Under the pieces are notes generated by a model. The model searched no databases. It was given only the letters and a program-made list of their open reading frames with translations, and was not told where the DNA came from. A stretch of DNA of 64,000 nucleotides from assembly GCA_019454045.1 (NCBI GenBank), contig SKCR01006519.1:186001-250000 (forward strand), given 5' to 3'. This document shows positions 1 to 64,000 of the stretch, in pieces. This DNA comes from Zanthoxylum bungeanum. Its lineage: Eukaryota; Streptophyta; Magnoliopsida; Sapindales; Rutaceae. Both the position numbers and the translations under genes were made by a program. The stretch's first letter is position 1. Every line of letters starts with the position of its first letter.

Positions 1-1770
1 GCTATCATGCGCCGTGCCACGTGTCAACATCCTACGGTGCCGACAGTCATCATCGCCACGTGTGCCACGTGGCATCCTACATGTCTCCATGTCATCAGCC
101 ACATCAGCAAGTCAACATTGCCACGTGTCGTGCCACATCATCATCAGCCAATCAAGAAGTGCCATGTGTCGCAATTCTATGGTGCCGACAGTCTCTTTCC
201 CACGTGTCGCCACGTCACCGCCACGTCATCTCCATGTCACCGCCACGTCAGCATCAATCATTGAGTATCTAATCCTTATCTGACATGTGGCGGATAAGAA
301 TCTCAGCGACCAATCAGAAGCCGCCACGTGTCACAATAATTGAAGCCTAACTACCTCGCCACGTGTCACCTTATCAGCTTATCTAGAATCTTCAAACCGG
401 CGAACCAGAACGTGCCACGTTGAAAAAAGATGGCGTAGCGACTCTGAGGGCCCTGGCGTCGCGATTTCAGAATTCAGTGCACCACTCTCTCTCTTATAAT
501 ATATCTAAAGAGAGAGTTTCTCTCTCTACTTTCTTTTAATTTTTAGTTTTTTTAGTTTTTTTTAGTTTTGTAATTAATTTTAATTACGTTTTGTTAATAT
601 AGTAATTTAATTTTTACTTTTTACTTTTTACAGTTTTTATTATTTACCATGATGAGGTAACTCCCCCAGCTAGGGTGAAAGGTAATTCTTTTACTGTTAC
701 TATTTAGATTAATCTCCCTTAAAAATAATATATTCACTATTTAAAATATTGACTTAAAAAGGATACCGCCAGATTGGTCGGTTGGTAATTTAATTTTGGT
801 TCCGCCTTTATGGCTGGTTGGACTTAATTTGACTTAATCAGGTTACCGCCTTTATGGCTGGTTGGAAAAAGAATCACAAGTTTATATATTATTTTATGGG
901 AGATATCTAAATTAGTAGTAGTAAAAGTAATTCCTTTTACCTTAGCATTTTATTTTATTGTAATTTACTTTTCAGTATTTACTTTACCGCATTTTTACTT
1001 TATGTCTTTTATTTTCAAGTTTTTACTAGCCCTAGTTATGTGTTGTAACTAAATTAGTTATCTGGGGTTGTGATGAAATCCAATATCACCGTTTTATATG
1101 GGTTAGATTATAGCTTGGGTAATATAAAGGTTTATTTATTGAGTCTTAATCTTAATACTTTTTCATTAACTGGCCATTAATAAAATTGATCTGGTAAATC
1201 TAAAATGAACTAGACATGGGGATTTTAGGTTTCAGCCTTAGACTCAATAGCCCATGATTTTCCTTGAGGATAGATAACCCTTTAATAGATTTCCTTACAG
1301 GATAGGAATATACCTGTCGGGCGGGGGTAGCCATAATTGGAACTTAAACTTAATGAATCCAGATAATTTGGTTGACATAGACATATGGTTCAATTGGGTT
1401 AAACTGGGTATTTGTGTCTGACCATCGACAGAGGCTTACACATAATTTAGTGTTCCAGGTTAATAAATCAATATATTACCCAACTTTAAGATAACCACTT
1501 CATTTTTAAATGATATTGGAAGAAATCACAACCCTAGATAGTTTTTAATATTAATTTTCTTAAAACCTATTTTCGATAATTTTATTTACTTGTTTTTTTA
1601 AATTTAGAATCATCACCATTTCAAATCAATCAATCAACTTGTTAGATATTAGTAATCATTTGACCTCATAAAAATAATAGTTTAGATATTAAGTCCTTGT
1701 GAGATCGATATTTTTACACTACTTGAACGATACGTGCGCTTGCGTTATACGTGTGTGTTTACGCCGGTCA
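1..1770 (+). repeat. Athila-family LTR, 5' end outside window
   Basis: This is the 3' part of the LTR seen complete at 20863-22730, 42703-44803, 53213-55253 and 60148-62291. It ends with the family terminus CGGTCA. No primer binding site follows; position 1771 is copia-like DNA, so this is either a solo LTR or the 3' LTR of an element lying upstream. By comparison with the minus-strand copy at 60148-62291 about 0.3-0.4 kb of the LTR start is missing. The segment holding TATAAAT in the other LTRs is deleted here (junction near 464), so this copy has probably lost its core promoter. Confidence 0.85.
18..365 (+). promoter_or_regulatory. U3 cluster of G-box/ABRE and DRE-like motifs
   Basis: CACGTG occurs at 18, 57, 66, 122, 201, 325 and 360, mostly as CCACGTGTC or CCACGTGGC, the extended ABRE/G-box form bound by plant bZIP and bHLH factors. 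GGTGCCGACAGTC occurs twice (near 37 and 181) and contains GCCGAC, the DRE/CRT core. Similar clusters recur in the family's other LTRs (for example 44210-44500 and 61640-61990). Binding is inferred from motif knowledge only. Confidence 0.55.
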
Positions 1771-3840
1771 ACCAGTACATGTCGTATATCGAGACTTGGT
1801 CCGATGGTTTATCCCAATGAACCATGAGTATTGAGAGACTCGTATAGACGTGTAGGTGTTTATTTGATAAACACTGAACGACTCACCGAAGATTTCCTAA
1901 TAGATGGTACACCAACGTCAATAGGAATCTTCTCGAGTCGAGTAGCATAGTGGTCCTTGGACTTGAGATACCACTGTGGATATATGATATATCCTCCACA
2001 CTTTGATGGCAGTCACGTCACCGATCTGTTTAGATTAGACTTCCGTCTGTTTGTTGGGTGTGGACTGATGCTCATGATATCCTGTGAGTATCAGATAGAA
2101 TCCGTCAGTCCTGTGTACATGGCATATTTATCATGTACGTATTTGTGATCTAGTAAATCCATGGTCGTGGTATACTTCGGAAGCGAGTTCCGAGTGTTAT
2201 TTAGAAATCGTAAAAATTAAAAGTCGACTATATTATACCTTAGGGATTTGACGTTCTTTTCTATATCCCCGATATAATATTGATAGCCTGTGACATAGGG
2301 ATTATACGTATGCAATGATCTCGACTTGCATAGTTTAGCGAGATTATCCGTGGTCGTCATAATTCATGAGTGGGTGAATTATGGACACAGAATTAAATTC
2401 CGTGACGGATAAACCTAAACTCAGAGAGTCCCACAATATGAAGTGTACTCGTTGAGCACTTGGGAAACACATTATGAATAATATAGATTATTCATAATAC
2501 TTCACTTGATTAAATTAGTTAATTCGAATCGTTTAATCGGTAAACGAATTTACACATGCCATGGGTAATTTTGTTTGTTCTAATGTGTTTTTGTATTTGA
2601 TACATAATTAGATTAGATATATTATTTGGTAAATTATTTGATGACACATGTAAATTAAATAATAATTGTTTGACTTTTATTATTTGATTTAAATGTGTAA
2701 AAGTTACACTATTATTTAAAGTATATTAAAAGTATTATATGATAAATATTGTGCCAAGTGCCATGACCATTTACCAAGTCTTTTTTAATTAAAATTGTTT
2801 TAATTATTGATTTTTAAAAACACCACATCCACGCCACTTTTAGGTTTAGGAGAATAAAAATTGTTTTCTTTCATTTAGTGGGTGGTTAACTTGAAAGTCC
2901 CTAGCTTCTTCATCCTTCAAAAATACCTAATGAAAAAAGAAGGAAGAATCTCACACACAACAACAAAGATTGAAGAAATTAGAAGATTAAAGGTAATATT
3001 TGAGTTTATTTAATTTAGAAAATTATTTCTTTGTTGTTCTTGTGTTTTTGCAATGGTTGTAGAGATTATTTTCTACTTTGATTTTGGGGGTTTTTCGGAT
3101 TGGATGATGGATTGAGAAACTAGATGCATGTGTAAGTAAACTTTGAACTAAATTAATGTAATTTGAGTTAAATTTGTTGTTGGACAATTTAGTTGCCATT
3201 ATAGAGTTATATAGCCACTCTAAAATAACCTAGAATTATTCTAGAGATATTTCATGATGGTGAGACTTAATTAGTGTTATATTAATTAGATTAATCTTGA
3301 TAAAATTGGATTTGAGCATGAAAAATTGAATGTTTTTCACATCTAGATCAGATCTGGAAAATCTGATATTTTGGTGATGAAAAATATGATGTTTGGATGT
3401 GTATTGGGTATTAGCATAATTTTCGGAAATTATTTCGGAGTGAAAATAAGCGAAAACGGCGAAAAACGGCGTTACCGGGTGAAATTCGGGCTAACCGGGT
3501 AAAGGCTGTCCAAACAGTGAATCCGTCACTGTTTGGGCAGCCCATGGACTGACCGAATACTATCAGAGCTGACCTGGGCAGTTCCGTGTGGCTTCGATTG
3601 GTCCGTTCAGCCGAAAACGCATTTTATGCCTTTTTGCGGAAAATCGTTTTCGTAAAAGTTTCGCGGTGTTTTTCATAATTAATTATGTCGTTATATGATA
3701 TCGAATAATATGTTTATGTGAAATATGAATAAATTATAGATATATGATATCAAATGATTTATTCGGTAACTTTAAAAGTTTTAAAATTAAGATTTTGCCT
3801 AAACCACGCGTTTCCGCTGCTCCCACGCTAAAACCCTAAC
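1771..3840 (+). repeat. Copia-like LTR/leader repeat, family B, plus orientation
   Basis: The segment is homologous to the reverse complement of 13139-14062 and 37842-39218. Shared landmarks are a run around 1940-1990 (CTCGAGTCGAGTAGCATA), the block at 2425-2470 (CACAATATGAAGTGTACTCG) and a tail near 3810 with TTTCCGCTGC, which also occurs in other copia-like segments of the window. No reading frame longer than chance is present. The left edge is cut by the Athila LTR. Assignment to Ty1/copia rests on similarity to the segments bordering the copia gag-pol at 41221; the exact LTR ends are not resolved. Confidence 0.5.
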
Positions 3841-5505
3841 AGAAAAGTTATAAAAAGATGGACGTTGTTGGAAACTACTGAGTGGTGAAGAAGATGGTTC
3901 ACTGCAAGTTGGAGGAAAAGAGGAAGGAAACTGGGCATGGGCATAAGTTGTATCATCCGCTGGCCTTTGTGTATGAAGGTAACACAGTGATTACACTATG
4001 AGCTCGGCGACCCTAAAGATCCACCCAGTGGGCATGCATGTCCAATTAGTACTGTCATGCTCACGCAAGTCGAGATGAAGTAGGGTTAGTGAAATCCAAA
4101 TTGGCATATAATGGTACCCGTACTACTCAACAACATGAATACATATAAGTGGTACCATATATAGATCTCCAAATGTCACGATCTTGAAAACAATATACGT
4201 TGGAAGTGGAAGATATTGAATAATATCATGACGGTATGGCTTGAGCCACATAGATAGAAAATTATAGTGCACAGTGAGAAGAGTTTATACAATATATATA
4301 AAAATTTAAGCTATAACTTTTTTTACCTCATTGCCACGTGAATTTTCAAGTCTATGGCGAATATTAGCTAGCACATTTGTAAGAATCGATGTAATCTTCC
4401 GTAGATGACTACATCTACCAATTCAAATGCCCTAGCTATGGGATAGGGATAGAGAAAGAGGAAAAAATCGAAAATTTCATATAGTATTTTTGATTGAAAA
4501 ATCAGTACGAACATAATGAGAAAATGGATAAGATTTTATAGGATCAAACACATGGGATTTAAGGAATGATGTTGAATGAGATCTCAATTTCAGCGACGAT
4601 TTTATTAGATATCTTAAACTAGAATCTTTTTTTTTTTTCGAGCCAGTTCCTGTTGAGTGAGTGGTAGATACTACAACATCTTACCACGTCACCCCCTTAC
4701 ATGAATTTCTTCACAACATACAAAGTAGAAGACTTTCCACACATCCCACAGTTCCTCCACCACCACGAACCCCATGCATGATACACTTTTTAGTTATTGG
4801 GGGAACCCAAGTACTCTCTTTCGGATCCAAGAAAAAGCTCTCATAGATCTTTTTTCCTAAATTAATGCTTGGTGTTCATTCATAAAGAAAGGAATTATTA
4901 TTATTTTTTTAAAAATAATAAGAACTTAGTAAGAGATTCAAGTATTTTCAAGCTTATTTGAAAAACAGCTTCGTTGGCCCGTTTGTCATTGATTATGTTG
5001 AAAAAGCGTTAAGGGCATCGATAAGAAGTTTTTGTTTTGATAACGTGGTTTTGAAAATGCTTTTTGTGTTTTTGGAAATCAAATACTTATTTTAAAAATC
5101 TCCGAAACACCGGTTTTATAGAAATTCTACGCACCTCTCCTTTATCTTTAGTATCAGAGTTTTTTTTATTAATATATTAAATATACGGTCTACAAATAGT
5201 TACGAAGACTGATTTAATCAAGTTATCATGTGTATTTCCTGTTAATATAATTGCATGATGTGAATTTTCTAAATTTCATATCCTCTACAGTTTGTTTGGA
5301 TGGAAGCCCTCCAGCCTATCATTTAGATAAGGGGTTTGGTGCAGGCATTAATACTTGGTTGGTTCTTTGAGGTTGGTATTCTTGAATTTGCTATTTAATA
5401 ATTCCTTAAAGTAAACAAAAGGGGAAAAAAACAGATTGTTGCAACTGATATATGGAAAGTGATGGTAAAATCTACTTTATTATTTCATTGAAAGAAGTTT
5501 CTTGC
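3841..5505. other. Intergenic AT-rich DNA, no feature recognised
   Basis: No gene, repeat pair or RNA could be supported. Short ORFs such as the one near 4661 have no recognisable motif. The boundary with the copia-like repeat on the left is approximate. Confidence 0.4.
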
Positions 5506-5693
5506 GGTTCCCTAAATGGTGTGATTTGGTGGTGTATGATTCAAAATTTGGTCTTCAGGTCCTAATTTCGAATTCAGGGGGTATATTTCTTATAAGAGTC
5601 TGGAACAGCGGGAGATTTTACTTACTCCGTTTAAGTCCCAGATGAGATGATTTTATGGCAGGGTTTCCAACGATTTCAAAAAAATAAAAAAAA
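5506..5693 (+). mobile_element. tRNA-derived SINE
   Basis: It is the same family as 12203-12373: both contain a degenerate pol III A-box-like GGTGGTGTA, a B-box-like stretch (here TTTCGAATTC), a shared body (TATAAGAGTCTGGAACAG) and an A-rich tail. A short flanking repeat TTCTTGC is present at 5499-5505 and 5694-5700 and is the likely target site duplication. This copy is more diverged than the second one. Confidence 0.7.
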
Positions 5694-5906
5694 TTCTTGC
5701 AGCTAACTTCTTGGATACTTACAAGGGTTATAGATATGATAATTAGGAACAGTTGAATGCATAAACAAGAAAACTTACTTGGCTATACATATTGCACAAA
5801 ATCATGAAATGTAAAAATGATGCAATCTATCTCATTAAAATATGCCTTTTCTCTCATGGTCTTATGGGAGGAGGATGATGCAACAATATAACAACATGCC
5901 TGAAAA

Positions 5907-6567
5907 TTAGCATTGATCCCAGCTAAGAAGAGACATCACAACATCCCTATGAATATGATCATTCAATGTCTGCTTACATTGAAAAGTCTCTAAATCCCAA
6001 ACCTTAACTGAATTATCTACGGAGCCTGAAAATAAGGTATTAGTAACAGAAGCCACAGCCAAAGAATCAACCACCTTTCTGTGCCCTTTAAGAATTTAAA
6101 TCAAAATATCACCCATTATTTGATCCTCCAAAGAGCATATCTTTGTTCACTGCCAAGGCATAAACTTGACCAATAGGCCCCCATCCAACCATACACAAAC
6201 AGAATTAGGCAATCCAATGAAAACCTTACTGGCTGTATAAAGTTTATCTTAGCAATACCAACAACAGCTTTGGTGTGGCCATCAAGCCGAGCCAACATTG
6301 ATTGCCAAATTGAAACCAAAGAAAGCAAGAACTTGCAGTTATCGCCATAGCTACAAGTACCCTTTACCGCCCAGTACTTGCAAACAGATCGTTTTGGTAA
6401 AAGGGTTGATGATGATGACGATGATGGTAAAAGGGTTTTCTTGGTTTGTTTATTTGCATAAACAGATTGTCGAAGGGAGTCATCGTGATATCCGTATTGG
6501 ACATCTTTCTAGGGTTGTTTATTTGCATAACCAGATTCCTGCGGAAGTTAGTTAAATTTGCCGCCAT
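5907..6567 (-). pseudogene. CCCH zinc finger/WD40 (ZFWD-type) gene fragment
   Basis: On the minus strand a C-x7-C-x5-C zinc finger (CKYWAVKGTCSYGDNC, about 6315-6375) is followed by MLARLDGHTKAVVGIAKI and, nearer 5907-6060, by a WD repeat with SVDNSVKVWDLETFQC. That order (CCCH finger, then WD40 propeller beginning with a LDGH-type repeat) is characteristic of plant ZFWD proteins. The expected His of the finger is Leu here. The reading frame shifts between the ATG at 6567 and the finger, and again between the WD blades; most of the propeller is missing and TAA follows WDQC at 5907-5909. It is a truncated, decayed copy lying downstream of the pectin acetylesterase gene on the same strand. Confidence 0.65.
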
Positions 6568-6918
6568 GAAACGAGGAAACGACGCCGTTTTTTGTTTTAG
6601 AATTTACTTTCTAGGAAAAAACAGATTACCGTTGCATGCTTTTTTAAACTTCAAACCTATGGAACCAAAAAGTGAAGATAGGATGCTCTACAAACTCATG
6701 ATTTTTATTGGCAAAGAGATACATTTATTAAAAATTATATATATAAGATTTCAATCATCTGGAGACAAACAAATGATTACATAAACTTCAATGACACAGG
6801 CAAGACACCTCCACAGTACATCAGAGTACTGTGGTTGGTTCACTTTATTTACTTCCAAATCTAAGATTAAACATAAGCAGCCTCTTACTCGATAATTTTA
6901 CATTTGTTGATCGCGCTC
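6568..6918. other. Spacer; probable 3' UTR of the pectin acetylesterase gene
   Basis: Sequence between the PAE stop codon (6919-6921) and the ZFWD fragment. No other gene seen. AT-rich stretches on the minus strand could supply polyadenylation signals, but none is compelling. Confidence 0.35.
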
Positions 6919-9642
6919 TTACGACTCAGAATCGAGTTTGACACAAGTAGGATTGCTAGGATAAGGGGAATCTATCTTTTGGAATCCAGCTCTGTCATAA
7001 AACCAATCTCCAACCGCCTTTCCCATTTTCTGCACAAATATATCAGTCAGCATGTATCAATGCAGAATAAAAAAAACTTGCATGAAATAATTAGAAGCAA
7101 ATGCTATAGTAATTGCAAAATTCTGCAGTAGTTTTGATTACCGTATTGCCTACTACTGGAGACTTGTCAGCCAACCATGTCAACGCTGATCCAGATTGGC
7201 AATGCGCATGACAAGAGTTTATGAATAATCCATTCGATGGTTTGCTACCAACTCCAGAACTCAAGGCAGCCAAGAATTCTGCCCTGAAACCTGCAAATAA
7301 GTCCCCAAACAAAGTCGAGATTAGAGCAAATAATAGAGAACAATTGGTGTTATATCTCTACCAGATATGCTCTATATATGGACATATTGTTTAATCAACA
7401 ATGAATATCAAAATTATTGAAATGTTTTGAATTTCAAGACTCTTAAACAATATTTTTTCCGGTTATTGCTCGAGCAAGTATGACAAGCTTTGACAGTCAC
7501 CTTGCACAGTCTGGAGTTGAGCGGGTGAGCACTTCTTTAAGTCAAGTTTGCAGCCCTTCCAGCTTCCCTTTTTATCGACAGAGCTAGGAGCCAAAATATT
7601 CTTAAGCTGAACAAAGAGAACATATTGATGATTAAGTGAAGAGAGAGATTAAAGCAACTAGCGTTGTGTTTTTTTCCCACCAGATAAGGTGAATACAGGA
7701 AGCACATGCATAATAAGCATATGGCAACATGAAAGTTTTGAAGCATTTGCAAACCAGGAAAATTTTCTTTATTTCAAATCCATGAGAAAGCGCACAATTG
7801 AACAATGAGAAAATACTGGCAAGAAATGGCTCCCCTTGAATGGGAACCTGTAAATTTTCTAACCTGCCAGGAATCGTAGGCTGAATTTATGAGAAAAAGC
7901 GGTGTTCGCATGGTCTGAGCCACATATTGTGGGAAGAAACACTGCAACATTAGGCAGAGAACTAAGGATTTGTGAGAATGAAACAGAATCAATAGTGTTC
8001 TATGAAATCAAAAAACATATTGAGCACACTAACCAACTCGGGTCTCATTTTTGAAGTGCATGATGCAGGCAGATTCTTTGCTGATCCCTGAGAAAAGATT
8101 GATAGTTGGAATCAAAAGTGACAATTGAATGAAACCAAGCATATTAAAAGATTAGCAGAAGGGGAAATGCATAACTTAATGACAGGAAAAGGAAGTTCAA
8201 GGGAATAATATTGATCAAAATGTAAAGCTAGTAATAACAAAACAAGAATCAACAGAGAGAAGAAAGTACATGTAATCTAACAACGCTACCGAAAAAGTTC
8301 TCAATTGCACGCCCGCCAGCAATATCCTTTCTGGGAAAGAACATTAGTGTTAAAACTTGTAAAGAGCTTATATGTTCGTAGAAGATATGACCTAAACATA
8401 GACCTAATTGAGGTCTTTATTAGAAGCTTACCCGTGAATGAAAAAGCCAGCATCAGACACACATTTAACTCTAGCACTTGCAGGAAGAAGAGTCCGGAAT
8501 TTATCGCAATGCAAAATAGCAGCCAATCCACCAGCAGAGCAGCCAGAAAGAATAGCCTGTCAATAAAAATTTCAAACAAGTTTTTTTTTTTAACAAAGAA
8601 CAAATAAAGGAAATTGATAAAACAATGAACGAAAACAAAATAAATAATTACATTTTGAGCATTTTTCATCCCTTTTGCCAATAGATCATCAATAACAGCT
8701 TGCCAAATCCTTTCTCCTCTGAAGTAAAGATTTGTTTTCTGACCCAGAAAAATGAATAAATACACACAAGTACTCATATAAATGTCTCCAAATACAGAAT
8801 AAAACACTAAAATATTTAAGGAAACTAATAGATTTAGTCATCTTACAGGATCAACTGCTTCAACATCACCAGTAAAGGATGAGCCATCGCAGTACTTGAT
8901 CTTATTCTATTCCAGTTGTAGAAATCTACATATTCAAACAAACAAAAGAATCAATCAATCTACTACTTCAAAACTAAACTGAGATAAAAAGAATAACAAA
9001 AACATAGATCTAAACCAATAATGAAAAAGTGGGTTTAAAATAATTACCAGGATTAGCTGTCTGTTTGCTCCCTAGTATGCCAGAAAAACCCATTGTCTTT
9101 TCCATTTTTGATGATGAACCTTTGTATGTGTTCTTTCTTTCAGCACAACTTTCAAGATCATCACACCATCCTCCTCCCTGTATATTCACATCACTTTAGT
9201 ATAACCCATTTTTTTTTTTTTTTTAAAAAAGAAAAAAAAAATATAAATGAAATCTTGAGCAACTTATTAGATTCACAAATCATTTACCTCAATGTGAACA
9301 ATCCAATTGTTAATACCAGAACCATATCCCTTGTCATAGTGGTAAGCTGGTGCACTCCCATCCAAACAAACTGCATAAATAACACACAAGAGAGATTATA
9401 TCAACTATCCATAGAAAGAAACTAAAGAAATCTAGCTAGAAAAGAAAAGAAAAGAAAAGAAAAGAAAAGAAAAGAAAAGAAAAAAGAAACTCACCAGCTC
9501 CTCTAGCTTTAGCAGTTTCAACAACAGTAATAGGAATGCTACCTCCTTCTATTTTGAGCAATAAAAGCACACACACTAGAACACAACACCATTGTTGTCC
9601 AAATCTTGGAAAATCGCCCATTTGATCCCTCTGCTTCCACAA
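6919..9642 (-). CDS. PAE: Pectin acetylesterase (Notum/PAE family), 12 exons, one frameshift
   Basis: Family role: removal of acetyl groups from homogalacturonan in the cell wall. Exons (minus strand): 9495-9642, 9288-9370, 9048-9177, 8847-8925, 8652-8738, 8432-8556, 8270-8330, 8034-8087, 7864-7941, 7501-7606, 7142-7290, 6919-7029. All introns are GT-AG and phases agree except in exon 4, which is 79 nt where the flanking phases need 80; the frame changes between FYNWNR and KYCDGSS. Landmarks: hydrophobic N-terminal segment [12 protein letters not shown] (signal peptide), [31 protein letters not shown], nucleophile motif GCSAGG (exon 6), Asp in INSAYDSWQ (exon 9), His in NSCHAHCQ (exon 11), C-terminus [10 protein letters not shown]. 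Length about 396-403 aa, normal for the family. The start may be ATG 9642 or ATG 9621. All catalytic motifs are intact, so the frameshift is either recent inactivation or an assembly error. Confidence 0.9.
9436..9485. repeat. (AAAAG)n microsatellite in PAE intron 1
   Basis: About nine copies of AAAAG on the plus strand, close to the 5' splice site of the first PAE intron (donor at 9493-9494). Confidence 0.9.
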
Positions 9643-10052
9643 GTAAAGTTAGTACATTCAAATCCAATTCATGTAATTTTACAGCAAGAAAAGAAATGAT
9701 CACCACAAGTTTTAAAACAAATGTGTACCTGCTGCAAATGAATGAACGAATGAGCAGTGTGTTAAAGATAAGTTTCAGGACAGAACTTAAAGCTAAAAGA
9801 TTCCAACTCAAAGCACTTGTCCGAAGAAACTCGGTTTATGCTTTCAGACAAAACTATGAAAAGATGGTAAAGAGTGCCACCTGTTTAGGATGGCGTGTGC
9901 AGATAGATGCCTTTGCTTTTATTATTATTGGTTCTGTGAGACTGTCATCATTTATAAGTAGGGCAAGGAAGGTACATTATTAATTGACATGTGCAATGTT
10001 GGCTCGCCCCCACAGCCACAGTCACAGTCACAGGAAGGTGCCCATCACCTTC
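9643..10052 (-). promoter_or_regulatory. Probable PAE upstream region
   Basis: This is the region 5' of the PAE start. A TATAAAT on the minus strand at 9950-9956 could be the core promoter, which would give a 5' UTR near 280 nt. No other element is strong enough to name. Confidence 0.35.
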
Positions 10053-10757
10053 CAATCCTCCGCCTACATATACAGTCAAATACAGCAAGCTACGCGGTTC
10101 CCTCTTCTATCTTTCTTCTTCTTCTTCTTTTTTTTTTTTTAATTATTCTATGTATTTATTGGCTTAGGATTTTAATAATTTTAGTATGTATATGGTCTTT
10201 TCATTGTAATATTAATAGGGAAATATTAACCAGTATTCTTTTAAAAATATATTTTATGAAAATTTTGATGAGAACAAGAGAAAAAATATTTAATGTATTG
10301 ATAATATAAAAATAATGTCAAAATTTTTATAAAATGAATTTTTAATTTGTGCCCACTATCATATTAATAAATTCGAAAAGGAAAAAAAAAAAAAACAACA
10401 GCAGCTTGGGCAAACAGAAAATGCATGCATGGATTAATAGGAGTAGTATAGTAAATTGATTTTATAATTAAGACCTTTTAATTATTTTCAATCCTCCGCC
10501 TACAGATACGGTCAAAGACAGCAAGCTACGCGGTTCCCTCTTCTTTCTTCTTCTTCTGTTTTTTTGTTTTTTTTTTTTTTTTTTTTAAAAAAACACAATC
10601 TATGTAGTTATTGGCTTAGGATTTTAATATTTTTAGTATGTATATCCTAAAATTAATAGGAAAATGTTAAAAAGTGTTTTAGGAAAATTTTAATGGGAAA
10701 AAGAGAAAAAATAATTAATATTTTGATATTTTTTTCATTTTCCATGAAAGTGATGTC

Positions 10758-11274
10758 CAGGGCCGGTATTGAATTTTTGGATGTCCGGTGCGAAAGCTCA
10801 AAATATGCCATTTTTCATTACGAAAACATATGTTTTTAAAAAAAAAAATTTAACGAGGGCTGGAACCCAGGCGAAGCTGGGGGCTAAGCCCTCGCGCCCA
10901 AATTATATTACTTGAGAAAATATATAAATGGGGAACATAGTACCTAAACCCCGACAATAAAAAATATAATCATATACAATTATTCCTGACAAAGCTCCTT
11001 AAAATTTCAATAGTTAAGAAATTGTCTTCTATCATTTTTTGAAGCAAAATCATCAATTATATCATCATACTCCAAGTCTTCAATATCATCATTTTCAATG
11101 CATAAAATTGCTAATTCATTTAGCCTATCTTGAGTCATAGTGGTCCGCAAGTAAGATTTTAATAATTTCAATTTATAAATTGTAAAAACAAATTTCAATT
11201 TAGTCTATTTAGTGTCCCTTAATTTTTGGGCCCTGGACAGTCGCCCCTGTGGCTCCTGCCCAGGGCAGGCCCTG
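10758..11274 (-). mobile_element. hAT-superfamily deletion derivative, 517 bp
   Basis: The termini are CAGGGCCGG on the left and, read inward from the right, CAGGGCCTGC, typical hAT terminal inverted repeats. The 8-bp direct repeat GTGATGTC flanks it at 10750-10757 and 11275-11282. The first unit of the surrounding tandem duplication has an uninterrupted equivalent (near 10311, AATGTCAAAA), that is, an empty site. Only the C-terminal end of a transposase remains. Confidence 0.88.
11007..11198 (-). pseudogene. hAT transposase C-terminal (dimerisation) remnant
   Basis: An open frame of 63 codons contains LKLLKSYLRTTMTQDRLN and later DYDDIIDDFASK-like text (here EYDDIIDDFASK). This resembles the hAT dimerisation region of plant TTF/ZMYM-type hAT transposases. 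The catalytic part is absent, so the element cannot move itself. Confidence 0.75.
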
Positions 11275-11492
11275 GTGATGTCAAAACTTTTTAAAATGAA
11301 TTTTTAATAAGTATCATAAGAACATTCATTAGCATGATCCATATTAATAAATTCAAAAAGTGAAAAAAAAAAAAAAAAAAAAAAAAACAGACACATAACA
11401 GCTTGAGAAAATAGAAAATGCATATGCTTGCATGGATTAATAGGAGTACTTTAGTAAATTGATTTTATAATTAAGACCTTTTAATTATTTTC

Positions 11493-11827
11493 TTAATCTG
11501 TGTGCCTATTTTTAATAGAAGTAATATTTTGAAATAGAGGTAATATATTAGAAATATTTTTTTATTTTAATAATAAAAAATTAATTATTACTTAAAAGGA
11601 AGGAAATGATGAATTATTGGACCACTTTACTTTTGATTAAAAAAAAAATCAACATTGAAATAAAAGAGTTGGCACTCAAAATTCAAACCGTCTATAATTT
11701 GAATGCTCTAATAATTCTAGTCGGTGGGTGAACTATGAAATATTTTTATTATATTTTTGTTTTGTTTCAAAATCTAGTTTAAATTTTTTGGGTTATGAAG
11801 TAATTCAAGAGTCAATCAATCACATTC
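11493..11827. other. AT-rich intergenic DNA, nothing recognised
   Basis: No coding or repeat signal could be supported here. Confidence 0.35.
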
Positions 11828-11983
11828 GAGCAGATTAAAGTTGTTTTTGCTCATGGATCTTGTAATGGGATTGTTCACTTTTTAGCTAGGGGAGCTCTAA
11901 ATTATGGTAGCCCTATTGTTTCGCTGGGTGATTTCCCAGCAAACATAAAATTATTACTAGTCCTTGAGGGATATAAATCTTAA
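11828..11983 (+). pseudogene. LINE-type RNase H domain fragment
   Basis: A 51-residue open stretch ending in TAA contains VVFAHGSCNGIVHFLARGAL, similar to the last helix region of RNase H-like domains at the end of plant LINE polyproteins (a VxHxLA-type motif after a variable loop). Nothing upstream extends it in frame, and there is no clear poly(A) tail. It is either a decayed fragment of a non-LTR retrotransposon or of a plant RNase H-like gene. Confidence 0.5.
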
Positions 11984-12202
11984 AATTTGATTGTCAAGTT
12001 ATGATTTTGTGTTTAGATAGTCTAAAATAGTTGGAAATTTTACCCATCCCATCTAAATTCGGATTAAATGATTTGAGAATGTTATTTCAAAATTTAAAAA
12101 AAATAAATAAAATAATGAAAGTATTTCTTTCCTCTCAAAAAAAAAAAATATTGAATGAAAAGTTATTGTGTTTGTTTGGTTGTGTTGTGTCATGTGTGTA
12201 GG

Positions 12203-12373
12203 GTTCCCACACCTGGTGGTGTAGGGTTCAAAATCTCACATTGAGGTTCTGGGTTCGAATCCAGGGGGTGTACTTCTTGTAAGAGCCTGGAACAGCCGGT
12301 AATTTTACCTGCGCCGCGACCCAGAATGGGTGGTTTGGTGGCGGGATTTCCATCCTTTCAAAAAAAAAAAAAA
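12203..12373 (+). mobile_element. tRNA-derived SINE with 16-bp target duplication
   Basis: The body contains TGGTGGTGTAGGGTTC (A box region) and GGGTTCGAATCC (perfect pol III B box), then TGTAAGAGCCTGGAACAGCC, and ends with a poly(A) tail. The 16-bp repeat GTGTCATGTGTGTAGG flanks it at 12187-12202 and 12374-12389, so boundaries are precise. Same family as 5506-5693. Confidence 0.9.
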
Positions 12374-13138
12374 GTGTCATGTGTGTAGGCTTCCGCCAAT
12401 TGCTAGCTAGCTGTTATAAAAAAACAACAAATATTATGTAATAATTTAATAAACTTCTTTATCTCTCTCTCTCTCTCTCGCTTTCTAGTGCTAACCTTAT
12501 CATAATGAATTGTCTTTGTTTTCGAAAAGTGTCGGTGGTGGTGTGTTTCACTCTCCTTTAATTTTGACCTAATTTGAATTTCCTTTCTTTTATTATGGCT
12601 GGCTGGATATGGTCATACTCACACTGTTTCAAAATCTATGGATTTTCCAAATTCCGCCATCTTCCTAGTTTTTATTACTTTCTTTAAGTTTTAATAAAAT
12701 ATTATAACTGTTTATTGTATTTTAGACCTATGTTTTTAATTCAAGTTTATCAATGAGGTGTAAATTGAATCATTTAAGCGTTGAAACTCTTATAAATACT
12801 TCCTTAATCCCTTTTTTAATAGGCCGTTGTTCTTTTCTCAACAAAATAAAGGAACATGATTAATGTGGTAAGAAAATTAATATTTTCTTGATATCCCTTC
12901 ATTAATACAAAATAATCTCACTTAAACTCAAGTAAAGTTCTTAATTTAACTCTCTTTAAATAAAGAAATTGCACTATAATTTGTAACTTCTAAAAATAGA
13001 AAGGTGGCCTATCAAAAAGGGATGGAGGGAGTAATAAATTTAATATTCTAGAATTTTAAATTCGAATTAGAGAAATATATAATTTTAAAATATATAATTC
13101 AAGCCCTTTATATAGTAGCATTGGTCGAAAATATTGGG

Positions 13139-13241
13139 GCATTATGGTCATTTAATTTTTAAAAATATTTATCAAATAAACATTTGGTTAATAAGCCATA
13201 TATAATTATATAATTGGCTTATTTAATTAACATATATTACA

Positions 13242-13289
<48 letters not shown>

Positions 13290-14062
13290 ATTGCAAACTT
13301 TACACGTGTATTTATATTATCATATTTAACATTTACATTAAACGTAATATGTATACATTTATATAACTTGTGTCAAATTAATATTTCTTCATTAATGTGT
13401 ATTTAATTTAATTATGTATCAAATATCAATACACAATAAAAATAAACAAAATGTCCCGACATGTGTATTTTCATTTAACGATTAAACGATTCGAATTAAT
13501 TAGCTTAATCCGATTAAAATATTATGAATAATCTGTATTATTCATAAAGCGTTGTCCAAGTAATCTATGAGTACACTTCATATTGTAGGACTCTCTAAGT
13601 TCAGGTTTATCCTTCACAAAATCTAATTTTGTGTCTATAATTTACCCACTCGTGAATTATGACGACCACATATAATCTTGCTGAACTATACAAGTCCAGA
13701 TTGTTGCATATGCATAATCCATTTGTCAAAGGTTATCCATATTTTACCGGGGATATAGATATAAACGTCAAATCCATCCGTCACATTACTCATTAATTCG
13801 TGATCTCTCAATAATACTTGGAACTCATTTCCACAATGTACCACATCCATAGATTTGTTAGATCGCAAACAAGTGAATGATACCTATATCTTGTACACAT
13901 GACTGCCGAATCTTGTTTTGATACTCACCAGATATCATGAGAATCAGTCTACAACTAACGAACAAGCGGAGGTCTGTTTTAAGAAGATCATTGACATGAC
14001 TGTCATCAAAGTGTAGAGGATAACTCATATATCCACTCTGATATCTCAAGTCGAAGGACCAC
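13139..14062 (-). repeat. Copia-like LTR, family B, minus; split by the Athila insertion
   Basis: Reverse complement of the repeat at 1771-3840, with matching landmarks (CACTTCATATTGTAGGACTCTC at 13575, ATATCTCAAGTCGAAGGACC at 14041). It stops at ACCAC (14058-14062), where the compound Athila element begins, and resumes as ACCACATATGCTGCT at 32695-32709, matching the order of bases in the uninterrupted relative at 1931-1965. Left boundary approximate. Confidence 0.65.
13246..13284. repeat. (TA)n microsatellite
   Basis: Uninterrupted TA dinucleotide run inside the family B copia-like LTR. Other short TA runs are near 33553 and 39213, and a CT run is near 12462. Confidence 0.9.
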
Positions 14063-14215
14063 TGATGAGCGGAAAATATATCAATATTTACTGCCCCTTT
14101 TACTTAATATTTTATATAGTTTCTCGAGTTTTATGAATATTTTACAGACAAAATAAAATTGGGACTCAATGGAATAAATTAGGACGAAATATGGAACGAA
14201 GAAGGGCAAAAACTG
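14063..14215 (+). repeat. Left LTR remnant
   Basis: Begins with the family terminus TGATGAG, followed by text parallel to other LTR starts (ACTTAATATTTTATATAGTTTC). After about 150 bp it jumps directly into gag (ACTTTCTGGACTAATGAG, compare 23508). The remainder of the LTR, the primer site and the N-terminal half of gag are deleted. Confidence 0.75.
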
Positions 14216-14884
14216 GACTTTCTGGACTAATGAGAACAACAATAGATGCTGCTGCTGGAGGAGCATTAATGGAAAAAAGAGAAGATTGGACCTGTGACTT
14301 AATTGAAGAAATGACTAACAACAATTCTTTGTGGCTAACATAGAAGAGCATGATCCATCGAATTGCAGGAATCCACGAAGTAGGAACCAACACAGCTGTG
14401 CTAAGCTAGATCAGATTTGTAAATGCCTGGAAACTCTTAGCATGCAGGTTAATGCTGGATCCACAAGTTCACCATATATAGGAGCACCAGAGGCAGAATC
14501 TTACCACCAACATGATGAGACTGTGAACTATGTCAGCAACTTCAACAGACAGAGAAACAATCCATATTCCAATACCTATAACCCAGGTTGGAGTAATCAT
14601 CTCAATTTCGTATGGAGCAACACTTCAGGGAAAAAGAACAATCCACCACTAGGATTTCAACAGCAGAATAAAAGCCAGAAGTATGAATATCAGAAGTGCT
14701 TGCCCAGATGAAAAAACAAGAAGCCAAATATGACGCTTTAGCAGCTGTGGTTCAAAATCAACCAGTATCTTTGAAGGCACTAGAGAATCAAATGGGACAA
14801 CTTGCCAATGCTCAGAGTTACAGACCGCAATGTACCATTCCTAACAACACAGAACCAAATCCAAGGAACAGAGGGAAGGACTAA
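14216..14884 (+). pseudogene. Athila-type gag, 3' part (copy 1)
   Basis: Begins inside the gag domain at LSGLMRTTIDAAAGGAL and continues with DLIEEMTNNNSLW, then a Gln/Asn/Pro-rich stretch (NPYSNTYNPGWSNHLNF). In-frame stops and frameshifts separate the blocks near 14341, 14409 and 14710. The N-terminal part of gag is absent because of the deletion that also removed most of the LTR. The product family packages element RNA into virus-like particles; this copy cannot. Confidence 0.75.
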
Positions 14885-14989
14885 TGTCAAACTATCACCT
14901 TGAAAAGCGGCACTGAAATAAATAAAGATGTTAGAGTTAAAGCATATACTGAGAATGTTCCAAAAGAAAGCAATAAAGTAAATCCATAG

Positions 14990-17900
14990 ATGGAGGAAAA
15001 CGAGGCAAAAGAAAATGATCGAGAAAGATTTATTCCACCTCCACCTTTTCCACAAAGTCTCTAGAAACACAAGCTGGACAAGCAATTTGCTCGATTTCTG
15101 GAGATTTTCAAAAAGCTGCACATCAAAATTCCATTTAAAGAAGCATTGGAATAAATGCCCAGTTATGTCAAATTCATGAAAGATATTATGTCATGAAAGC
15201 GAAGATTGAGAGATTACGAGACTGTAGCACTGACAGAAGAATGCAGTGCCATCATTCAGAGGAAGCTTCCCCCAAAGTTGAAGGATTCTGGCAGTTTCAC
15301 CATCCTTTCCACCATAGGAGAACATTACTTCGGTAAAGCTTTGTGTGATTTAGGTGCTAGTATTAACTTGATGTCTTTGTCTATTTACGGGAAACTGCAA
15401 CTTGGAGAAGCAAAGCCTACCTCAGTCACTCTCCAACTTGTTGATAGATCACTCATATTTTCGAGAGAGGTAGTGGAAGATATGCTGGTCAAAGTCGACA
15501 AATTCATTTTCCCATCATATTTCATTATCCTGGACATGGAAGAAGACAAAGACATACTCATCATCCTCGGAAGACCATTCTTGGCTATAGGTCGAACCAT
15601 CATTGATGTATAAAAATGTGAACTAACCATGTGGGTGCAGGACTAAGAAATAACGTTCAATGTTTTCAAAGCCATGAAATTTCCAAATGATGAACGAGAG
15701 GAGGAATGTTTCAGACTTGATGTAATAGAAAGTATCATTCAGAACACAGATGCAATGCAACTTTCCACTGACAAACTTGAAACATGCATCACCAACATGA
15801 TTGACAGAGAATTAGATGATGATATTTTGGAATGTATCAACTATCTTGATGGAGCCTCTCGCTTTAGATCGACACCACAAGTGGAAAGCTTGGAATTACA
15901 GAAAAAATGAGCGAATCAAACCCTCGATTGAATAATCACCGCATCTAGAACTAAATCCACTTCCGAGCCATCTCAGGTATGCATACTTGGAAAACTCTTC
16001 TGATTTACCTGTGATTATTTCTTCGTCGCTAACGTGGGTGTAGAAAGATAAGTTGTTGAGAGTGTTACGTGAGCATAATAGAGCTATTGGCTGGACTATA
16101 GCAGACATTCGAGGTATCAGTCCATCATTGTGCATGCACAAATGGAGCATCAGCGAAGGCTGAATCCAATCATGAAAGAAGTTTTGAAGAAGAAATCATC
16201 AAATGGCTGGATGCAGACATCATTTACCCCATCTCTGACAGCTCTTGGTTAAGTCCTATGTAATGTGTACCCAAGAAAATAGGAATGAATGTAGTTACAA
16301 ATGAAAAGAACGAGCTGATTCCAACAAGGACATTGACTGGATGAAAAATGTGCATGGACTATAGGAAACTGAACAAAGCCACACAGAAGGATCATTTCCT
16401 GCTATCATTTATTGACCAAATACTAGACAGATTGGCAGACCATGATTTCTACTGCTTTCTGGATGGATACTCGGGGTACAATCAGATTGCCATCGCCCTA
16501 GAAGATCAGGAGAAAATCATATTTACATGCCCGTATGGTACTTTTGCTTTCCGCATGATGCCATTTAAATTCTGTAATGCTCCTGCCACGTTTCAACGAT
16601 GTATGATGGCCATCTTCTCAGACATGATAAAACAAAACATGGAAGTCTTCATGGATGACTTCTCAATGTTTGGAGACGCGTTTGACCACTGCTTGTATAA
16701 TCTGAAAAAATTCTTACAAAGATGTGAAGATACCAACCTGGTACTCAATTGGGAGAAATGCCACTTCATGGTGCATGAATGCATTATCTTGGGACATCAG
16801 ATCTCACAAAAGGGAATCGAGGTAGACAAAGAAAAAATCGAGACAATAGAGAAACTACCTCCACCATCATCCATCAACGGGATTCGAAGTTTTCTTAGGC
16901 ATGCAGGATTTTACAGGAGATTCATCAAAGACTTCTCCAAGATTGCTAAGCCTATGTGCAATCTGTTGGAGAAAGACACGTCGTTCCATTTCACCAAATA
17001 ATGCCACCATGCTTTTGAGATCTTGAAACAGAAGTTAATCTCTGCCCCCATCATAGTAGCACCAGATTGGACGCTTCCATTTGAAGTGATGTGCAATGCC
17101 AGTGATTTTGCTGTAGGTGCGGTTTTGGGACAATGTAACGTGAAAATTTTTCACACCATTTACTACGCCAGCAAAACTTTGAATGAAGCTCAACTCAACT
17201 ACACAATAACTAAAAATGAGTTGTTTATAGTTGTGTTTGCTTTTGATAAATTCCGCTCCTATTTGCTGGGTCTCAAAGTGGTGGTCTACACAAATCATTC
17301 AACAATCAAATACCCGATCACGAAGAAAGATGCCAAGCTCAGATTGATCCATTGGGTGCTTCTATTGCAAGAATTTGACGTGGAGATCTGAGATAGGAAT
17401 GGGACAGAAAATCAAGTTGCAGATCGCTTATCGAGGCTCGAAAATGGAGGTACAACTGGCAATGAACTGACTATTAATGAAACTTTTCCAGATGAACAGT
17501 TGTTTTCCATCAAGCAGCAGAAAGTCCCATGGTATGCTAACTATGTGAACTACATAGTATCGGAGAAATGGCCGTTGGAATGGACATATTAGCAAAGAAA
17601 TAAATTCTTCAAAGAAGTTAAGCATTATGTCTGGGATGAGCCGTACCTATTGAAACATTATGCTGATCAGTTATTGCGGTGTTGTGTACCGCATGAGGAG
17701 GTTAATAGTGTCCTGCATCATTGTCATTCATCACCATACGGCGAACACTTCAGCGGAGACAAAACCGCGGCCAAAGTCCTACAATCAGGTTTGTTATAGC
17801 CCACTCTTTTAAAGATGCTCACTGATTCGTTCTTCAATGTGACATGTGCCAGAGAAAGGGGAATATTTCAAGGAGAAATGAATAACCTCTTCAAAGCATT

Positions 17901-18815
17901 CTCGAAGTGGAGATATTTGATGTATGTGGGATTGATTTTATGAGACCCTTTGTTCCATCATATGGAAACCTGTACATTCTGGTTATAGTAGACTACGTCT
18001 CCAAATGGGTTGAAGCAAAAACACTGCCATCAAATGACACCAAAGTGGTATTAAAATTCCTCAAAAAGAATATTTTCACTCGCTTCGGAACACCTCGAGC
18101 GATCATCAGTGATAGTGGCACAAACTTCTACAATAGATACTTCGATGCACTCCTAGCCAAATACGGAGTTACTCACAAAGTTGCCACTGCATAACATCCG
18201 CAGTCTAATGGTCAGGTTGAAGTTTCCAACAGAGAAATCAATAGAATCCTGAAGAGAACCGTTGGATCAACAAGGAGAGATTGGTCTATAAAATTAGATG
18301 ACGCATTATGGGTCTACCGCACAGCTTACAAGACACCCATTGGAATGTCCCCATATCGAATGATGTTTGGGAAAGAATCCCATATACTTGTGGAGCTCGA
18401 ACATAAAGCGTATTGGGCACTAAAGAAGCTAAATTTTTATCTGCAAACAGTAGGAGAGAAACAGCTCCACCAACTAAATGAATTGGAGGAATTTCGCCTC
18501 CATGCTTATGAGAATGCCAAACTGTACAAAGAAAAGACCAAGAAGTGGCATGATCAGAAAATAGTACACATATAACTAGAACCAGGGCAGTGGGTATTGT
18601 TATACAACTCAAGGTTAAAACTTTTTCCTAGCAAGCTGAAATCACGATGGTCAGGTCCATTTGTGATCACCTATGTTTTACCCTACAGATTCGTTGAGCT
18701 ACATGACTCCAACTCCAATGATACATTCAAAGTCATCAGCCAACATGTCAAACACTACTTGGGAGAATCCATCAAGCATAAAAAAAAGAGTCTCACACTT
18801 GCTGATCCAGGCTAA
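14990..18815 (+). pseudogene. Athila-type pol: protease, RT, RNase H, integrase (copy 1)
   Basis: Order: aspartic protease with DLGASINLM (near 15350); RT with MDYRKLNKAT (16351), FLDGYSGYNQIAIA and the active-site VFMDDFS (16650); RNase H with [13 protein letters not shown] (17090), where the usual catalytic Asp is Asn; integrase with an H/C zinc-binding region (near 17720) and the DDE core CGIDFM (17925), IISDSGTNF (18100) and [10 protein letters not shown] (18205). Several stops (for example 16261, 17389, 17590, 18192) and frameshifts break it. The last codons before TAA at 18813-18815 read TLADPG. The domain order RT-RNase H-integrase fixes it as Ty3/gypsy. Confidence 0.88.
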
Positions 18816-18835
18816 CGTTTGGACAATCATGTTTG

Positions 18836-18875
18836 GCTGAAGACGTTAAACTTAGCGCTAGCAGGGAGGCAACCC
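18836..18875 (+). other. Conserved post-pol motif (copy 1)
   Basis: The 40-bp stretch runs from GCTGAAGACGTTAAACTTAG to GGGAGGCAACCC. Close equivalents lie just after pol or gag/protease at 28003-28042 and, reversed, at 47805-47843, 58486-58525 and 60034-60073, including in the second, clearly different Athila-like family. It is noncoding in all copies. Function unknown. Confidence 0.6.
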
Positions 18876-18947
18876 AAGCATTCTGTATATATTGTGATAT
18901 TGTGTGCTTTCTTTTATGTGTTTATTTTTGTAGGAAAAGTCACAGAC

Positions 18948-19499
18948 ATGATGGAAGACGTTCTCATAAAACTGAACCAGTATTTTCCTTCTCTCCCTCA
19001 AGACTCTCTGATGAAAGTTTAGAAAGCACGCATTGAAAGAATGAGACTTCTGATGATCAAAGGTATTCCTAGTGATATTCGTTGGATAATTGAAGCACTA
19101 GTCCATTTGACAGGTGAGTCATCTGACTCTTTCATTTCATTTCTGTCTGTTTTAGAAAAAAAAACCTATGCTAAGAAAAGAAGAGCTAAACGATTAGGTG
19201 TTTGTTATAAATGTGCATGTTGTACATGCAATACTCATTATCGTTCTTTAGGAATGGTGTCTGATAATCGCAAATATAAAATAAAATTCATTAGGGATGA
19301 CATGAGTAAAGAGTCTTTAGATGACATATCATTGACTCTTGAGACGCATTCCAGTGGATATGTCTATCACGTAATTCGTACTTTACATACACAGTTTCGA
19401 AGAGAAAGACAACAATTGAGTCTCGAGAATCTGCATTTAAAAGACCCTATTTGCCAATTTATAAGAAAATTAGATGGGAAGCTTGTCCCTAACCCATAG
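18948..19499 (+). pseudogene. Accessory ORF 1: basic-arm/Cys-cluster protein (copy 1)
   Basis: ORF of about 183 codons between pol and LOG, starting MMEDVL after a T-rich tract ending TTTTTGTAG (candidate 3' splice site just before 18933) and ending KLVPNP at TAG 19497-19499. One in-frame TAG at 19020-19022 interrupts it. Features: N-terminal helical region, KKTYAKKRRAKRLG basic arm (about 19160-19195), then Cys cluster CYKCACCTCNTHY, then a charged C-terminal half. Relatives at 28123-28669 and 47181-47726. The basic arm followed at once by C-x2-C recalls the small cysteine-rich nucleic-acid-binding proteins of carlavirus-like plant viruses, but the later Cys spacing is shorter. It could equally be a retroelement-specific protein. 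Confidence 0.6.
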
Positions 19500-19674
19500 A
19501 GGTCATTCAAGCCGTTACTTTCTTTGTCGTTAACTAATTATTGTGATTTATTTTGTTATTTTCTTTTATTTTCACCGATAAGATCCAGACTTTTTGACTT
19601 TCACAATTTAATTTACTGTTAAGCTAATAATTGTCATTTGGAAGGTACTAGTGCTATTATTACTCACCCTTTTT

Positions 19675-19688
19675 CAGGATCTATAAAT
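19675..19688 (+). promoter_or_regulatory. Candidate 3' splice site and TATA box before LOG copy 1
   Basis: ACCCTTTTTCAG ends at 19677 and TATAAAT follows at 19682-19688, 62 bp before the LOG ATG. In copy 2 TATAAAT is at 28871-28877 (again 62 bp before ATG), with CAG mutated to CAT. In copy 3, on the minus strand, the same pair (CATTTTCAG, TATAAAT at 46971-46977) lies about 48 bp before the ATG. Either a spliced subgenomic mRNA or an internal promoter could express LOG. Confidence 0.45.
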
Positions 19689-19743
19689 TCAACTCATCAT
19701 TGCTCACTTCAACACATACAGATTAGAGAGAGTAAAGAAGAAA

Positions 19744-20393
19744 ATGGAAGCAACTTCAAGCAGACGAGTCATGAATATTTGTGTGTTTTACTGGACTAGT
19801 TATGGATCTAAGCCAGAATTTGTTGAGGCAGCGAAAGAATTGGGTAGAGTCATGGTAGAGAGAAATATGCACTTAGTATATGGCGGTGGCAATCTCGGAT
19901 TGATGGGATACATTTCAAAGGCCGTACAGGAAGGAGGTAGTCAAGTTTTGGGAATCATCCCAAAACCTTTGGCGGACGCAAATCTTATTGGACAATCAAA
20001 CAGAGATGAATGCATTGAGTCAGGTATGTCCGAACGACTTGTTGAAATGATTAATCGTGCTGATGCTTTTATTGCTTTGCCAGGTGGCTTGGGCACGATG
20101 GAGGAAATTTTTACAGTGATATCTTGGCCGAACTTGAACATACACAAAAAACCAATTGGACTGTTTAATGTTGATGAATTTTTTGACTTTCTTTTTGTGT
20201 CTCTTGAAGATGCCAGGAGAAATGGGTTCCTTTCAAAACCTGTAAAAGATTCCTCTTCACTGCCAAAAAAACCAATAATTTAATTTACCAACTCTTGACG
20301 TTTGAACCAAATATTGACCATATCATTTCCAAGTTGAACTGGTCTGATGATCGTGGTAAGAAGCGTCAGAAAAATATGGATCTTAACCTTTAG
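19744..20393 (+). pseudogene. LONELY GUY-like cytokinin riboside 5'-monophosphate phosphoribohydrolase, captured (copy 1)
   Basis: LOG enzymes hydrolyse cytokinin riboside monophosphate to the free active base plus ribose phosphate. This intronless ORF is open for 179 codons from MEATSSRRVMNICVF. Conserved LOG blocks: [41 protein letters not shown] and GTMEE (the PGGxGTxEE signature), then KKPIGLFNVDEFF. The upstream conserved Arg (codon 20036-20038) is present. Damage: FCGTS reads FYWTS, and a frameshift near 20250 ends the frame at 20283. The rest of the domain remains to 20393, ending KKRQKNMDLNL. It sits between accessory ORF 1 and the 3' noncoding region, the env-like position of Athila elements. 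Host LOG genes contain introns, so capture through mRNA is likely. Confidence 0.88.
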
Positions 20394-20862
20394 TTTTCTT
20401 TTTAGATGTAGATAAAATTGACAATTTCACACTAACCGGGTACTATCTTCTAAACCTTTCTTTTTTTTTAAGACATTGGGGACAATCTCTCAATTAGGTT
20501 TGGGGGATGGGATAATTGACTAATATCTTGTTTTTGTTTTTGTTTTTTTTTTTTTCTGTGTGTTGTTTTTGCTTTGTTATATATATAAAAAAAATAAAAA
20601 AATGATATATATAAAAGAAAAACAAAAAAAAAAAATTATTTTGCTTTTTATATTCTTAACTTTACTAACTAAGTGGAATTGTGTTTGAGTAGATGTGTAA
20701 GGAGTTTCCACTCCTGAGACATATCTCATACTAATTCGTAACTAGTTAATTTTTGTTTATTTCCTTTTAAATTATTTAAATTCGTGAATTCTCCATAATA
20801 TTGACTAAATTGGATCTTTATATGCTCATGTAACATGTATTATCAACATACATGGTAACAAG
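20394..20862 (+). other. 3' noncoding region of first internal part, truncated
   Basis: Contains GACATTGGGGACAATCTCTC and a purine run TTAGGTTTGGGGGATGG (20500), a PPT-like motif found after LOG in every copy (29690, reversed at 46050 and 63490). It breaks off after CATGGTAACA, where other copies continue for 0.6 kb or more to the true PPT; the middle LTR is joined there. Confidence 0.6.
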
Positions 20863-22730
20863 TGATGAGTGGTAAATAGATCATTATTTCCCACTCCTTT
20901 AACTTAATATTTTGTATAATTTCTTGAGTTTTGGGAATATTTTGATGTGTTTTGTGTTATTTTGTAGATAAATAAAATAATAAGACTCTCTGGAGGCATT
21001 TCGGGGCCAAAACAGTGAAAAATGGACAAAATGGCAAAATAGCCATTTTCGCGTCGCGACCGCTAAAATGCGCTGGACACGTGTCATCATCATAGAAGTT
21101 TTCTATCATACGCCCTTGCTAACATGCGCCTGACACGTGTCAACATCATAAAAAATCTGCTAAAATGTGCTGTGCCACGTGTCACCATCACATGCTACCG
21201 ATACTTATCATTGAGACATGTTATTGATGAAGTCATGATGATGTCAGTGTCGCGACGCAAGCACAATCTTACGCGTCACGACGCGGAGCCAATAATTGAG
21301 ATAATCATTTAGCCGATGCTACGTGTCACCATCCCCGCGAAAGCCGTGCAACGTGTCATTCATCAACGACGCGTCGCGACGCGTGGAGGCAAAATTTTCC
21401 TATAAATAGAGGCCGAATTTCATTTGTAAATTCATACTTTCTTCTAAATAATTCCTTAAGAATACTAAGAAGATTGTATCTTGTTTGTTTATTTACAACT
21501 TTCAGTATTTAATTTTCGCAATTGCATTTTTTTTTTTTTTTACTTTTCAGTTTTTACTTTTCAGTAATGATGAGGTAACTCTCCCCTGCTGGGGTAAATG
21601 GTAAAGCTTTTATTACTAATATTTAGATTAATCTCCCTTAATTATAATATATAAACTATTTAAAACCTGACTTAATGAGGATATCGCCTTTATGGTCGAT
21701 TGGACTTAATGAAATTGGTTTTAACCTGACTAAGCTGGATATCGCTTGTATGGTTGGTTGGTAATTAATTATAAATTTGACTTAATCATGATACCGCCTA
21801 TATGGTCGGTTGGTAACATCACGCAAAGTTAATATATTATAATAAATGAGATATCTAAAATAGTAGTAATAAAAGTGGATCTTCTAACCCCCAACATTTT
21901 CTTTTATTGTACTTTTATATTTTTAATTTCCAGCATTTACTTTATTTAATTTTCAACATTTACTTTATGTCTTTTATTTTATTTAAGCTTTTATTAGCCT
22001 TAGATATGTGTCGTAACTAAGTCTGTTATATGGGGTTGTGATGAATTCCAATATCACCGGTTTATAAGGTGTTATTTCATGTTTTGGGTAATATAAAGGT
22101 TTATTTATTAATTCTTAAGCTTAATGCTTCTTGTTAACTGGCCATTAATAAGATTGATCTGGTAAACTTAAAATAAACTTGACAAAGGAATTTTAAGTTT
22201 CAGCCTTAGACTTAATAGTCCACGATCTTCATTGAGGATAAATAACCCTTTAATAGATTTCCTTACAGGATAGACATATACCTGTCGGGCGGGGGTAGCC
22301 ATAATTGAAACTTAAACTTAATGAATTCAGGTAACTTGGTTGACATAGACATATGATTAATTGGGTTACATTGGGTATTTGCATCTGACCATCGACAGAG
22401 GCGTTTACATAATTTCATTTTCCAGATTAATAAACCAATATATTACACAAACGTAAGATAACCATTTCATCTTTAAAAGATATTGGATGAATTCACAACC
22501 CTGGATAGTTTAATAATCTTGAATTTTCCTCAATCTACTTTCGCGTTGTTTTCACTTGTTTTAAATTTAAAGTCACCATTCAATCAAACAACCAATATAT
22601 TAGATATTCATAAATATTTGGCTTCATAAATTAATAGCTTAGGTATTAAGTCCTCGTGAGATCGATACTTTTTATACTACTTGAACGATACGTGCGCTTG
22701 CATTATACGCGTGTGATTATGCTCCGGTCA
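20863..22730 (+). repeat. Middle LTR, complete (1868 bp)
   Basis: Starts TGATGAG and ends CCGGTCA. The core promoter TATAAATAGA is at 21401-21410, so U3 is about 0.57 kb and R-U5 about 1.3 kb. U3 carries ACACGTGTCA sites and TCGCGA palindromes (near 21052, 21374). It serves as 3' LTR of the first internal part and 5' LTR of the second. Confidence 0.85.
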
Positions 22731-22736
22731 AGTTTT

Positions 22737-22754
22737 TGGCACCGTTCCCGGGGA
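22737..22754 (+). other. Primer binding site (tRNA-Asp type)
   Basis: TGGCACCGTTCCCGGGGA, six bases after the LTR end. It differs at two positions from the version at 53189-53206, which matches the 3' end of plant tRNA-Asp as used by Athila elements. Confidence 0.8.
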
Positions 22755-22861
22755 TTTATTTATCTTTCATTATTAGTTTTGAGGTTAGATAACTTTACTT
22801 GTATCTAATTTTTTTAACTTATTATTTATGTTTTCTTGTGTTTCAAGTTCTCAGACACTAC

Positions 22862-24139
22862 ATGAGATGATCCAGAAGCTTTGAAATCCGACCACTTGAC
22901 CCAGAGATTGAAAGAACCATCAGACAATTGAGAAGAGAAAGGCGAGAAGTCCAAGAAACACTAATCAACATGGAACCTGAACCTTTGGAAGTTACACCAC
23001 CAATTCCTATTCGAGACATAACTATTCCGGTGGTTGACGACTTCATTTCCTGTATTGTATTTCCTCATTTACCAGCAAATGCGTGTGACATCAAATCATG
23101 CATCCAGATGATACATCAATCAGTTCAGTTTGAGGGGAATGCAACTGAAGATCCTAATGCCCACATTAGCAACTTCTTGGAAGTTTGCGACACTTTCAAT
23201 TACAACCGAGCAGCTGAAGAAGCAATGAGACTGTGTGTTTTTCCATATTCATTGAAAGACAGAGCTAAAGCTTGACTACATTCACTACCAGCAGGTTCCA
23301 TCACAACTTGGAACACTCTAACCACCAAATTCATTGCAAAGTATTTTCCATCAGCCGGAACTGCAAAGTTGAGGAATTACATCACATCTTTTGTGCAATA
23401 TGACTTAGAATCCCTATGCGAAGCTTGGGAAAGGTACAAGGATTTGCTCTAGAAATGTCCTCATCATGATATTGCAAAGTGGCTACAAGTCCAAAATTTC
23501 TATAATAGACTTTCTGGACTGATGAGAACCACAATTGATGCTGCTGCTGCTTGAGGAGCTTTAATGGCAAAAGAAGAAGATCAAGCCTGGGACCTAATTG
23601 AAGAAATGGCAAACAACAATTCATTGTGGCCAACAGAAATGAGCATGATCCAAAGAATCGCAGGAATTTATGAAGTTGGAGCCAACACAGCAGTAAATGC
23701 CAAGCTAGATCAGATATGCAAATTCATGGAAACTCTCAACATGTAAGGTAATGCTGGATCCATAAGTTCACCATATGAAGGAGCACCAGAGACAAACAGA
23801 CATGAAGAGATGGTGAATTATGCCAACACCTGCAACCCAGGGTGGATGAATCATCCCAATTTCACATGGAGCAACAATTCAGGGCAAAAGAACTATCCAC
23901 CACCCGGATTCCAACAACAAAACAAAGGCCAGAAGCATGAAAAAAAACTAGGGATAACTGCCCAGTTAGAAAAATATGATGCTATGTTTCAAAGCCAATT
24001 TGCGTCTATTAAAGCACTGGAGAATCAAATTGGACAACTAGCCAATGCTCAGAGTTACAGACCACCGGGTAACCTTCCTAGCAACACGAACCAAATCCAA
24101 GAAACCGAAGGAGGGAGGAATGCCAAGCTATTACTTTGA
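22862..24139 (+). pseudogene. Athila-type gag (copy 2)
   Basis: Starts with ATG at 22862, equivalent to the ATG at 53080 in copy 3. Recognisable blocks: IRQLRRERREVQETLINMEP, PIPIRDITIPVVDDFISC, the retrotransposon gag core HISNFLEVCDTFNYN and FPYSLKDRAKA, then YDLESLCEAWERYKDLL, LSGLMRTTIDAAAA, then a Gln/Asn/Pro-rich tail (NPGWMNHPNFTWSNNSGQKN). In-frame stops at 22882, 23273, 23450, 23552 and 23744 and several frameshifts disable it. No CCHC knuckle was seen. Confidence 0.85.
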
Positions 24140-24184
24140 AAAGCGATACTGAAATCAACAAAGATGTTGGAATCAAGGCTTCTA

Positions 24185-27100
24185 GATGGAGGAAAAAGAA
24201 GCAAAGGAAAAAGATCAATAAAGAATCATTCTACCTCCACATTTTCCACAACGTCTCCAGAAAAATAATATGGACAAACAATTTGCTTGATTCTTGGAGG
24301 TCTTCAAAAAGCTGTATATCAACATTCCATTTGCAGAAGCGTTGGAAGAAATGCCCAGTTATGTCAAATTCATGAAAGATATTCTTTCACGAAAATGGAG
24401 ATTGGGAGATTACGAGACAATAGCATTGATAGAAGAATGTAGTGCCATCATTCAGAGGAAATTTCCTCCGAAGTTGAAAGATCCAGCAGTTTCACTGTCC
24501 CATGCACCATTGGAGAACATTACATCGATAAAGCTTTATGTGATTTAGGTGCAAGTGTTAATTTAATGCCTTTTTCGATTTACAGGAAATTGCAAATTGG
24601 AGAAGCAATGCATACATTAGTCTCTCTGCAATTTGTGGATAGAAAGCTCACATTTCCAAGAGGAGTAGTTGAAGATTTGCTGGTCAAAGTTGACAAACAC
24701 ATTCTCCCAACATGTTTCATTATCCTTGAATGGAGGAAGACAAAGATGTACCTATCATCCTTGAGAGACCATTTTTGGCTACAGGTCGAACTGTTATTGA
24801 TGTACACAAAAGAGAACTAACCATGAAAGTTCAGGACCAAGAAGTTACCTTCAATGTTTTCAAAGCCATGAAATTCCCGAGTGATGAAAATGAGGAAGAA
24901 TGTTTCAGAATTGATGTTGTTGATAATATAATCCAAGATACTGATACAATTCCCACAGATAAACTTAAAGCTTGCATCACCAACATGACTGACTGTGAGC
25001 TAGATGCTGAAATTCTGGAATGTATCAACTATCTTGACAAACCGTTTCGTTTCAAATCCACACCACAAATGGAAAGTCTGGAACTACCGAAAAAGGAACG
25101 AATCAAACCTTCGATTGAAGAACCACTACAGTTGGAGCTAAAGATACTTCCGAGCCATATCAGGTATGCATTCTTAGGAAACTCTTCTGAATTACCTGTG
25201 ATTATTTCTTCGTCCCTAACATTGGAACATGAAGAAAAGTTGATGAGAGTGTTACAAGAACACAAGAAATCCATTGGCTGGACTATAGCAGACATTCGAG
25301 GCATTAGTCCAGCATTTTGCATGCATAAAATTCTGATGAATGACGAGTACAAACCCACAATAGAATATCAACGGAGACTAAATCCAATCATGAATGAGGT
25401 CGTGAAGAAATAAATTATCAAATGGTTGGATGCTGGCATCATCTACCCCATCTTTGACAGCACTTGAGTGAGTTCTATGTAGTGTGTGCCAAAGAAAGGA
25501 GGAATAACTGTTGTCATAAATGAAAAGAACGAGCCGATTCCAACAAGAACGGTGGCTGGATGGAGAGTATGCATGGACTACAGGAAGCTGAACAAATCAA
25601 CAAGAAAAGATCATTTTCCGCTGCCATTCATTGATCAGATGCTAGACAGATTGGCGGGACATGAATTCTATTATTTTCTGGACAGATACTCGGGGTACAA
25701 TCAGATTACCATAGCACTAGAAGATCTGGAGAATACCATTTTTACATGTCCATTTTGTACTTTTTCTTTCCGTATGATGCCATTTGGACTATGTAATGCT
25801 CCTGCCACATTTCAACGTTGCATGATGGCCATCTTCTCAGACATGCTGGAAAAAAATATGGAGGTTTTCATGGATGATTTCTCGGTGTTTGGAGATTCTT
25901 TCGACCACTGCTTGCAAAATCTGGAACAAGTGTTACAAAGATGCGAAGATACCAACATGGTACTCAATTGGGAGAAATGTCACTTCATGGTGCAGGAAGG
26001 CATCGTCATGGGACATCAGATCTCACAAAAGGGAATCGAGGTAGACAAATCAAATATTGAAACAATTGAAAAACTACCTCCACCAACATTTTTCAAAGGG
26101 ATTCGGAGTTTTCTCGGACATGCTGGCTTTTACAGGAGATTTATCAAAGACTTCTCAAATGTTGCTAAACCTCTGTGAAATCTTCTGAAGAAAGATGTGC
26201 CTTTCAACTTCACCAAAGAATGCCACGAAGCTTTTGAGATCCTAAAACATAAGCTATTTTCTGCTCCCATCATTGTAGCACCAGACTGGACCATTCCATT
26301 TGAGGTGATATGCGATGCTAGTGATTTTTCTATAGGTGCAGTTTTGGGAAAACGCAAAGCAAAGATTTTCCACACCATTTATTACTCCAGCAGAACTCTG
26401 AATGAAGCACAACTCAACTACAACCATTGAAAAAGAGTTGCTCACAGTTATGTTTGCTTTTGATAAATTCCACTCTTATCTGCTAGGTCCCAAAGTGGTG
26501 GTTTACACAGATCATTCAACAATCAAATATCTAATCAGAAAGAAAGATGCTAAACCCAGATTGATCCGATGGATACTTCTACTGCAAGAATTTGACGTGG
26601 AGATCCGAGATAGGAAAGAGACATAAAACCAAGTGGCAGATCATTTATCGAGGCTTGAGAATGAGGAAACAACTGGCAAAGAACTGATAATCAAAGAAAC
26701 TTTTCCAGATGAACAGTTATTTGCCATGAAATAGCATGATGTCCATTGGTATGTTGACTATATCAACTACATAGTATCGGGAAAATGGCCGTTGGAATGG
26801 ACATATCAGCAACGAAAGAAGTTCTTCAAAGAAGTCAAAAACTATGTCTGGGATGAGCCGTACTTGTTCAAACGCTGTGCTAATCAATTATTGAGAAGTT
26901 GTGGTCCATATGAGGAAGTTAATAGTATCATGTAATATTATTATTCATCACCATACGGCGAACGCTTCAGCGGGAATAAAACTGCAGCCAAAGTCCTACA
27001 ATCAGGTTTATTCTGGCCCACTTTGTTTAAAGATGCTTATCTATTTGCTCTTCAATGTGATAGGTGCCAGAGAACGGGAAATATTTTGAGGAGAAATGAG

Positions 27101-27945
27101 GGACCTTTGCAAAATATTCTAGAAGTTGAGATATTTGATGTATGGAGAATTGATTTTATGGGACCCTTTATTCCATCATTCGGAAACCAGTACATACTAG
27201 TTGTAGTAGACTACGTCTCATAATGGGTTGAAGCAATTGTACTGCCATCAAATGATTCAAAAGTGGTGATAAAATTCCTTAAAAAGAATATTTTCACTCG
27301 CTTCAGAACACCTCGAGCGATTATCAGTGATGGTGGCACATATTTCTGCAACAGATACTTTGATGCACTCTTATCCAAATACAGAGTTACTCATAAAGTT
27401 TCCACTGCCTACCATCCGTAGTCAAATGGACAGGTTAAAGTTTCAAACAGAGAGATCAACAGAATCTTCGAGAAAACCGTTGGATCAACAAGAAATGACT
27501 GATCTACAAAACTAGATGACGCATTATGGGCCTACCGGACAGCTTACAAAACACCCATTGGTATCTCCCCATATCGAATGGTGTTTGGAAAAGCATGTCA
27601 TCTGCCAATGGAGCTTGAACACAAGGCGTACTTGGCACTGAAGAAGTTAAATCTTGATCCACAAGTAGCATGAGAAAAATGACTCCACCAACTCAAAGAA
27701 AAGACCAAGAAATGGCATGATCGAAAAATAATGCGCGGACATTTGGAATCAGGGCAGCAGATGTTGTTATACAATTCAAGGTTGAAAATTTTCCCTGGAA
27801 AGTTGAAATCAAGGTGGTTAGGTCCATTTGTAATCACTCAAGTTTTACTATATGAAGCTGTTGAGTTACTTGATCCCAACACCAACGAAACATTCAAGGT
27901 TAACAGTCAGCGTGTCAAGCACAAGATGAGGGAATCATTTGAGTG
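24185..27945 (+). pseudogene. Athila-type pol (copy 2)
   Basis: Protease region broken by frameshifts (24290-24840; DLGASVNLMPFS-like text spans a frame change near 24545). Then a linker open to 25413, RT (25486-26178) with MDYRKLNKSTRKDHF, FLDRYSGYNQITIA and VFMDDFSVF, RNase H (26197-26626) with VICDASDFSIGAVLG, keeping the catalytic Asp, and integrase (26900-27520) with [18 protein letters not shown] and a mutated third-residue region (NGQVKVSN in place of QVEVSN, so the DDE Glu is Lys). The C-terminal part, GPFVITQVLLYEAVELLDP, ends at TGA near 27946. Compared with copy 1, different stops are present, so the two decayed separately. Confidence 0.87.
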
Positions 27946-28122
27946 ACAAAAAGAAAGTGACACACTTTCAGATCCAGCCTAACATTCGGGCAGTCATGTC
28001 TAGCTGACGATGTTAAACTTAGCGCTAGCTAGGAGGCAACCCATGCAATTTGTGTATATATTGTGATTTGGTGTGATTTATTTTTGTATGTTTAATTTGT
28101 GTTAGTAAAGTCACATTTCATA

Positions 28123-28669
28123 ATGGAAGGAGTTCTCGCAAATCTTCACAAGTAATTTCCTTCTCTCCCTCAAAACTCTCTGATGAAAGTCTACAAAGCT
28201 CGTATGGAACGAATGAGACTACTAATGATCAAAGGTTTTCCTAATGACATTCGTTGGATATTGAAGCACGGGTTCGATTGGCAGATGAGTCCTCTGACTT
28301 TTTTTTTTATATCTGCCTGTTTTAGGAAGAAACACCTATGCTAAAAAGAGAATGGCTAAAAGAATAGGTGTTTGCTATAAATATGCACGTATGACATGTA
28401 ATTCTCGTTGTCGGTTTTTAGGAATAATGTCTGATAACCGTGAAGATAAAATTAAATTCATTAGGGATGGCTTGAGTAAGGAGTCTTTGGATGACATATC
28501 TAAGACTCTTGAGATGTATTCCAATGGATATGTGCATCATGTAATTCACATGTTATACACATAATTTCGAAAAGAAAGACAACAATTCAGTCTCGGGAAT
28601 CTGACTCTAAAAGACCTTGTTTGCCAATTTATAAGAAAATTGGATGGGAAGCTTGTCCCTGATGCATAG
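28123..28669 (+). pseudogene. Accessory ORF 1 (copy 2)
   Basis: ATG at 28123 (MEGVLANLHK), stop TAG 28667-28669 after KLVPDA. A stop at 28153 and a frameshift near 28260-28330 interrupt it. The block KKRMAKRIGVCYKYARMTC shows the basic arm and Cys cluster with one Cys changed to Tyr. The C-terminal half (SDNREDKIKFIRDGLSKESL, DDISKTLEMYSNGYVHHVI) is the best preserved part and matches copies 1 and 3, which suggests the ancestral protein was about 180 aa. Confidence 0.6.
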
Positions 28670-28932
28670 ACGTCAATCAAGCCGTTACTTATTGTTAATA
28701 TTATTTTCTCTTTGTATATATCTAATAATTAGGATTAGTTTTGTTATTTTCTTTTATTTTCTCCGATAGGATCCAGACTTTTTGACATTTCACGAAATAT
28801 TTCACTGTTTAACTAATAATTGTCATTTCACATGTACTAGTGCTATTATTACTCACCCATTTTCATGTGTTATAAATTAAACTCATCATTGCACTTTTGA
28901 AGGCATCCAGATGTGAGAAAAAAACATATAAA

Positions 28933-29586
28933 AATGGAAGCTACTTCAAGAAGACGGGTTGTAAACATCTGTGTGTTTTGCGGTACTAGTGTTGGTTCTA
29001 AGCCAGAGTTCATTAAGGCAGCACATGAATTGGGTCGAGTCATAGCTAAAAGGAATATGCACTTAGTATATGGCGGTGGCAATCTTGGACTAATGGGGAT
29101 CGTTTCAAGGCCTGTACAGGAAGGAGACAGTCAAGTTCTGGGAATCTTCCCAAAACCATTGGCAGAGGCGAATCTTATAGGACCATCAAACGGAGAGGAA
29201 CTAATCGTGCCAGGTATTTCTGAATGACTGGTTGAAATGATTAATCGTGTTGATGCTTTTATTGCTTTGCCAGGTGGCTTAGGTACGATGGAGGAAATTT
29301 TTACCGTACCATCTTGGGTGAACTTAAACGTACACTAGAATCCGATTGGAATATTTAATGCTGATAGATTTTATGATTTTCTTTGTGTGTTTCTTGATGA
29401 TGCCCGGAGAAATGGATTCGTGTCAAAACATGTAAAAGAACTCCTCTTTACTGAAGAACTGCCCAAGATTTAATTGATCAAATTGTAGCCTTTGAATGAC
29501 AAATTGACTCTATCCTTTCCAAGATTAATTGGTCTGATAATGATCGTGGTAAAAAGCATCAGATAAATCTAGATCTTAACCTTTAA
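28933..29586 (+). pseudogene. LONELY GUY-like gene, captured (copy 2)
   Basis: Intronless LOG homologue from MEATSRRRVVNICVFCGTSV to a C-terminus GKKHQINLDLNL at TAA 29584-29586. LVYGGGNLGLMG and [15 protein letters not shown] are intact, and the N-terminal FCGTS, lost in copy 1, is kept. Breaks: TGA at 29225-29227 in place of the Arg codon of SERLVEM, TAG at 29337-29339, and frameshifts near 29450 and 29500. The same Arg codon is TGA in copy 3. A further in-frame ATG exists at 28913, but 28933 matches the other copies. Accessory ORF 1 is 0.26 kb upstream. Confidence 0.88.
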
Positions 29587-30141
29587 TTTCCATTTTATAT
29601 GTAGAATTTCAGCTAACTAGGTACTATCTTCTAAACTCATATTCTACTTTTTAAGACATTGGAGACAATGTCTCATTTAGGTTTGGGGGAGGGGAATTGT
29701 TGACTAGTATCTTGTTTTTATTTTGAATAGTTGACTAGTATCTTGTTTTTATTTTATTTTTAGTCAAAAATTTTCAAAAAACCAAAAAAAAAATTATTAA
29801 AAAATTTTATAAAAATTAAAAAATATTTTGTGTTTTTGTGTTTTTAACATGACTAATCTGGTGAAATTGGTGTGAGATAGTTGTGTAAAGAATTTCCACT
29901 CCTGAGAGGTATCTCAACCTATTTTGTAATAAGTTAATTTTTGTTTATTTCAGTTTAAATTATTTAATTTGTGAATTCTCCATAATACTGACTAAATTGG
30001 ATCTTCATATGCTTAGTTGACACGTATTATCAACATACATGGCAACATATGGACATGAGTCGTAATTGAAATGTTTGTAATATTTAGTGCTCTAGTTTAA
30101 TTGGAGGAAGCATCTTAAAAAAGTGATATGATAAAAAAAAA

Positions 30142-30385
30142 TTCTGAGATCCGAATTATTAAGTCTGTAGGGGTGTCTTAACACCTAGTGCCCTAAAGTC
30201 AACTAGTTTGGGAGTCATTGGCCCAAAGCTCGCTACATGGATGGAAGATGTTGTAAAATATATATATATATATCTAAGATCCGAGTAATTAAGTCCGTAG
30301 GGGTGTCTTAACACCTAGTGCCCTAAAGCCAACTGGCTTGGGAGTCACTAGCCTAAATATCGCTACATGGATGGAAGATATTGTA
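30142..30385 (+). repeat. Direct repeat of about 105 bp in 3' noncoding region
   Basis: Two copies (about 30142-30260 and 30278-30385) share AGTCYGTAGGGGTGTCTTAA, CACCTAGTGCCCTAAAG and GCTACATGGATGGAAGAT. The same pair occurs reversed at 45385-45610 and 62840-63065, so the duplication is a fixed property of the family. Noncoding; no function known. Confidence 0.75.
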
Positions 30386-30562
30386 TATAAATTAATAAAA
30401 AAATGGAAAAAGCAGAAAAATATTCCATTGCTAAAAAAAGTGTGAATTCTGATATAACTTTAGGACAAAAATATTACCATCTTTTCAACTACACTTATGA
30501 ATATTGTGGGCACAATGATTTGATTAATACCTTGTTAGGTGTGTATATGGAGAATGATGTGT

Positions 30563-32694
30563 TTTTGTGAATATTTTGATGTGTTTTGTGTTATTTTGTA
30601 GATAAATAAAATAACAGGACTCTCTGGAGGCATTTTGGGGCCAAAACATTGAAAAATGGTCAAAAAGGGAAAAATAGTCATTTTCGCGTCGCGATCGCTA
30701 AAATGCGCCGGTTATGCTAAAATACACCGGACACGTGTCATCATCATAGAAGTTTTCTATCATGCGCCCTTGCTAATATGCGCCTGACCCGTGTCCACAT
30801 TACATCAAATCTGCTAAAATATGTCGTGCCATGTGTCACCATCACATGCTGCAGACACTTATCATTTAGACACGTCATTGATGACGTCATGATGATGTCA
30901 GTGTCACGATGCAAGCACAATCTTAAGTGTCATGATGTGGAGCCAAGATAATCATTCAACTGACGCAACATGTCACAATCCCCGCGAAAGCCGTGCAACG
31001 TGTCCTTCATCAACGGCGCATCGCGACCGCTAAAATACGCCGGACACGTGTCATCATCATAGAAGTTTGCTATCATGCGCCATTGCTAACATGCGTCTGA
31101 CATGTGTCAACATCATAGCAAATATGCTAATATGCGTTGTGCCACGTGTCTCCATCACATACTGCCAACACTTATCATTGAGACACGTTATTGATGATGT
31201 CATGATGACGTCAGTATCGCGACGCAAGCATAATCTTACGTGTCGCGACGCGGAGCCAATAATTGAGATAATCATTCAGCCGACACTATGTGTCACCATC
31301 CCCACGAAAGCCGTGCAACATGTCATTCATCAACATCGCGTGGAGGCAAAATTTTCCTATAAATAGGGGCCGAATTTCATTTGTAAATTCATACTTTCTT
31401 CTAAAGAATTTTTTAAGAATACTAAGAAGATTGTATATTGTTTGTTTATTTATAACTTTCAGTATTTAATTTTCGCAATTGCACTTTCTTTTCTTTACTT
31501 TTCAGTTTTTACTTTTCAGTAATGAGGAGGTAACTCCCCATGCTGGCGTAAAAGGTAAAACTTTTATCACTAATATTTAGATTAATCTCCCTTAATTATA
31601 ATATATAAACTATTTAAAACCTGATTAATGAAGATACTGCTTTTATGGTCGGTTGGACTTAATGAAATTGGTTTTAACCTGACTAAGCTGGATACCGCAT
31701 GTGTCGGTTGGTAATTAATTATAAATTTGACTTAATCAGGATACCGCCTCTATGGTCGGTTGGTAACATCACGCAAAGTTAATATATTATAATAAGAGAG
31801 ATATCTAAAATGGTAGTAATAAAAGTGGACCCTCTAACCCCATCATTTTCTTTTATTGTACTTTTATATTTTTAATTTCTAACATTTACTCTCCAACATT
31901 TACTTTATTTAATTTTCAACATTTACTTTATGTCTTTTATTTTATTTAAGCTTTTATAAGCCTTAGATATGTGTCGTAACTAAGTCCGTTATCTGAGGTT
32001 GTGATGAATTCCAATATCACCGGTTTATAAGGGGTGATTTCATGTTTTGGATATTATAAAGGTTTATTTATTAAGTTGTAAGCTTAATGCTTCTTGTTAA
32101 CTGGCCATTAATAAGATTGATCAGGTAAACTTAAAATAAACTTGACAAATGAATTTTAGATTTCAACCTTAGACTTAATAGCCCACGATCTTCCTCGAGG
32201 ATAGATAACCCCTTAATAGATTTCCTTACAGGATAGACATATACCTGTCGGGCAGGGGTAGCCATAATTGGAACTTAATCTTAATGAATTCAGAGTTTCT
32301 TGATTAACATAGACATATAGTTAATTGGGTTATTTTGAGTGTTTGCATCTGACCATCGACATAGGATTTTGTATATCTTCGTGCTCCAGGTTAATAAACT
32401 AACATATTACACAGACATAAGATAATCACTTCATCTTTAGATGAATATTGGAAGGATTCACAACCCTAGGTAGTTTCATATCATTGATTACTTTTTAAAT
32501 TTACTTTAGCTTTATTTTATTTACTTGTTTTCATATAAGATCACCAACCAAATAACAATCAATTGTTAGATACTTGTAAAAATTTAACTTCAATAAAATT
32601 AATAGCATATGTATTAAGTCCTCGTGGGATTGATACATTTTATACTACTTGAACGATACGTGCGCTTGCATAACGTGAGTGATTTCACCAATCA
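30563..32694 (+). repeat. Right LTR with internal 332-bp tandem duplication
   Basis: The first roughly 70 bp and the adjacent PPT are missing; internal text (GTGTATATGGAGAATG) joins the LTR near 30557-30563. Units 30689-31020 and 31021-31352 are direct repeats (both start TCGCGAYCGCTAAAATRCGC), whereas the middle LTR has one copy (21051-21390). TATAAATAGG is at 31358-31367. Ends CAATCA, followed by ACCAC. Confidence 0.82.
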
Positions 32695-32709
32695 ACCACA
32701 TATGCTGCT

Positions 32710-34320
32710 TGTTGGGATATATGCCATAGAGATTCATGTAATGTAAACAAAATTATTTTTTATGGAATAAAAGATGTATTATTCATCTATTAAATGTTTG
32801 ATTTAAATTGCATATTATAAATTATTTCGCTTACCCTTTAATTACTCATGTGCCTTCAGACTTAGTATATGAGTGTCATATGCTAGAGGATTTAAGTTTG
32901 AAATTAGTAATCTAAAATAGTCCATAAAGTGCAAACAAAGCGAGTACTTTATTTGTGGTTTATCTATAGCTACGGTACATTCTATAATTATATGGCGACC
33001 TTGATCCGAGATCTTCCATGTGGTGACATGAGAATGAAGGCACCTTATATGATGTGATCATATAGGACTGGACCCAGATATAAATGAGTTTCTTATAATA
33101 TACGTTAAATAAATAAATTTATTTCAATCTACGAGATGGTCATATATGGATTGATCTGAATTCTGAGTGTACTGCGAACTCCTGTCTGACAGGCTATGTC
33201 ATTTGATTTACAAAGGTGAGGTTGATGTAGCTATCCCAACCAATAGCTATATACTTTGGGGACATTGTTTAGTGTGTAGTTGGTTTACATAAATATGGAG
33301 TTTACTTCTTCTTGTGAGTTTACATGGACACCGATGTAGTTCGACTTATTTTATCTATCGACAGTAATGATAGTGCAGTTTCAGGCTTTTAGTGGAATAA
33401 CATGAAGTTAATAATTCAGAATATTTAATTAAGAGTTTAATTAATATTTCGGGATTATTGGAGCTCTGAACTGTAGTTCTATTTGGTCCTCGCGCTAGCT
33501 CGATATACTGTAGTAAATTAAATATAATTGGATTGTCTAATTATATACTATATACTATATATATATATATATATATATATTATTAAAAGGATTACGGACA
33601 TATTTTATCACACATGTAACTTTATATTATGTTTAATATAAAGTTTTTCATTAAATAAATAATTATAAGATAATCATTTAATATATTTTAAAAGGGTTGT
33701 AAATATTAAATTATTTTGCTAATTTAATAAATATATATATTTGGTAATAAATATTTTTTTAAACACTTTATTACCAATTTGATTGTTATAACTTTTCACT
33801 TTGTAACACCTTAATGTATTTATTGAGAATAAGATTAATTTTGGTGGTTATCAAAAACCATGGGCTAGCCGAAACTTGAGTGTTGAAGGGGAAGGGTTTT
33901 CTTTTGTTTTGACAACATATTAAACCCTAAGTATAAAAAGGTTAAGTGAGTTAACCTTTTCACCCTAATTTAGAATTTTGAAACCTTAGCCACCCTAGTT
34001 AATATTTTCTCTCAAGTGTTGAAAGAAAAAGAAAATAAACAAAAGAAAAGAAAAAATTTCTTGTGTGATATCCTTGATCTCTAAAGTGCTTAGAGATTGT
34101 TTGGTGAGTAAAGCCCGCACTTCTCTTTGTTGGTTGCGAGATATAGCACAGAAGACCAATCGGGATTGGAACCAAAATAAATCATCATTTTTTTCTTATA
34201 TATGTTGGGGCAGTTGTAGGACCACTAGGGTCAGATCGATTTCCGCGCAGCGAAGGTGGGTCTAACTCATGTATATCAAACATGAATGTATTTTAAATTA
34301 TTTTATGGAAAAGTACATTC
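32710..34320 (+). repeat. Copia-type LTR, family C, plus orientation
   Basis: Begins TGTTGGGATATATGCC and is homologous to the reverse complement of 37841 downward (TTGATTTACAAAGGTGAGGT, TAATATTTCGGGATTATTGG with divergence). Near 34243 is TTTCCGCGCAGCG, matching the tail motif seen at 35343 and 39525. It is inserted next to the interrupted family B repeat at 32709. The 3' end is approximate. Confidence 0.6.
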
Positions 34321-35310
34321 TGTTACGATTCCGTAGTAAAAAACGAGGACCAAATCGGAGTCCGGAAACTCCGGGATGGAGAAAATAAAGTTTCAGCGCT
34401 AATGAGCATTAGCTCTTGGCGCCTCGCGATGCTCAGGCTTGGGCATCGCAACGTCCAATCTGTGAGAGTCAGAGTCACACAGTGCAAGGGTTGGCGTCGC
34501 GATGCTCAATCTTTGAGAGGTCGACGTCGCACCGCGCAATACTGATTTGCGTAAAATATTGGCAGTGAGCTATTTTGCCTTGAATCCATTCCAAAACACT
34601 TCCAATTTCTCTAAATACTTCAATACACCTAAAATCTAATTTTAGCATCAAAACCATTATGAACACATGTTGTAAAACAAACATACATGTATGTTAAATA
34701 CATATATGCATTAGTTTGAATCAAAACATAAACCAAAATAGAATCCCACAATGAAATGACTCATGAACAATTCTAGGTCACTCAAAGGTGGTCAAGTGAT
34801 TCTAGAATGGTAGCCATAGCTCTAAGCTTTCATTTATATTTCCAAACTCTAATTTAATAATCTATGTCCAACATGAACATATTTAACCCAATTACAAGCA
34901 TATTGTGTTTATACTTCCAAGCATCCATACACAATTTATTAGCCTAATTTCAACTTCAAGCTATGTTATTATGCATCTAATACATAATTCATCATTATAT
35001 ATTTCACTAATAATTAATCATTAATGAAAAACATAGCTTTAGGGAAGATCAGACTTACCTAATAAGTTTGATTCAAAGATCCAATCTTTTTCTTCTAGTT
35101 GAAATGTTGTGGAGAACTTTCAAAACTAGCAATATTGGTTCTAAGATCCAATCTTCTTCTCCTTGTTGTTGTAGAGAATTCCCAAAGCTAGCAAGCTTGA
35201 TTCCGAGATCCAATCTTCTTCTCATTGTTGAAATGTTGTAGAGAACTTCAAAATGTTCTCTAAACACTTCTTTTACATAGGCTAATATCTAAAATTCTTA
35301 CTTATTTTTA
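34321..35310. other. Unassigned retroelement-like spacer with triplicated segment
   Basis: No gene recognised. Between about 35065 and 35250 a segment of roughly 60-70 bp occurs three times (GATCCAATCTT, TTCTYNTTGTTG, GTAGAGAACTT). The region lies between the two head-to-head family C LTRs. Confidence 0.4.
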
Positions 35311-37841
35311 GCTTTCACAAGCTTGATTTGTAGGAAACGCTTTCCTCGCGCAGCGGAAGCAGCTTAGGCACCCGGGATTGACCTTGAAAATTTTTCTGCC
35401 CTTTTCCTCTTAATCCAGAATTTTTCTGCCATAAATTTGTATTCCAAACTGCCCCGAACAGCCCTATATATATTTGCTGCCGAATGCTCATCACACATGA
35501 GCCATGTAGTAGCCATGAAACACACGCACGCACCAAATCCATTGGAACCATTCACGCACACAGCCTCATGGCTGTTCAGCTCCCATGCATTGTCATCGAA
35601 TAACCACGCACTGATTTGTCTCATCCCTTTTATGATATGCTTTGATCATGGCTTAGGTAATTCGGCTACCCTCATCTAAAGTCACACACAGCAAGTTGAT
35701 CACGTCACTTGACATATGGTTCATCACAAGTCTAATTGATGAACACATGCGCCACTTGCAATATAGATAATAAGCTCATATGCCAGCCACGTCCAGATCA
35801 AACAATCACGCCATAGCCAATCGTCAAACATTAAAGCATGTTTGTCCTTTGTTGATTTAAAATCCATATGCACGTGGATTACTTTGATCTTGATTTGATC
35901 ATAATGATGGCCTCCAGATTCGCAACCTTTGAGAACAAGATCAATCACCTTGAACCCTATGAATATTATCGGATCCACCATTTGACCTTCTGAGCTATGT
36001 CTCGTTACCAACGAAAACTAGTGTGGGCTACACTCACAATTATATCCCTAAACGTTTTAGAGATTTTATCACACTTAATTTTATTTTTCTTATTTTGTTC
36101 TTCAATGGAGTTTCTCAACTTTTGAGAGAATGAAGAAGATGAAGAAGAAGGTGGCTAGGGTTGCAAGAGTGAGAGAGAGCTACAAAAGAAAATCAAATTT
36201 TCTTTTTATACTTAGGTCAATTGTTTCCAAAAACAAAACAAGCTCTCCCCTCCCTCTTTGGTGAAAATCGGCCAAGGCTAGGAATTTGTAACATCAAATT
36301 TTTAATTACCATTATTAAAAATATGTTATAAAATTGAATAAGCAATTAACCATATTGAAAGTCATAACTTCCAATATTAATGTTAAGGATTATTTTGTTT
36401 CCAAAACAAACAAATTCATTCTCTTTTGAAGCCTTGTAATTTTCGGCCATGGCATATATTCTTTAATTAATTTTGTAACAATTGTATTAGCTTTCCATAA
36501 AGCCAAAGATGTTACAAAATCAAAAAGGTTTAATGCCATTATTGATTTGTAACTTCCAAAATAAATCAAGTGTTTCGAAAACCTTTTAATTTGGAAATTA
36601 CAACTTTAACCTTCATTTAAATTGTATCATATATAATTTAAATCATTAATAATAAATAATTATCATATAATCATTTATAATACAAATCATACATTAACTT
36701 TTAATTTATGGTTTCAAGTGTGACAAATAATATTATTAATCATATTAATAATATTTATACATATGTAATATATAATTGGACTATCCAATTATACTAAATC
36801 CGCTATAGTATATTGAGCTAGCACGGGGACCAAATGGACCTACAGTTCCGAGCTCCAATAATCTCGAAATATTAATTAAGCTCTTAATTAAATATTCTGA
36901 ATTATTAAATCTGGGTTATTCCACTAAAAACCCGAAGTTGCACTCTCATTGCCGCAGATGATATATTAAGCCGAACCTAGTCAGTGTCCATCGATATAGT
37001 CATTACATACGAATTGACCCTTCACGAGTATCTCGTAATTAGAGTCGGGTCATAATGTCTGTTATACCCCTCTAATTATTTTTACCTTAAGTACAATTGA
37101 TTCTCTAATGAACGATTTATTCATAACTATTATGAATTTTAATCTTTCTATTCGTAATAGAAATACTTGAGCGCTCAAATCGTTCAAACACCAAATCAAC
37201 ACTTAAGAAAGATACTCATCTACTTCTCGCAAGAATGAGTGAACTCCATATCTATGTAAAATGTTCCCAGCTAAACAACAGACCATGCCCCCAAAGTACG
37301 TAGCTATTGGTCGGGACTGCTACACCAACCTCACCTTTGTAAATCAAAGGACATGGCCTCCCATGCAGGAGTTCGTAGTACACTCAGGATTAAGATCAAT
37401 CCATATATGACCATCTAGTAGATCGAAATGACTTTCTTAGTTTAATGGATATTATAAGAATGTCATTTCCATCTGGGTCCAGTCCTCTATGATCGCATCA
37501 TACAAGGTGCCTCCATTCTCATGTCTCTACATGGACGATCCGGATCAGGATTGCCATACAAATATAGAATGGACCGCAGCTATAGATAAACCACAAATAA
37601 AGTACCCACTTTGTTTGCTCTCTATGGACTATTTAAGATTACTAACTTCAGACTTAAATTCTCTTTTGTATGACACTCATACACTAAGTCTGAAGGCACA
37701 TAAGTAATCTAGGGTATTTAAGATGATATATAATATGCGAAAATTAAACAAACAATTTGATAAATGAATAATGCATCATTTTATTTCAAAACATATAAAA
37801 CCGTTTACATCACATGTAGCTCTAGGGCACACATTCCAACA
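35311..37841 (-). repeat. Copia-type LTR, family C, minus orientation, with extra DNA
   Basis: On the minus strand it starts TGTTGGAATGTGTGCCC at 37841 and runs parallel to 32710-34320. Landmarks are CCTTTGTAAATCAAAGG (37335), AATATTAATTAAGCTC (36865) and the tail TTTCCTCGCGCAGCGGAAGC (35341). About 0.9 kb more than the plus copy is present between 35400 and 36050, probably another insertion, but no termini were found. Confidence 0.55.
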
Positions 37842-39218
37842 TGATTAAAATCTTACTCAAGCTTGCTATTTATAGTAAAACTTAGAATATTTTTATAATA
37901 AATAAAAGTCTAAATCAAATATTAGGTAGGTTTAATCAAATTTGTTCAAATATGTATAATTAGGTGTGACTAATCACATTTGTCTACCACTTTGATTTAA
38001 TCCAAATAAATCAATATAAATTTTAATGGATTAGTTCAATATCTACCACTTTGATTTAATCCAATTAAATCAAGCCAAATACACATTATTACATATTTAT
38101 AATTACCAAAATTTCCTCAAACAGTGGAGATATTTATGAAATTACGACAAAGCCCTTGTGTAATTTTGGATTAATCCAATTAATCCAATTGGGTCAAAGT
38201 AAATAATCAATGTTAACCAATAATACTTAATTATCTTAGTTGGTAATTATAATATCAAATAAATATTATTTATTATCAAAAATTATTTGCTACCCAAGTA
38301 CTCAACGAGTACACTTCATATTGTGGGACTCTCTAAGTCAAAACACGTACGTCATATAAGCCTAGCTTATATGTACGCAATTCGGCCACCTCCGAATTCA
38401 TGAAGAAAACGAACAACCTTTCTAAACTATACAAGTCGAGGTCATCACATTTGTTTATCAATCTCTTCGTCGTAGGCTATCCAAGTTGTGTTTAGAAAAC
38501 ATAGATTACACCATCAAGTTTCCAAGGCACACATCTCATGTTGACATGTCCACGATTCTTTACAACTAATCAGAAATCATTTTCGATATATGCGATCCAC
38601 CATAAGTGATCGGCTTTGGCCAAAGTCTTAAGAATCATGAATTACTCACATGGATACCTAAACCTCTTATGGTACACATACAGGCCGACAGAACCTATCT
38701 TGATACGCACTTTATTAACAAGTGCATCGGTCCACACCAAACGAATATTTAACGGTCAGACCATGAAAGGTCTCTAACATATATAGTATCAAAGAGTAGA
38801 GGATCACACACAAAATCAATGTTATCATATAATCAAATGATCACATACAAAATCAATGATATCATATAATCAAATCATCACGTATGCTACTCGACTCGAG
38901 GAGATTCCTGTTGACTGTAGTATGTATTAGGAATCGTCTGTGAGTTATTCAGTATTCACTCCAACAAATATCCACATGCCTATACGAGCTTTCCTCGCTC
39001 ATATTACATCGGGTTAAATAATTGGAACTCCAAATTTAATATAAGACATGTGCTAGCCTTCTAGGTTATAGAAATTTGACCGTATTCCAAAATCAATGAC
39101 TAAGAATATTTACTTTAAGAATAGTTTATAATTGTAATATTATCCCAATATCGAACATCTCAGTGTCCAGTATTACTACATGACTATTCTAATGTCGATG
39201 TCATTCTCAGCACATATA
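37842..39218 (-). repeat. Copia-like LTR, family B, minus orientation
   Basis: Reverse-complement relative of 1771-2900: GAGTACACTTCATATTGTGG at 38310, GTATGCTACTCGACTCGAGG at 38883, CTATACGAGC at 38977. A TATAAATAG-type box read on the minus strand is near 37872. It borders the family C LTR directly at 37841/37842. Confidence 0.6.
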
Positions 39219-41220
39219 TATATATATATATATATATGGGTGTTTCAAGGGCGTTGAAGGGTTGTTTTGGTAAAAAAAAAATCAAACCTAAAATATTGCT
39301 TTTGTTCACGCAAAAAAGGTTGTTTTGGTTGAGATTTGCGTTCGTTTTGGTTGCAAAACGGATCAGATCTGAGTTGCTATTCAGAAGCTGTTCAGGGGTT
39401 GTTCCAGGGCTAAAATATTTTTAAAAATAAAAGTAAAACATCAGACCAGGGGCTGGTCAGATTCAACCATCAAAGGGAGAGGGCAGAAAAAGTTTCTAGG
39501 TCGATCACGGTGCCTAAGGCGTTTCCACTGCGCTAGGAAAATAGTTCTTATAATTAGCTTCAAGAGCGAGGTTGAAAAATTTTCTTAACCTTTCTATTTT
39601 TTAATTATTTATATGAGATATAAATTTTTATGTGCATGTTGTGATGAGTATACACATTTTAATGTTCACGTGATGAATGTTTGTTTTAGATTTATGTGAT
39701 GAATGTTTTGCATTGATCATATTATTTTTGGTTTTGGGAATGTAAGGCCATAAGACCATTTTTACAAGTGTTGTAAATTTATTTTCCCATGTAAAAATTT
39801 TCAATGTGTAACATTCTATGTACTTTGGATTGTCGAAGCCGCCAAAGACTCAACACCCCTCAATGGAGCGAGATTTAAAGACCAAAGAATGCCTTGGAAT
39901 ATTTTGTACTAATTAGATTAGTATAGGAAAAATAAAAGCCCGATCAATGTAATATTTTTTTTATGTTATATGAATGTTTATTTCAAAATATTTGAACAAC
40001 ATGTCATACAGCTTAGGGTGTCTACTCTTGCATTTTCACATGCCACAATATGTTTTAGATGTATGGATATTCTAGTCATAAAATGTAATTTTATGAAACT
40101 TAAAAGGGTTAAATTAGAATATGATATGCATGAAAATAAATTAATAAGATTATTTGGTTTAATGGTTTGAAATTGGAAATTCAAAAAATTTAATATTAAT
40201 GGGCTTTATGAAAGAATTATATTTTCCTTTAGTATATCGGATGGAAACCCGGACATAAATTCCAAAGCCGATTCAAATGAATGGTAGTGTGGTATCCACT
40301 CAGGATATAATTCCATGTACCATTGGAATTTATAACGTGCTTGTATAAATTAAATAGTTTAATTAAAAAAATTTCCATTTTTGAATTTTAAATTTTAAAC
40401 TTGTTAGTGAACTAATATTTTAAGTGTTAAAATAAATTATATCATTATACCAAACTTAATTAAATTAGTTTAATTAAGTAAATTATTAGTTGAGACTAAT
40501 GAAAATTAGTGAATTAAAATTTTAAGAGTTAAAATTGGTAAAATCACTAATTTTACGCTAATGTAAAATAGAAGTTATGATTTAGCCGCACATATACTTA
40601 TAGACACTAGTGAATTAAAATATTAGATATTTTAAGTAGAAACCTTAAATTTAAAATAGTGAGTGAGAGAGAAATATATGACAATATATCTCGTGATTTC
40701 CGTTGTTAGTCCAAAAGCATGAGATTCAAAAGGCGCCTCGAGACGGCTTTTTTTTTCCATCCCTCTACGAATGGTGTCTATTTTGAGTCAATATCAAGTT
40801 TGGATTCCGAGCGGATAGGAACTCTATATATTCTGGTGCACTGACCTACCTTACGGTGACACTTCACTTGTTAAGTTCAAGGGTTCCGAAACAACGAGTT
40901 ACACTCACGAATAAATGATTAAATGTTAATCGAAATTCCTTAATCAAATCAAATGGTGGTTGGTTTATATAGGAATAAGAATTATTCCCGTATATATTAA
41001 TCAATTGAGATTGTCTCGATCTATCATGCAAATACTTGGCTTACTCTACAACGACACTTATTTGTGGGATGATAGATTTCTGTGGCATAGTATTTTTCTT
41101 AGGTTTCTAATTCATTATACATGGTTCATACATCATGTTTAATTTTGTTCCTAAATGTTTGATGATTTTAATATGCGATGAATGGATTTTAAATGCATGT
41201 TTATTTTATTTTATTTCAGC
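39219..41220 (+). repeat. Copia 3' LTR/leader-like DNA before gag
   Basis: 39450-39560 (GGGCAGAAAAAGTTTCTAGG, GCGTTTCCACTGCGCTAGG) matches the reverse complement of 35340-35400. The rest, to the copia gag at 41221, is AT-rich with no ORF; at 40770-40910 it reads like a retroelement leader. Internal boundaries could not be set. Confidence 0.4.
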
Positions 41221-42702
41221 TATGGTTTCTCATATTATTATTATTATTCTTTCAAACAAAAAATTAACGGGAGAAAATTATGTTAAATGGAAAATTAATA
41301 TGAACGTCATTCTAGTCTGTGAAGACCATAAGTTTGTCCTGATGGAGGAATGTCCTCCATAACTAGCGAGAAATTATGGCCAAGCTGTATGCGATGCCTA
41401 TCAGAAATGGGTCGCGGCCAACGAGAAAGTCTGCTGCTACTTACTAGTAGGGATGTCCGAGGTTCTTGCTACAAAGCATGAGCCAATGGCTACGATATCT
41501 TTGATGATGAAGTCATTGCAAGGCATGTTCGGGCAGCCTTTGGAACGGCAGTGTCATGAGGCTATGGTCTTAGCGATGAGCTCTAGGATGAAGGAATGGG
41601 CATCAGTCTGAAAGCACGTCTTGAGGATGATGACTTATCTCAATACAGCCGAAACTCATGGAGCTCGTATTGACGAGCGTAGCCATGTGACCATGATCAT
41701 GGAAACTCTTTCAAAGAGTTTCCTGCAGTTTTAAAGCAACTATGTTATGAACAAGTTGGCTTTTACTTTGACTCAACTACTAAATGAGCTCACCCATTAC
41801 GAGTCCATGCTGGTGGATCCTCGTAAGCCCAATGGAGAGGCAAATGTTGCTGAATCTTCTAAATCTGTCAAGAACAAGAAGAAAGACACTGAGAAGGCTA
41901 AGCAAAGCCTATGAAGAAGAACAAACCAATGATGCCAAGCCCAAGGGAAAGTGTTTCCATTGCAACAAGGATAAGCATTGGAAAAGAATCTGTCCTAAAT
42001 ACCTTGCTGAGATGAAAGAGAAAAATGCCACAAGTAAATACGATTTACTTGTCATCGAATCTCTTTTAGTGGAGGATGATAAATTCGCATGAATTATTGA
42101 TTCTGGAGCCACTAACCATGTTTTTTTCTTCTTTGCAGCTACTTGATTCATGGAAGGACCTTGTTGAAGGTGACTACACCATGAGAATCGGGACAGGGGA
42201 TGCCATTTCAGCAAGAGCAGTGGGTGTTTCTACTTTAAGCTTTTTAAATAATAGTTATTTATGTTTGAACAATATGTTATTTATTCCTCATTTTCGCAGG
42301 AATTTGATTTCTATTTCTAAACTTTTGGATGATGGTTTTTCCGTTTCATTTAATAATAATTTGGTTATTACTCGCATAATTGGATTAACTATATGCACAA
42401 GAAATTATATAAATAATTTATCTGTGTTAAGGCCATTAACACATAATTCAATACTCAATACTGAAATGTTTAAGGTTGAAAAACCTAAAAATAAGGGCAA
42501 AAGATTTCTTATGACACATATCTGTGGCATCTTAGACTTGATCATATTAGCCTTGACCGGATAGATAGGGTGATGAAGAATTGAGCTTTAAATCAGGTAA
42601 AGCTTGAGACTTTACCAGTCTGCGAATCATGTCTCGAAGAAAAGATGAACAAGAGACCTTTTACTGAAAAGGTATAAGAGCCAGTCAACCACTTGAGCTA
42701 AT
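41221..42702 (+). pseudogene. Ty1/copia gag-protease-integrase N-terminus
   Basis: Copia gag domain with KLTGENYVKWKINMNVI (41260-41315), broken by TAA at 41360 and TGA at 41609, then a CCHC zinc knuckle, CFHCNKDKHWKRIC (41950-41990), the protease motif IIDSGATNHVFFF (42090), GTGDAISARAVGVSTLSF, FRRNLISISKLLDDG and integrase N-terminal CxxC text near 42620 (CESCLEEKMN). It stops at the CTAAT where the minus-strand Athila element enters. Order and motifs are standard Ty1/copia. The second part lies at 55254-56040. Confidence 0.82.
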
Positions 42703-44803
42703 TGACCGACGTAAACACACACGCATATAACACAAGCGCACGTATCGTTCAAGTAGTATAAAAAGTATCGATCCCACGAGGACTTAATACCTAATCTATT
42801 AATTTTATGAGGTCAAATGATTACTAATATCTAACAGGTTGATTGATTGATTTGAAATGGTGAAGATTTTAAATTTAAAAACAAGTAAATAAAATTATAC
42901 GAAGGTAGGTTTAAGAAAATTCAATATTAAAAACTATCTAGGGTTGTGAATCTTTCTAATATCTTTTAAAAGATGAAGTGGTTATTTCATATTTGTGTAA
43001 TAAATCGGTTTACTAACCTGGAACACTAAATTATGCGAAAGCCTCTGTCGATGGTCAGACGCAAATACCCAGTATAACCCAATTGAACCATATGTCTATG
43101 TCAACCAAATTACCTGGATTCATTAAGTTTAAGTTCCAATTATGGCTACCCCAGCCGACAGGTATATGTCTATCCTGTAAGGAAATCTATTAAAGGGTTA
43201 TCTATCCTCAAGGAAGATCGTGGGCTATTAAGTCTAGGGCTGAAACCTAAAATTCCTTTGTCAAGTTTATTTAAGATTTACCAGATCAATCTTATTAGTG
43301 GCCAATTAACAAGACGCATTAAGCTTAAGACTTAATAATAAACCTTTAAATTACCCAAACTATAAAATAACCCCTTATAAATCGGTGATATTAGAATTCA
43401 TCACAACCCCAGATAACTAACTTAGTTACAACACATAACTAGGGCTAGTAAGAACTTAAAAGTAAAAGACATAAAGTAAAAATGCTGAAAAGTAATTGCG
43501 GTAAAGTAAAAGCTGAAAAGTAAATTATAATAAAATAGAATGCTAAAGTAAAAGGATCAACTTTTACTATTTACTATTTACTATTTAGATATCTCACTTA
43601 ATATAATATATTAACTTGTGATTATTTTACCAACCGTCCATATAAGCGGTAACCTGATTAAGTCAAATTAAGTCAAACCAGCCATAAAGACGGAACCAAA
43701 ATAAATCTGCCATATAGGCGGTAAGAAAATTTAATTACCAACCGATCAATCTGGCGGTATCATTGATTAGTCAGGTTTAAACCAGATTAAAATGAATTAC
43801 CCACCGACCAATATAGCGGTACCATTTTTAAGTCAAATTCTAAATAGTGAATATATTATATTTAAGGGAGATTAATCTAAATAGCAATAGTAAAAGAATT
43901 ACCTTTCACCATAGCAGGGGGAAGTTACCTCCTCATGGTTGAATAGTAAAAATTGTAAAAAGTAAAAAAGTAAATTACTATTATTACAGAGTGTAATTAA
44001 AAATTAATTACAAAACTAAAATTTAAAAGAAACTAGATAGAAAACTCCCTATTTACATCAGAGAATTCAGAGAGGAAGGTACATCTAAAATTGAAATTTC
44101 AAGCTCTATTTATAGGCGTCAATAGGGTGTCTGTGTCGCGACGCGCAGCTCGCGTCGCGACGCGAGTGATTGTCGACGTGCCAGCTTCTGGTTCGTCAGC
44201 TTCACATTCTTATCTGACATGTGGCGATTCGGATAAAGGGATAAGGTGACACGTGGCAAGGCGGCTGGGAGCTGAATGAATGAGCTGACGTGGCGATGAC
44301 ATGGGGATATGTGGCGAAAGTGACTGTCGGCACCATAGAATGATGACACGTGACACGCTGTGATTGGTGATTGATGACGTGGCGGTGATGTGGCATATTG
44401 ACTCGGTCAACTGGTGATGTGGACGATGACGTGGGGTGACACGTGGCGGCACATGGCGATGGCGACTGTCGGCACCATAGGATGATGACACGTGGCACAT
44501 CGCACATTAGCAAAGTCAAACTTCTCTGATTCTGACTTGTGGACCCGGCGCACGTTAGTAAGTCTTGGTGCATGTTAGGCGTCGCGACGCCTAGGTGTTG
44601 CGCGTCGCGACGCGCAAAATGACGAAAATGCCATTTTGGTCTAATTTTCACTGTTTTGGCCCCAAATCACCTCCAGAATGTCCTGAAACTTTATTTATCT
44701 ACAAAATAACACAAAACACATCAAAATATTCACAAAACTCAAGAAACTATACAAAATATTAAGTTAAATGAGTGGGAAATAGTGATATAATTACCACTCA
44801 TCA
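42703..44803 (-). repeat. 3' LTR of minus-strand element (2101 bp)
   Basis: Plus-strand text runs from TGACCGACG to CCACTCATCA. The TATA box is read as TATAAATAG on the minus strand (44106-44114). GC-rich palindromes with core TCGCGA are at 44136-44166 and 44579-44616, and ACGTGKC-type motifs cluster at 44210-44500. Confidence 0.92.
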
Positions 44804-44822
44804 CACCTCCAAACCTAACATT
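44804..44822 (-). other. Polypurine tract of minus-strand element
   Basis: In element sense it reads TTAGGTTTGGAGGTG directly against the LTR start TGATGAG. The equivalent at 62292 reads AGGTTTGGGGGTG. It would prime plus-strand DNA synthesis. Confidence 0.75.
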
Positions 44823-44937
44823 TTGCTAGTCCTCGAGCAAAACACATAATAAAATAACATAAACATCTTTAAAATAAAATTTAACTAAGCCACTTTCGTA
44901 GGGATCACAGTTTCATTTAGCGTATGTAACAAGCCTT

Positions 44938-44987
44938 TAAACCCCTATGTGTCCCTAGTGGACGAGTTGTAGTCTCGTGAGGGTTTA
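44938..44987 (-). other. Predicted three-way-junction RNA motif (copy 3)
   Basis: In element sense (minus strand) the outer stem UAAACCC/GGGUUUA encloses two hairpins, ACGAG/CUCGU with a 7-nt loop and CUAGG/CCUAG with a 4-nt loop. In this copy the second hairpin has one mismatch. Conserved at 57324-57373 and 62413-62462. Confidence 0.45.
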
Positions 44988-45384
44988 CAGCAATGATACC
45001 CATAAATATTTTACAAAAGTAAAAATGTAGTGAAACTAATGCACACAAAAACAAAAAGACAAGCGAAAAGAGAATAAAGAAGTTAGTGACTAATCATGTG
45101 AAACTTCTACTACAAGTTACTAGTTGTTTTCTTTCTTTCTAAATCACTGAATAAGTAAATTCTCCGATTATATTTACCATTCTCCATATACACAGCCAAC
45201 AAAATATTAAACAACTCATTTTTGCCCACAATAGTCATAAGTGCAGTTGATAAGAGAGTAATATTTTTGTCCTAAAGTTTTATCTGAATTCACACCTTTT
45301 TGTAGCAATTGAATAATTTTTCTGATTTTTCTGATTTTTTCTTTGATTTTTGATTTTTTTTATTTATATACAATATCTTCCATC

Positions 45385-45610
45385 TATGTAGCGAGTGTTG
45401 GGTCGGTGGCTCCCAAACCAGTTAGCTTTAGGGCACTAGGTGTTAAGACACCCCAACGGACTTAATTACTCAGACTTCAGATATATATATATTTGCAACA
45501 TTCTTGATCCATGTAGCGAGCTTTGGGCTAGTGACTCCCAAACCAGTTGGCTTTAGGGCACTAGGTGTTAAAACACCGTTACAGACTTAATAACTCGGAT
45601 CTCAGACGTT
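45385..45610 (-). repeat. Direct repeat of about 105 bp (copy 3)
   Basis: Two units with TAGGGCACTAGGTGTTAA and ATGTAGCGAGYKTTGGG, equivalent to 30142-30385. Confidence 0.75.
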
Positions 45611-46044
45611 TTTTTTTTACTCCATCACTTCTTGAGATGCTTCCTCCAATTAAACTAGAGCACTGAATATTACAAACTTTTAAATTTTAGCTCATGTCCG
45701 TATGTTACTATGCATGTTGATAATACCTGCCAACTGAGCATATGAAGATCCATTTTAGTCAGTATTATGGAGAATTCACAAATTAAATAATTTAAAAGGA
45801 AATAAACAAAAATTAACTTGTTCCGAAATAGGTTTGAGATACGTCTCAGGAGTGGAAACTCCTTACTCAGCTATCTCTTACCAATTTCACCTTTTTAGTC
45901 AAAATAAAAAAAAAAACAAAAACGCCAAATATTTTTGTAATTTTTGAAAACTTTTCATTTTTTTTGTATTTTTCGAAAAAATGTGGACTCTAAAAATAAA
46001 AACAACACACAAACTAAAAACAAGGTATTGATCAACTAATTCCC

Positions 46045-46080
46045 TCCCCCAAACCTAAATGAGACATTGTCCCTAATGTC
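46045..46080 (-). other. Internal PPT-like motif after LOG
   Basis: In element sense: ACATTAGGGACAATGTCTCA, then TTTAGGTTTGGGGGAGGG. It is present after LOG in every copy and resembles the PPT next to the LTR. It could serve as a second plus-strand priming site or be a leftover of an ancestral PPT. Confidence 0.5.
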
Positions 46081-46140
46081 TTAAACAGTAGAAGAAGAGT
46101 TTAAAAGATAGTACCTGGTTAACTGAAATTCTACAGGAAA

Positions 46141-46929
46141 TTAAAGGTTAAGATCCAGATTAATCTGACGCCTCTTACCACGATCGTCCTCGGACCAATT
46201 TATCTTTGAAAGGATAGGGTCAATTTGTGGTTCATAAGCTAAGATTTGGTCAATTAGATCCGGAGCAGTTCTGGCAGTAAAGAGAAGTTCTTTCATATGT
46301 TTTGACACGAACCCATTTCTCCGAGCATCATCAATAAACACACAAAGAAAATCATAAAATCCTTCAACGTTGTACACTCCAAGCGGTTTCTGGTGTATGT
46401 TCAGGTTCGCCCAAGATAACACTGTAAAAATTTCCTCTAATGTACCCAAGCCACCTGGCAAAGCAATAAAAGCATCAGCACAGTTAATCATTTCTACCAG
46501 TCATTCAGATATACCTGGCACGATTAACTCTTCTCTGTTTGATGGTCCAATAAGATTTTCCTCCGCCAAGGGTTTTGGGACGATTCCCAAGACTTGACTG
46601 CCTCCTTCCTGTACAGCATTTGAAACGATCCCAATAAGTCCAAGATTGCCTCCGCCATATACTAAGTGCATATTCCTTGCAGCTAAGACTCGACCCAATT
46701 CCTGTGCTGCTTCTACGTATTGTGGCTTAACACCAACACTAGTTCCGTAAAACACAAGATGTTTTCAACTCGTCTTCTTGAAGTGGCTTCCATGTTTTAC
46801 TCTGCATATTCCTTGCAGCTAAGACTCGACCCAATTCATGTGCTGCTTCTACGTATTGTGGCTTAACACCAACACTAGTTCCGCAAAACACACAGATGTT
46901 TTCAACTCGTCTTCTGAAGTGGCTTCCAT
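46141..46929 (-). pseudogene. LONELY GUY-like gene, captured (copy 3), with internal duplication
   Basis: Intronless LOG homologue. From 46793 downward it reads NMHLVYGGGNLGLIG, GSQVLGIVPKPL, then TGA at 46501-46503 at the conserved Arg position, followed by an open frame (46141-46491) with [32 protein letters not shown], the C-terminal IDPILSKINWSEDD and RGKRRQINLDLNL. The 5' part is duplicated: a 136-bp segment occurs twice (about 46666-46801 and 46802-46937), giving two ATGs (46929 and 46793), each followed by a different 1-nt deletion. The C-terminal half is the best preserved LOG segment in the window. Confidence 0.9.
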
Positions 46930-46970
46930 GTTTTACTCTGAATGTCTTCAAAAGTGCAATGATGAGTTGA

Positions 46971-46985
46971 ATTTATACACCTGAA
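46971..46985 (-). promoter_or_regulatory. Candidate splice acceptor and TATA box before LOG copy 3
   Basis: On the minus strand TCACCATTTTCAG is followed by GTG and TATAAAT, then the LOG ATG about 48 bp on. Same arrangement as 19675-19688. Confidence 0.4.
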
Positions 46986-47180
46986 AATGGTGAGTAAAAT
47001 AATAGCACTAGTAACCTGCCAAATGACAATTATTAGTTAACAATAAAATAAATCGTGATAGTCAAAAAGGTCTGGATCATGTCGGAGAAAATAAAAGAAA
47101 ACAACAAAACAATTATAATTATTAGGAAAAGACAAAGAGATATAATATGTACAAGAAAAGTAGCGGCTTGATTGACGTAT

Positions 47181-47726
47181 ATGCATCAGGGACAAGCTTC
47201 CCATCCAATTTTCTTATAAATTGGCAAACATGGTCTTTTGGAGTCAGATTCCCGAGACTTGACTGTTTTCTTTCTTATTGGAATTGTGTATGTAATTTGT
47301 GAATGGCTATATGAACATATCCACTGGGATGCGTCTCAAGAGTTGAAGATATATCATCTACAGACTCTTACTCAAGTCATCCCTAATGAATTTAATTTTA
47401 TCTTCGCGATTATCAGACACCATTCCTAAAGAACGACAACGAGTATTGCAATTCCAGCGTGCACATTTGTAACAAACACCCATTTGCTTAGTTCTACGTT
47501 TCTTTACATAGGTGCTTCTTCCAAATCCGGGCAAATAAGAATTATAGGAATCAAAATACTCACCTTCTAATCGGACCTGTGCTTCAATTACCCAATGAAT
47601 ATCATTAGGAACACCATGGATCGTTAGTAATCTCATCCGTTCCAAGCGAGCTTTGTAGACTTTCATCAGAGAGTTTTGAGGGAGAGAAGAAAATTGTTTG
47701 TGAAGATTTGCGAGAACTTCTTCCAT
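47181..47726 (-). pseudogene. Accessory ORF 1 (copy 3)
   Basis: Starts MEEVLANLHKQFSSLPQNSL at 47726, just after a T-rich tract ending in CAG on the minus strand (near 47743). It is open for about 122 codons through GRSTYVKKRRTKQMG and the Cys cluster CYKCARWNCNTRC (C-x2-C-x4-C-x3-C), the most complete version in the window. A frameshift after IRDDLSK (near 47360) breaks the C-terminal half, and the terminal stop is lost (GATGCATAT where copy 2 has GATGCATAG). Its role is unknown; basic arm plus Cys cluster suggests nucleic-acid binding. Confidence 0.65.
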
Positions 47727-47804
47727 CCTGAAATGTCTTAATCTGTAAAAACTAAACACATAAAATTAAATCACACCAAATTACAATACATACACAAATT
47801 GCAT

Positions 47805-47843
47805 GGGTTGTCTCCCTGCGACCGTAAGTTTAAAGTCGTCAGC
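47805..47843 (-). other. Conserved post-pol motif (copy 3)
   Basis: Reversed GGGTTGTCTCCCTGCGACCG and AAGTTTAAAGTCGTCAGC, equivalent to 18836-18875, between the pol end and accessory ORF 1. Confidence 0.55.
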
Positions 47844-47859
47844 TAGACGTGACTTCTCG

Positions 47860-50800
47860 AACATTAGGCTGGATCTGAAAGTGTGACACTTTCTTTTTGT
47901 CGCTCAAATGATTATCCCCAGTAGTGCTTGACACGCTGACTGTTAACCTTGAATGTTTCGTTGGTGTTGGGATCTAGTAACTCAACAGCTCCATATGGAA
48001 AAACCCGAGTGATCACAAATGGACCTGACCACCTTGATTTCAACTTTCCAAGGAAAAGTTTCAACCTTGAGTTCCAACTGTCTGTGCACTATTTTTCGGT
48101 CATGCCATTTCTTGGTCTTTTCTTTGTACAATCTGGCATTCTCATAAGCCTGTAGGCGAAATTCCTCCAATTCGTTGAATTGGTGAAGACTTTTCTCTCC
48201 TGCAGCTTGTGAATCAAGATTCAACTTCTTCAGTGCCCAGTACGCCTTGTGTTCAAGCTCAACTGGCAGATGGCACACTTTTCCAAACACCAATCGATAT
48301 GGGGACATACCAATGGGTGTCTTGTAAGCTGTTCGGTAGGCCCATAATGCATCATCTAGTTTTGTAGACCAGTCATTCCTTGTTGATCAAACGGTTCTCT
48401 CCAAGATTCTTTTGATCTCTTTGTTTGAAACCTCAACCTGTCCATTTGACTGTGGATGGTAAGCAGTGGCAACTTTGTGAGTAACTCCGTATTTGGATAG
48501 GAGTGCATCAAAGTATCTATTACAGAAATATGTGCCACCATCACTGATAATTGCACGAGGTGTTCCGAACCGAGTGAAAATGTTCTTTTTCAGGAATTTG
48601 ATCACCACTTTTGAATCATTGGATGGCAGTGCAATTGCTTCGACCCATTTGGAGACGTAGTCTACAGCAACCAGGATGTACAGGTTTCCGAATGATGGAA
48701 CAAAGGGTTTCATGAAATCAATACCCCATACATCGAATATTTCCACTTCTAGAATGTTTTGCAACAGTCCTTCATTTCTCCTTGAAATATTCCCCATTTT
48801 CTGGCACCTGTCACATTGAAGAGCAAAAAGATAAGCATCTTTAAAAAGAGTGGGCCAGAACAAACCTGATTGTAGGACTTTAGCTGCAGTTTTGTTTCCG
48901 CTAAAGTGTCCGCCATATGGTGATGAATGACAGTGCTGCAAAACACTGTTGACTTCCTCCTGTGGAATACACCGTCTCAATAATTGATCAGCACACCATT
49001 TGAACAGGTACGGCTCATCCCAGACATAGTGCTTGACTTCTTTGAAGAATTTCTTCCGTTGCTGAGTTGTCCATTCCAACGGCCATTTTCCTGACACAAT
49101 GTAGTTGACATAGTCAGCATACCAATGGGCATTTTGCTGTTTCATGGCAAATAGTTGTTCATCTGGAAAAGTTTCTTTGATTGACAGATCTTTGCCAGCA
49201 GTTTCTCCATTCTCGAGCCTCGATAGATGATCTGCCACCTGATTCTCTGTCCCTTTCCTATCTCGAATCTCCACGTCAAATTCTTGCAGAAGAAGTATCC
49301 AACGGATCAATCTGGGTTTGGCATCTTTCTTTGTGATCAAGTATTTGATTGCTGAATGATCTGTGTAGACCACCACTTTGGGACCCAGCAGATAGGAGCG
49401 GAATTTGTCAAAAGCGTATACAACTGTGAGTAACTCTTTTTTAGTGGTTGTGTAGTTGAGTTGAGCTTCATTCAAAGTTCTGCTGGATGGAGTAGTAATG
49501 GTGTGGAAAATTTTTGCTTTGCGTTGTCCCAAAACTGCACCTACAGAAAAATCACTAGCATCACACATCACTTCAAATGGAAGGGTCCAGTCTGGTGCTA
49601 CAATGATGGGAGCAGAAATCAGCTTCTGTTTTAAGATCTCAAAAGCTTCCTGGCATTCTTTGGTGAAGTTGAAAGGCACATCCTTCTCAGAAGATTGCAA
49701 AGAGGTTAGAAATCTTGGAAAAGTCTTTGATAAATCTCCTGTAAAAACCTGCATGTCCGAGAAAGCTCCGAATCCCTTTGACAGATGTCAGCGGAGGTAG
49801 TTTTTCAATTGTTTCAATCTTTTCTTTGTCTACCTCAATTCCTTTTTGTGAGATCCGGTGTCCAAGAACAATGCCTTCATGTACCATGAAATGACATTTC
49901 TCCCAATTGAGCACCAGGTTTGTATCTTCGCACCTTTGTAACACCTGTTCCAAATTTTGCAAGCAGTGGTCAAAAGAATCTCCAAACACAGAAAAGTCAT
50001 CCATAAAAACCTTCATACTCTGCTCCAGCATGTCTGAGAAGATGGCCATCATGCAACGCTGAAATGTAGCAAGGGCATTACATAATCCAAATGGCATCCT
50101 GCGGAAAGTAAAAGTACCATAGGGACATGTAAAGGTAGTTTTCTCCTGATCTTCTAGTGCGATGGCAATCTGATTGTACCCTGAATATCCGTCCAGAAAG
50201 CAATAGAACTCATGTCCTGCCAGTCTGTCTAACATCTGGTCAATGAATGGTAGCGAAAAATGGTCCTTTCTCGTGGCTTTGTTCAGCTTCCTGTAGTCCA
50301 TGCATATTCTCTATCCAGTCACCGTTCTTGTTGGGATTAGCTCGTTATTTTCATTGGTAACCACAGTAATTCCTCCTTTCTTCGGCACACAATCCATATG
50401 ACTTACCCAACTGCTATCTGAGATGTGGTAAATGATGGCAACATCCAACCATTTGATTATTTCTTTCTTTACGACTTCATTCATGATTGGATTGAGTCTC
50501 TGTTGATGCTCCACTGTGGGTTTGTACTCATCATTCATCAGAATCTTGTGCATGCAAAATGATGGACTAATGCCTCGAATGTCTGCTATAGTCCAGCCAA
50601 TGGCTCTTTTGTGCTCTCGTAATACTCTCAGCAACTTTTCTTCCTGCTCCAATGTTAGTGAAAAAGAAATAATAACAGAAGAGTTTCCAAGAAATGCATA
50701 CCTGAGATGGCTCGAAGTAACTTCAGCTCCAACTGTGGTGGTTCTTCAATCGAAGGCTTGATTCGATATTTCTTTGGCAGTTCCAAGCTTTCAACTGGTG

Positions 50801-51665
50801 GTGTTAATTTGAATCGGAATGGTTTGTCAAGGTAGTTGATACATTCCAGGGTTTCAGCATCTAGCTCGCTGTTAGTCATGTTGGTGATGCAAACTTCGAG
50901 TGTATCCGTGGAATTTGGCTCAGTATCCTGAACGATACTATCAACAACATCAACTCTGAAGCATTCTTCTTCCTTTTCATCACTCGGGAATTTCATGGCT
51001 TTGAAAACATTAAAGGTAACTTCTTGGTCCTGTACTTTCATGGTCAGTTCTCATTTTTGCACATCAATCACAGTTTTACCTGTAGCGAAGAATGGTCTCC
51101 CAAGAATGATAGGTACTTCTTTGTCTTCTTCCATGTCAATGATGATGAAATCTGCTGGGAGAATCAGTTTGTCAACTTTGACCAGCACATCTTCAACAAC
51201 ACCTCTTGGAAATGCTAGTGTTCGATCAGCAAGTTGCAACGAGACTGATGTAGGCATTGCTTCTCCAATCTGCAGTTTCCTGTAAATAGAAAAAGACATC
51301 AAGTTAACACTAGCACCTAAATCACATAAAGCCTTACAGATATAATGTTCTCCAATGGTGCATGGCACTGTGAAACTGCCAGGATCTTTCAACTTCGGGG
51401 GAAGTTTCCTCTGAATAATGGCATTGCATTCTTCCGTCAATGATACTGTCTCGTAGTCTCCCAATCTCCATTTTCGTGAAAGAATATCTTTCATGAATTT
51501 AACATAATTGGGCATTTCTTCCAACGCTTCTGCGAATGGGATGTTGATATGCAGCTTTTTGAACACCTCCAGAAATCGAGCAAACTGCTTGTCCAGTTTG
51601 TTTTTCTGAAGTCGCTGTGGAAAAGGTGGAGGTGGAGTGATTCTTTTTGGTTCTTTTTCCTCCAT
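47860..51665 (-). pseudogene. Athila-type pol (copy 3): protease, RT, RNase H, integrase
   Basis: Long open stretches: protease region 51051-51665 (CDLGASVNLMSFSIYRK, IILGRPFFATG); linker 50311-51041 (SPSFCMHKILMNDEYKP); RT 49687-50301 (MDYRKLNKATRKDHFSLPF, CFLDGYSGYNQIAIALEDQE, VFMDDFSVFGD); RT end, RNase H and integrase 48387-49754 ([19 protein letters not shown]; zinc-binding region [13 protein letters not shown] and CDRCQ; core [27 protein letters not shown] with all three DDE residues); integrase C-terminus 47982-48308 ([20 protein letters not shown]). Only a few frameshifts and one stop near 51050 separate the blocks. RT, RNase H and integrase active sites are all intact, unlike in copies 1 and 2. 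Confidence 0.92.
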
Positions 51666-51829
51666 CTATTGCTCTGCTTCTTTTGGAACTTCTTCTTTGG
51701 ATATCTTTATTCCAACATCTTGTTGATTTCAATACCACTTTTCAAAGTAATGGCTTGACATTGCTCCTTCCCTCGGTTCCTTGGATTTGGTTCTGTGTTG
51801 CTAGGAAGATTACCTGACGGTCTGTAACT

Positions 51830-53080
51830 CTAAGCATTAGCCAGTTGTCCGATTTGATTCTCTAGTGCTTTGATGGAAGCAGATTGGTTCTGAAATATAG
51901 CATCATACTTTTTTAACTGAGCCATCACTTCTGCTATTCCTGGTTCATTTGTCTGCTCCTGGCCTTTGTTCTGTTGCTGGAATCCAGGTGGTGGATAGTT
52001 CTGCTGTTGGAATACAGATGGTGGATTGTTCTTTTGCCCTGAATTGTTACTCCATGAAAAATTAGGATGATTCCTCCACCATGGGTTGTAGGTGTTGGAA
52101 TATGGATTGCTCCACTGTCTGTTGAAATTGTTGACATAATTCACCGTTTCTTCAAGTTGGTTTGGTTCTGGTGCTCCTCCATATGGTGAACTTGTGGATC
52201 CAGTGGTAAGAGTCTCCATGAATTTGCATATCTGATCCAGCTTGGCGTTGACTGCTGTATTGGCTCCACTTTCATAAATTCATGCAATTCTTTGGATCAT
52301 GCTCCTTTCTGTTGGCCACAAGGAATTGTTGTTGGCCATTTCTTCGATTAGGTCCCAAGCTTGATCTTCTCCTTTCGCCATTAAAGCTCCTCCAGCAGTA
52401 GCATCGATTGTGGTTCTAATTATTCCAGAAAGTCCATTATAGAATGTTTGGACTTGAAGCCATTTTGGAATCTCATGGTGAGGACATTTCCGGAGCAAAT
52501 CTTTGTACCTTTCCCAAGCTTCGTAGAGAGTTTCTGAGTCTTGTTGTACAAATGATGTGATGTCATTCCACATTTTTCCAATTCTGGTTAGTGGAAAGTA
52601 CTTTGCAAGAAATTTGGTGGCTAAAGTGTTCCAAGTTGTGATGGAACCTGCTGGTAGTGAATGTAGCCAAGCTTTAGGTCTGTCCTTCAAGGAGTATGGA
52701 AAAACACGCCGTCTTATTGCTTCTTCAGCTTCTCGGTTGTAATTGAAAGTGTCGCAAACTTCCAGGAAGTTGCTGATGTGGGCATTAGGATCTTCAGTTG
52801 CATTCCCCCCAAACTGAACTGACTGCTGAATCATCTGAATGCATGTTTTGATGTCTCCCGCATTTGATGGTAAGGGAGGAAGTACTATACATGAAATGAG
52901 TCTGTCAACCACCGGAATGGTTCTGTCTCGAATGGGAATTGGTGGTGCAACTTCCAAAGGTTCAGGTTCCATGTTGACTAAAGCTTATTGGGCTTCTCAC
53001 CTTTCCCTTCTCAACTGTCTGATGGTTCTTTCAATTTCTGGGTCAAGCGGTCGGAGTTCAAAGCTTCTGGTTCGTCTCAT
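51830..53080 (-). pseudogene. Athila-type gag (copy 3)
   Basis: ATG at 53080 (MRRTRSFELRPLDPEIERTI). Two stops (TGA and TAA near 52980-53000) precede a long open part, 52280-52972, with PIPIRDRTIPVVDRLIS, NFLEVCDTFNYNREAEEAIR, WLHSLPAGSITTWNTLATKF, LYEAWERYKDLLRKCPHHEI and LIEEMANNNSLWPTERS, then a Gln/Asn/Pro-rich tail (51830-52219) with GAPEPNQLEETVNYVNNFN. The core is a typical Athila gag domain. Accessible frame past the two early stops would need downstream initiation, for example at 52972. Confidence 0.88.
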
Positions 53081-53188
53081 GAAGTTTCTGAAAACCTGAA
53101 ACACAAGAAAACAACAACAATAAGTAAAAAGAAATTAGATAAAAGTAAAGATATCTAACCTCAAAATTAATAGTGAAAGATAAATAAG

Positions 53189-53206
53189 TCCCCGGCAACG
53201 GCGCCA
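53189..53206 (-). other. Primer binding site, tRNA-Asp type, perfect
   Basis: In element sense TGGCGCCGTTGCCGGGGA, six bases after the LTR. It complements the 3' end of plant tRNA-Asp, the primer of Athila elements. Confidence 0.9.
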
Positions 53207-53212
53207 AAACCT

Positions 53213-55253
53213 TGACCGGCGTAAACACACACGCATATAACGCAAGCGCAAGTATCGTTCAAGTAGTATAAAAAATATCGATCCCACGAGGACTTAATAC
53301 CTAATCTATTAATTTTATGAGGTCAAATGATTACTAATATCTAACAAGTTGATTGATTGATTTGAAATGGTGAAGATTTTAAATTTAAAAACTAGTAAAT
53401 AAAATTGCACGAATGTAGGTTTAAGATAATTCAATATTAAAAACTATCTAGGGTTGTGAATCTTTCTAATATCTTTTAAAATATGAAGTGGATATTTCAT
53501 GTTTGTGTAATAAATCGGTTTACTAACCTGGAACACTAAATTATGCGAAAGCCTCTGTCGATGGTCAGACGCAAATACCCAGTATAACCCAATTGAACCA
53601 TATGTCTATGTCAACCAAATTACCTAGATTCATTACGTTTAAGTTCCAATTATGGCTACCCCCGCCCGACAGGTATATGTCTATCCTGTAAGGAAATCTA
53701 TTAAAGGGTTATCTATCCTCAAGGAAGATCGTGGGCTATTAAGTCTAAGACTGAAACCTAAAATTCCTTTGTCAAGTTTATTTTAGATTTACCATATCAA
53801 TCTTATTAGTGGCCAATTAACAAAATGCATTAAGCTTAAGACTTAATAAGTAAACCTTTAAATTACCCAAACTATAAAATAACCCCTTATAAATCTGTGA
53901 TATTAGAATTCATCACAACCCTATATAACTAACTTAGTTACAACACATAACTAGGGCTAGTAAAAAACTTAAAAGTAAAAGACATAAAGTAAAAATGCTG
54001 AAAAGTAATTGCGGTAAAGTAAAAGTTGAAAAGTAAATTACAATAAAATAAAATGCTAAGGTAAAAGGATCAATTTTTACTATTTACTATTTAGATATCT
54101 CCCTTAATATAATATATTAACTTGTGATTATTTTACCAACCGTCCATATAGGCGGTAACCAGATTAAGTCAAATTAAGTCCAACCAGCCATAAAGGCGGA
54201 ACCAAAATAAACCTGCCATATAGGCCGTAAGAAAATTTAATTACCAACCGACCAATCTGGCGGTATCCTTGATTAGTCAGGTTTAAACCAGATTAAAATG
54301 AATTACCAACCGACCAATATAGCGGTATCCTTTTTAAGTCAAATTCTAAATAGTGAATATATTATATTTAAGGGAGATTAATCTAAATAGCAATAGTAAA
54401 AGAATTACCTTTCACCCTAGCAGGGGGAAGTTACCTCATGATGGTTGAATAATAAAAACTGTAAAAAGTAAAAAAGTAAATTACTATTATTACATAACGT
54501 AATTAAATATTAATTACAAAACTAAAATTTAAAAGAAACTAGATAGAAAACTACATATTTACATCAGAGAATTCAGAGAGGAAGGTACATCTAAAACTGA
54601 AATTTCGCGCAGCTCTCGTCGCGACGCGAGTGATTTTCGACGTGGCAACTTTCTGGTTCGTCGGCTTCAGATTCTTATCTGACATGTGGCGATTGGGATA
54701 AAGAGATAAGGTGACATGTGGCAAGGCCGCTGGGAGCTGAATGGTTGAGCTGACGTGGCGATGAGCGACACATGGCGAAAGTGACTGTCGGCACCATAGA
54801 ATGTTGACACGTGGCACGCTGTGATTGGTGATTGATGACGTGGCATGTTGACTCGGTCAACTGGTGATGTGGACGATGATGTGGGGTGACACGTGGTGGC
54901 ACGTGGCGATGGTGACTGTCGGCACCGTAGAATGATGACACGTGGCACGGCGCACGTTAGCAAAGTCAAACTTCTCAGATTCTGACTTGTGGACCTGGCG
55001 CATGTTAGCAAGTCTTGGTGCATGTTAGGCGTCGCGACGCCTAGGTGTTGCCTGTCGCGATGCGCAAAATGATGAAAATGCCCTTTTGTCCAATTTTCAC
55101 TGTTTTGTCCCCAAATCACCTTCAGAATGTCCTGAAACTTTATTTATCTACAAAATAACACAAAACACATCAAAATATTCAAAAAAACTCAAGAAACTAT
55201 ACAAAATATTAGGTTAAATGAGTGGGAAATAGTGATATAATTACCACTCATCA
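53213..55253 (-). repeat. 5' LTR of minus-strand element (2041 bp), TATA deleted
   Basis: Runs from TGACCGGCG to CCACTCATCA on the plus strand. Compared with the 3' LTR (44090-44160), about 45 bp carrying TATAAATAG is missing at a junction near 54605, where GAAATTTC is followed directly by GCGCAGCTC. Confidence 0.9.
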
Positions 55254-56040
55254 CTAATACATTCAGACGTTTGCGGACTGATGAATTTAAAAGCCCGATG
55301 AGGTTATGAATATTTTGTCACATTTATTGATGATTATTTTATATATGGGTACGTTTACCTAATGCAGCATAAGTCAGAATCTTTGAAAAGTTCAAAGAGT
55401 ATCGTGCTGAGATTGAAAATCAATTAGGTAAGACGATCAAAACTCTACGATCGGATCGTAGAGGAGAATACCTTGATAGAGATTTCAAGGAATTATTAGT
55501 TGAGCATGGGATAGTATCCCAGCTCAAAGCACCTGGAATACCATAGTAGAATGGTGTTGCGGAAATGAGAAATCAGACATTCCTAGACATGATAAGATCT
55601 ATATTTAGTTATAATTCACTGCCTAGTTCATTTTGGGGATACACATTGTAAGCAGCAATCTATATCATTAATTTAGTTCTATCTAAGTATGTTCCTAAGA
55701 CTCCTTTAGAGTTGTGGAGTGGTTGTAAAGCTAGTTTATGATATTTCCGTATATGATGGTATCAGGTTCATGTGCTGAAGAATAAGACTACTAAGTTGGA
55801 GCCACGTTCTCATGTGTTCTTTGTAGGCTAACCTAAGGAGACTAGGGGTGAGCTCTTTTATAGTCTGAAAGATAACAAAATGTTTGTGTCGACAAACACT
55901 ACGTTTCTTGAGGAGGACTATATGAGAGAGTTCAAACCTCGAAGTAAAGTGTTACTCGAGGAGTTACTTGCTAGTTCGACCAGCACACCATCATCAACAA
56001 TTGTTGACAGAAACATAACACCTTCAACATCTGAGCGTTA
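55254..56040 (+). pseudogene. Ty1/copia integrase core, continuation
   Basis: The copia reading frame resumes in phase after one copy of CTAAT is set aside. Motifs: YEYFVTFIDDYF, then LRSDRRGEYLD-like text (the second catalytic Asp), VSQLKAPGIP, then GVAEMRNQTFLDMIRS with the Glu region and a later MFVSTNTTFLEEDYM. Several stops and frameshifts. RT is absent: at about 56041 another LTR begins. With 41221-42702 it gives a copia gag-to-integrase remnant. Confidence 0.8.
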
Positions 56041-56042
56041 GA

Positions 56043-57189
56043 TGCATATATGTGATTATGCCCAAAAATAACTTGCGGTTATCGCAGTATAGCTGGGGTG
56101 TCAATTCCTCAGAGAGATGGTTACATGAACTAGTTTACTCAAATAAAAAATGTTAACAGTAACTTAAATAAAGAAAATAAATGAATTGATAATTAAAGTA
56201 AAAACTATAGAAAAGTTTACAGGATTTTATCAGTAGAGAAATATGGCAAAGCATCGAGAATCCCTCTTGTATCAAATTCCTATATTCAATTATTGATTCA
56301 TGTTATCACTCAATTGAAGGTTTCACACCCCAAACCAACAATCGGAAGATATTCAATTATACTCCTATTAAATTCTAAGTTAATCAATGATTATTTTCTC
56401 TATATTAACATCACACAAAAATCATCGTTACGAGTTATCTAACGACGACAATATACCCTCAGGCAATACTGCAGCAGAAGACCAACACATGAAACGACTT
56501 TTACCAGTCACAACTAAGTTCGCAAATCACACATAGAATAAGCATGACTGGGTCTATATGGGAGTTGACAAAACATAATTCTGAATTCAAGAATCGAAAG
56601 ATAATAGAAAATAACAACCATCAATTGTATTCAACGTTAAAAGGTTCTTAAGAAATCAACAACATAAATATATAAATTCAAATACAAGAGTTCATCCTTA
56701 GCTTTGTCTAGGAGATTAGTTCTCCATGAGGAATAGAGATGCATCCTAAATAGATCGGAGAGACGTTATGGTTTCCTTGAAGTTCTTCGTTCTTCCTCTC
56801 TATGAATTGTGTTTTTGGCTCTTTTTTGTGTGTTTCTTCTCTGTTTCACTATGATTTTCTCTCCCCCAGGGTTTAGGACGAAGTTTGGTTTATATAGAAA
56901 AGTCATGGAACCCTAATTTGCATTAAAAATGAACAAATTTTTCATCGTGGAACGCGTTTGCGCGTCACGACGCGCTTGCGGCTTTGCAGGTTTTGAGTCC
57001 TGCAGCTTCTGCTTGCTTCAAGCGCACGTTCGATACTTCTGTAAGGTCCCGAAACACATGTAATTGCTCCAAAATCCATATCCCATTGCTTTCTAATAAC
57101 AAAGCATAAAATAAACTCTAATTAAGATTAAAAATATGATAATTTAGCCGAGTTAGCAGCATTCAAAGTACACTTTCGTGCACTTATCA
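56043..57189 (-). repeat. LTR of a second Athila-like family
   Basis: On the minus strand it starts TGATAAGTGCACGAAAGTG at 57189 and ends near 56043 (GGGCATAATCACATATATGC). It is unrelated in most of its length to the 2-kb LTRs of the first family, although a GCGTCACGACGCGC run occurs at 56960. The left end is approximate, and the partner LTR is not in the window. Confidence 0.65.
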
Positions 57190-58326
57190 CAACCCTCAAC
57201 CAGCTTATTGCTAGTCCCTAGCAATTCAAGCGCAAAAATAAAATAAAAACTAAATAAATAAGAAAATTATCTAAGCCACTTTCGTTGGGATCATGATTGC
57301 ATTTAGCGTACGTAACAAGCCTTTAAACCCCTAGGTGTCCCTAGTGGACGAGTTATAGTCTCGTGAGGGCTTACAGTGACGATACCCACAAACGTCATTC
57401 AAAACATGTAATCATGCAAAAATAAAATAATAAATCAAACTAGTCCCAATAGTTACACATATTGTTGTCCTCAAAGAATGCCTAGTAATGAAATAGAGAA
57501 CCTTCAAAGTACTCAATGTAACTCAAACTCAAGTCTTTGAATAAATCATCTAAGCTAGACTCACAATATGTGTGTGTGTGAAGGTTTATTCACAGCTTGA
57601 TTCCTAGGTAAGCCAACTCAATGATTTCGTCTAAAAATTGGGATCGATGGGTCAAACCAATCTAGATATCTCAATTAAGCTATGTAGTTGCTTTTCTGTG
57701 CTCAATATAGTATGATTTTCTTTTCGTTTCTTTTCCTGTCTTTTTTTTTTCTTTATTTATTTTTTCTTTTTAACACACCTACCTTTTAAGGTAGCATTTC
57801 TCTTCATGGTGGTCCTAATACTCGCCCATGGGTAGCTTCACGCTTATCAGTTATAGGTGGTTTAATTTTTTTCTTTAGAGACATTTTTTTTATTTTCAAC
57901 CATACCACACATCATAACACAAGCAAATCAGGATGGACATCTAAGCAAATGGTCATTCATCGACATGCAATTTCTTTAACTAGTCACCTTGCTAACTACT
58001 CAGGCTTTCACTACTAGAAACCCATAATTAAGTGCTTACGAGTCTTACATAGATCAATTACTCAAGCATCAGATAAAAGTACATTAAAGGATTTATCGTT
58101 TCTATGATTCCACTCTAAATCAAACAATATTATCATATGACTTATGCTTAACTATTAAAAACTAAAAACAAAACAAAATAATTTTTTTTTGAAAATAACA
58201 TGTATTTATGACAAATGTTATCATGCGCATGCATACACACCCCCACACTTAAAACTTGCATTGTCCTCAATGTAAGATAAATTTAAAAAAAAAAAGGATT
58301 AAGGAACAACACTACCAGGCACAGAG
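57190..58326 (-). other. 3' noncoding region of the second family
   Basis: Contains the conserved block GCCTTTAAACCCCTAGG near 57320 (folded RNA motif at 57324-57373) and a PPT-like reversed motif CCCCCACACTTAAAACTTGC (58240). No ORF recognised. Confidence 0.55.
57324..57373 (-). other. Predicted three-way-junction RNA motif (second family)
   Basis: Same fold as 44938-44987. In the outer stem UAAACCC becomes UAAGCCC, which still pairs with GGGUUUA through a G-U wobble; both inner hairpins are perfect. Confidence 0.45.
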
Positions 58327-58655
58327 TTGATCAGGATCCTGCTGGTGAGACTTTAGTTGTGTGGCTGTGTAGGTTGTGCTAACTCCTGAATAAACACTCA
58401 TGCAAACAGAAAACATAAACATACAGTTAGCACACAATAATATAAAACTAAATAAAATAAAGAAAATAAATAAACGCAGATGTAAGGGTTGCCTCCCCGC
58501 TACCGCTAAGTTTAACGTCTTCAGCTAGACGTAACCACTTAAGCTGTCATGATGGTTTCCAAGTTGCGAACTAATGAAGACATAAATTTTTGTCTAGCTT
58601 CAGTATTTTATCCATTGCTCCCCCAGGCTCTGGTGGCTGAAAGTCTTGGCTGCAC
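58327..58655 (-). repeat. Repeat unit A of second family (partner 59885-60147)
   Basis: Shares TTGATCAGGWTCCTGCTRGT, the post-pol motif (58486-58525) and GCTGAAAGTCTTGGCTGCAC with 59885-60147. The partner lacks about 60 bp near its right end. Confidence 0.8.
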
Positions 58656-59884
58656 ATATTAAAAGGTTGATTCAACCCCCTTTTTAACTTCCCAGGTATC
58701 ATCTTTAATTGAGCACGAATTTTCCTTCTCCTCCTTTTACGGTTCATTGGGGTCAGTTTCAGTTCAGGAGGGTTTGATTTATGTTGTGAAGAAGCTGTTT
58801 TCGGCAGGACTGCTTTGAGCATGTATGTTTGTTGGCACTCATCATCACCCTGTGGTTATTTTTCAACATGAAAAATGTGCACTTCTAGCGTCATATTCCC
58901 AAATGATAATTTCATTAGACCGTTCCTGCAATTGATAAGGGCATTACCTGTAGCAAGAAAAGGTCTATCTAAGATAAGCGAAATTTTGGACTCAGTGTTA
59001 ACCACAGACTGGGTGTCTAAAATTAGGAAGTCAACAGGGTAGTAGAATTTATCAATTTGAACTAAGACATCCTCGACTACCCCCCGTGGTGTTCTAATGG
59101 ATCGGTCAACTAACTGTAAAGCTACTGATGTAGGTTTAATCTCGCCAAGCCCTAACTGCACATAGATCGAATATGGCATGAGATTAACACTAGCACCTAA
59201 ATCTAATAATGCCTGACCAAACTCATGGGTGCCAATGTGGCAGGTTATGGTAGGACATCCCAGATCTTTATATTTAGGTGGGGTCCGCTGCTCAATTACT
59301 GCACTTGCCTGCTCTGTCAAAAATGCAGTCTTCTTCACATTATGTTTTCTTTTTATGGTGTATAGATCCTTTAAACCTTCGCATAAGTAGGAACTTGTTT
59401 TATCACATGTAACAGCGGAAGGTTGATCTTTACTTGCTTAAGATGTTCTAGGATCTCACCATTTTGGTCTGGAGCTCTCACAATGGGCCCAAGTGCTTAT
59501 GGGAAAGGTACTATTGGTTGGAAATGTGGCACTGGTTCTTCCTGTGGGGTGTTGGTATTATTATCCTTAGGGTCACCTACAGTGTTGAGAGTATCATGTA
59601 TCCCTACCTCTTTACCACTTATAGTAATTATGGCATTAACACCTTTTATATTGGCTACCTTATGATTAGCCTGTGCCATGTGTTGTCCTTGTGGATTAGG
59701 TTGAGCTTGAGATGGGAATTTGCCTTTTTCTTGCACATTTAGGACATTAGTCAATTTAGAGACTTGACTGTTAATTTCCTTATTATCCTCAACTACCTGA
59801 GCTATCAACTACTCAAACCTTTGGCTGGTTGTACTCTGGGTCTCCACGAATGCTTTATAGGCCTCTATGAATGCTTGCACGAAG
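58571..59884 (-). pseudogene. gag C-terminus and protease of second Athila-like family
   Basis: Protease ORF 58856-59338: KKTAFLTEQASAVIEQRTPP, LLDLGASVNLMPYSIYVQLG, RTPRGVVEDVLVQIDKFYYP, DRPFLATGNALINCRNG. The gag tail 59497-59808 (MIAQVVEDNKEINSQVSKL) lies upstream in element sense. RT, RNase H and integrase are absent: downstream of the protease the element goes straight to the post-pol motif. This is an internal deletion derivative of a family distinct from the LOG-bearing one but with a similar protease. Confidence 0.75.
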
Positions 59885-60147
59885 TTGATCAGGTTCCTGC
59901 TAGTGAGACTTTAGTTGTGTGGCTGTGTAGGTTGTGCTAACTCCTGCATAAACACTCATGCAAACAGAAAACATAAACATGCAGTTAGCACACAATAATA
60001 TAAAACTAAATAAATAAATAAATGCAGATGCAAGGGTTGCCTCCCCACTAGCGCTAAGTTTAACGTCTTCAGCTAGACGTAATCACTTAAGTTGTCATGA
60101 TGGTTTCCAAGTTGCGAACTAATGAAGGCTGAAAGTCTTGGCTGCAC
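59885..60147 (-). repeat. Second copy of repeat unit A, joined to gag tail
   Basis: See 58327-58655. It ends at TGCAC, where the next LTR (60148) is inserted. Confidence 0.75.
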
Positions 60148-62291
60148 TGACCGGCGTAAACACACACGTATAACGCAAGCGCACGTATCGTTCAAGTAGT
60201 ATAAAAATATCGATCCCACGAAGACGTAATTCCTACTGTTGTTATTAATTATTGAATATATTTATTTACAAATATCTAATTGAGGGTGAAGAGAATGATT
60301 GTTTGATTGGTTGAAAGTGGTTTTACAAAATAAATAAATAAAAGACAAAAGAAAATACTAAGGAAAATAACAAAAGACACAAAGATCTAGGGTTGTGAAT
60401 CCTTCTAATATATTTTAAAAGATGAAGTGATTATTTTATGTTTGTGTAATAAATCAGTTTACTAACCTGGAACATTAAATTATGCAAAAGCCTCTGTCGA
60501 TGGTCAGACGCAAATACCCAGTTTAACCCAATTGAACCATATGTCTATGTCAACCAAATTATCTGGATTCATTAAGTTTAAGTTCCAATTATGGCTACCC
60601 CCGCCCGACAGGTATAAACCTATCCTGTAAGGAAATCTATTAAAGGGTTATCTATCCTCAAGGAAGATCGTGGGCTATTAAGTCTAAGGCTGAAACCTAA
60701 AATCCCTATGTCTAGTTCATTTTAGATTTACCACATCAATCTTATTGGTGATCAGACAACAAGAAGCATTAAGCTTAAGACTTAATAAGTAAACCTTTAA
60801 ATTACCCAAACTATAAAATAACCACTTATAAACCGGTGATATTAGAATTCATCACAACCCCAGATAACTAACACATAACTAGGGCTAGTAACAACTTAAA
60901 AGTAAAAGACATAAAGTAAAAATATTGAAAAGTAAAAGACATAAAGTAAAACTGAAAAGTAAAATAAAATAAAATGCTAAGGTAAAAGGAATTACTTTTA
61001 CTACTACTAATTTAGATATCTCCCATAAAATAATATATAAACTTATGATAATATTACCAACCGACCATATAGGCGGTATCCTGATTAAGTCAAATTAAGT
61101 CCAACCAGCCATAAAGGCGGAACCAAAATTAAATTACCAACCGACCAATCTGGCGGTATCCTTTATTAGTCAGGTTTAAACCAGATTAAAATGAATTACC
61201 AACCGACCAATCTAGCGGTATCCTTTTTAAGTCAATATTTTAAATAGTGAATATATTATTTTTAAGGGAGATTAATCTAAATAGTAACAGTAAAAGAATT
61301 ACCTTTCACTATAGCTGGGGAAGTTACCTCCTCATGGTAAATAGTAAAAACTGTAAAAAGTAAAAAAAGTAAATTACTATTATTACAAAACGTAATTAAA
61401 ATTATTTACAAAACTAAAAATTAAAAACTAAAAACTAAAAACTAAAAGAATCTAGAGAGAGAAACTATCTCTTTAGAAAGAATATAAGAGAGAGAGTGGT
61501 GCACTGAATTCTGAAATCTCGAGCTCAATTTATAGGCGTCAGTAGGCTTCTAGCGTCGCGACGCCAGGGCCCTCAGCGTCGCTACGCCAGATTTTGTCGA
61601 CATGGCACGCTCTGGTTCACCGGTTTGAAGATTCTGGATAAGCTGATAAGGTGACACGTGGCGCGGTGGTTGGGCTTCAATTATTGTGACACGTGGCGGC
61701 TTCTGATTGGTAGCTGAGATTCTTATCCGCCACGTGTCAGATAAGGATTAGATACTCAATGATTGATGCTGACGTGGCACTGACGTGGCGGTGACGTGGC
61801 GACACGTGGGAAAAAGACTGTCAGCACCGTAGAATTACAACACGTGGCACTTCCTGATTGGTTGATGATGACATGGCGGTGACGTGGTGGTGTTGACTTG
61901 TTGACTTACTGACGTGGCTGATGACCTGGAGTGACACATGGCAAGGCGCATGTTAGCATATCGGCTGTGATGGTGACACGTGGCAAGGCGTATGTTAGCA
62001 AAGTCAAACTTTTCTCAGATTCTGATTTGTGGACCCGGCGCACGTTAGCACTGTTCGGCGCATTTTAGGCGTCGCGACGCGAAAGGTCTTGGCGTCGCGA
62101 CACTGGAATTTACAAAAATGTCATTTTTGTCCAATTTTCACTGTTTTGGCCCAAATCACCTTCAGAATGTCCTGAAACTTATTTATCTACAAAATAACAC
62201 AAAACACATCAAAATATTCACAAAACTCAAGAAACTATACAAAATATTAGGTTAAATGAGTGGGAAATAGTGATATAAATTCCACTCATCA
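60148..62291 (-). repeat. 3' LTR of fourth Athila-family copy (2144 bp)
   Basis: Runs from TGACCGGCG to CCACTCATCA. TATAAAT is read on the minus strand (61528-61534). The PPT follows at 62292 (CACCCCCAAACCTAAC reversed). It is closest to the LTR at 1-1770 in the 61440-61760 part. Confidence 0.9.
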
Positions 62292-63589
62292 CACCCCCAA
62301 ACCTAACATTTTGCTAGTCCTCGAGCAAAACATAGAGTAAAATAACATAAATAAATTAACTAAGCCACTTTCGTAGGGATCACGGTTGCATTTAGCATAT
62401 GCAACAAGCCTTTAAACCCCTAGGTGTCCCTAGTGGACGAGTTGTAGTCTCGTGAGGGTTTACAGCAATGATACCCACAAACATTTTACAAAAGTAAAAA
62501 AGTACTAAAACTAATGCACACAAAAGCAAAAAGACAAGCGAAAAGAGAATAAAAACGTTAGTGACTAATCATGTGAAACTTCTACTCCAAGTTACTAGTT
62601 GTTTTGTTTCTTTCTAAATTACTGAATAAGTAAATTCTCCAATTATTTTTACCATTCTTCATATACACATCCAACAAGATATTAATCAACTCATTTTTGC
62701 CCACAACAGTCATAAGTGCAGTTGATAAGAGAGTAATATTTTTGTCCTAAAGTTCTATCAGATTTCACACCTTTTGGTAGCAATGGAATAATTTTTCTGA
62801 TTTTTTTCTTTGATTTTTTTTTATTTATATACAATATCTTCCATCTATGTAACGAGTGTTGGGTCGGTGGCTCCCAAACCAGTTGGCTTTAGGGCACCAG
62901 GTGTTAAGACACCCCTACGGACTTAATTACTCAGATTTCAGATATATATTTTTTTTTCAGCATCTTTGATCCATGTAGCGAGCTTTGGGCCAGTGACTCC
63001 CAAACCAGTTGGTTTTAGGGCACTAGGTGTTAAAACACCCTTACAGACTTAATAACTCGGATCTCAGACTTTTTTTTTTTTTTACTCCACTGCTTTTTGA
63101 GATGCTTCCTCCAATTAAACTAGAGCACTGAATATTACAAACTTTTCAATTTTAACTTATGTCCGTATGTTACTATATATGTTGATAATACGTGTCAACT
63201 GAGCATATGAAGATCTATTTTAGTCCGTTTTATGGAGAATTCACAAATTAAATAATTCAAAATGAAATAAATAAAAATTAACTTATTTCGAAAATAGGCT
63301 TGAGATACGTCTCATGAGTGGAAACTCTTTACTCAGCTATCTCTTACCAATTTCACCATTTTAGTCAAAATAAAAACACAAAATATTTTTGTAATTTTTG
63401 AAAAATTTTCAATTTTTTTGTATTTTTCGAAAAATTTTGGAAAAAAAAAAACAACACACAAACTAAAAACAAGGTACTGATCAACTAATTCCCTCCCCCA
63501 AACCTAAATGAGACATTGTCCCCAATGTCTTAAACAGTAAAATGAGAGTTAAGAAGGTCGTACCTGGTTAGCTGAAAATCTACAGGAAA
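62292..63589 (-). other. 3' noncoding region of fourth copy
   Basis: Holds the PPT, the folded RNA motif (62413-62462, all three stems perfect), the pair of 105-bp direct repeats (62840-63065) and the internal PPT-like motif (63490). No ORF. Confidence 0.65.
62413..62462 (-). other. Predicted three-way-junction RNA motif (copy 4)
   Basis: Outer stem UAAACCC/GGGUUUA, with inner hairpins ACGAG/CUCGU and CUAGG/CCUAG, all without mismatch. See 44938-44987. Confidence 0.45.
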
Positions 63590-63857
63590 TTAAAGGTTAA
63601 GATCCAGATTAATCCGACGCCTCTTACCGCGATCGTCCTCGAACCAATTTATCTTTGAAAGGATAGGGTCAACTTGTGGTTCATAGGCTATGAGTTGGTC
63701 TATTAGATCCGGAGCAGTTCTGGCAGTAAAGAGGAGTTCTTTCAAAGGTTTTGACACGAACCCATTTCTCCGAGCATCATCAAGAAACACACAAAGAAAA
63801 TCATAAAATCCATCAACGTTGAGCAGTCCAATTGGTTTGTGGTGTATGTTCAGGTTA
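63590..63857 (-). pseudogene. LONELY GUY-like gene, C-terminal part (copy 4)
   Basis: Open C-terminal third of the LOG homologue: NLNIHHKPIGLLNVDGFYDF, LDDARRNGFVSKPLKELL, APDLIDQLIAYEPQVDPIL, then GKRRRINLDLNL and TAA. The PGGxGTxEE half is missing because the gene is joined at about 63857 to LTR sequence. No disabling change is present in what remains, and its tail has the clearest basic patch plus LDLNL. Confidence 0.85.
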
Positions 63858-64000
63858 GCGCATTTTAGGCGTCGCGACGTGAAAGGTCTTGGCGTTGCGA
63901 CGCTGGAATTTACAAAAATGTCATTTTTGTCCAATTTTCACTGTTTTGGCCCAAATCACCTCCAGAATGTCCTGAAACTTATTTATCTACAAAATAACAC
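63858..64000 (-). repeat. LTR fragment fused to LOG copy 4
   Basis: Matches 62057-62200 almost base for base (GCGCATTTTAGGCGTCGCGA, ATGTCATTTTTGTCCAATTT). It is the start of the 5' LTR of this copy; everything between it and LOG is deleted. Continues beyond the window. Confidence 0.85.

Follow-up and report, generated by a model that had tools for sequence, protein, structure and literature searches.

A plant LONELY GUY (LOG, PF03641) gene captured by a Ty3/gypsy retrotransposon lineage has most likely become the gene of a retroelement accessory protein, which may act in the nucleus. In the Zanthoxylum bungeanum DNA analyzed here, a stretch of 64,000 nucleotides (the window) and the 3.96-Gb assembly (51,709 contigs) searched along with it, the gene is present throughout the element family, bears the signature of purifying selection, has an altered pocket and a C-terminal tail, and is preceded by a conserved upstream block. 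To the explanation as a whole, in which an Athila-like lineage captured LOG and the protein, with its changed pocket and tail, would serve a nuclear accessory role, we assign a probability of about 0.5.

A LOG-derived gene in the env-like slot

All four elements of the window carry a LOG homolog between the integrase and the 3' LTR (Table 1), and blastn and tblastn searches thereby confirm the first-pass annotation, which had placed such a gene in the env-like slot of these elements. Copy 1, which matches Arabidopsis LOG3 (PDB 2a33) with an E value of 1e-43 and in which the motifs PGGLGTxEE and GGGNLGLMG are readable as described there, is open from 19744 to 20283 and undergoes a frame shift near its 3' end, with the tail continuing in another frame. 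Copy 2 has premature stops and a late frame shift, and copy 3 a frame shift near its start and a premature stop; one premature stop in the active-site region is common to these two copies, both of which are further damaged. None of the four window copies is intact. Their number stands as annotated, with two corrections: LOG in copy 3 runs on the minus strand from 46793 to 46142, with about 46929-46794 representing a partial duplication of its 5' end, and copy 4 comprises the 3' part only, starting inside the gene after LTR-like sequence.

Table 1. Positions of the element parts and extra genes in the window
Feature	Position	Strand	Basis
RT piece, element A	16348..17001	+	PF00078 E 9.5e-22
Integrase pieces, element A	17886..18575	+	rve PF00665; ORFs
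Second extra ORF, related to carlavirus nucleic-acid-binding (cysteine-rich) protein	19023..19499	+	genome relatives L010, L016
Conserved upstream block	19660..19743	+	sequence; highest conservation of any 50-nt window upstream of LOG, 63 genome copies
LOG homolog copy 1	19744..20393	+	PF03641 E 4.3e-30; LOG3 E 1e-43
LTR between elements A (3') and B (5'), matched part	21050..22718	+	87.8% to 31017-32684
PBS, element B	22737..22754	+	tRNA-Asp-like, two mismatches
LOG homolog copy 2	28934..29585	+	blastn 80% to copy 1; PF03641 E 2e-24
3' LTR, element B, matched part	31017..32684	+	match to 21050..22718
3' LTR, element C, matched part	42702..44804	-	match to 53212-55254
LOG homolog copy 3	46142..46793	-	blastn 80%; PF03641 E 1.6e-29
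Partial duplication of copy 3 5' end	about 46794..46929	-	second tblastn match 46912-46802; frames
RNase H and integrase, element C	48387..49754	-	PF17917, PF17919, PF17921, PF00665
RT, element C	49687..50301	-	PF00078 E 1.5e-27
gag, element C	52280..52972	-	PF03732 E 1.6e-20
PBS, element C	53189..53206	-	exact match to tRNA-Asp complement
5' LTR, element C, matched part	53212..55254	-	92.1% to 42702-44804
LOG homolog copy 4, 3' part only	63591..63856	-	blastn/tblastn; sequence

The elements show the features of Ty3/gypsy retrotransposons (Metaviridae), namely gag, the RT-RNase H-integrase order, LTR pairs and a PBS, with the complete set, including gag, in elements B and C. The K2P distance between paired LTRs, calculated over gap-free columns, is 0.107 for element B and 0.049 for element C. 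The LTR between elements A and B is apparently common to both (window 20929-32684), and a tandem with one LTR in between is the arrangement that unequal recombination would leave. A match to Rfam snoR71, a plant C/D-box snoRNA (59.4 bits), lies at 23366-23472 on the minus strand, antisense to the gag region of element B.

Frame scans of positions 14137-18820, 22700-30600 and 45300-53200 detected no second RNase H (aRH) at E <= 1e-3, as is characteristic of Athila elements. The PBS matches the tRNA-Asp complement exactly in element C and with two mismatches in element B, and a PBS of this type is an Athila trait. On these two grounds, the elements are likely of the Athila type, as first annotated. 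The aRH domain marks the Tat lineage, according to passages of PMC6317226. As in Athila elements with an env-like ORF, for which excerpts of PMC6317226 and PMC7264820 describe the order gag-RT-RH-INT, the window elements have extra ORFs in sense orientation between pol and the 3' LTR. However, this slot is filled here by LOG-derived and NABP-like proteins, whereas the other Athila elements described in these excerpts encode env-like proteins with transmembrane domains.

The NABP-like ORF, situated between pol and LOG, is assigned to the carlavirus-type nucleic-acid-binding proteins through two genome relatives. Locus L010 (712-1080) matches PF01623 with 31.4 bits (E 1.8e-7) and PF05515 with 24.0 bits (E 4.2e-5), and locus L016 (689-1078) reaches 29.9 and 23.7 bits, all above the gathering cut-offs of 20.9 and 23, respectively; the window ORF itself scores below both (19.3 and 17.3 bits), and the window region 47368-47760 on the minus strand has no match to either profile. 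A protein search returned 205 relatives among 224 candidates. Among the best 120 listed, 51 are 182 amino acids long, and the named ones come from Xanthoceras, Acer, Rhamnella and the asterid Orobanche; in the Rhamnella relative (P0327), the NABP-like protein is continuous with an integrase-like C-terminal end. The best-ranked literature matches contained no report linking this ORF to retrotransposons. Its indel rate (8.8 per kb per copy) suggests that it is decaying in this host.

Across the genome, the presence of LOG is a trait of the family and not the result of a single transduction. A profile search found PF03641 in all 150 scored candidate loci; the first-look totals of 47,331 PF03641 and 71,117 integrase matches are loose and do not represent copy numbers. 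A LOG-independent sample was drawn by searching with the integrase piece of copy 3 (150 scored) and taking 20 loci at ranks 3-60 of this one list, which are close kin of copy 3. All 20 carry LOG, one of them in truncated form, at a constant distance of about 1.5 kb after the integrase match. The family-level acquisition proposed in the first-pass annotation is thus borne out, and LOG is missing from none of the sampled members. A scan of viral contigs gave 67 pattern matches, none of them to a relative. A matK search gave 35 matches, which are plastid fragments inside nuclear contigs; for a large fragment (G000:C40003:160561-161558) in a contig otherwise regarded as nuclear, transfer of plastid DNA is likely.

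Purifying selection and decay

LOG was under purifying selection on internal branches, with ratios of non-synonymous to synonymous change of 0.15-0.37 compared with 1.0 for a non-coding control. We read 73 copies (70 loci chosen by PF03641 score plus window copies 1-3), and in 38 of them a frame that begins with Met stays open for at least 210 codons; open copies contain no intron, in agreement with the earlier description of the gene as intronless. Removal of near-identical copies left 64, a set whose choice by PF03641 score favors conserved copies. Its internal branches accumulated 102.5 non-synonymous and 218.5 synonymous changes and no stops, corresponding to a ratio per site of 0.148, and its terminal branches gave a ratio of 0.363 with 24 stops. 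In two segments outside the Pfam profile used for finding the copies, the internal ratio was 0.26 (residues 1-50) and 0.17 (tail residues 204-217, with only 16 changes).

A second comparison, with kappa-weighted sites, yielded internal and terminal ratios of 0.261 and 0.458 for all LOG copies (78 kept). For integrase-anchored LOG (17 kept of 22 rows, which were the 20 loci plus the first two window copies), the values were 0.366 and 0.449, with one internal stop, indicating a weaker constraint than these loci show at their pol end (0.087 and 0.280; 11 of 20 kept). By contrast, 3' non-coding sequence read as codons gave 1.007 and 0.670 (18 of 20 kept). A ratio near 1 on internal branches, which the first-pass annotation had associated with a gene that never functioned in the elements, was therefore not observed. 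Indels, many of which are single-base and may in part be assembly errors, amounted to 4.0 per kb per copy in LOG, 3.3 in the pol end, 13.4 in intergenic sequence, 8.8 in the NABP-like ORF and 9.5 in 3' non-coding sequence (the last from only four sequences).

Decay is nevertheless widespread. The LOG frame is open in two of the 20 integrase-anchored copies, and five frame shifts are each common to two or three copies, so that LOG is dispensable in cis. Loci L071, L074 and L090 are among those with shared frame shifts, that is, elements with a dead LOG multiplied. Because LOG-dead elements also spread, the protein is probably supplied in trans.

An altered pocket, a basic tail and relatives in other plants

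The encoded protein has the PF03641 domain and the LOG fold of type I phosphoribohydrolases, together with the PGGxGTxxE motif and the catalytic Arg/Glu pair of the LOG family; the family's set of cytokinin pocket residues (H97, K100, E125, W129) is not preserved. In the LOG protein of C. glutamicum, passages of PMC4979012 attribute catalysis to R99 and E122, adenine binding to M96, K100 and E121, and binding of the prenyl group to M96, H97, K100, E125 and W129. Canonical LOGs, retrieved with LOG3 and LOG8 segments (best 120 of 7,835 listed, among which LOG5 and LOG7 types were not identified), are identical at the 13 sites compared in all 120 listed rows. With copy 1 as the query, 7,949 of 8,000 scored proteins qualified as relatives at E <= 1e-10; the plants named in the best 120 rows listed are Xanthoceras, Dipteronia, Populus and Reevesia. 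These 120 listed retro-like rows mostly keep R99 (106), E122 (117), T119 (117) and W129 (115), and far fewer keep H97 (43), K100 (12) or E125 (13). In the genome copies, R99 is found in 62 of 64 and E122 and W129 in every one; serine occupies position 97 in all 64, and none has K100 or E125.

The catalytic R99 is replaced by Q in 12 of the 120 listed retro-like rows (P0005, P0007, P0008, P0013, P0016, P0018, P0024, P0028, P0035, P0102, P0111 and P0112); apart from P0018, those reaching the C-terminal end keep a basic, leucine-rich tail. Since most relatives carry substitutions at K100, E125 and often H97, and given these Q99 rows, a cytokinin-activating enzyme, as the first-pass annotation had called it, is doubtful, although its catalytic pair is mostly kept. 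An AlphaFold model of the relative P0002 (39-row alignment, pLDDT 87.1) aligns with 2a33 at a TM score of 0.95 by target length and 0.76 by query length (rmsd 1.1). Residues 203-217 of this model have pLDDT values below 50, and given this low confidence, the tail is probably disordered.

Plant LOG1/3/8 proteins (PDB 2a33, 1ydh) share with retro-LOG the fold, the PGGxGTxEE motif and the catalytic pair. Unlike most retro-LOG proteins, they have the canonical MHxRK...E..W pocket and no LxLxL tail. Plant LOG1/3/8 genes contain introns. When listed rows with 205 or more residues are compared, the short motif LxLx[LIF] lies within the last nine residues of 58 of 80 retro-like proteins but in none of the 118 canonical proteins; the last 18 residues include a basic triplet in 69 of 80 versus one of 118, and both are combined in 54 of 80 versus none. 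LOG5 and LOG7 types are not known to carry an LxLxL tail. The genome copies end in LxLx[LIF] in 56 of 64 cases, and window copy 1 shows a partial match (NMDLNL). The early-branching rows P0022 and P0031, as well as P0067, a near relative of P0022, combine a canonical pocket with the lack of LxLxL, and P0040, which branches off next, carries the tail alongside that pocket. This pattern suggests that the tail was gained before the pocket was lost, unless the early rows lost the tail.

In a 56-row tree (33 retro-like, thinned from 89 long ones; three from this genome; 18 hand-picked canonical proteins of the LOG1/3/8 kinds; two bacterial), the retro-like rows and the genome's own copies form one clade (99/96), separate from the canonical LOGs (93/95). 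This clade includes Xanthoceras, Dipteronia and Reevesia proteins and a Populus type (P0043 and P0058, which share 86% identity or more with named Populus proteins), the retro-like rows of other species being known here from protein sequences alone. A single ancient capture would fit this topology, as would a single capture that spread later.

A YgdH (LOG-family) domain in LTR elements of Citrus sinensis, C. clementina and Populus trichocarpa is mentioned in passages of PMC9289625, which cites Steinbauerova et al. 2011, so the earlier statement that no plant LTR retrotransposon with LOG cargo had been described does not hold. Like the elements studied here, these LTR elements belong to the Gypsy type and bear an additional domain of the LOG family, and a Populus-type protein joins the same clade in the present tree; the host differs, and the passages concerned contain no analysis of the domain's pocket, tail, selection or upstream signals. 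LOG-carrying LTR elements are thus known, and in the open-licence literature searched we found no prior account of selection, pocket, tail or upstream-block data for them. Passages of PMC9289625 also describe Ty3/gypsy elements of orchids that encode an m6A RNA demethylase domain, likewise a case of a Gypsy family retaining a domain from a cellular enzyme; the enzyme is a different one, and the title calls it functional.

Upstream signals and possible roles

The conserved block consists of TTACTCACCCTTTTTCAG, which resembles a 3' splice site and extends to 19677, and the TATA-like CTATAAATTC at 19681-19690, followed by a short leader and then LOG. Across 63 copies, mean conservation is 0.937 in the 50 nt from -80 and does not exceed 0.881 in any of 285 windows lying wholly above -85. 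TATAAAT or TATAAAA occurs within 120 nt upstream in 60 of 64 copies, where base shuffling predicts 5.9; CAG together with a pyrimidine run is present in 57 of 64, as a raw count. In P0005, P0008 and P0070, the leader is read through as protein ('VYKF', 'PYKF'), consistent with TATAAATT there. The block may act as an internal promoter or as a splice acceptor. For barley Bagy2, excerpts of PMC7264820 describe a spliced env-like message.

We propose that an Athila-like Ty3/gypsy lineage long ago captured a spliced plant LOG transcript, which would have been retained downstream of pol, ahead of the 3' LTR, in the role of an accessory gene. Along the branch to the present genome, the protein, which has a basic C-terminal LxLxL tail, would have preserved the fold of LOG, its phosphate-binding loop and its catalytic Arg/Glu pair and lost the adenine- and prenyl-contacting residues of the cytokinin pocket. 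LOG would be made from a separate message, generated through the internal TATA or by splicing of the LTR transcript, and probably be supplied in trans to LOG-dead elements. Basic LxLxL tails resemble NLS and EAR motifs, and the nuclear and co-repressor roles proposed here would follow from this reading. The protein could enter the nucleus through its basic tail and act either as a nuclear nucleotide phosphoribohydrolase with a changed substrate or by binding TOPLESS-type co-repressors through its EAR-like LxLxL motif, and this nuclear action might help the expression or integration of the element.

An active cytokinin-releasing LOG, whose local cytokinin would favor dividing cells in which insertions are inherited, would agree with the fold, the catalytic Arg/Glu pair and the phosphate loop kept in most rows, with the selection on the gene, and with the full canonical pocket of P0067 and the early branches P0022, P0031 and P0040. 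We consider it unlikely, however, since K100, E125 and often H97 are replaced in most other rows, the genome copies have S97 throughout and neither K100 nor E125, Q99 occurs in 12 of the 120 listed rows, and this activity would not require a nuclear-type tail. The same Q99 rows, several of which reach the C-terminal end with a basic, leucine-rich tail, would suit a purely structural cofactor, that is, a nucleotide-binding scaffold for capsid, movement or RNA handling in which catalysis is irrelevant; with R99 and E122 kept in 106 and 117 of the 120 listed rows, such a role seems improbable as well.

It is far less probable that LOG is a neutral passenger, captured once and carried without function. 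Such a gene could well be closed in 18 of 20 integrase-anchored copies and amplified in frame-shifted form, but it is contradicted by internal ratios of 0.15-0.37 against a control of 1.0, an indel rate close to that of the pol end and below that of the non-coding parts, and a clade and tail common to several plants. We reject it on the basis of dN/dS and indel rate, unless the internal-branch signal reflects ascertainment. Coincidental retrogene insertions beside the elements, which have the lack of introns and nothing more in their favor, are refuted by the constant place of LOG, found at the same position and distance from the integrase in 20 of 20 sampled copies.

The captured LOG turned accessory protein is the reading we favor. 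More tentatively, it might form an accessory module with the NABP-like zinc-finger protein of plant-virus type, in which a LOG-derived hydrolase re-tuned off cytokinins and bearing a nuclear EAR-like tail would act on host silencing or transcription for the element. If so, a retrotransposon would have made a nuclear effector out of a hormone-metabolism enzyme.

According to excerpts of PMC7264820, the additional genes that plant Gypsy elements carry downstream of pol, before the 3' LTR, form a class with unclear roles. For retro-LOG, the parent enzyme and its active site are known and very many copies exist in one genome, and its functional change can therefore be traced residue by residue. 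Moreover, judging from their proteins, some plant genes annotated as 'LOG', including many of the Reevesia and Xanthoceras rows, may be transposon genes.
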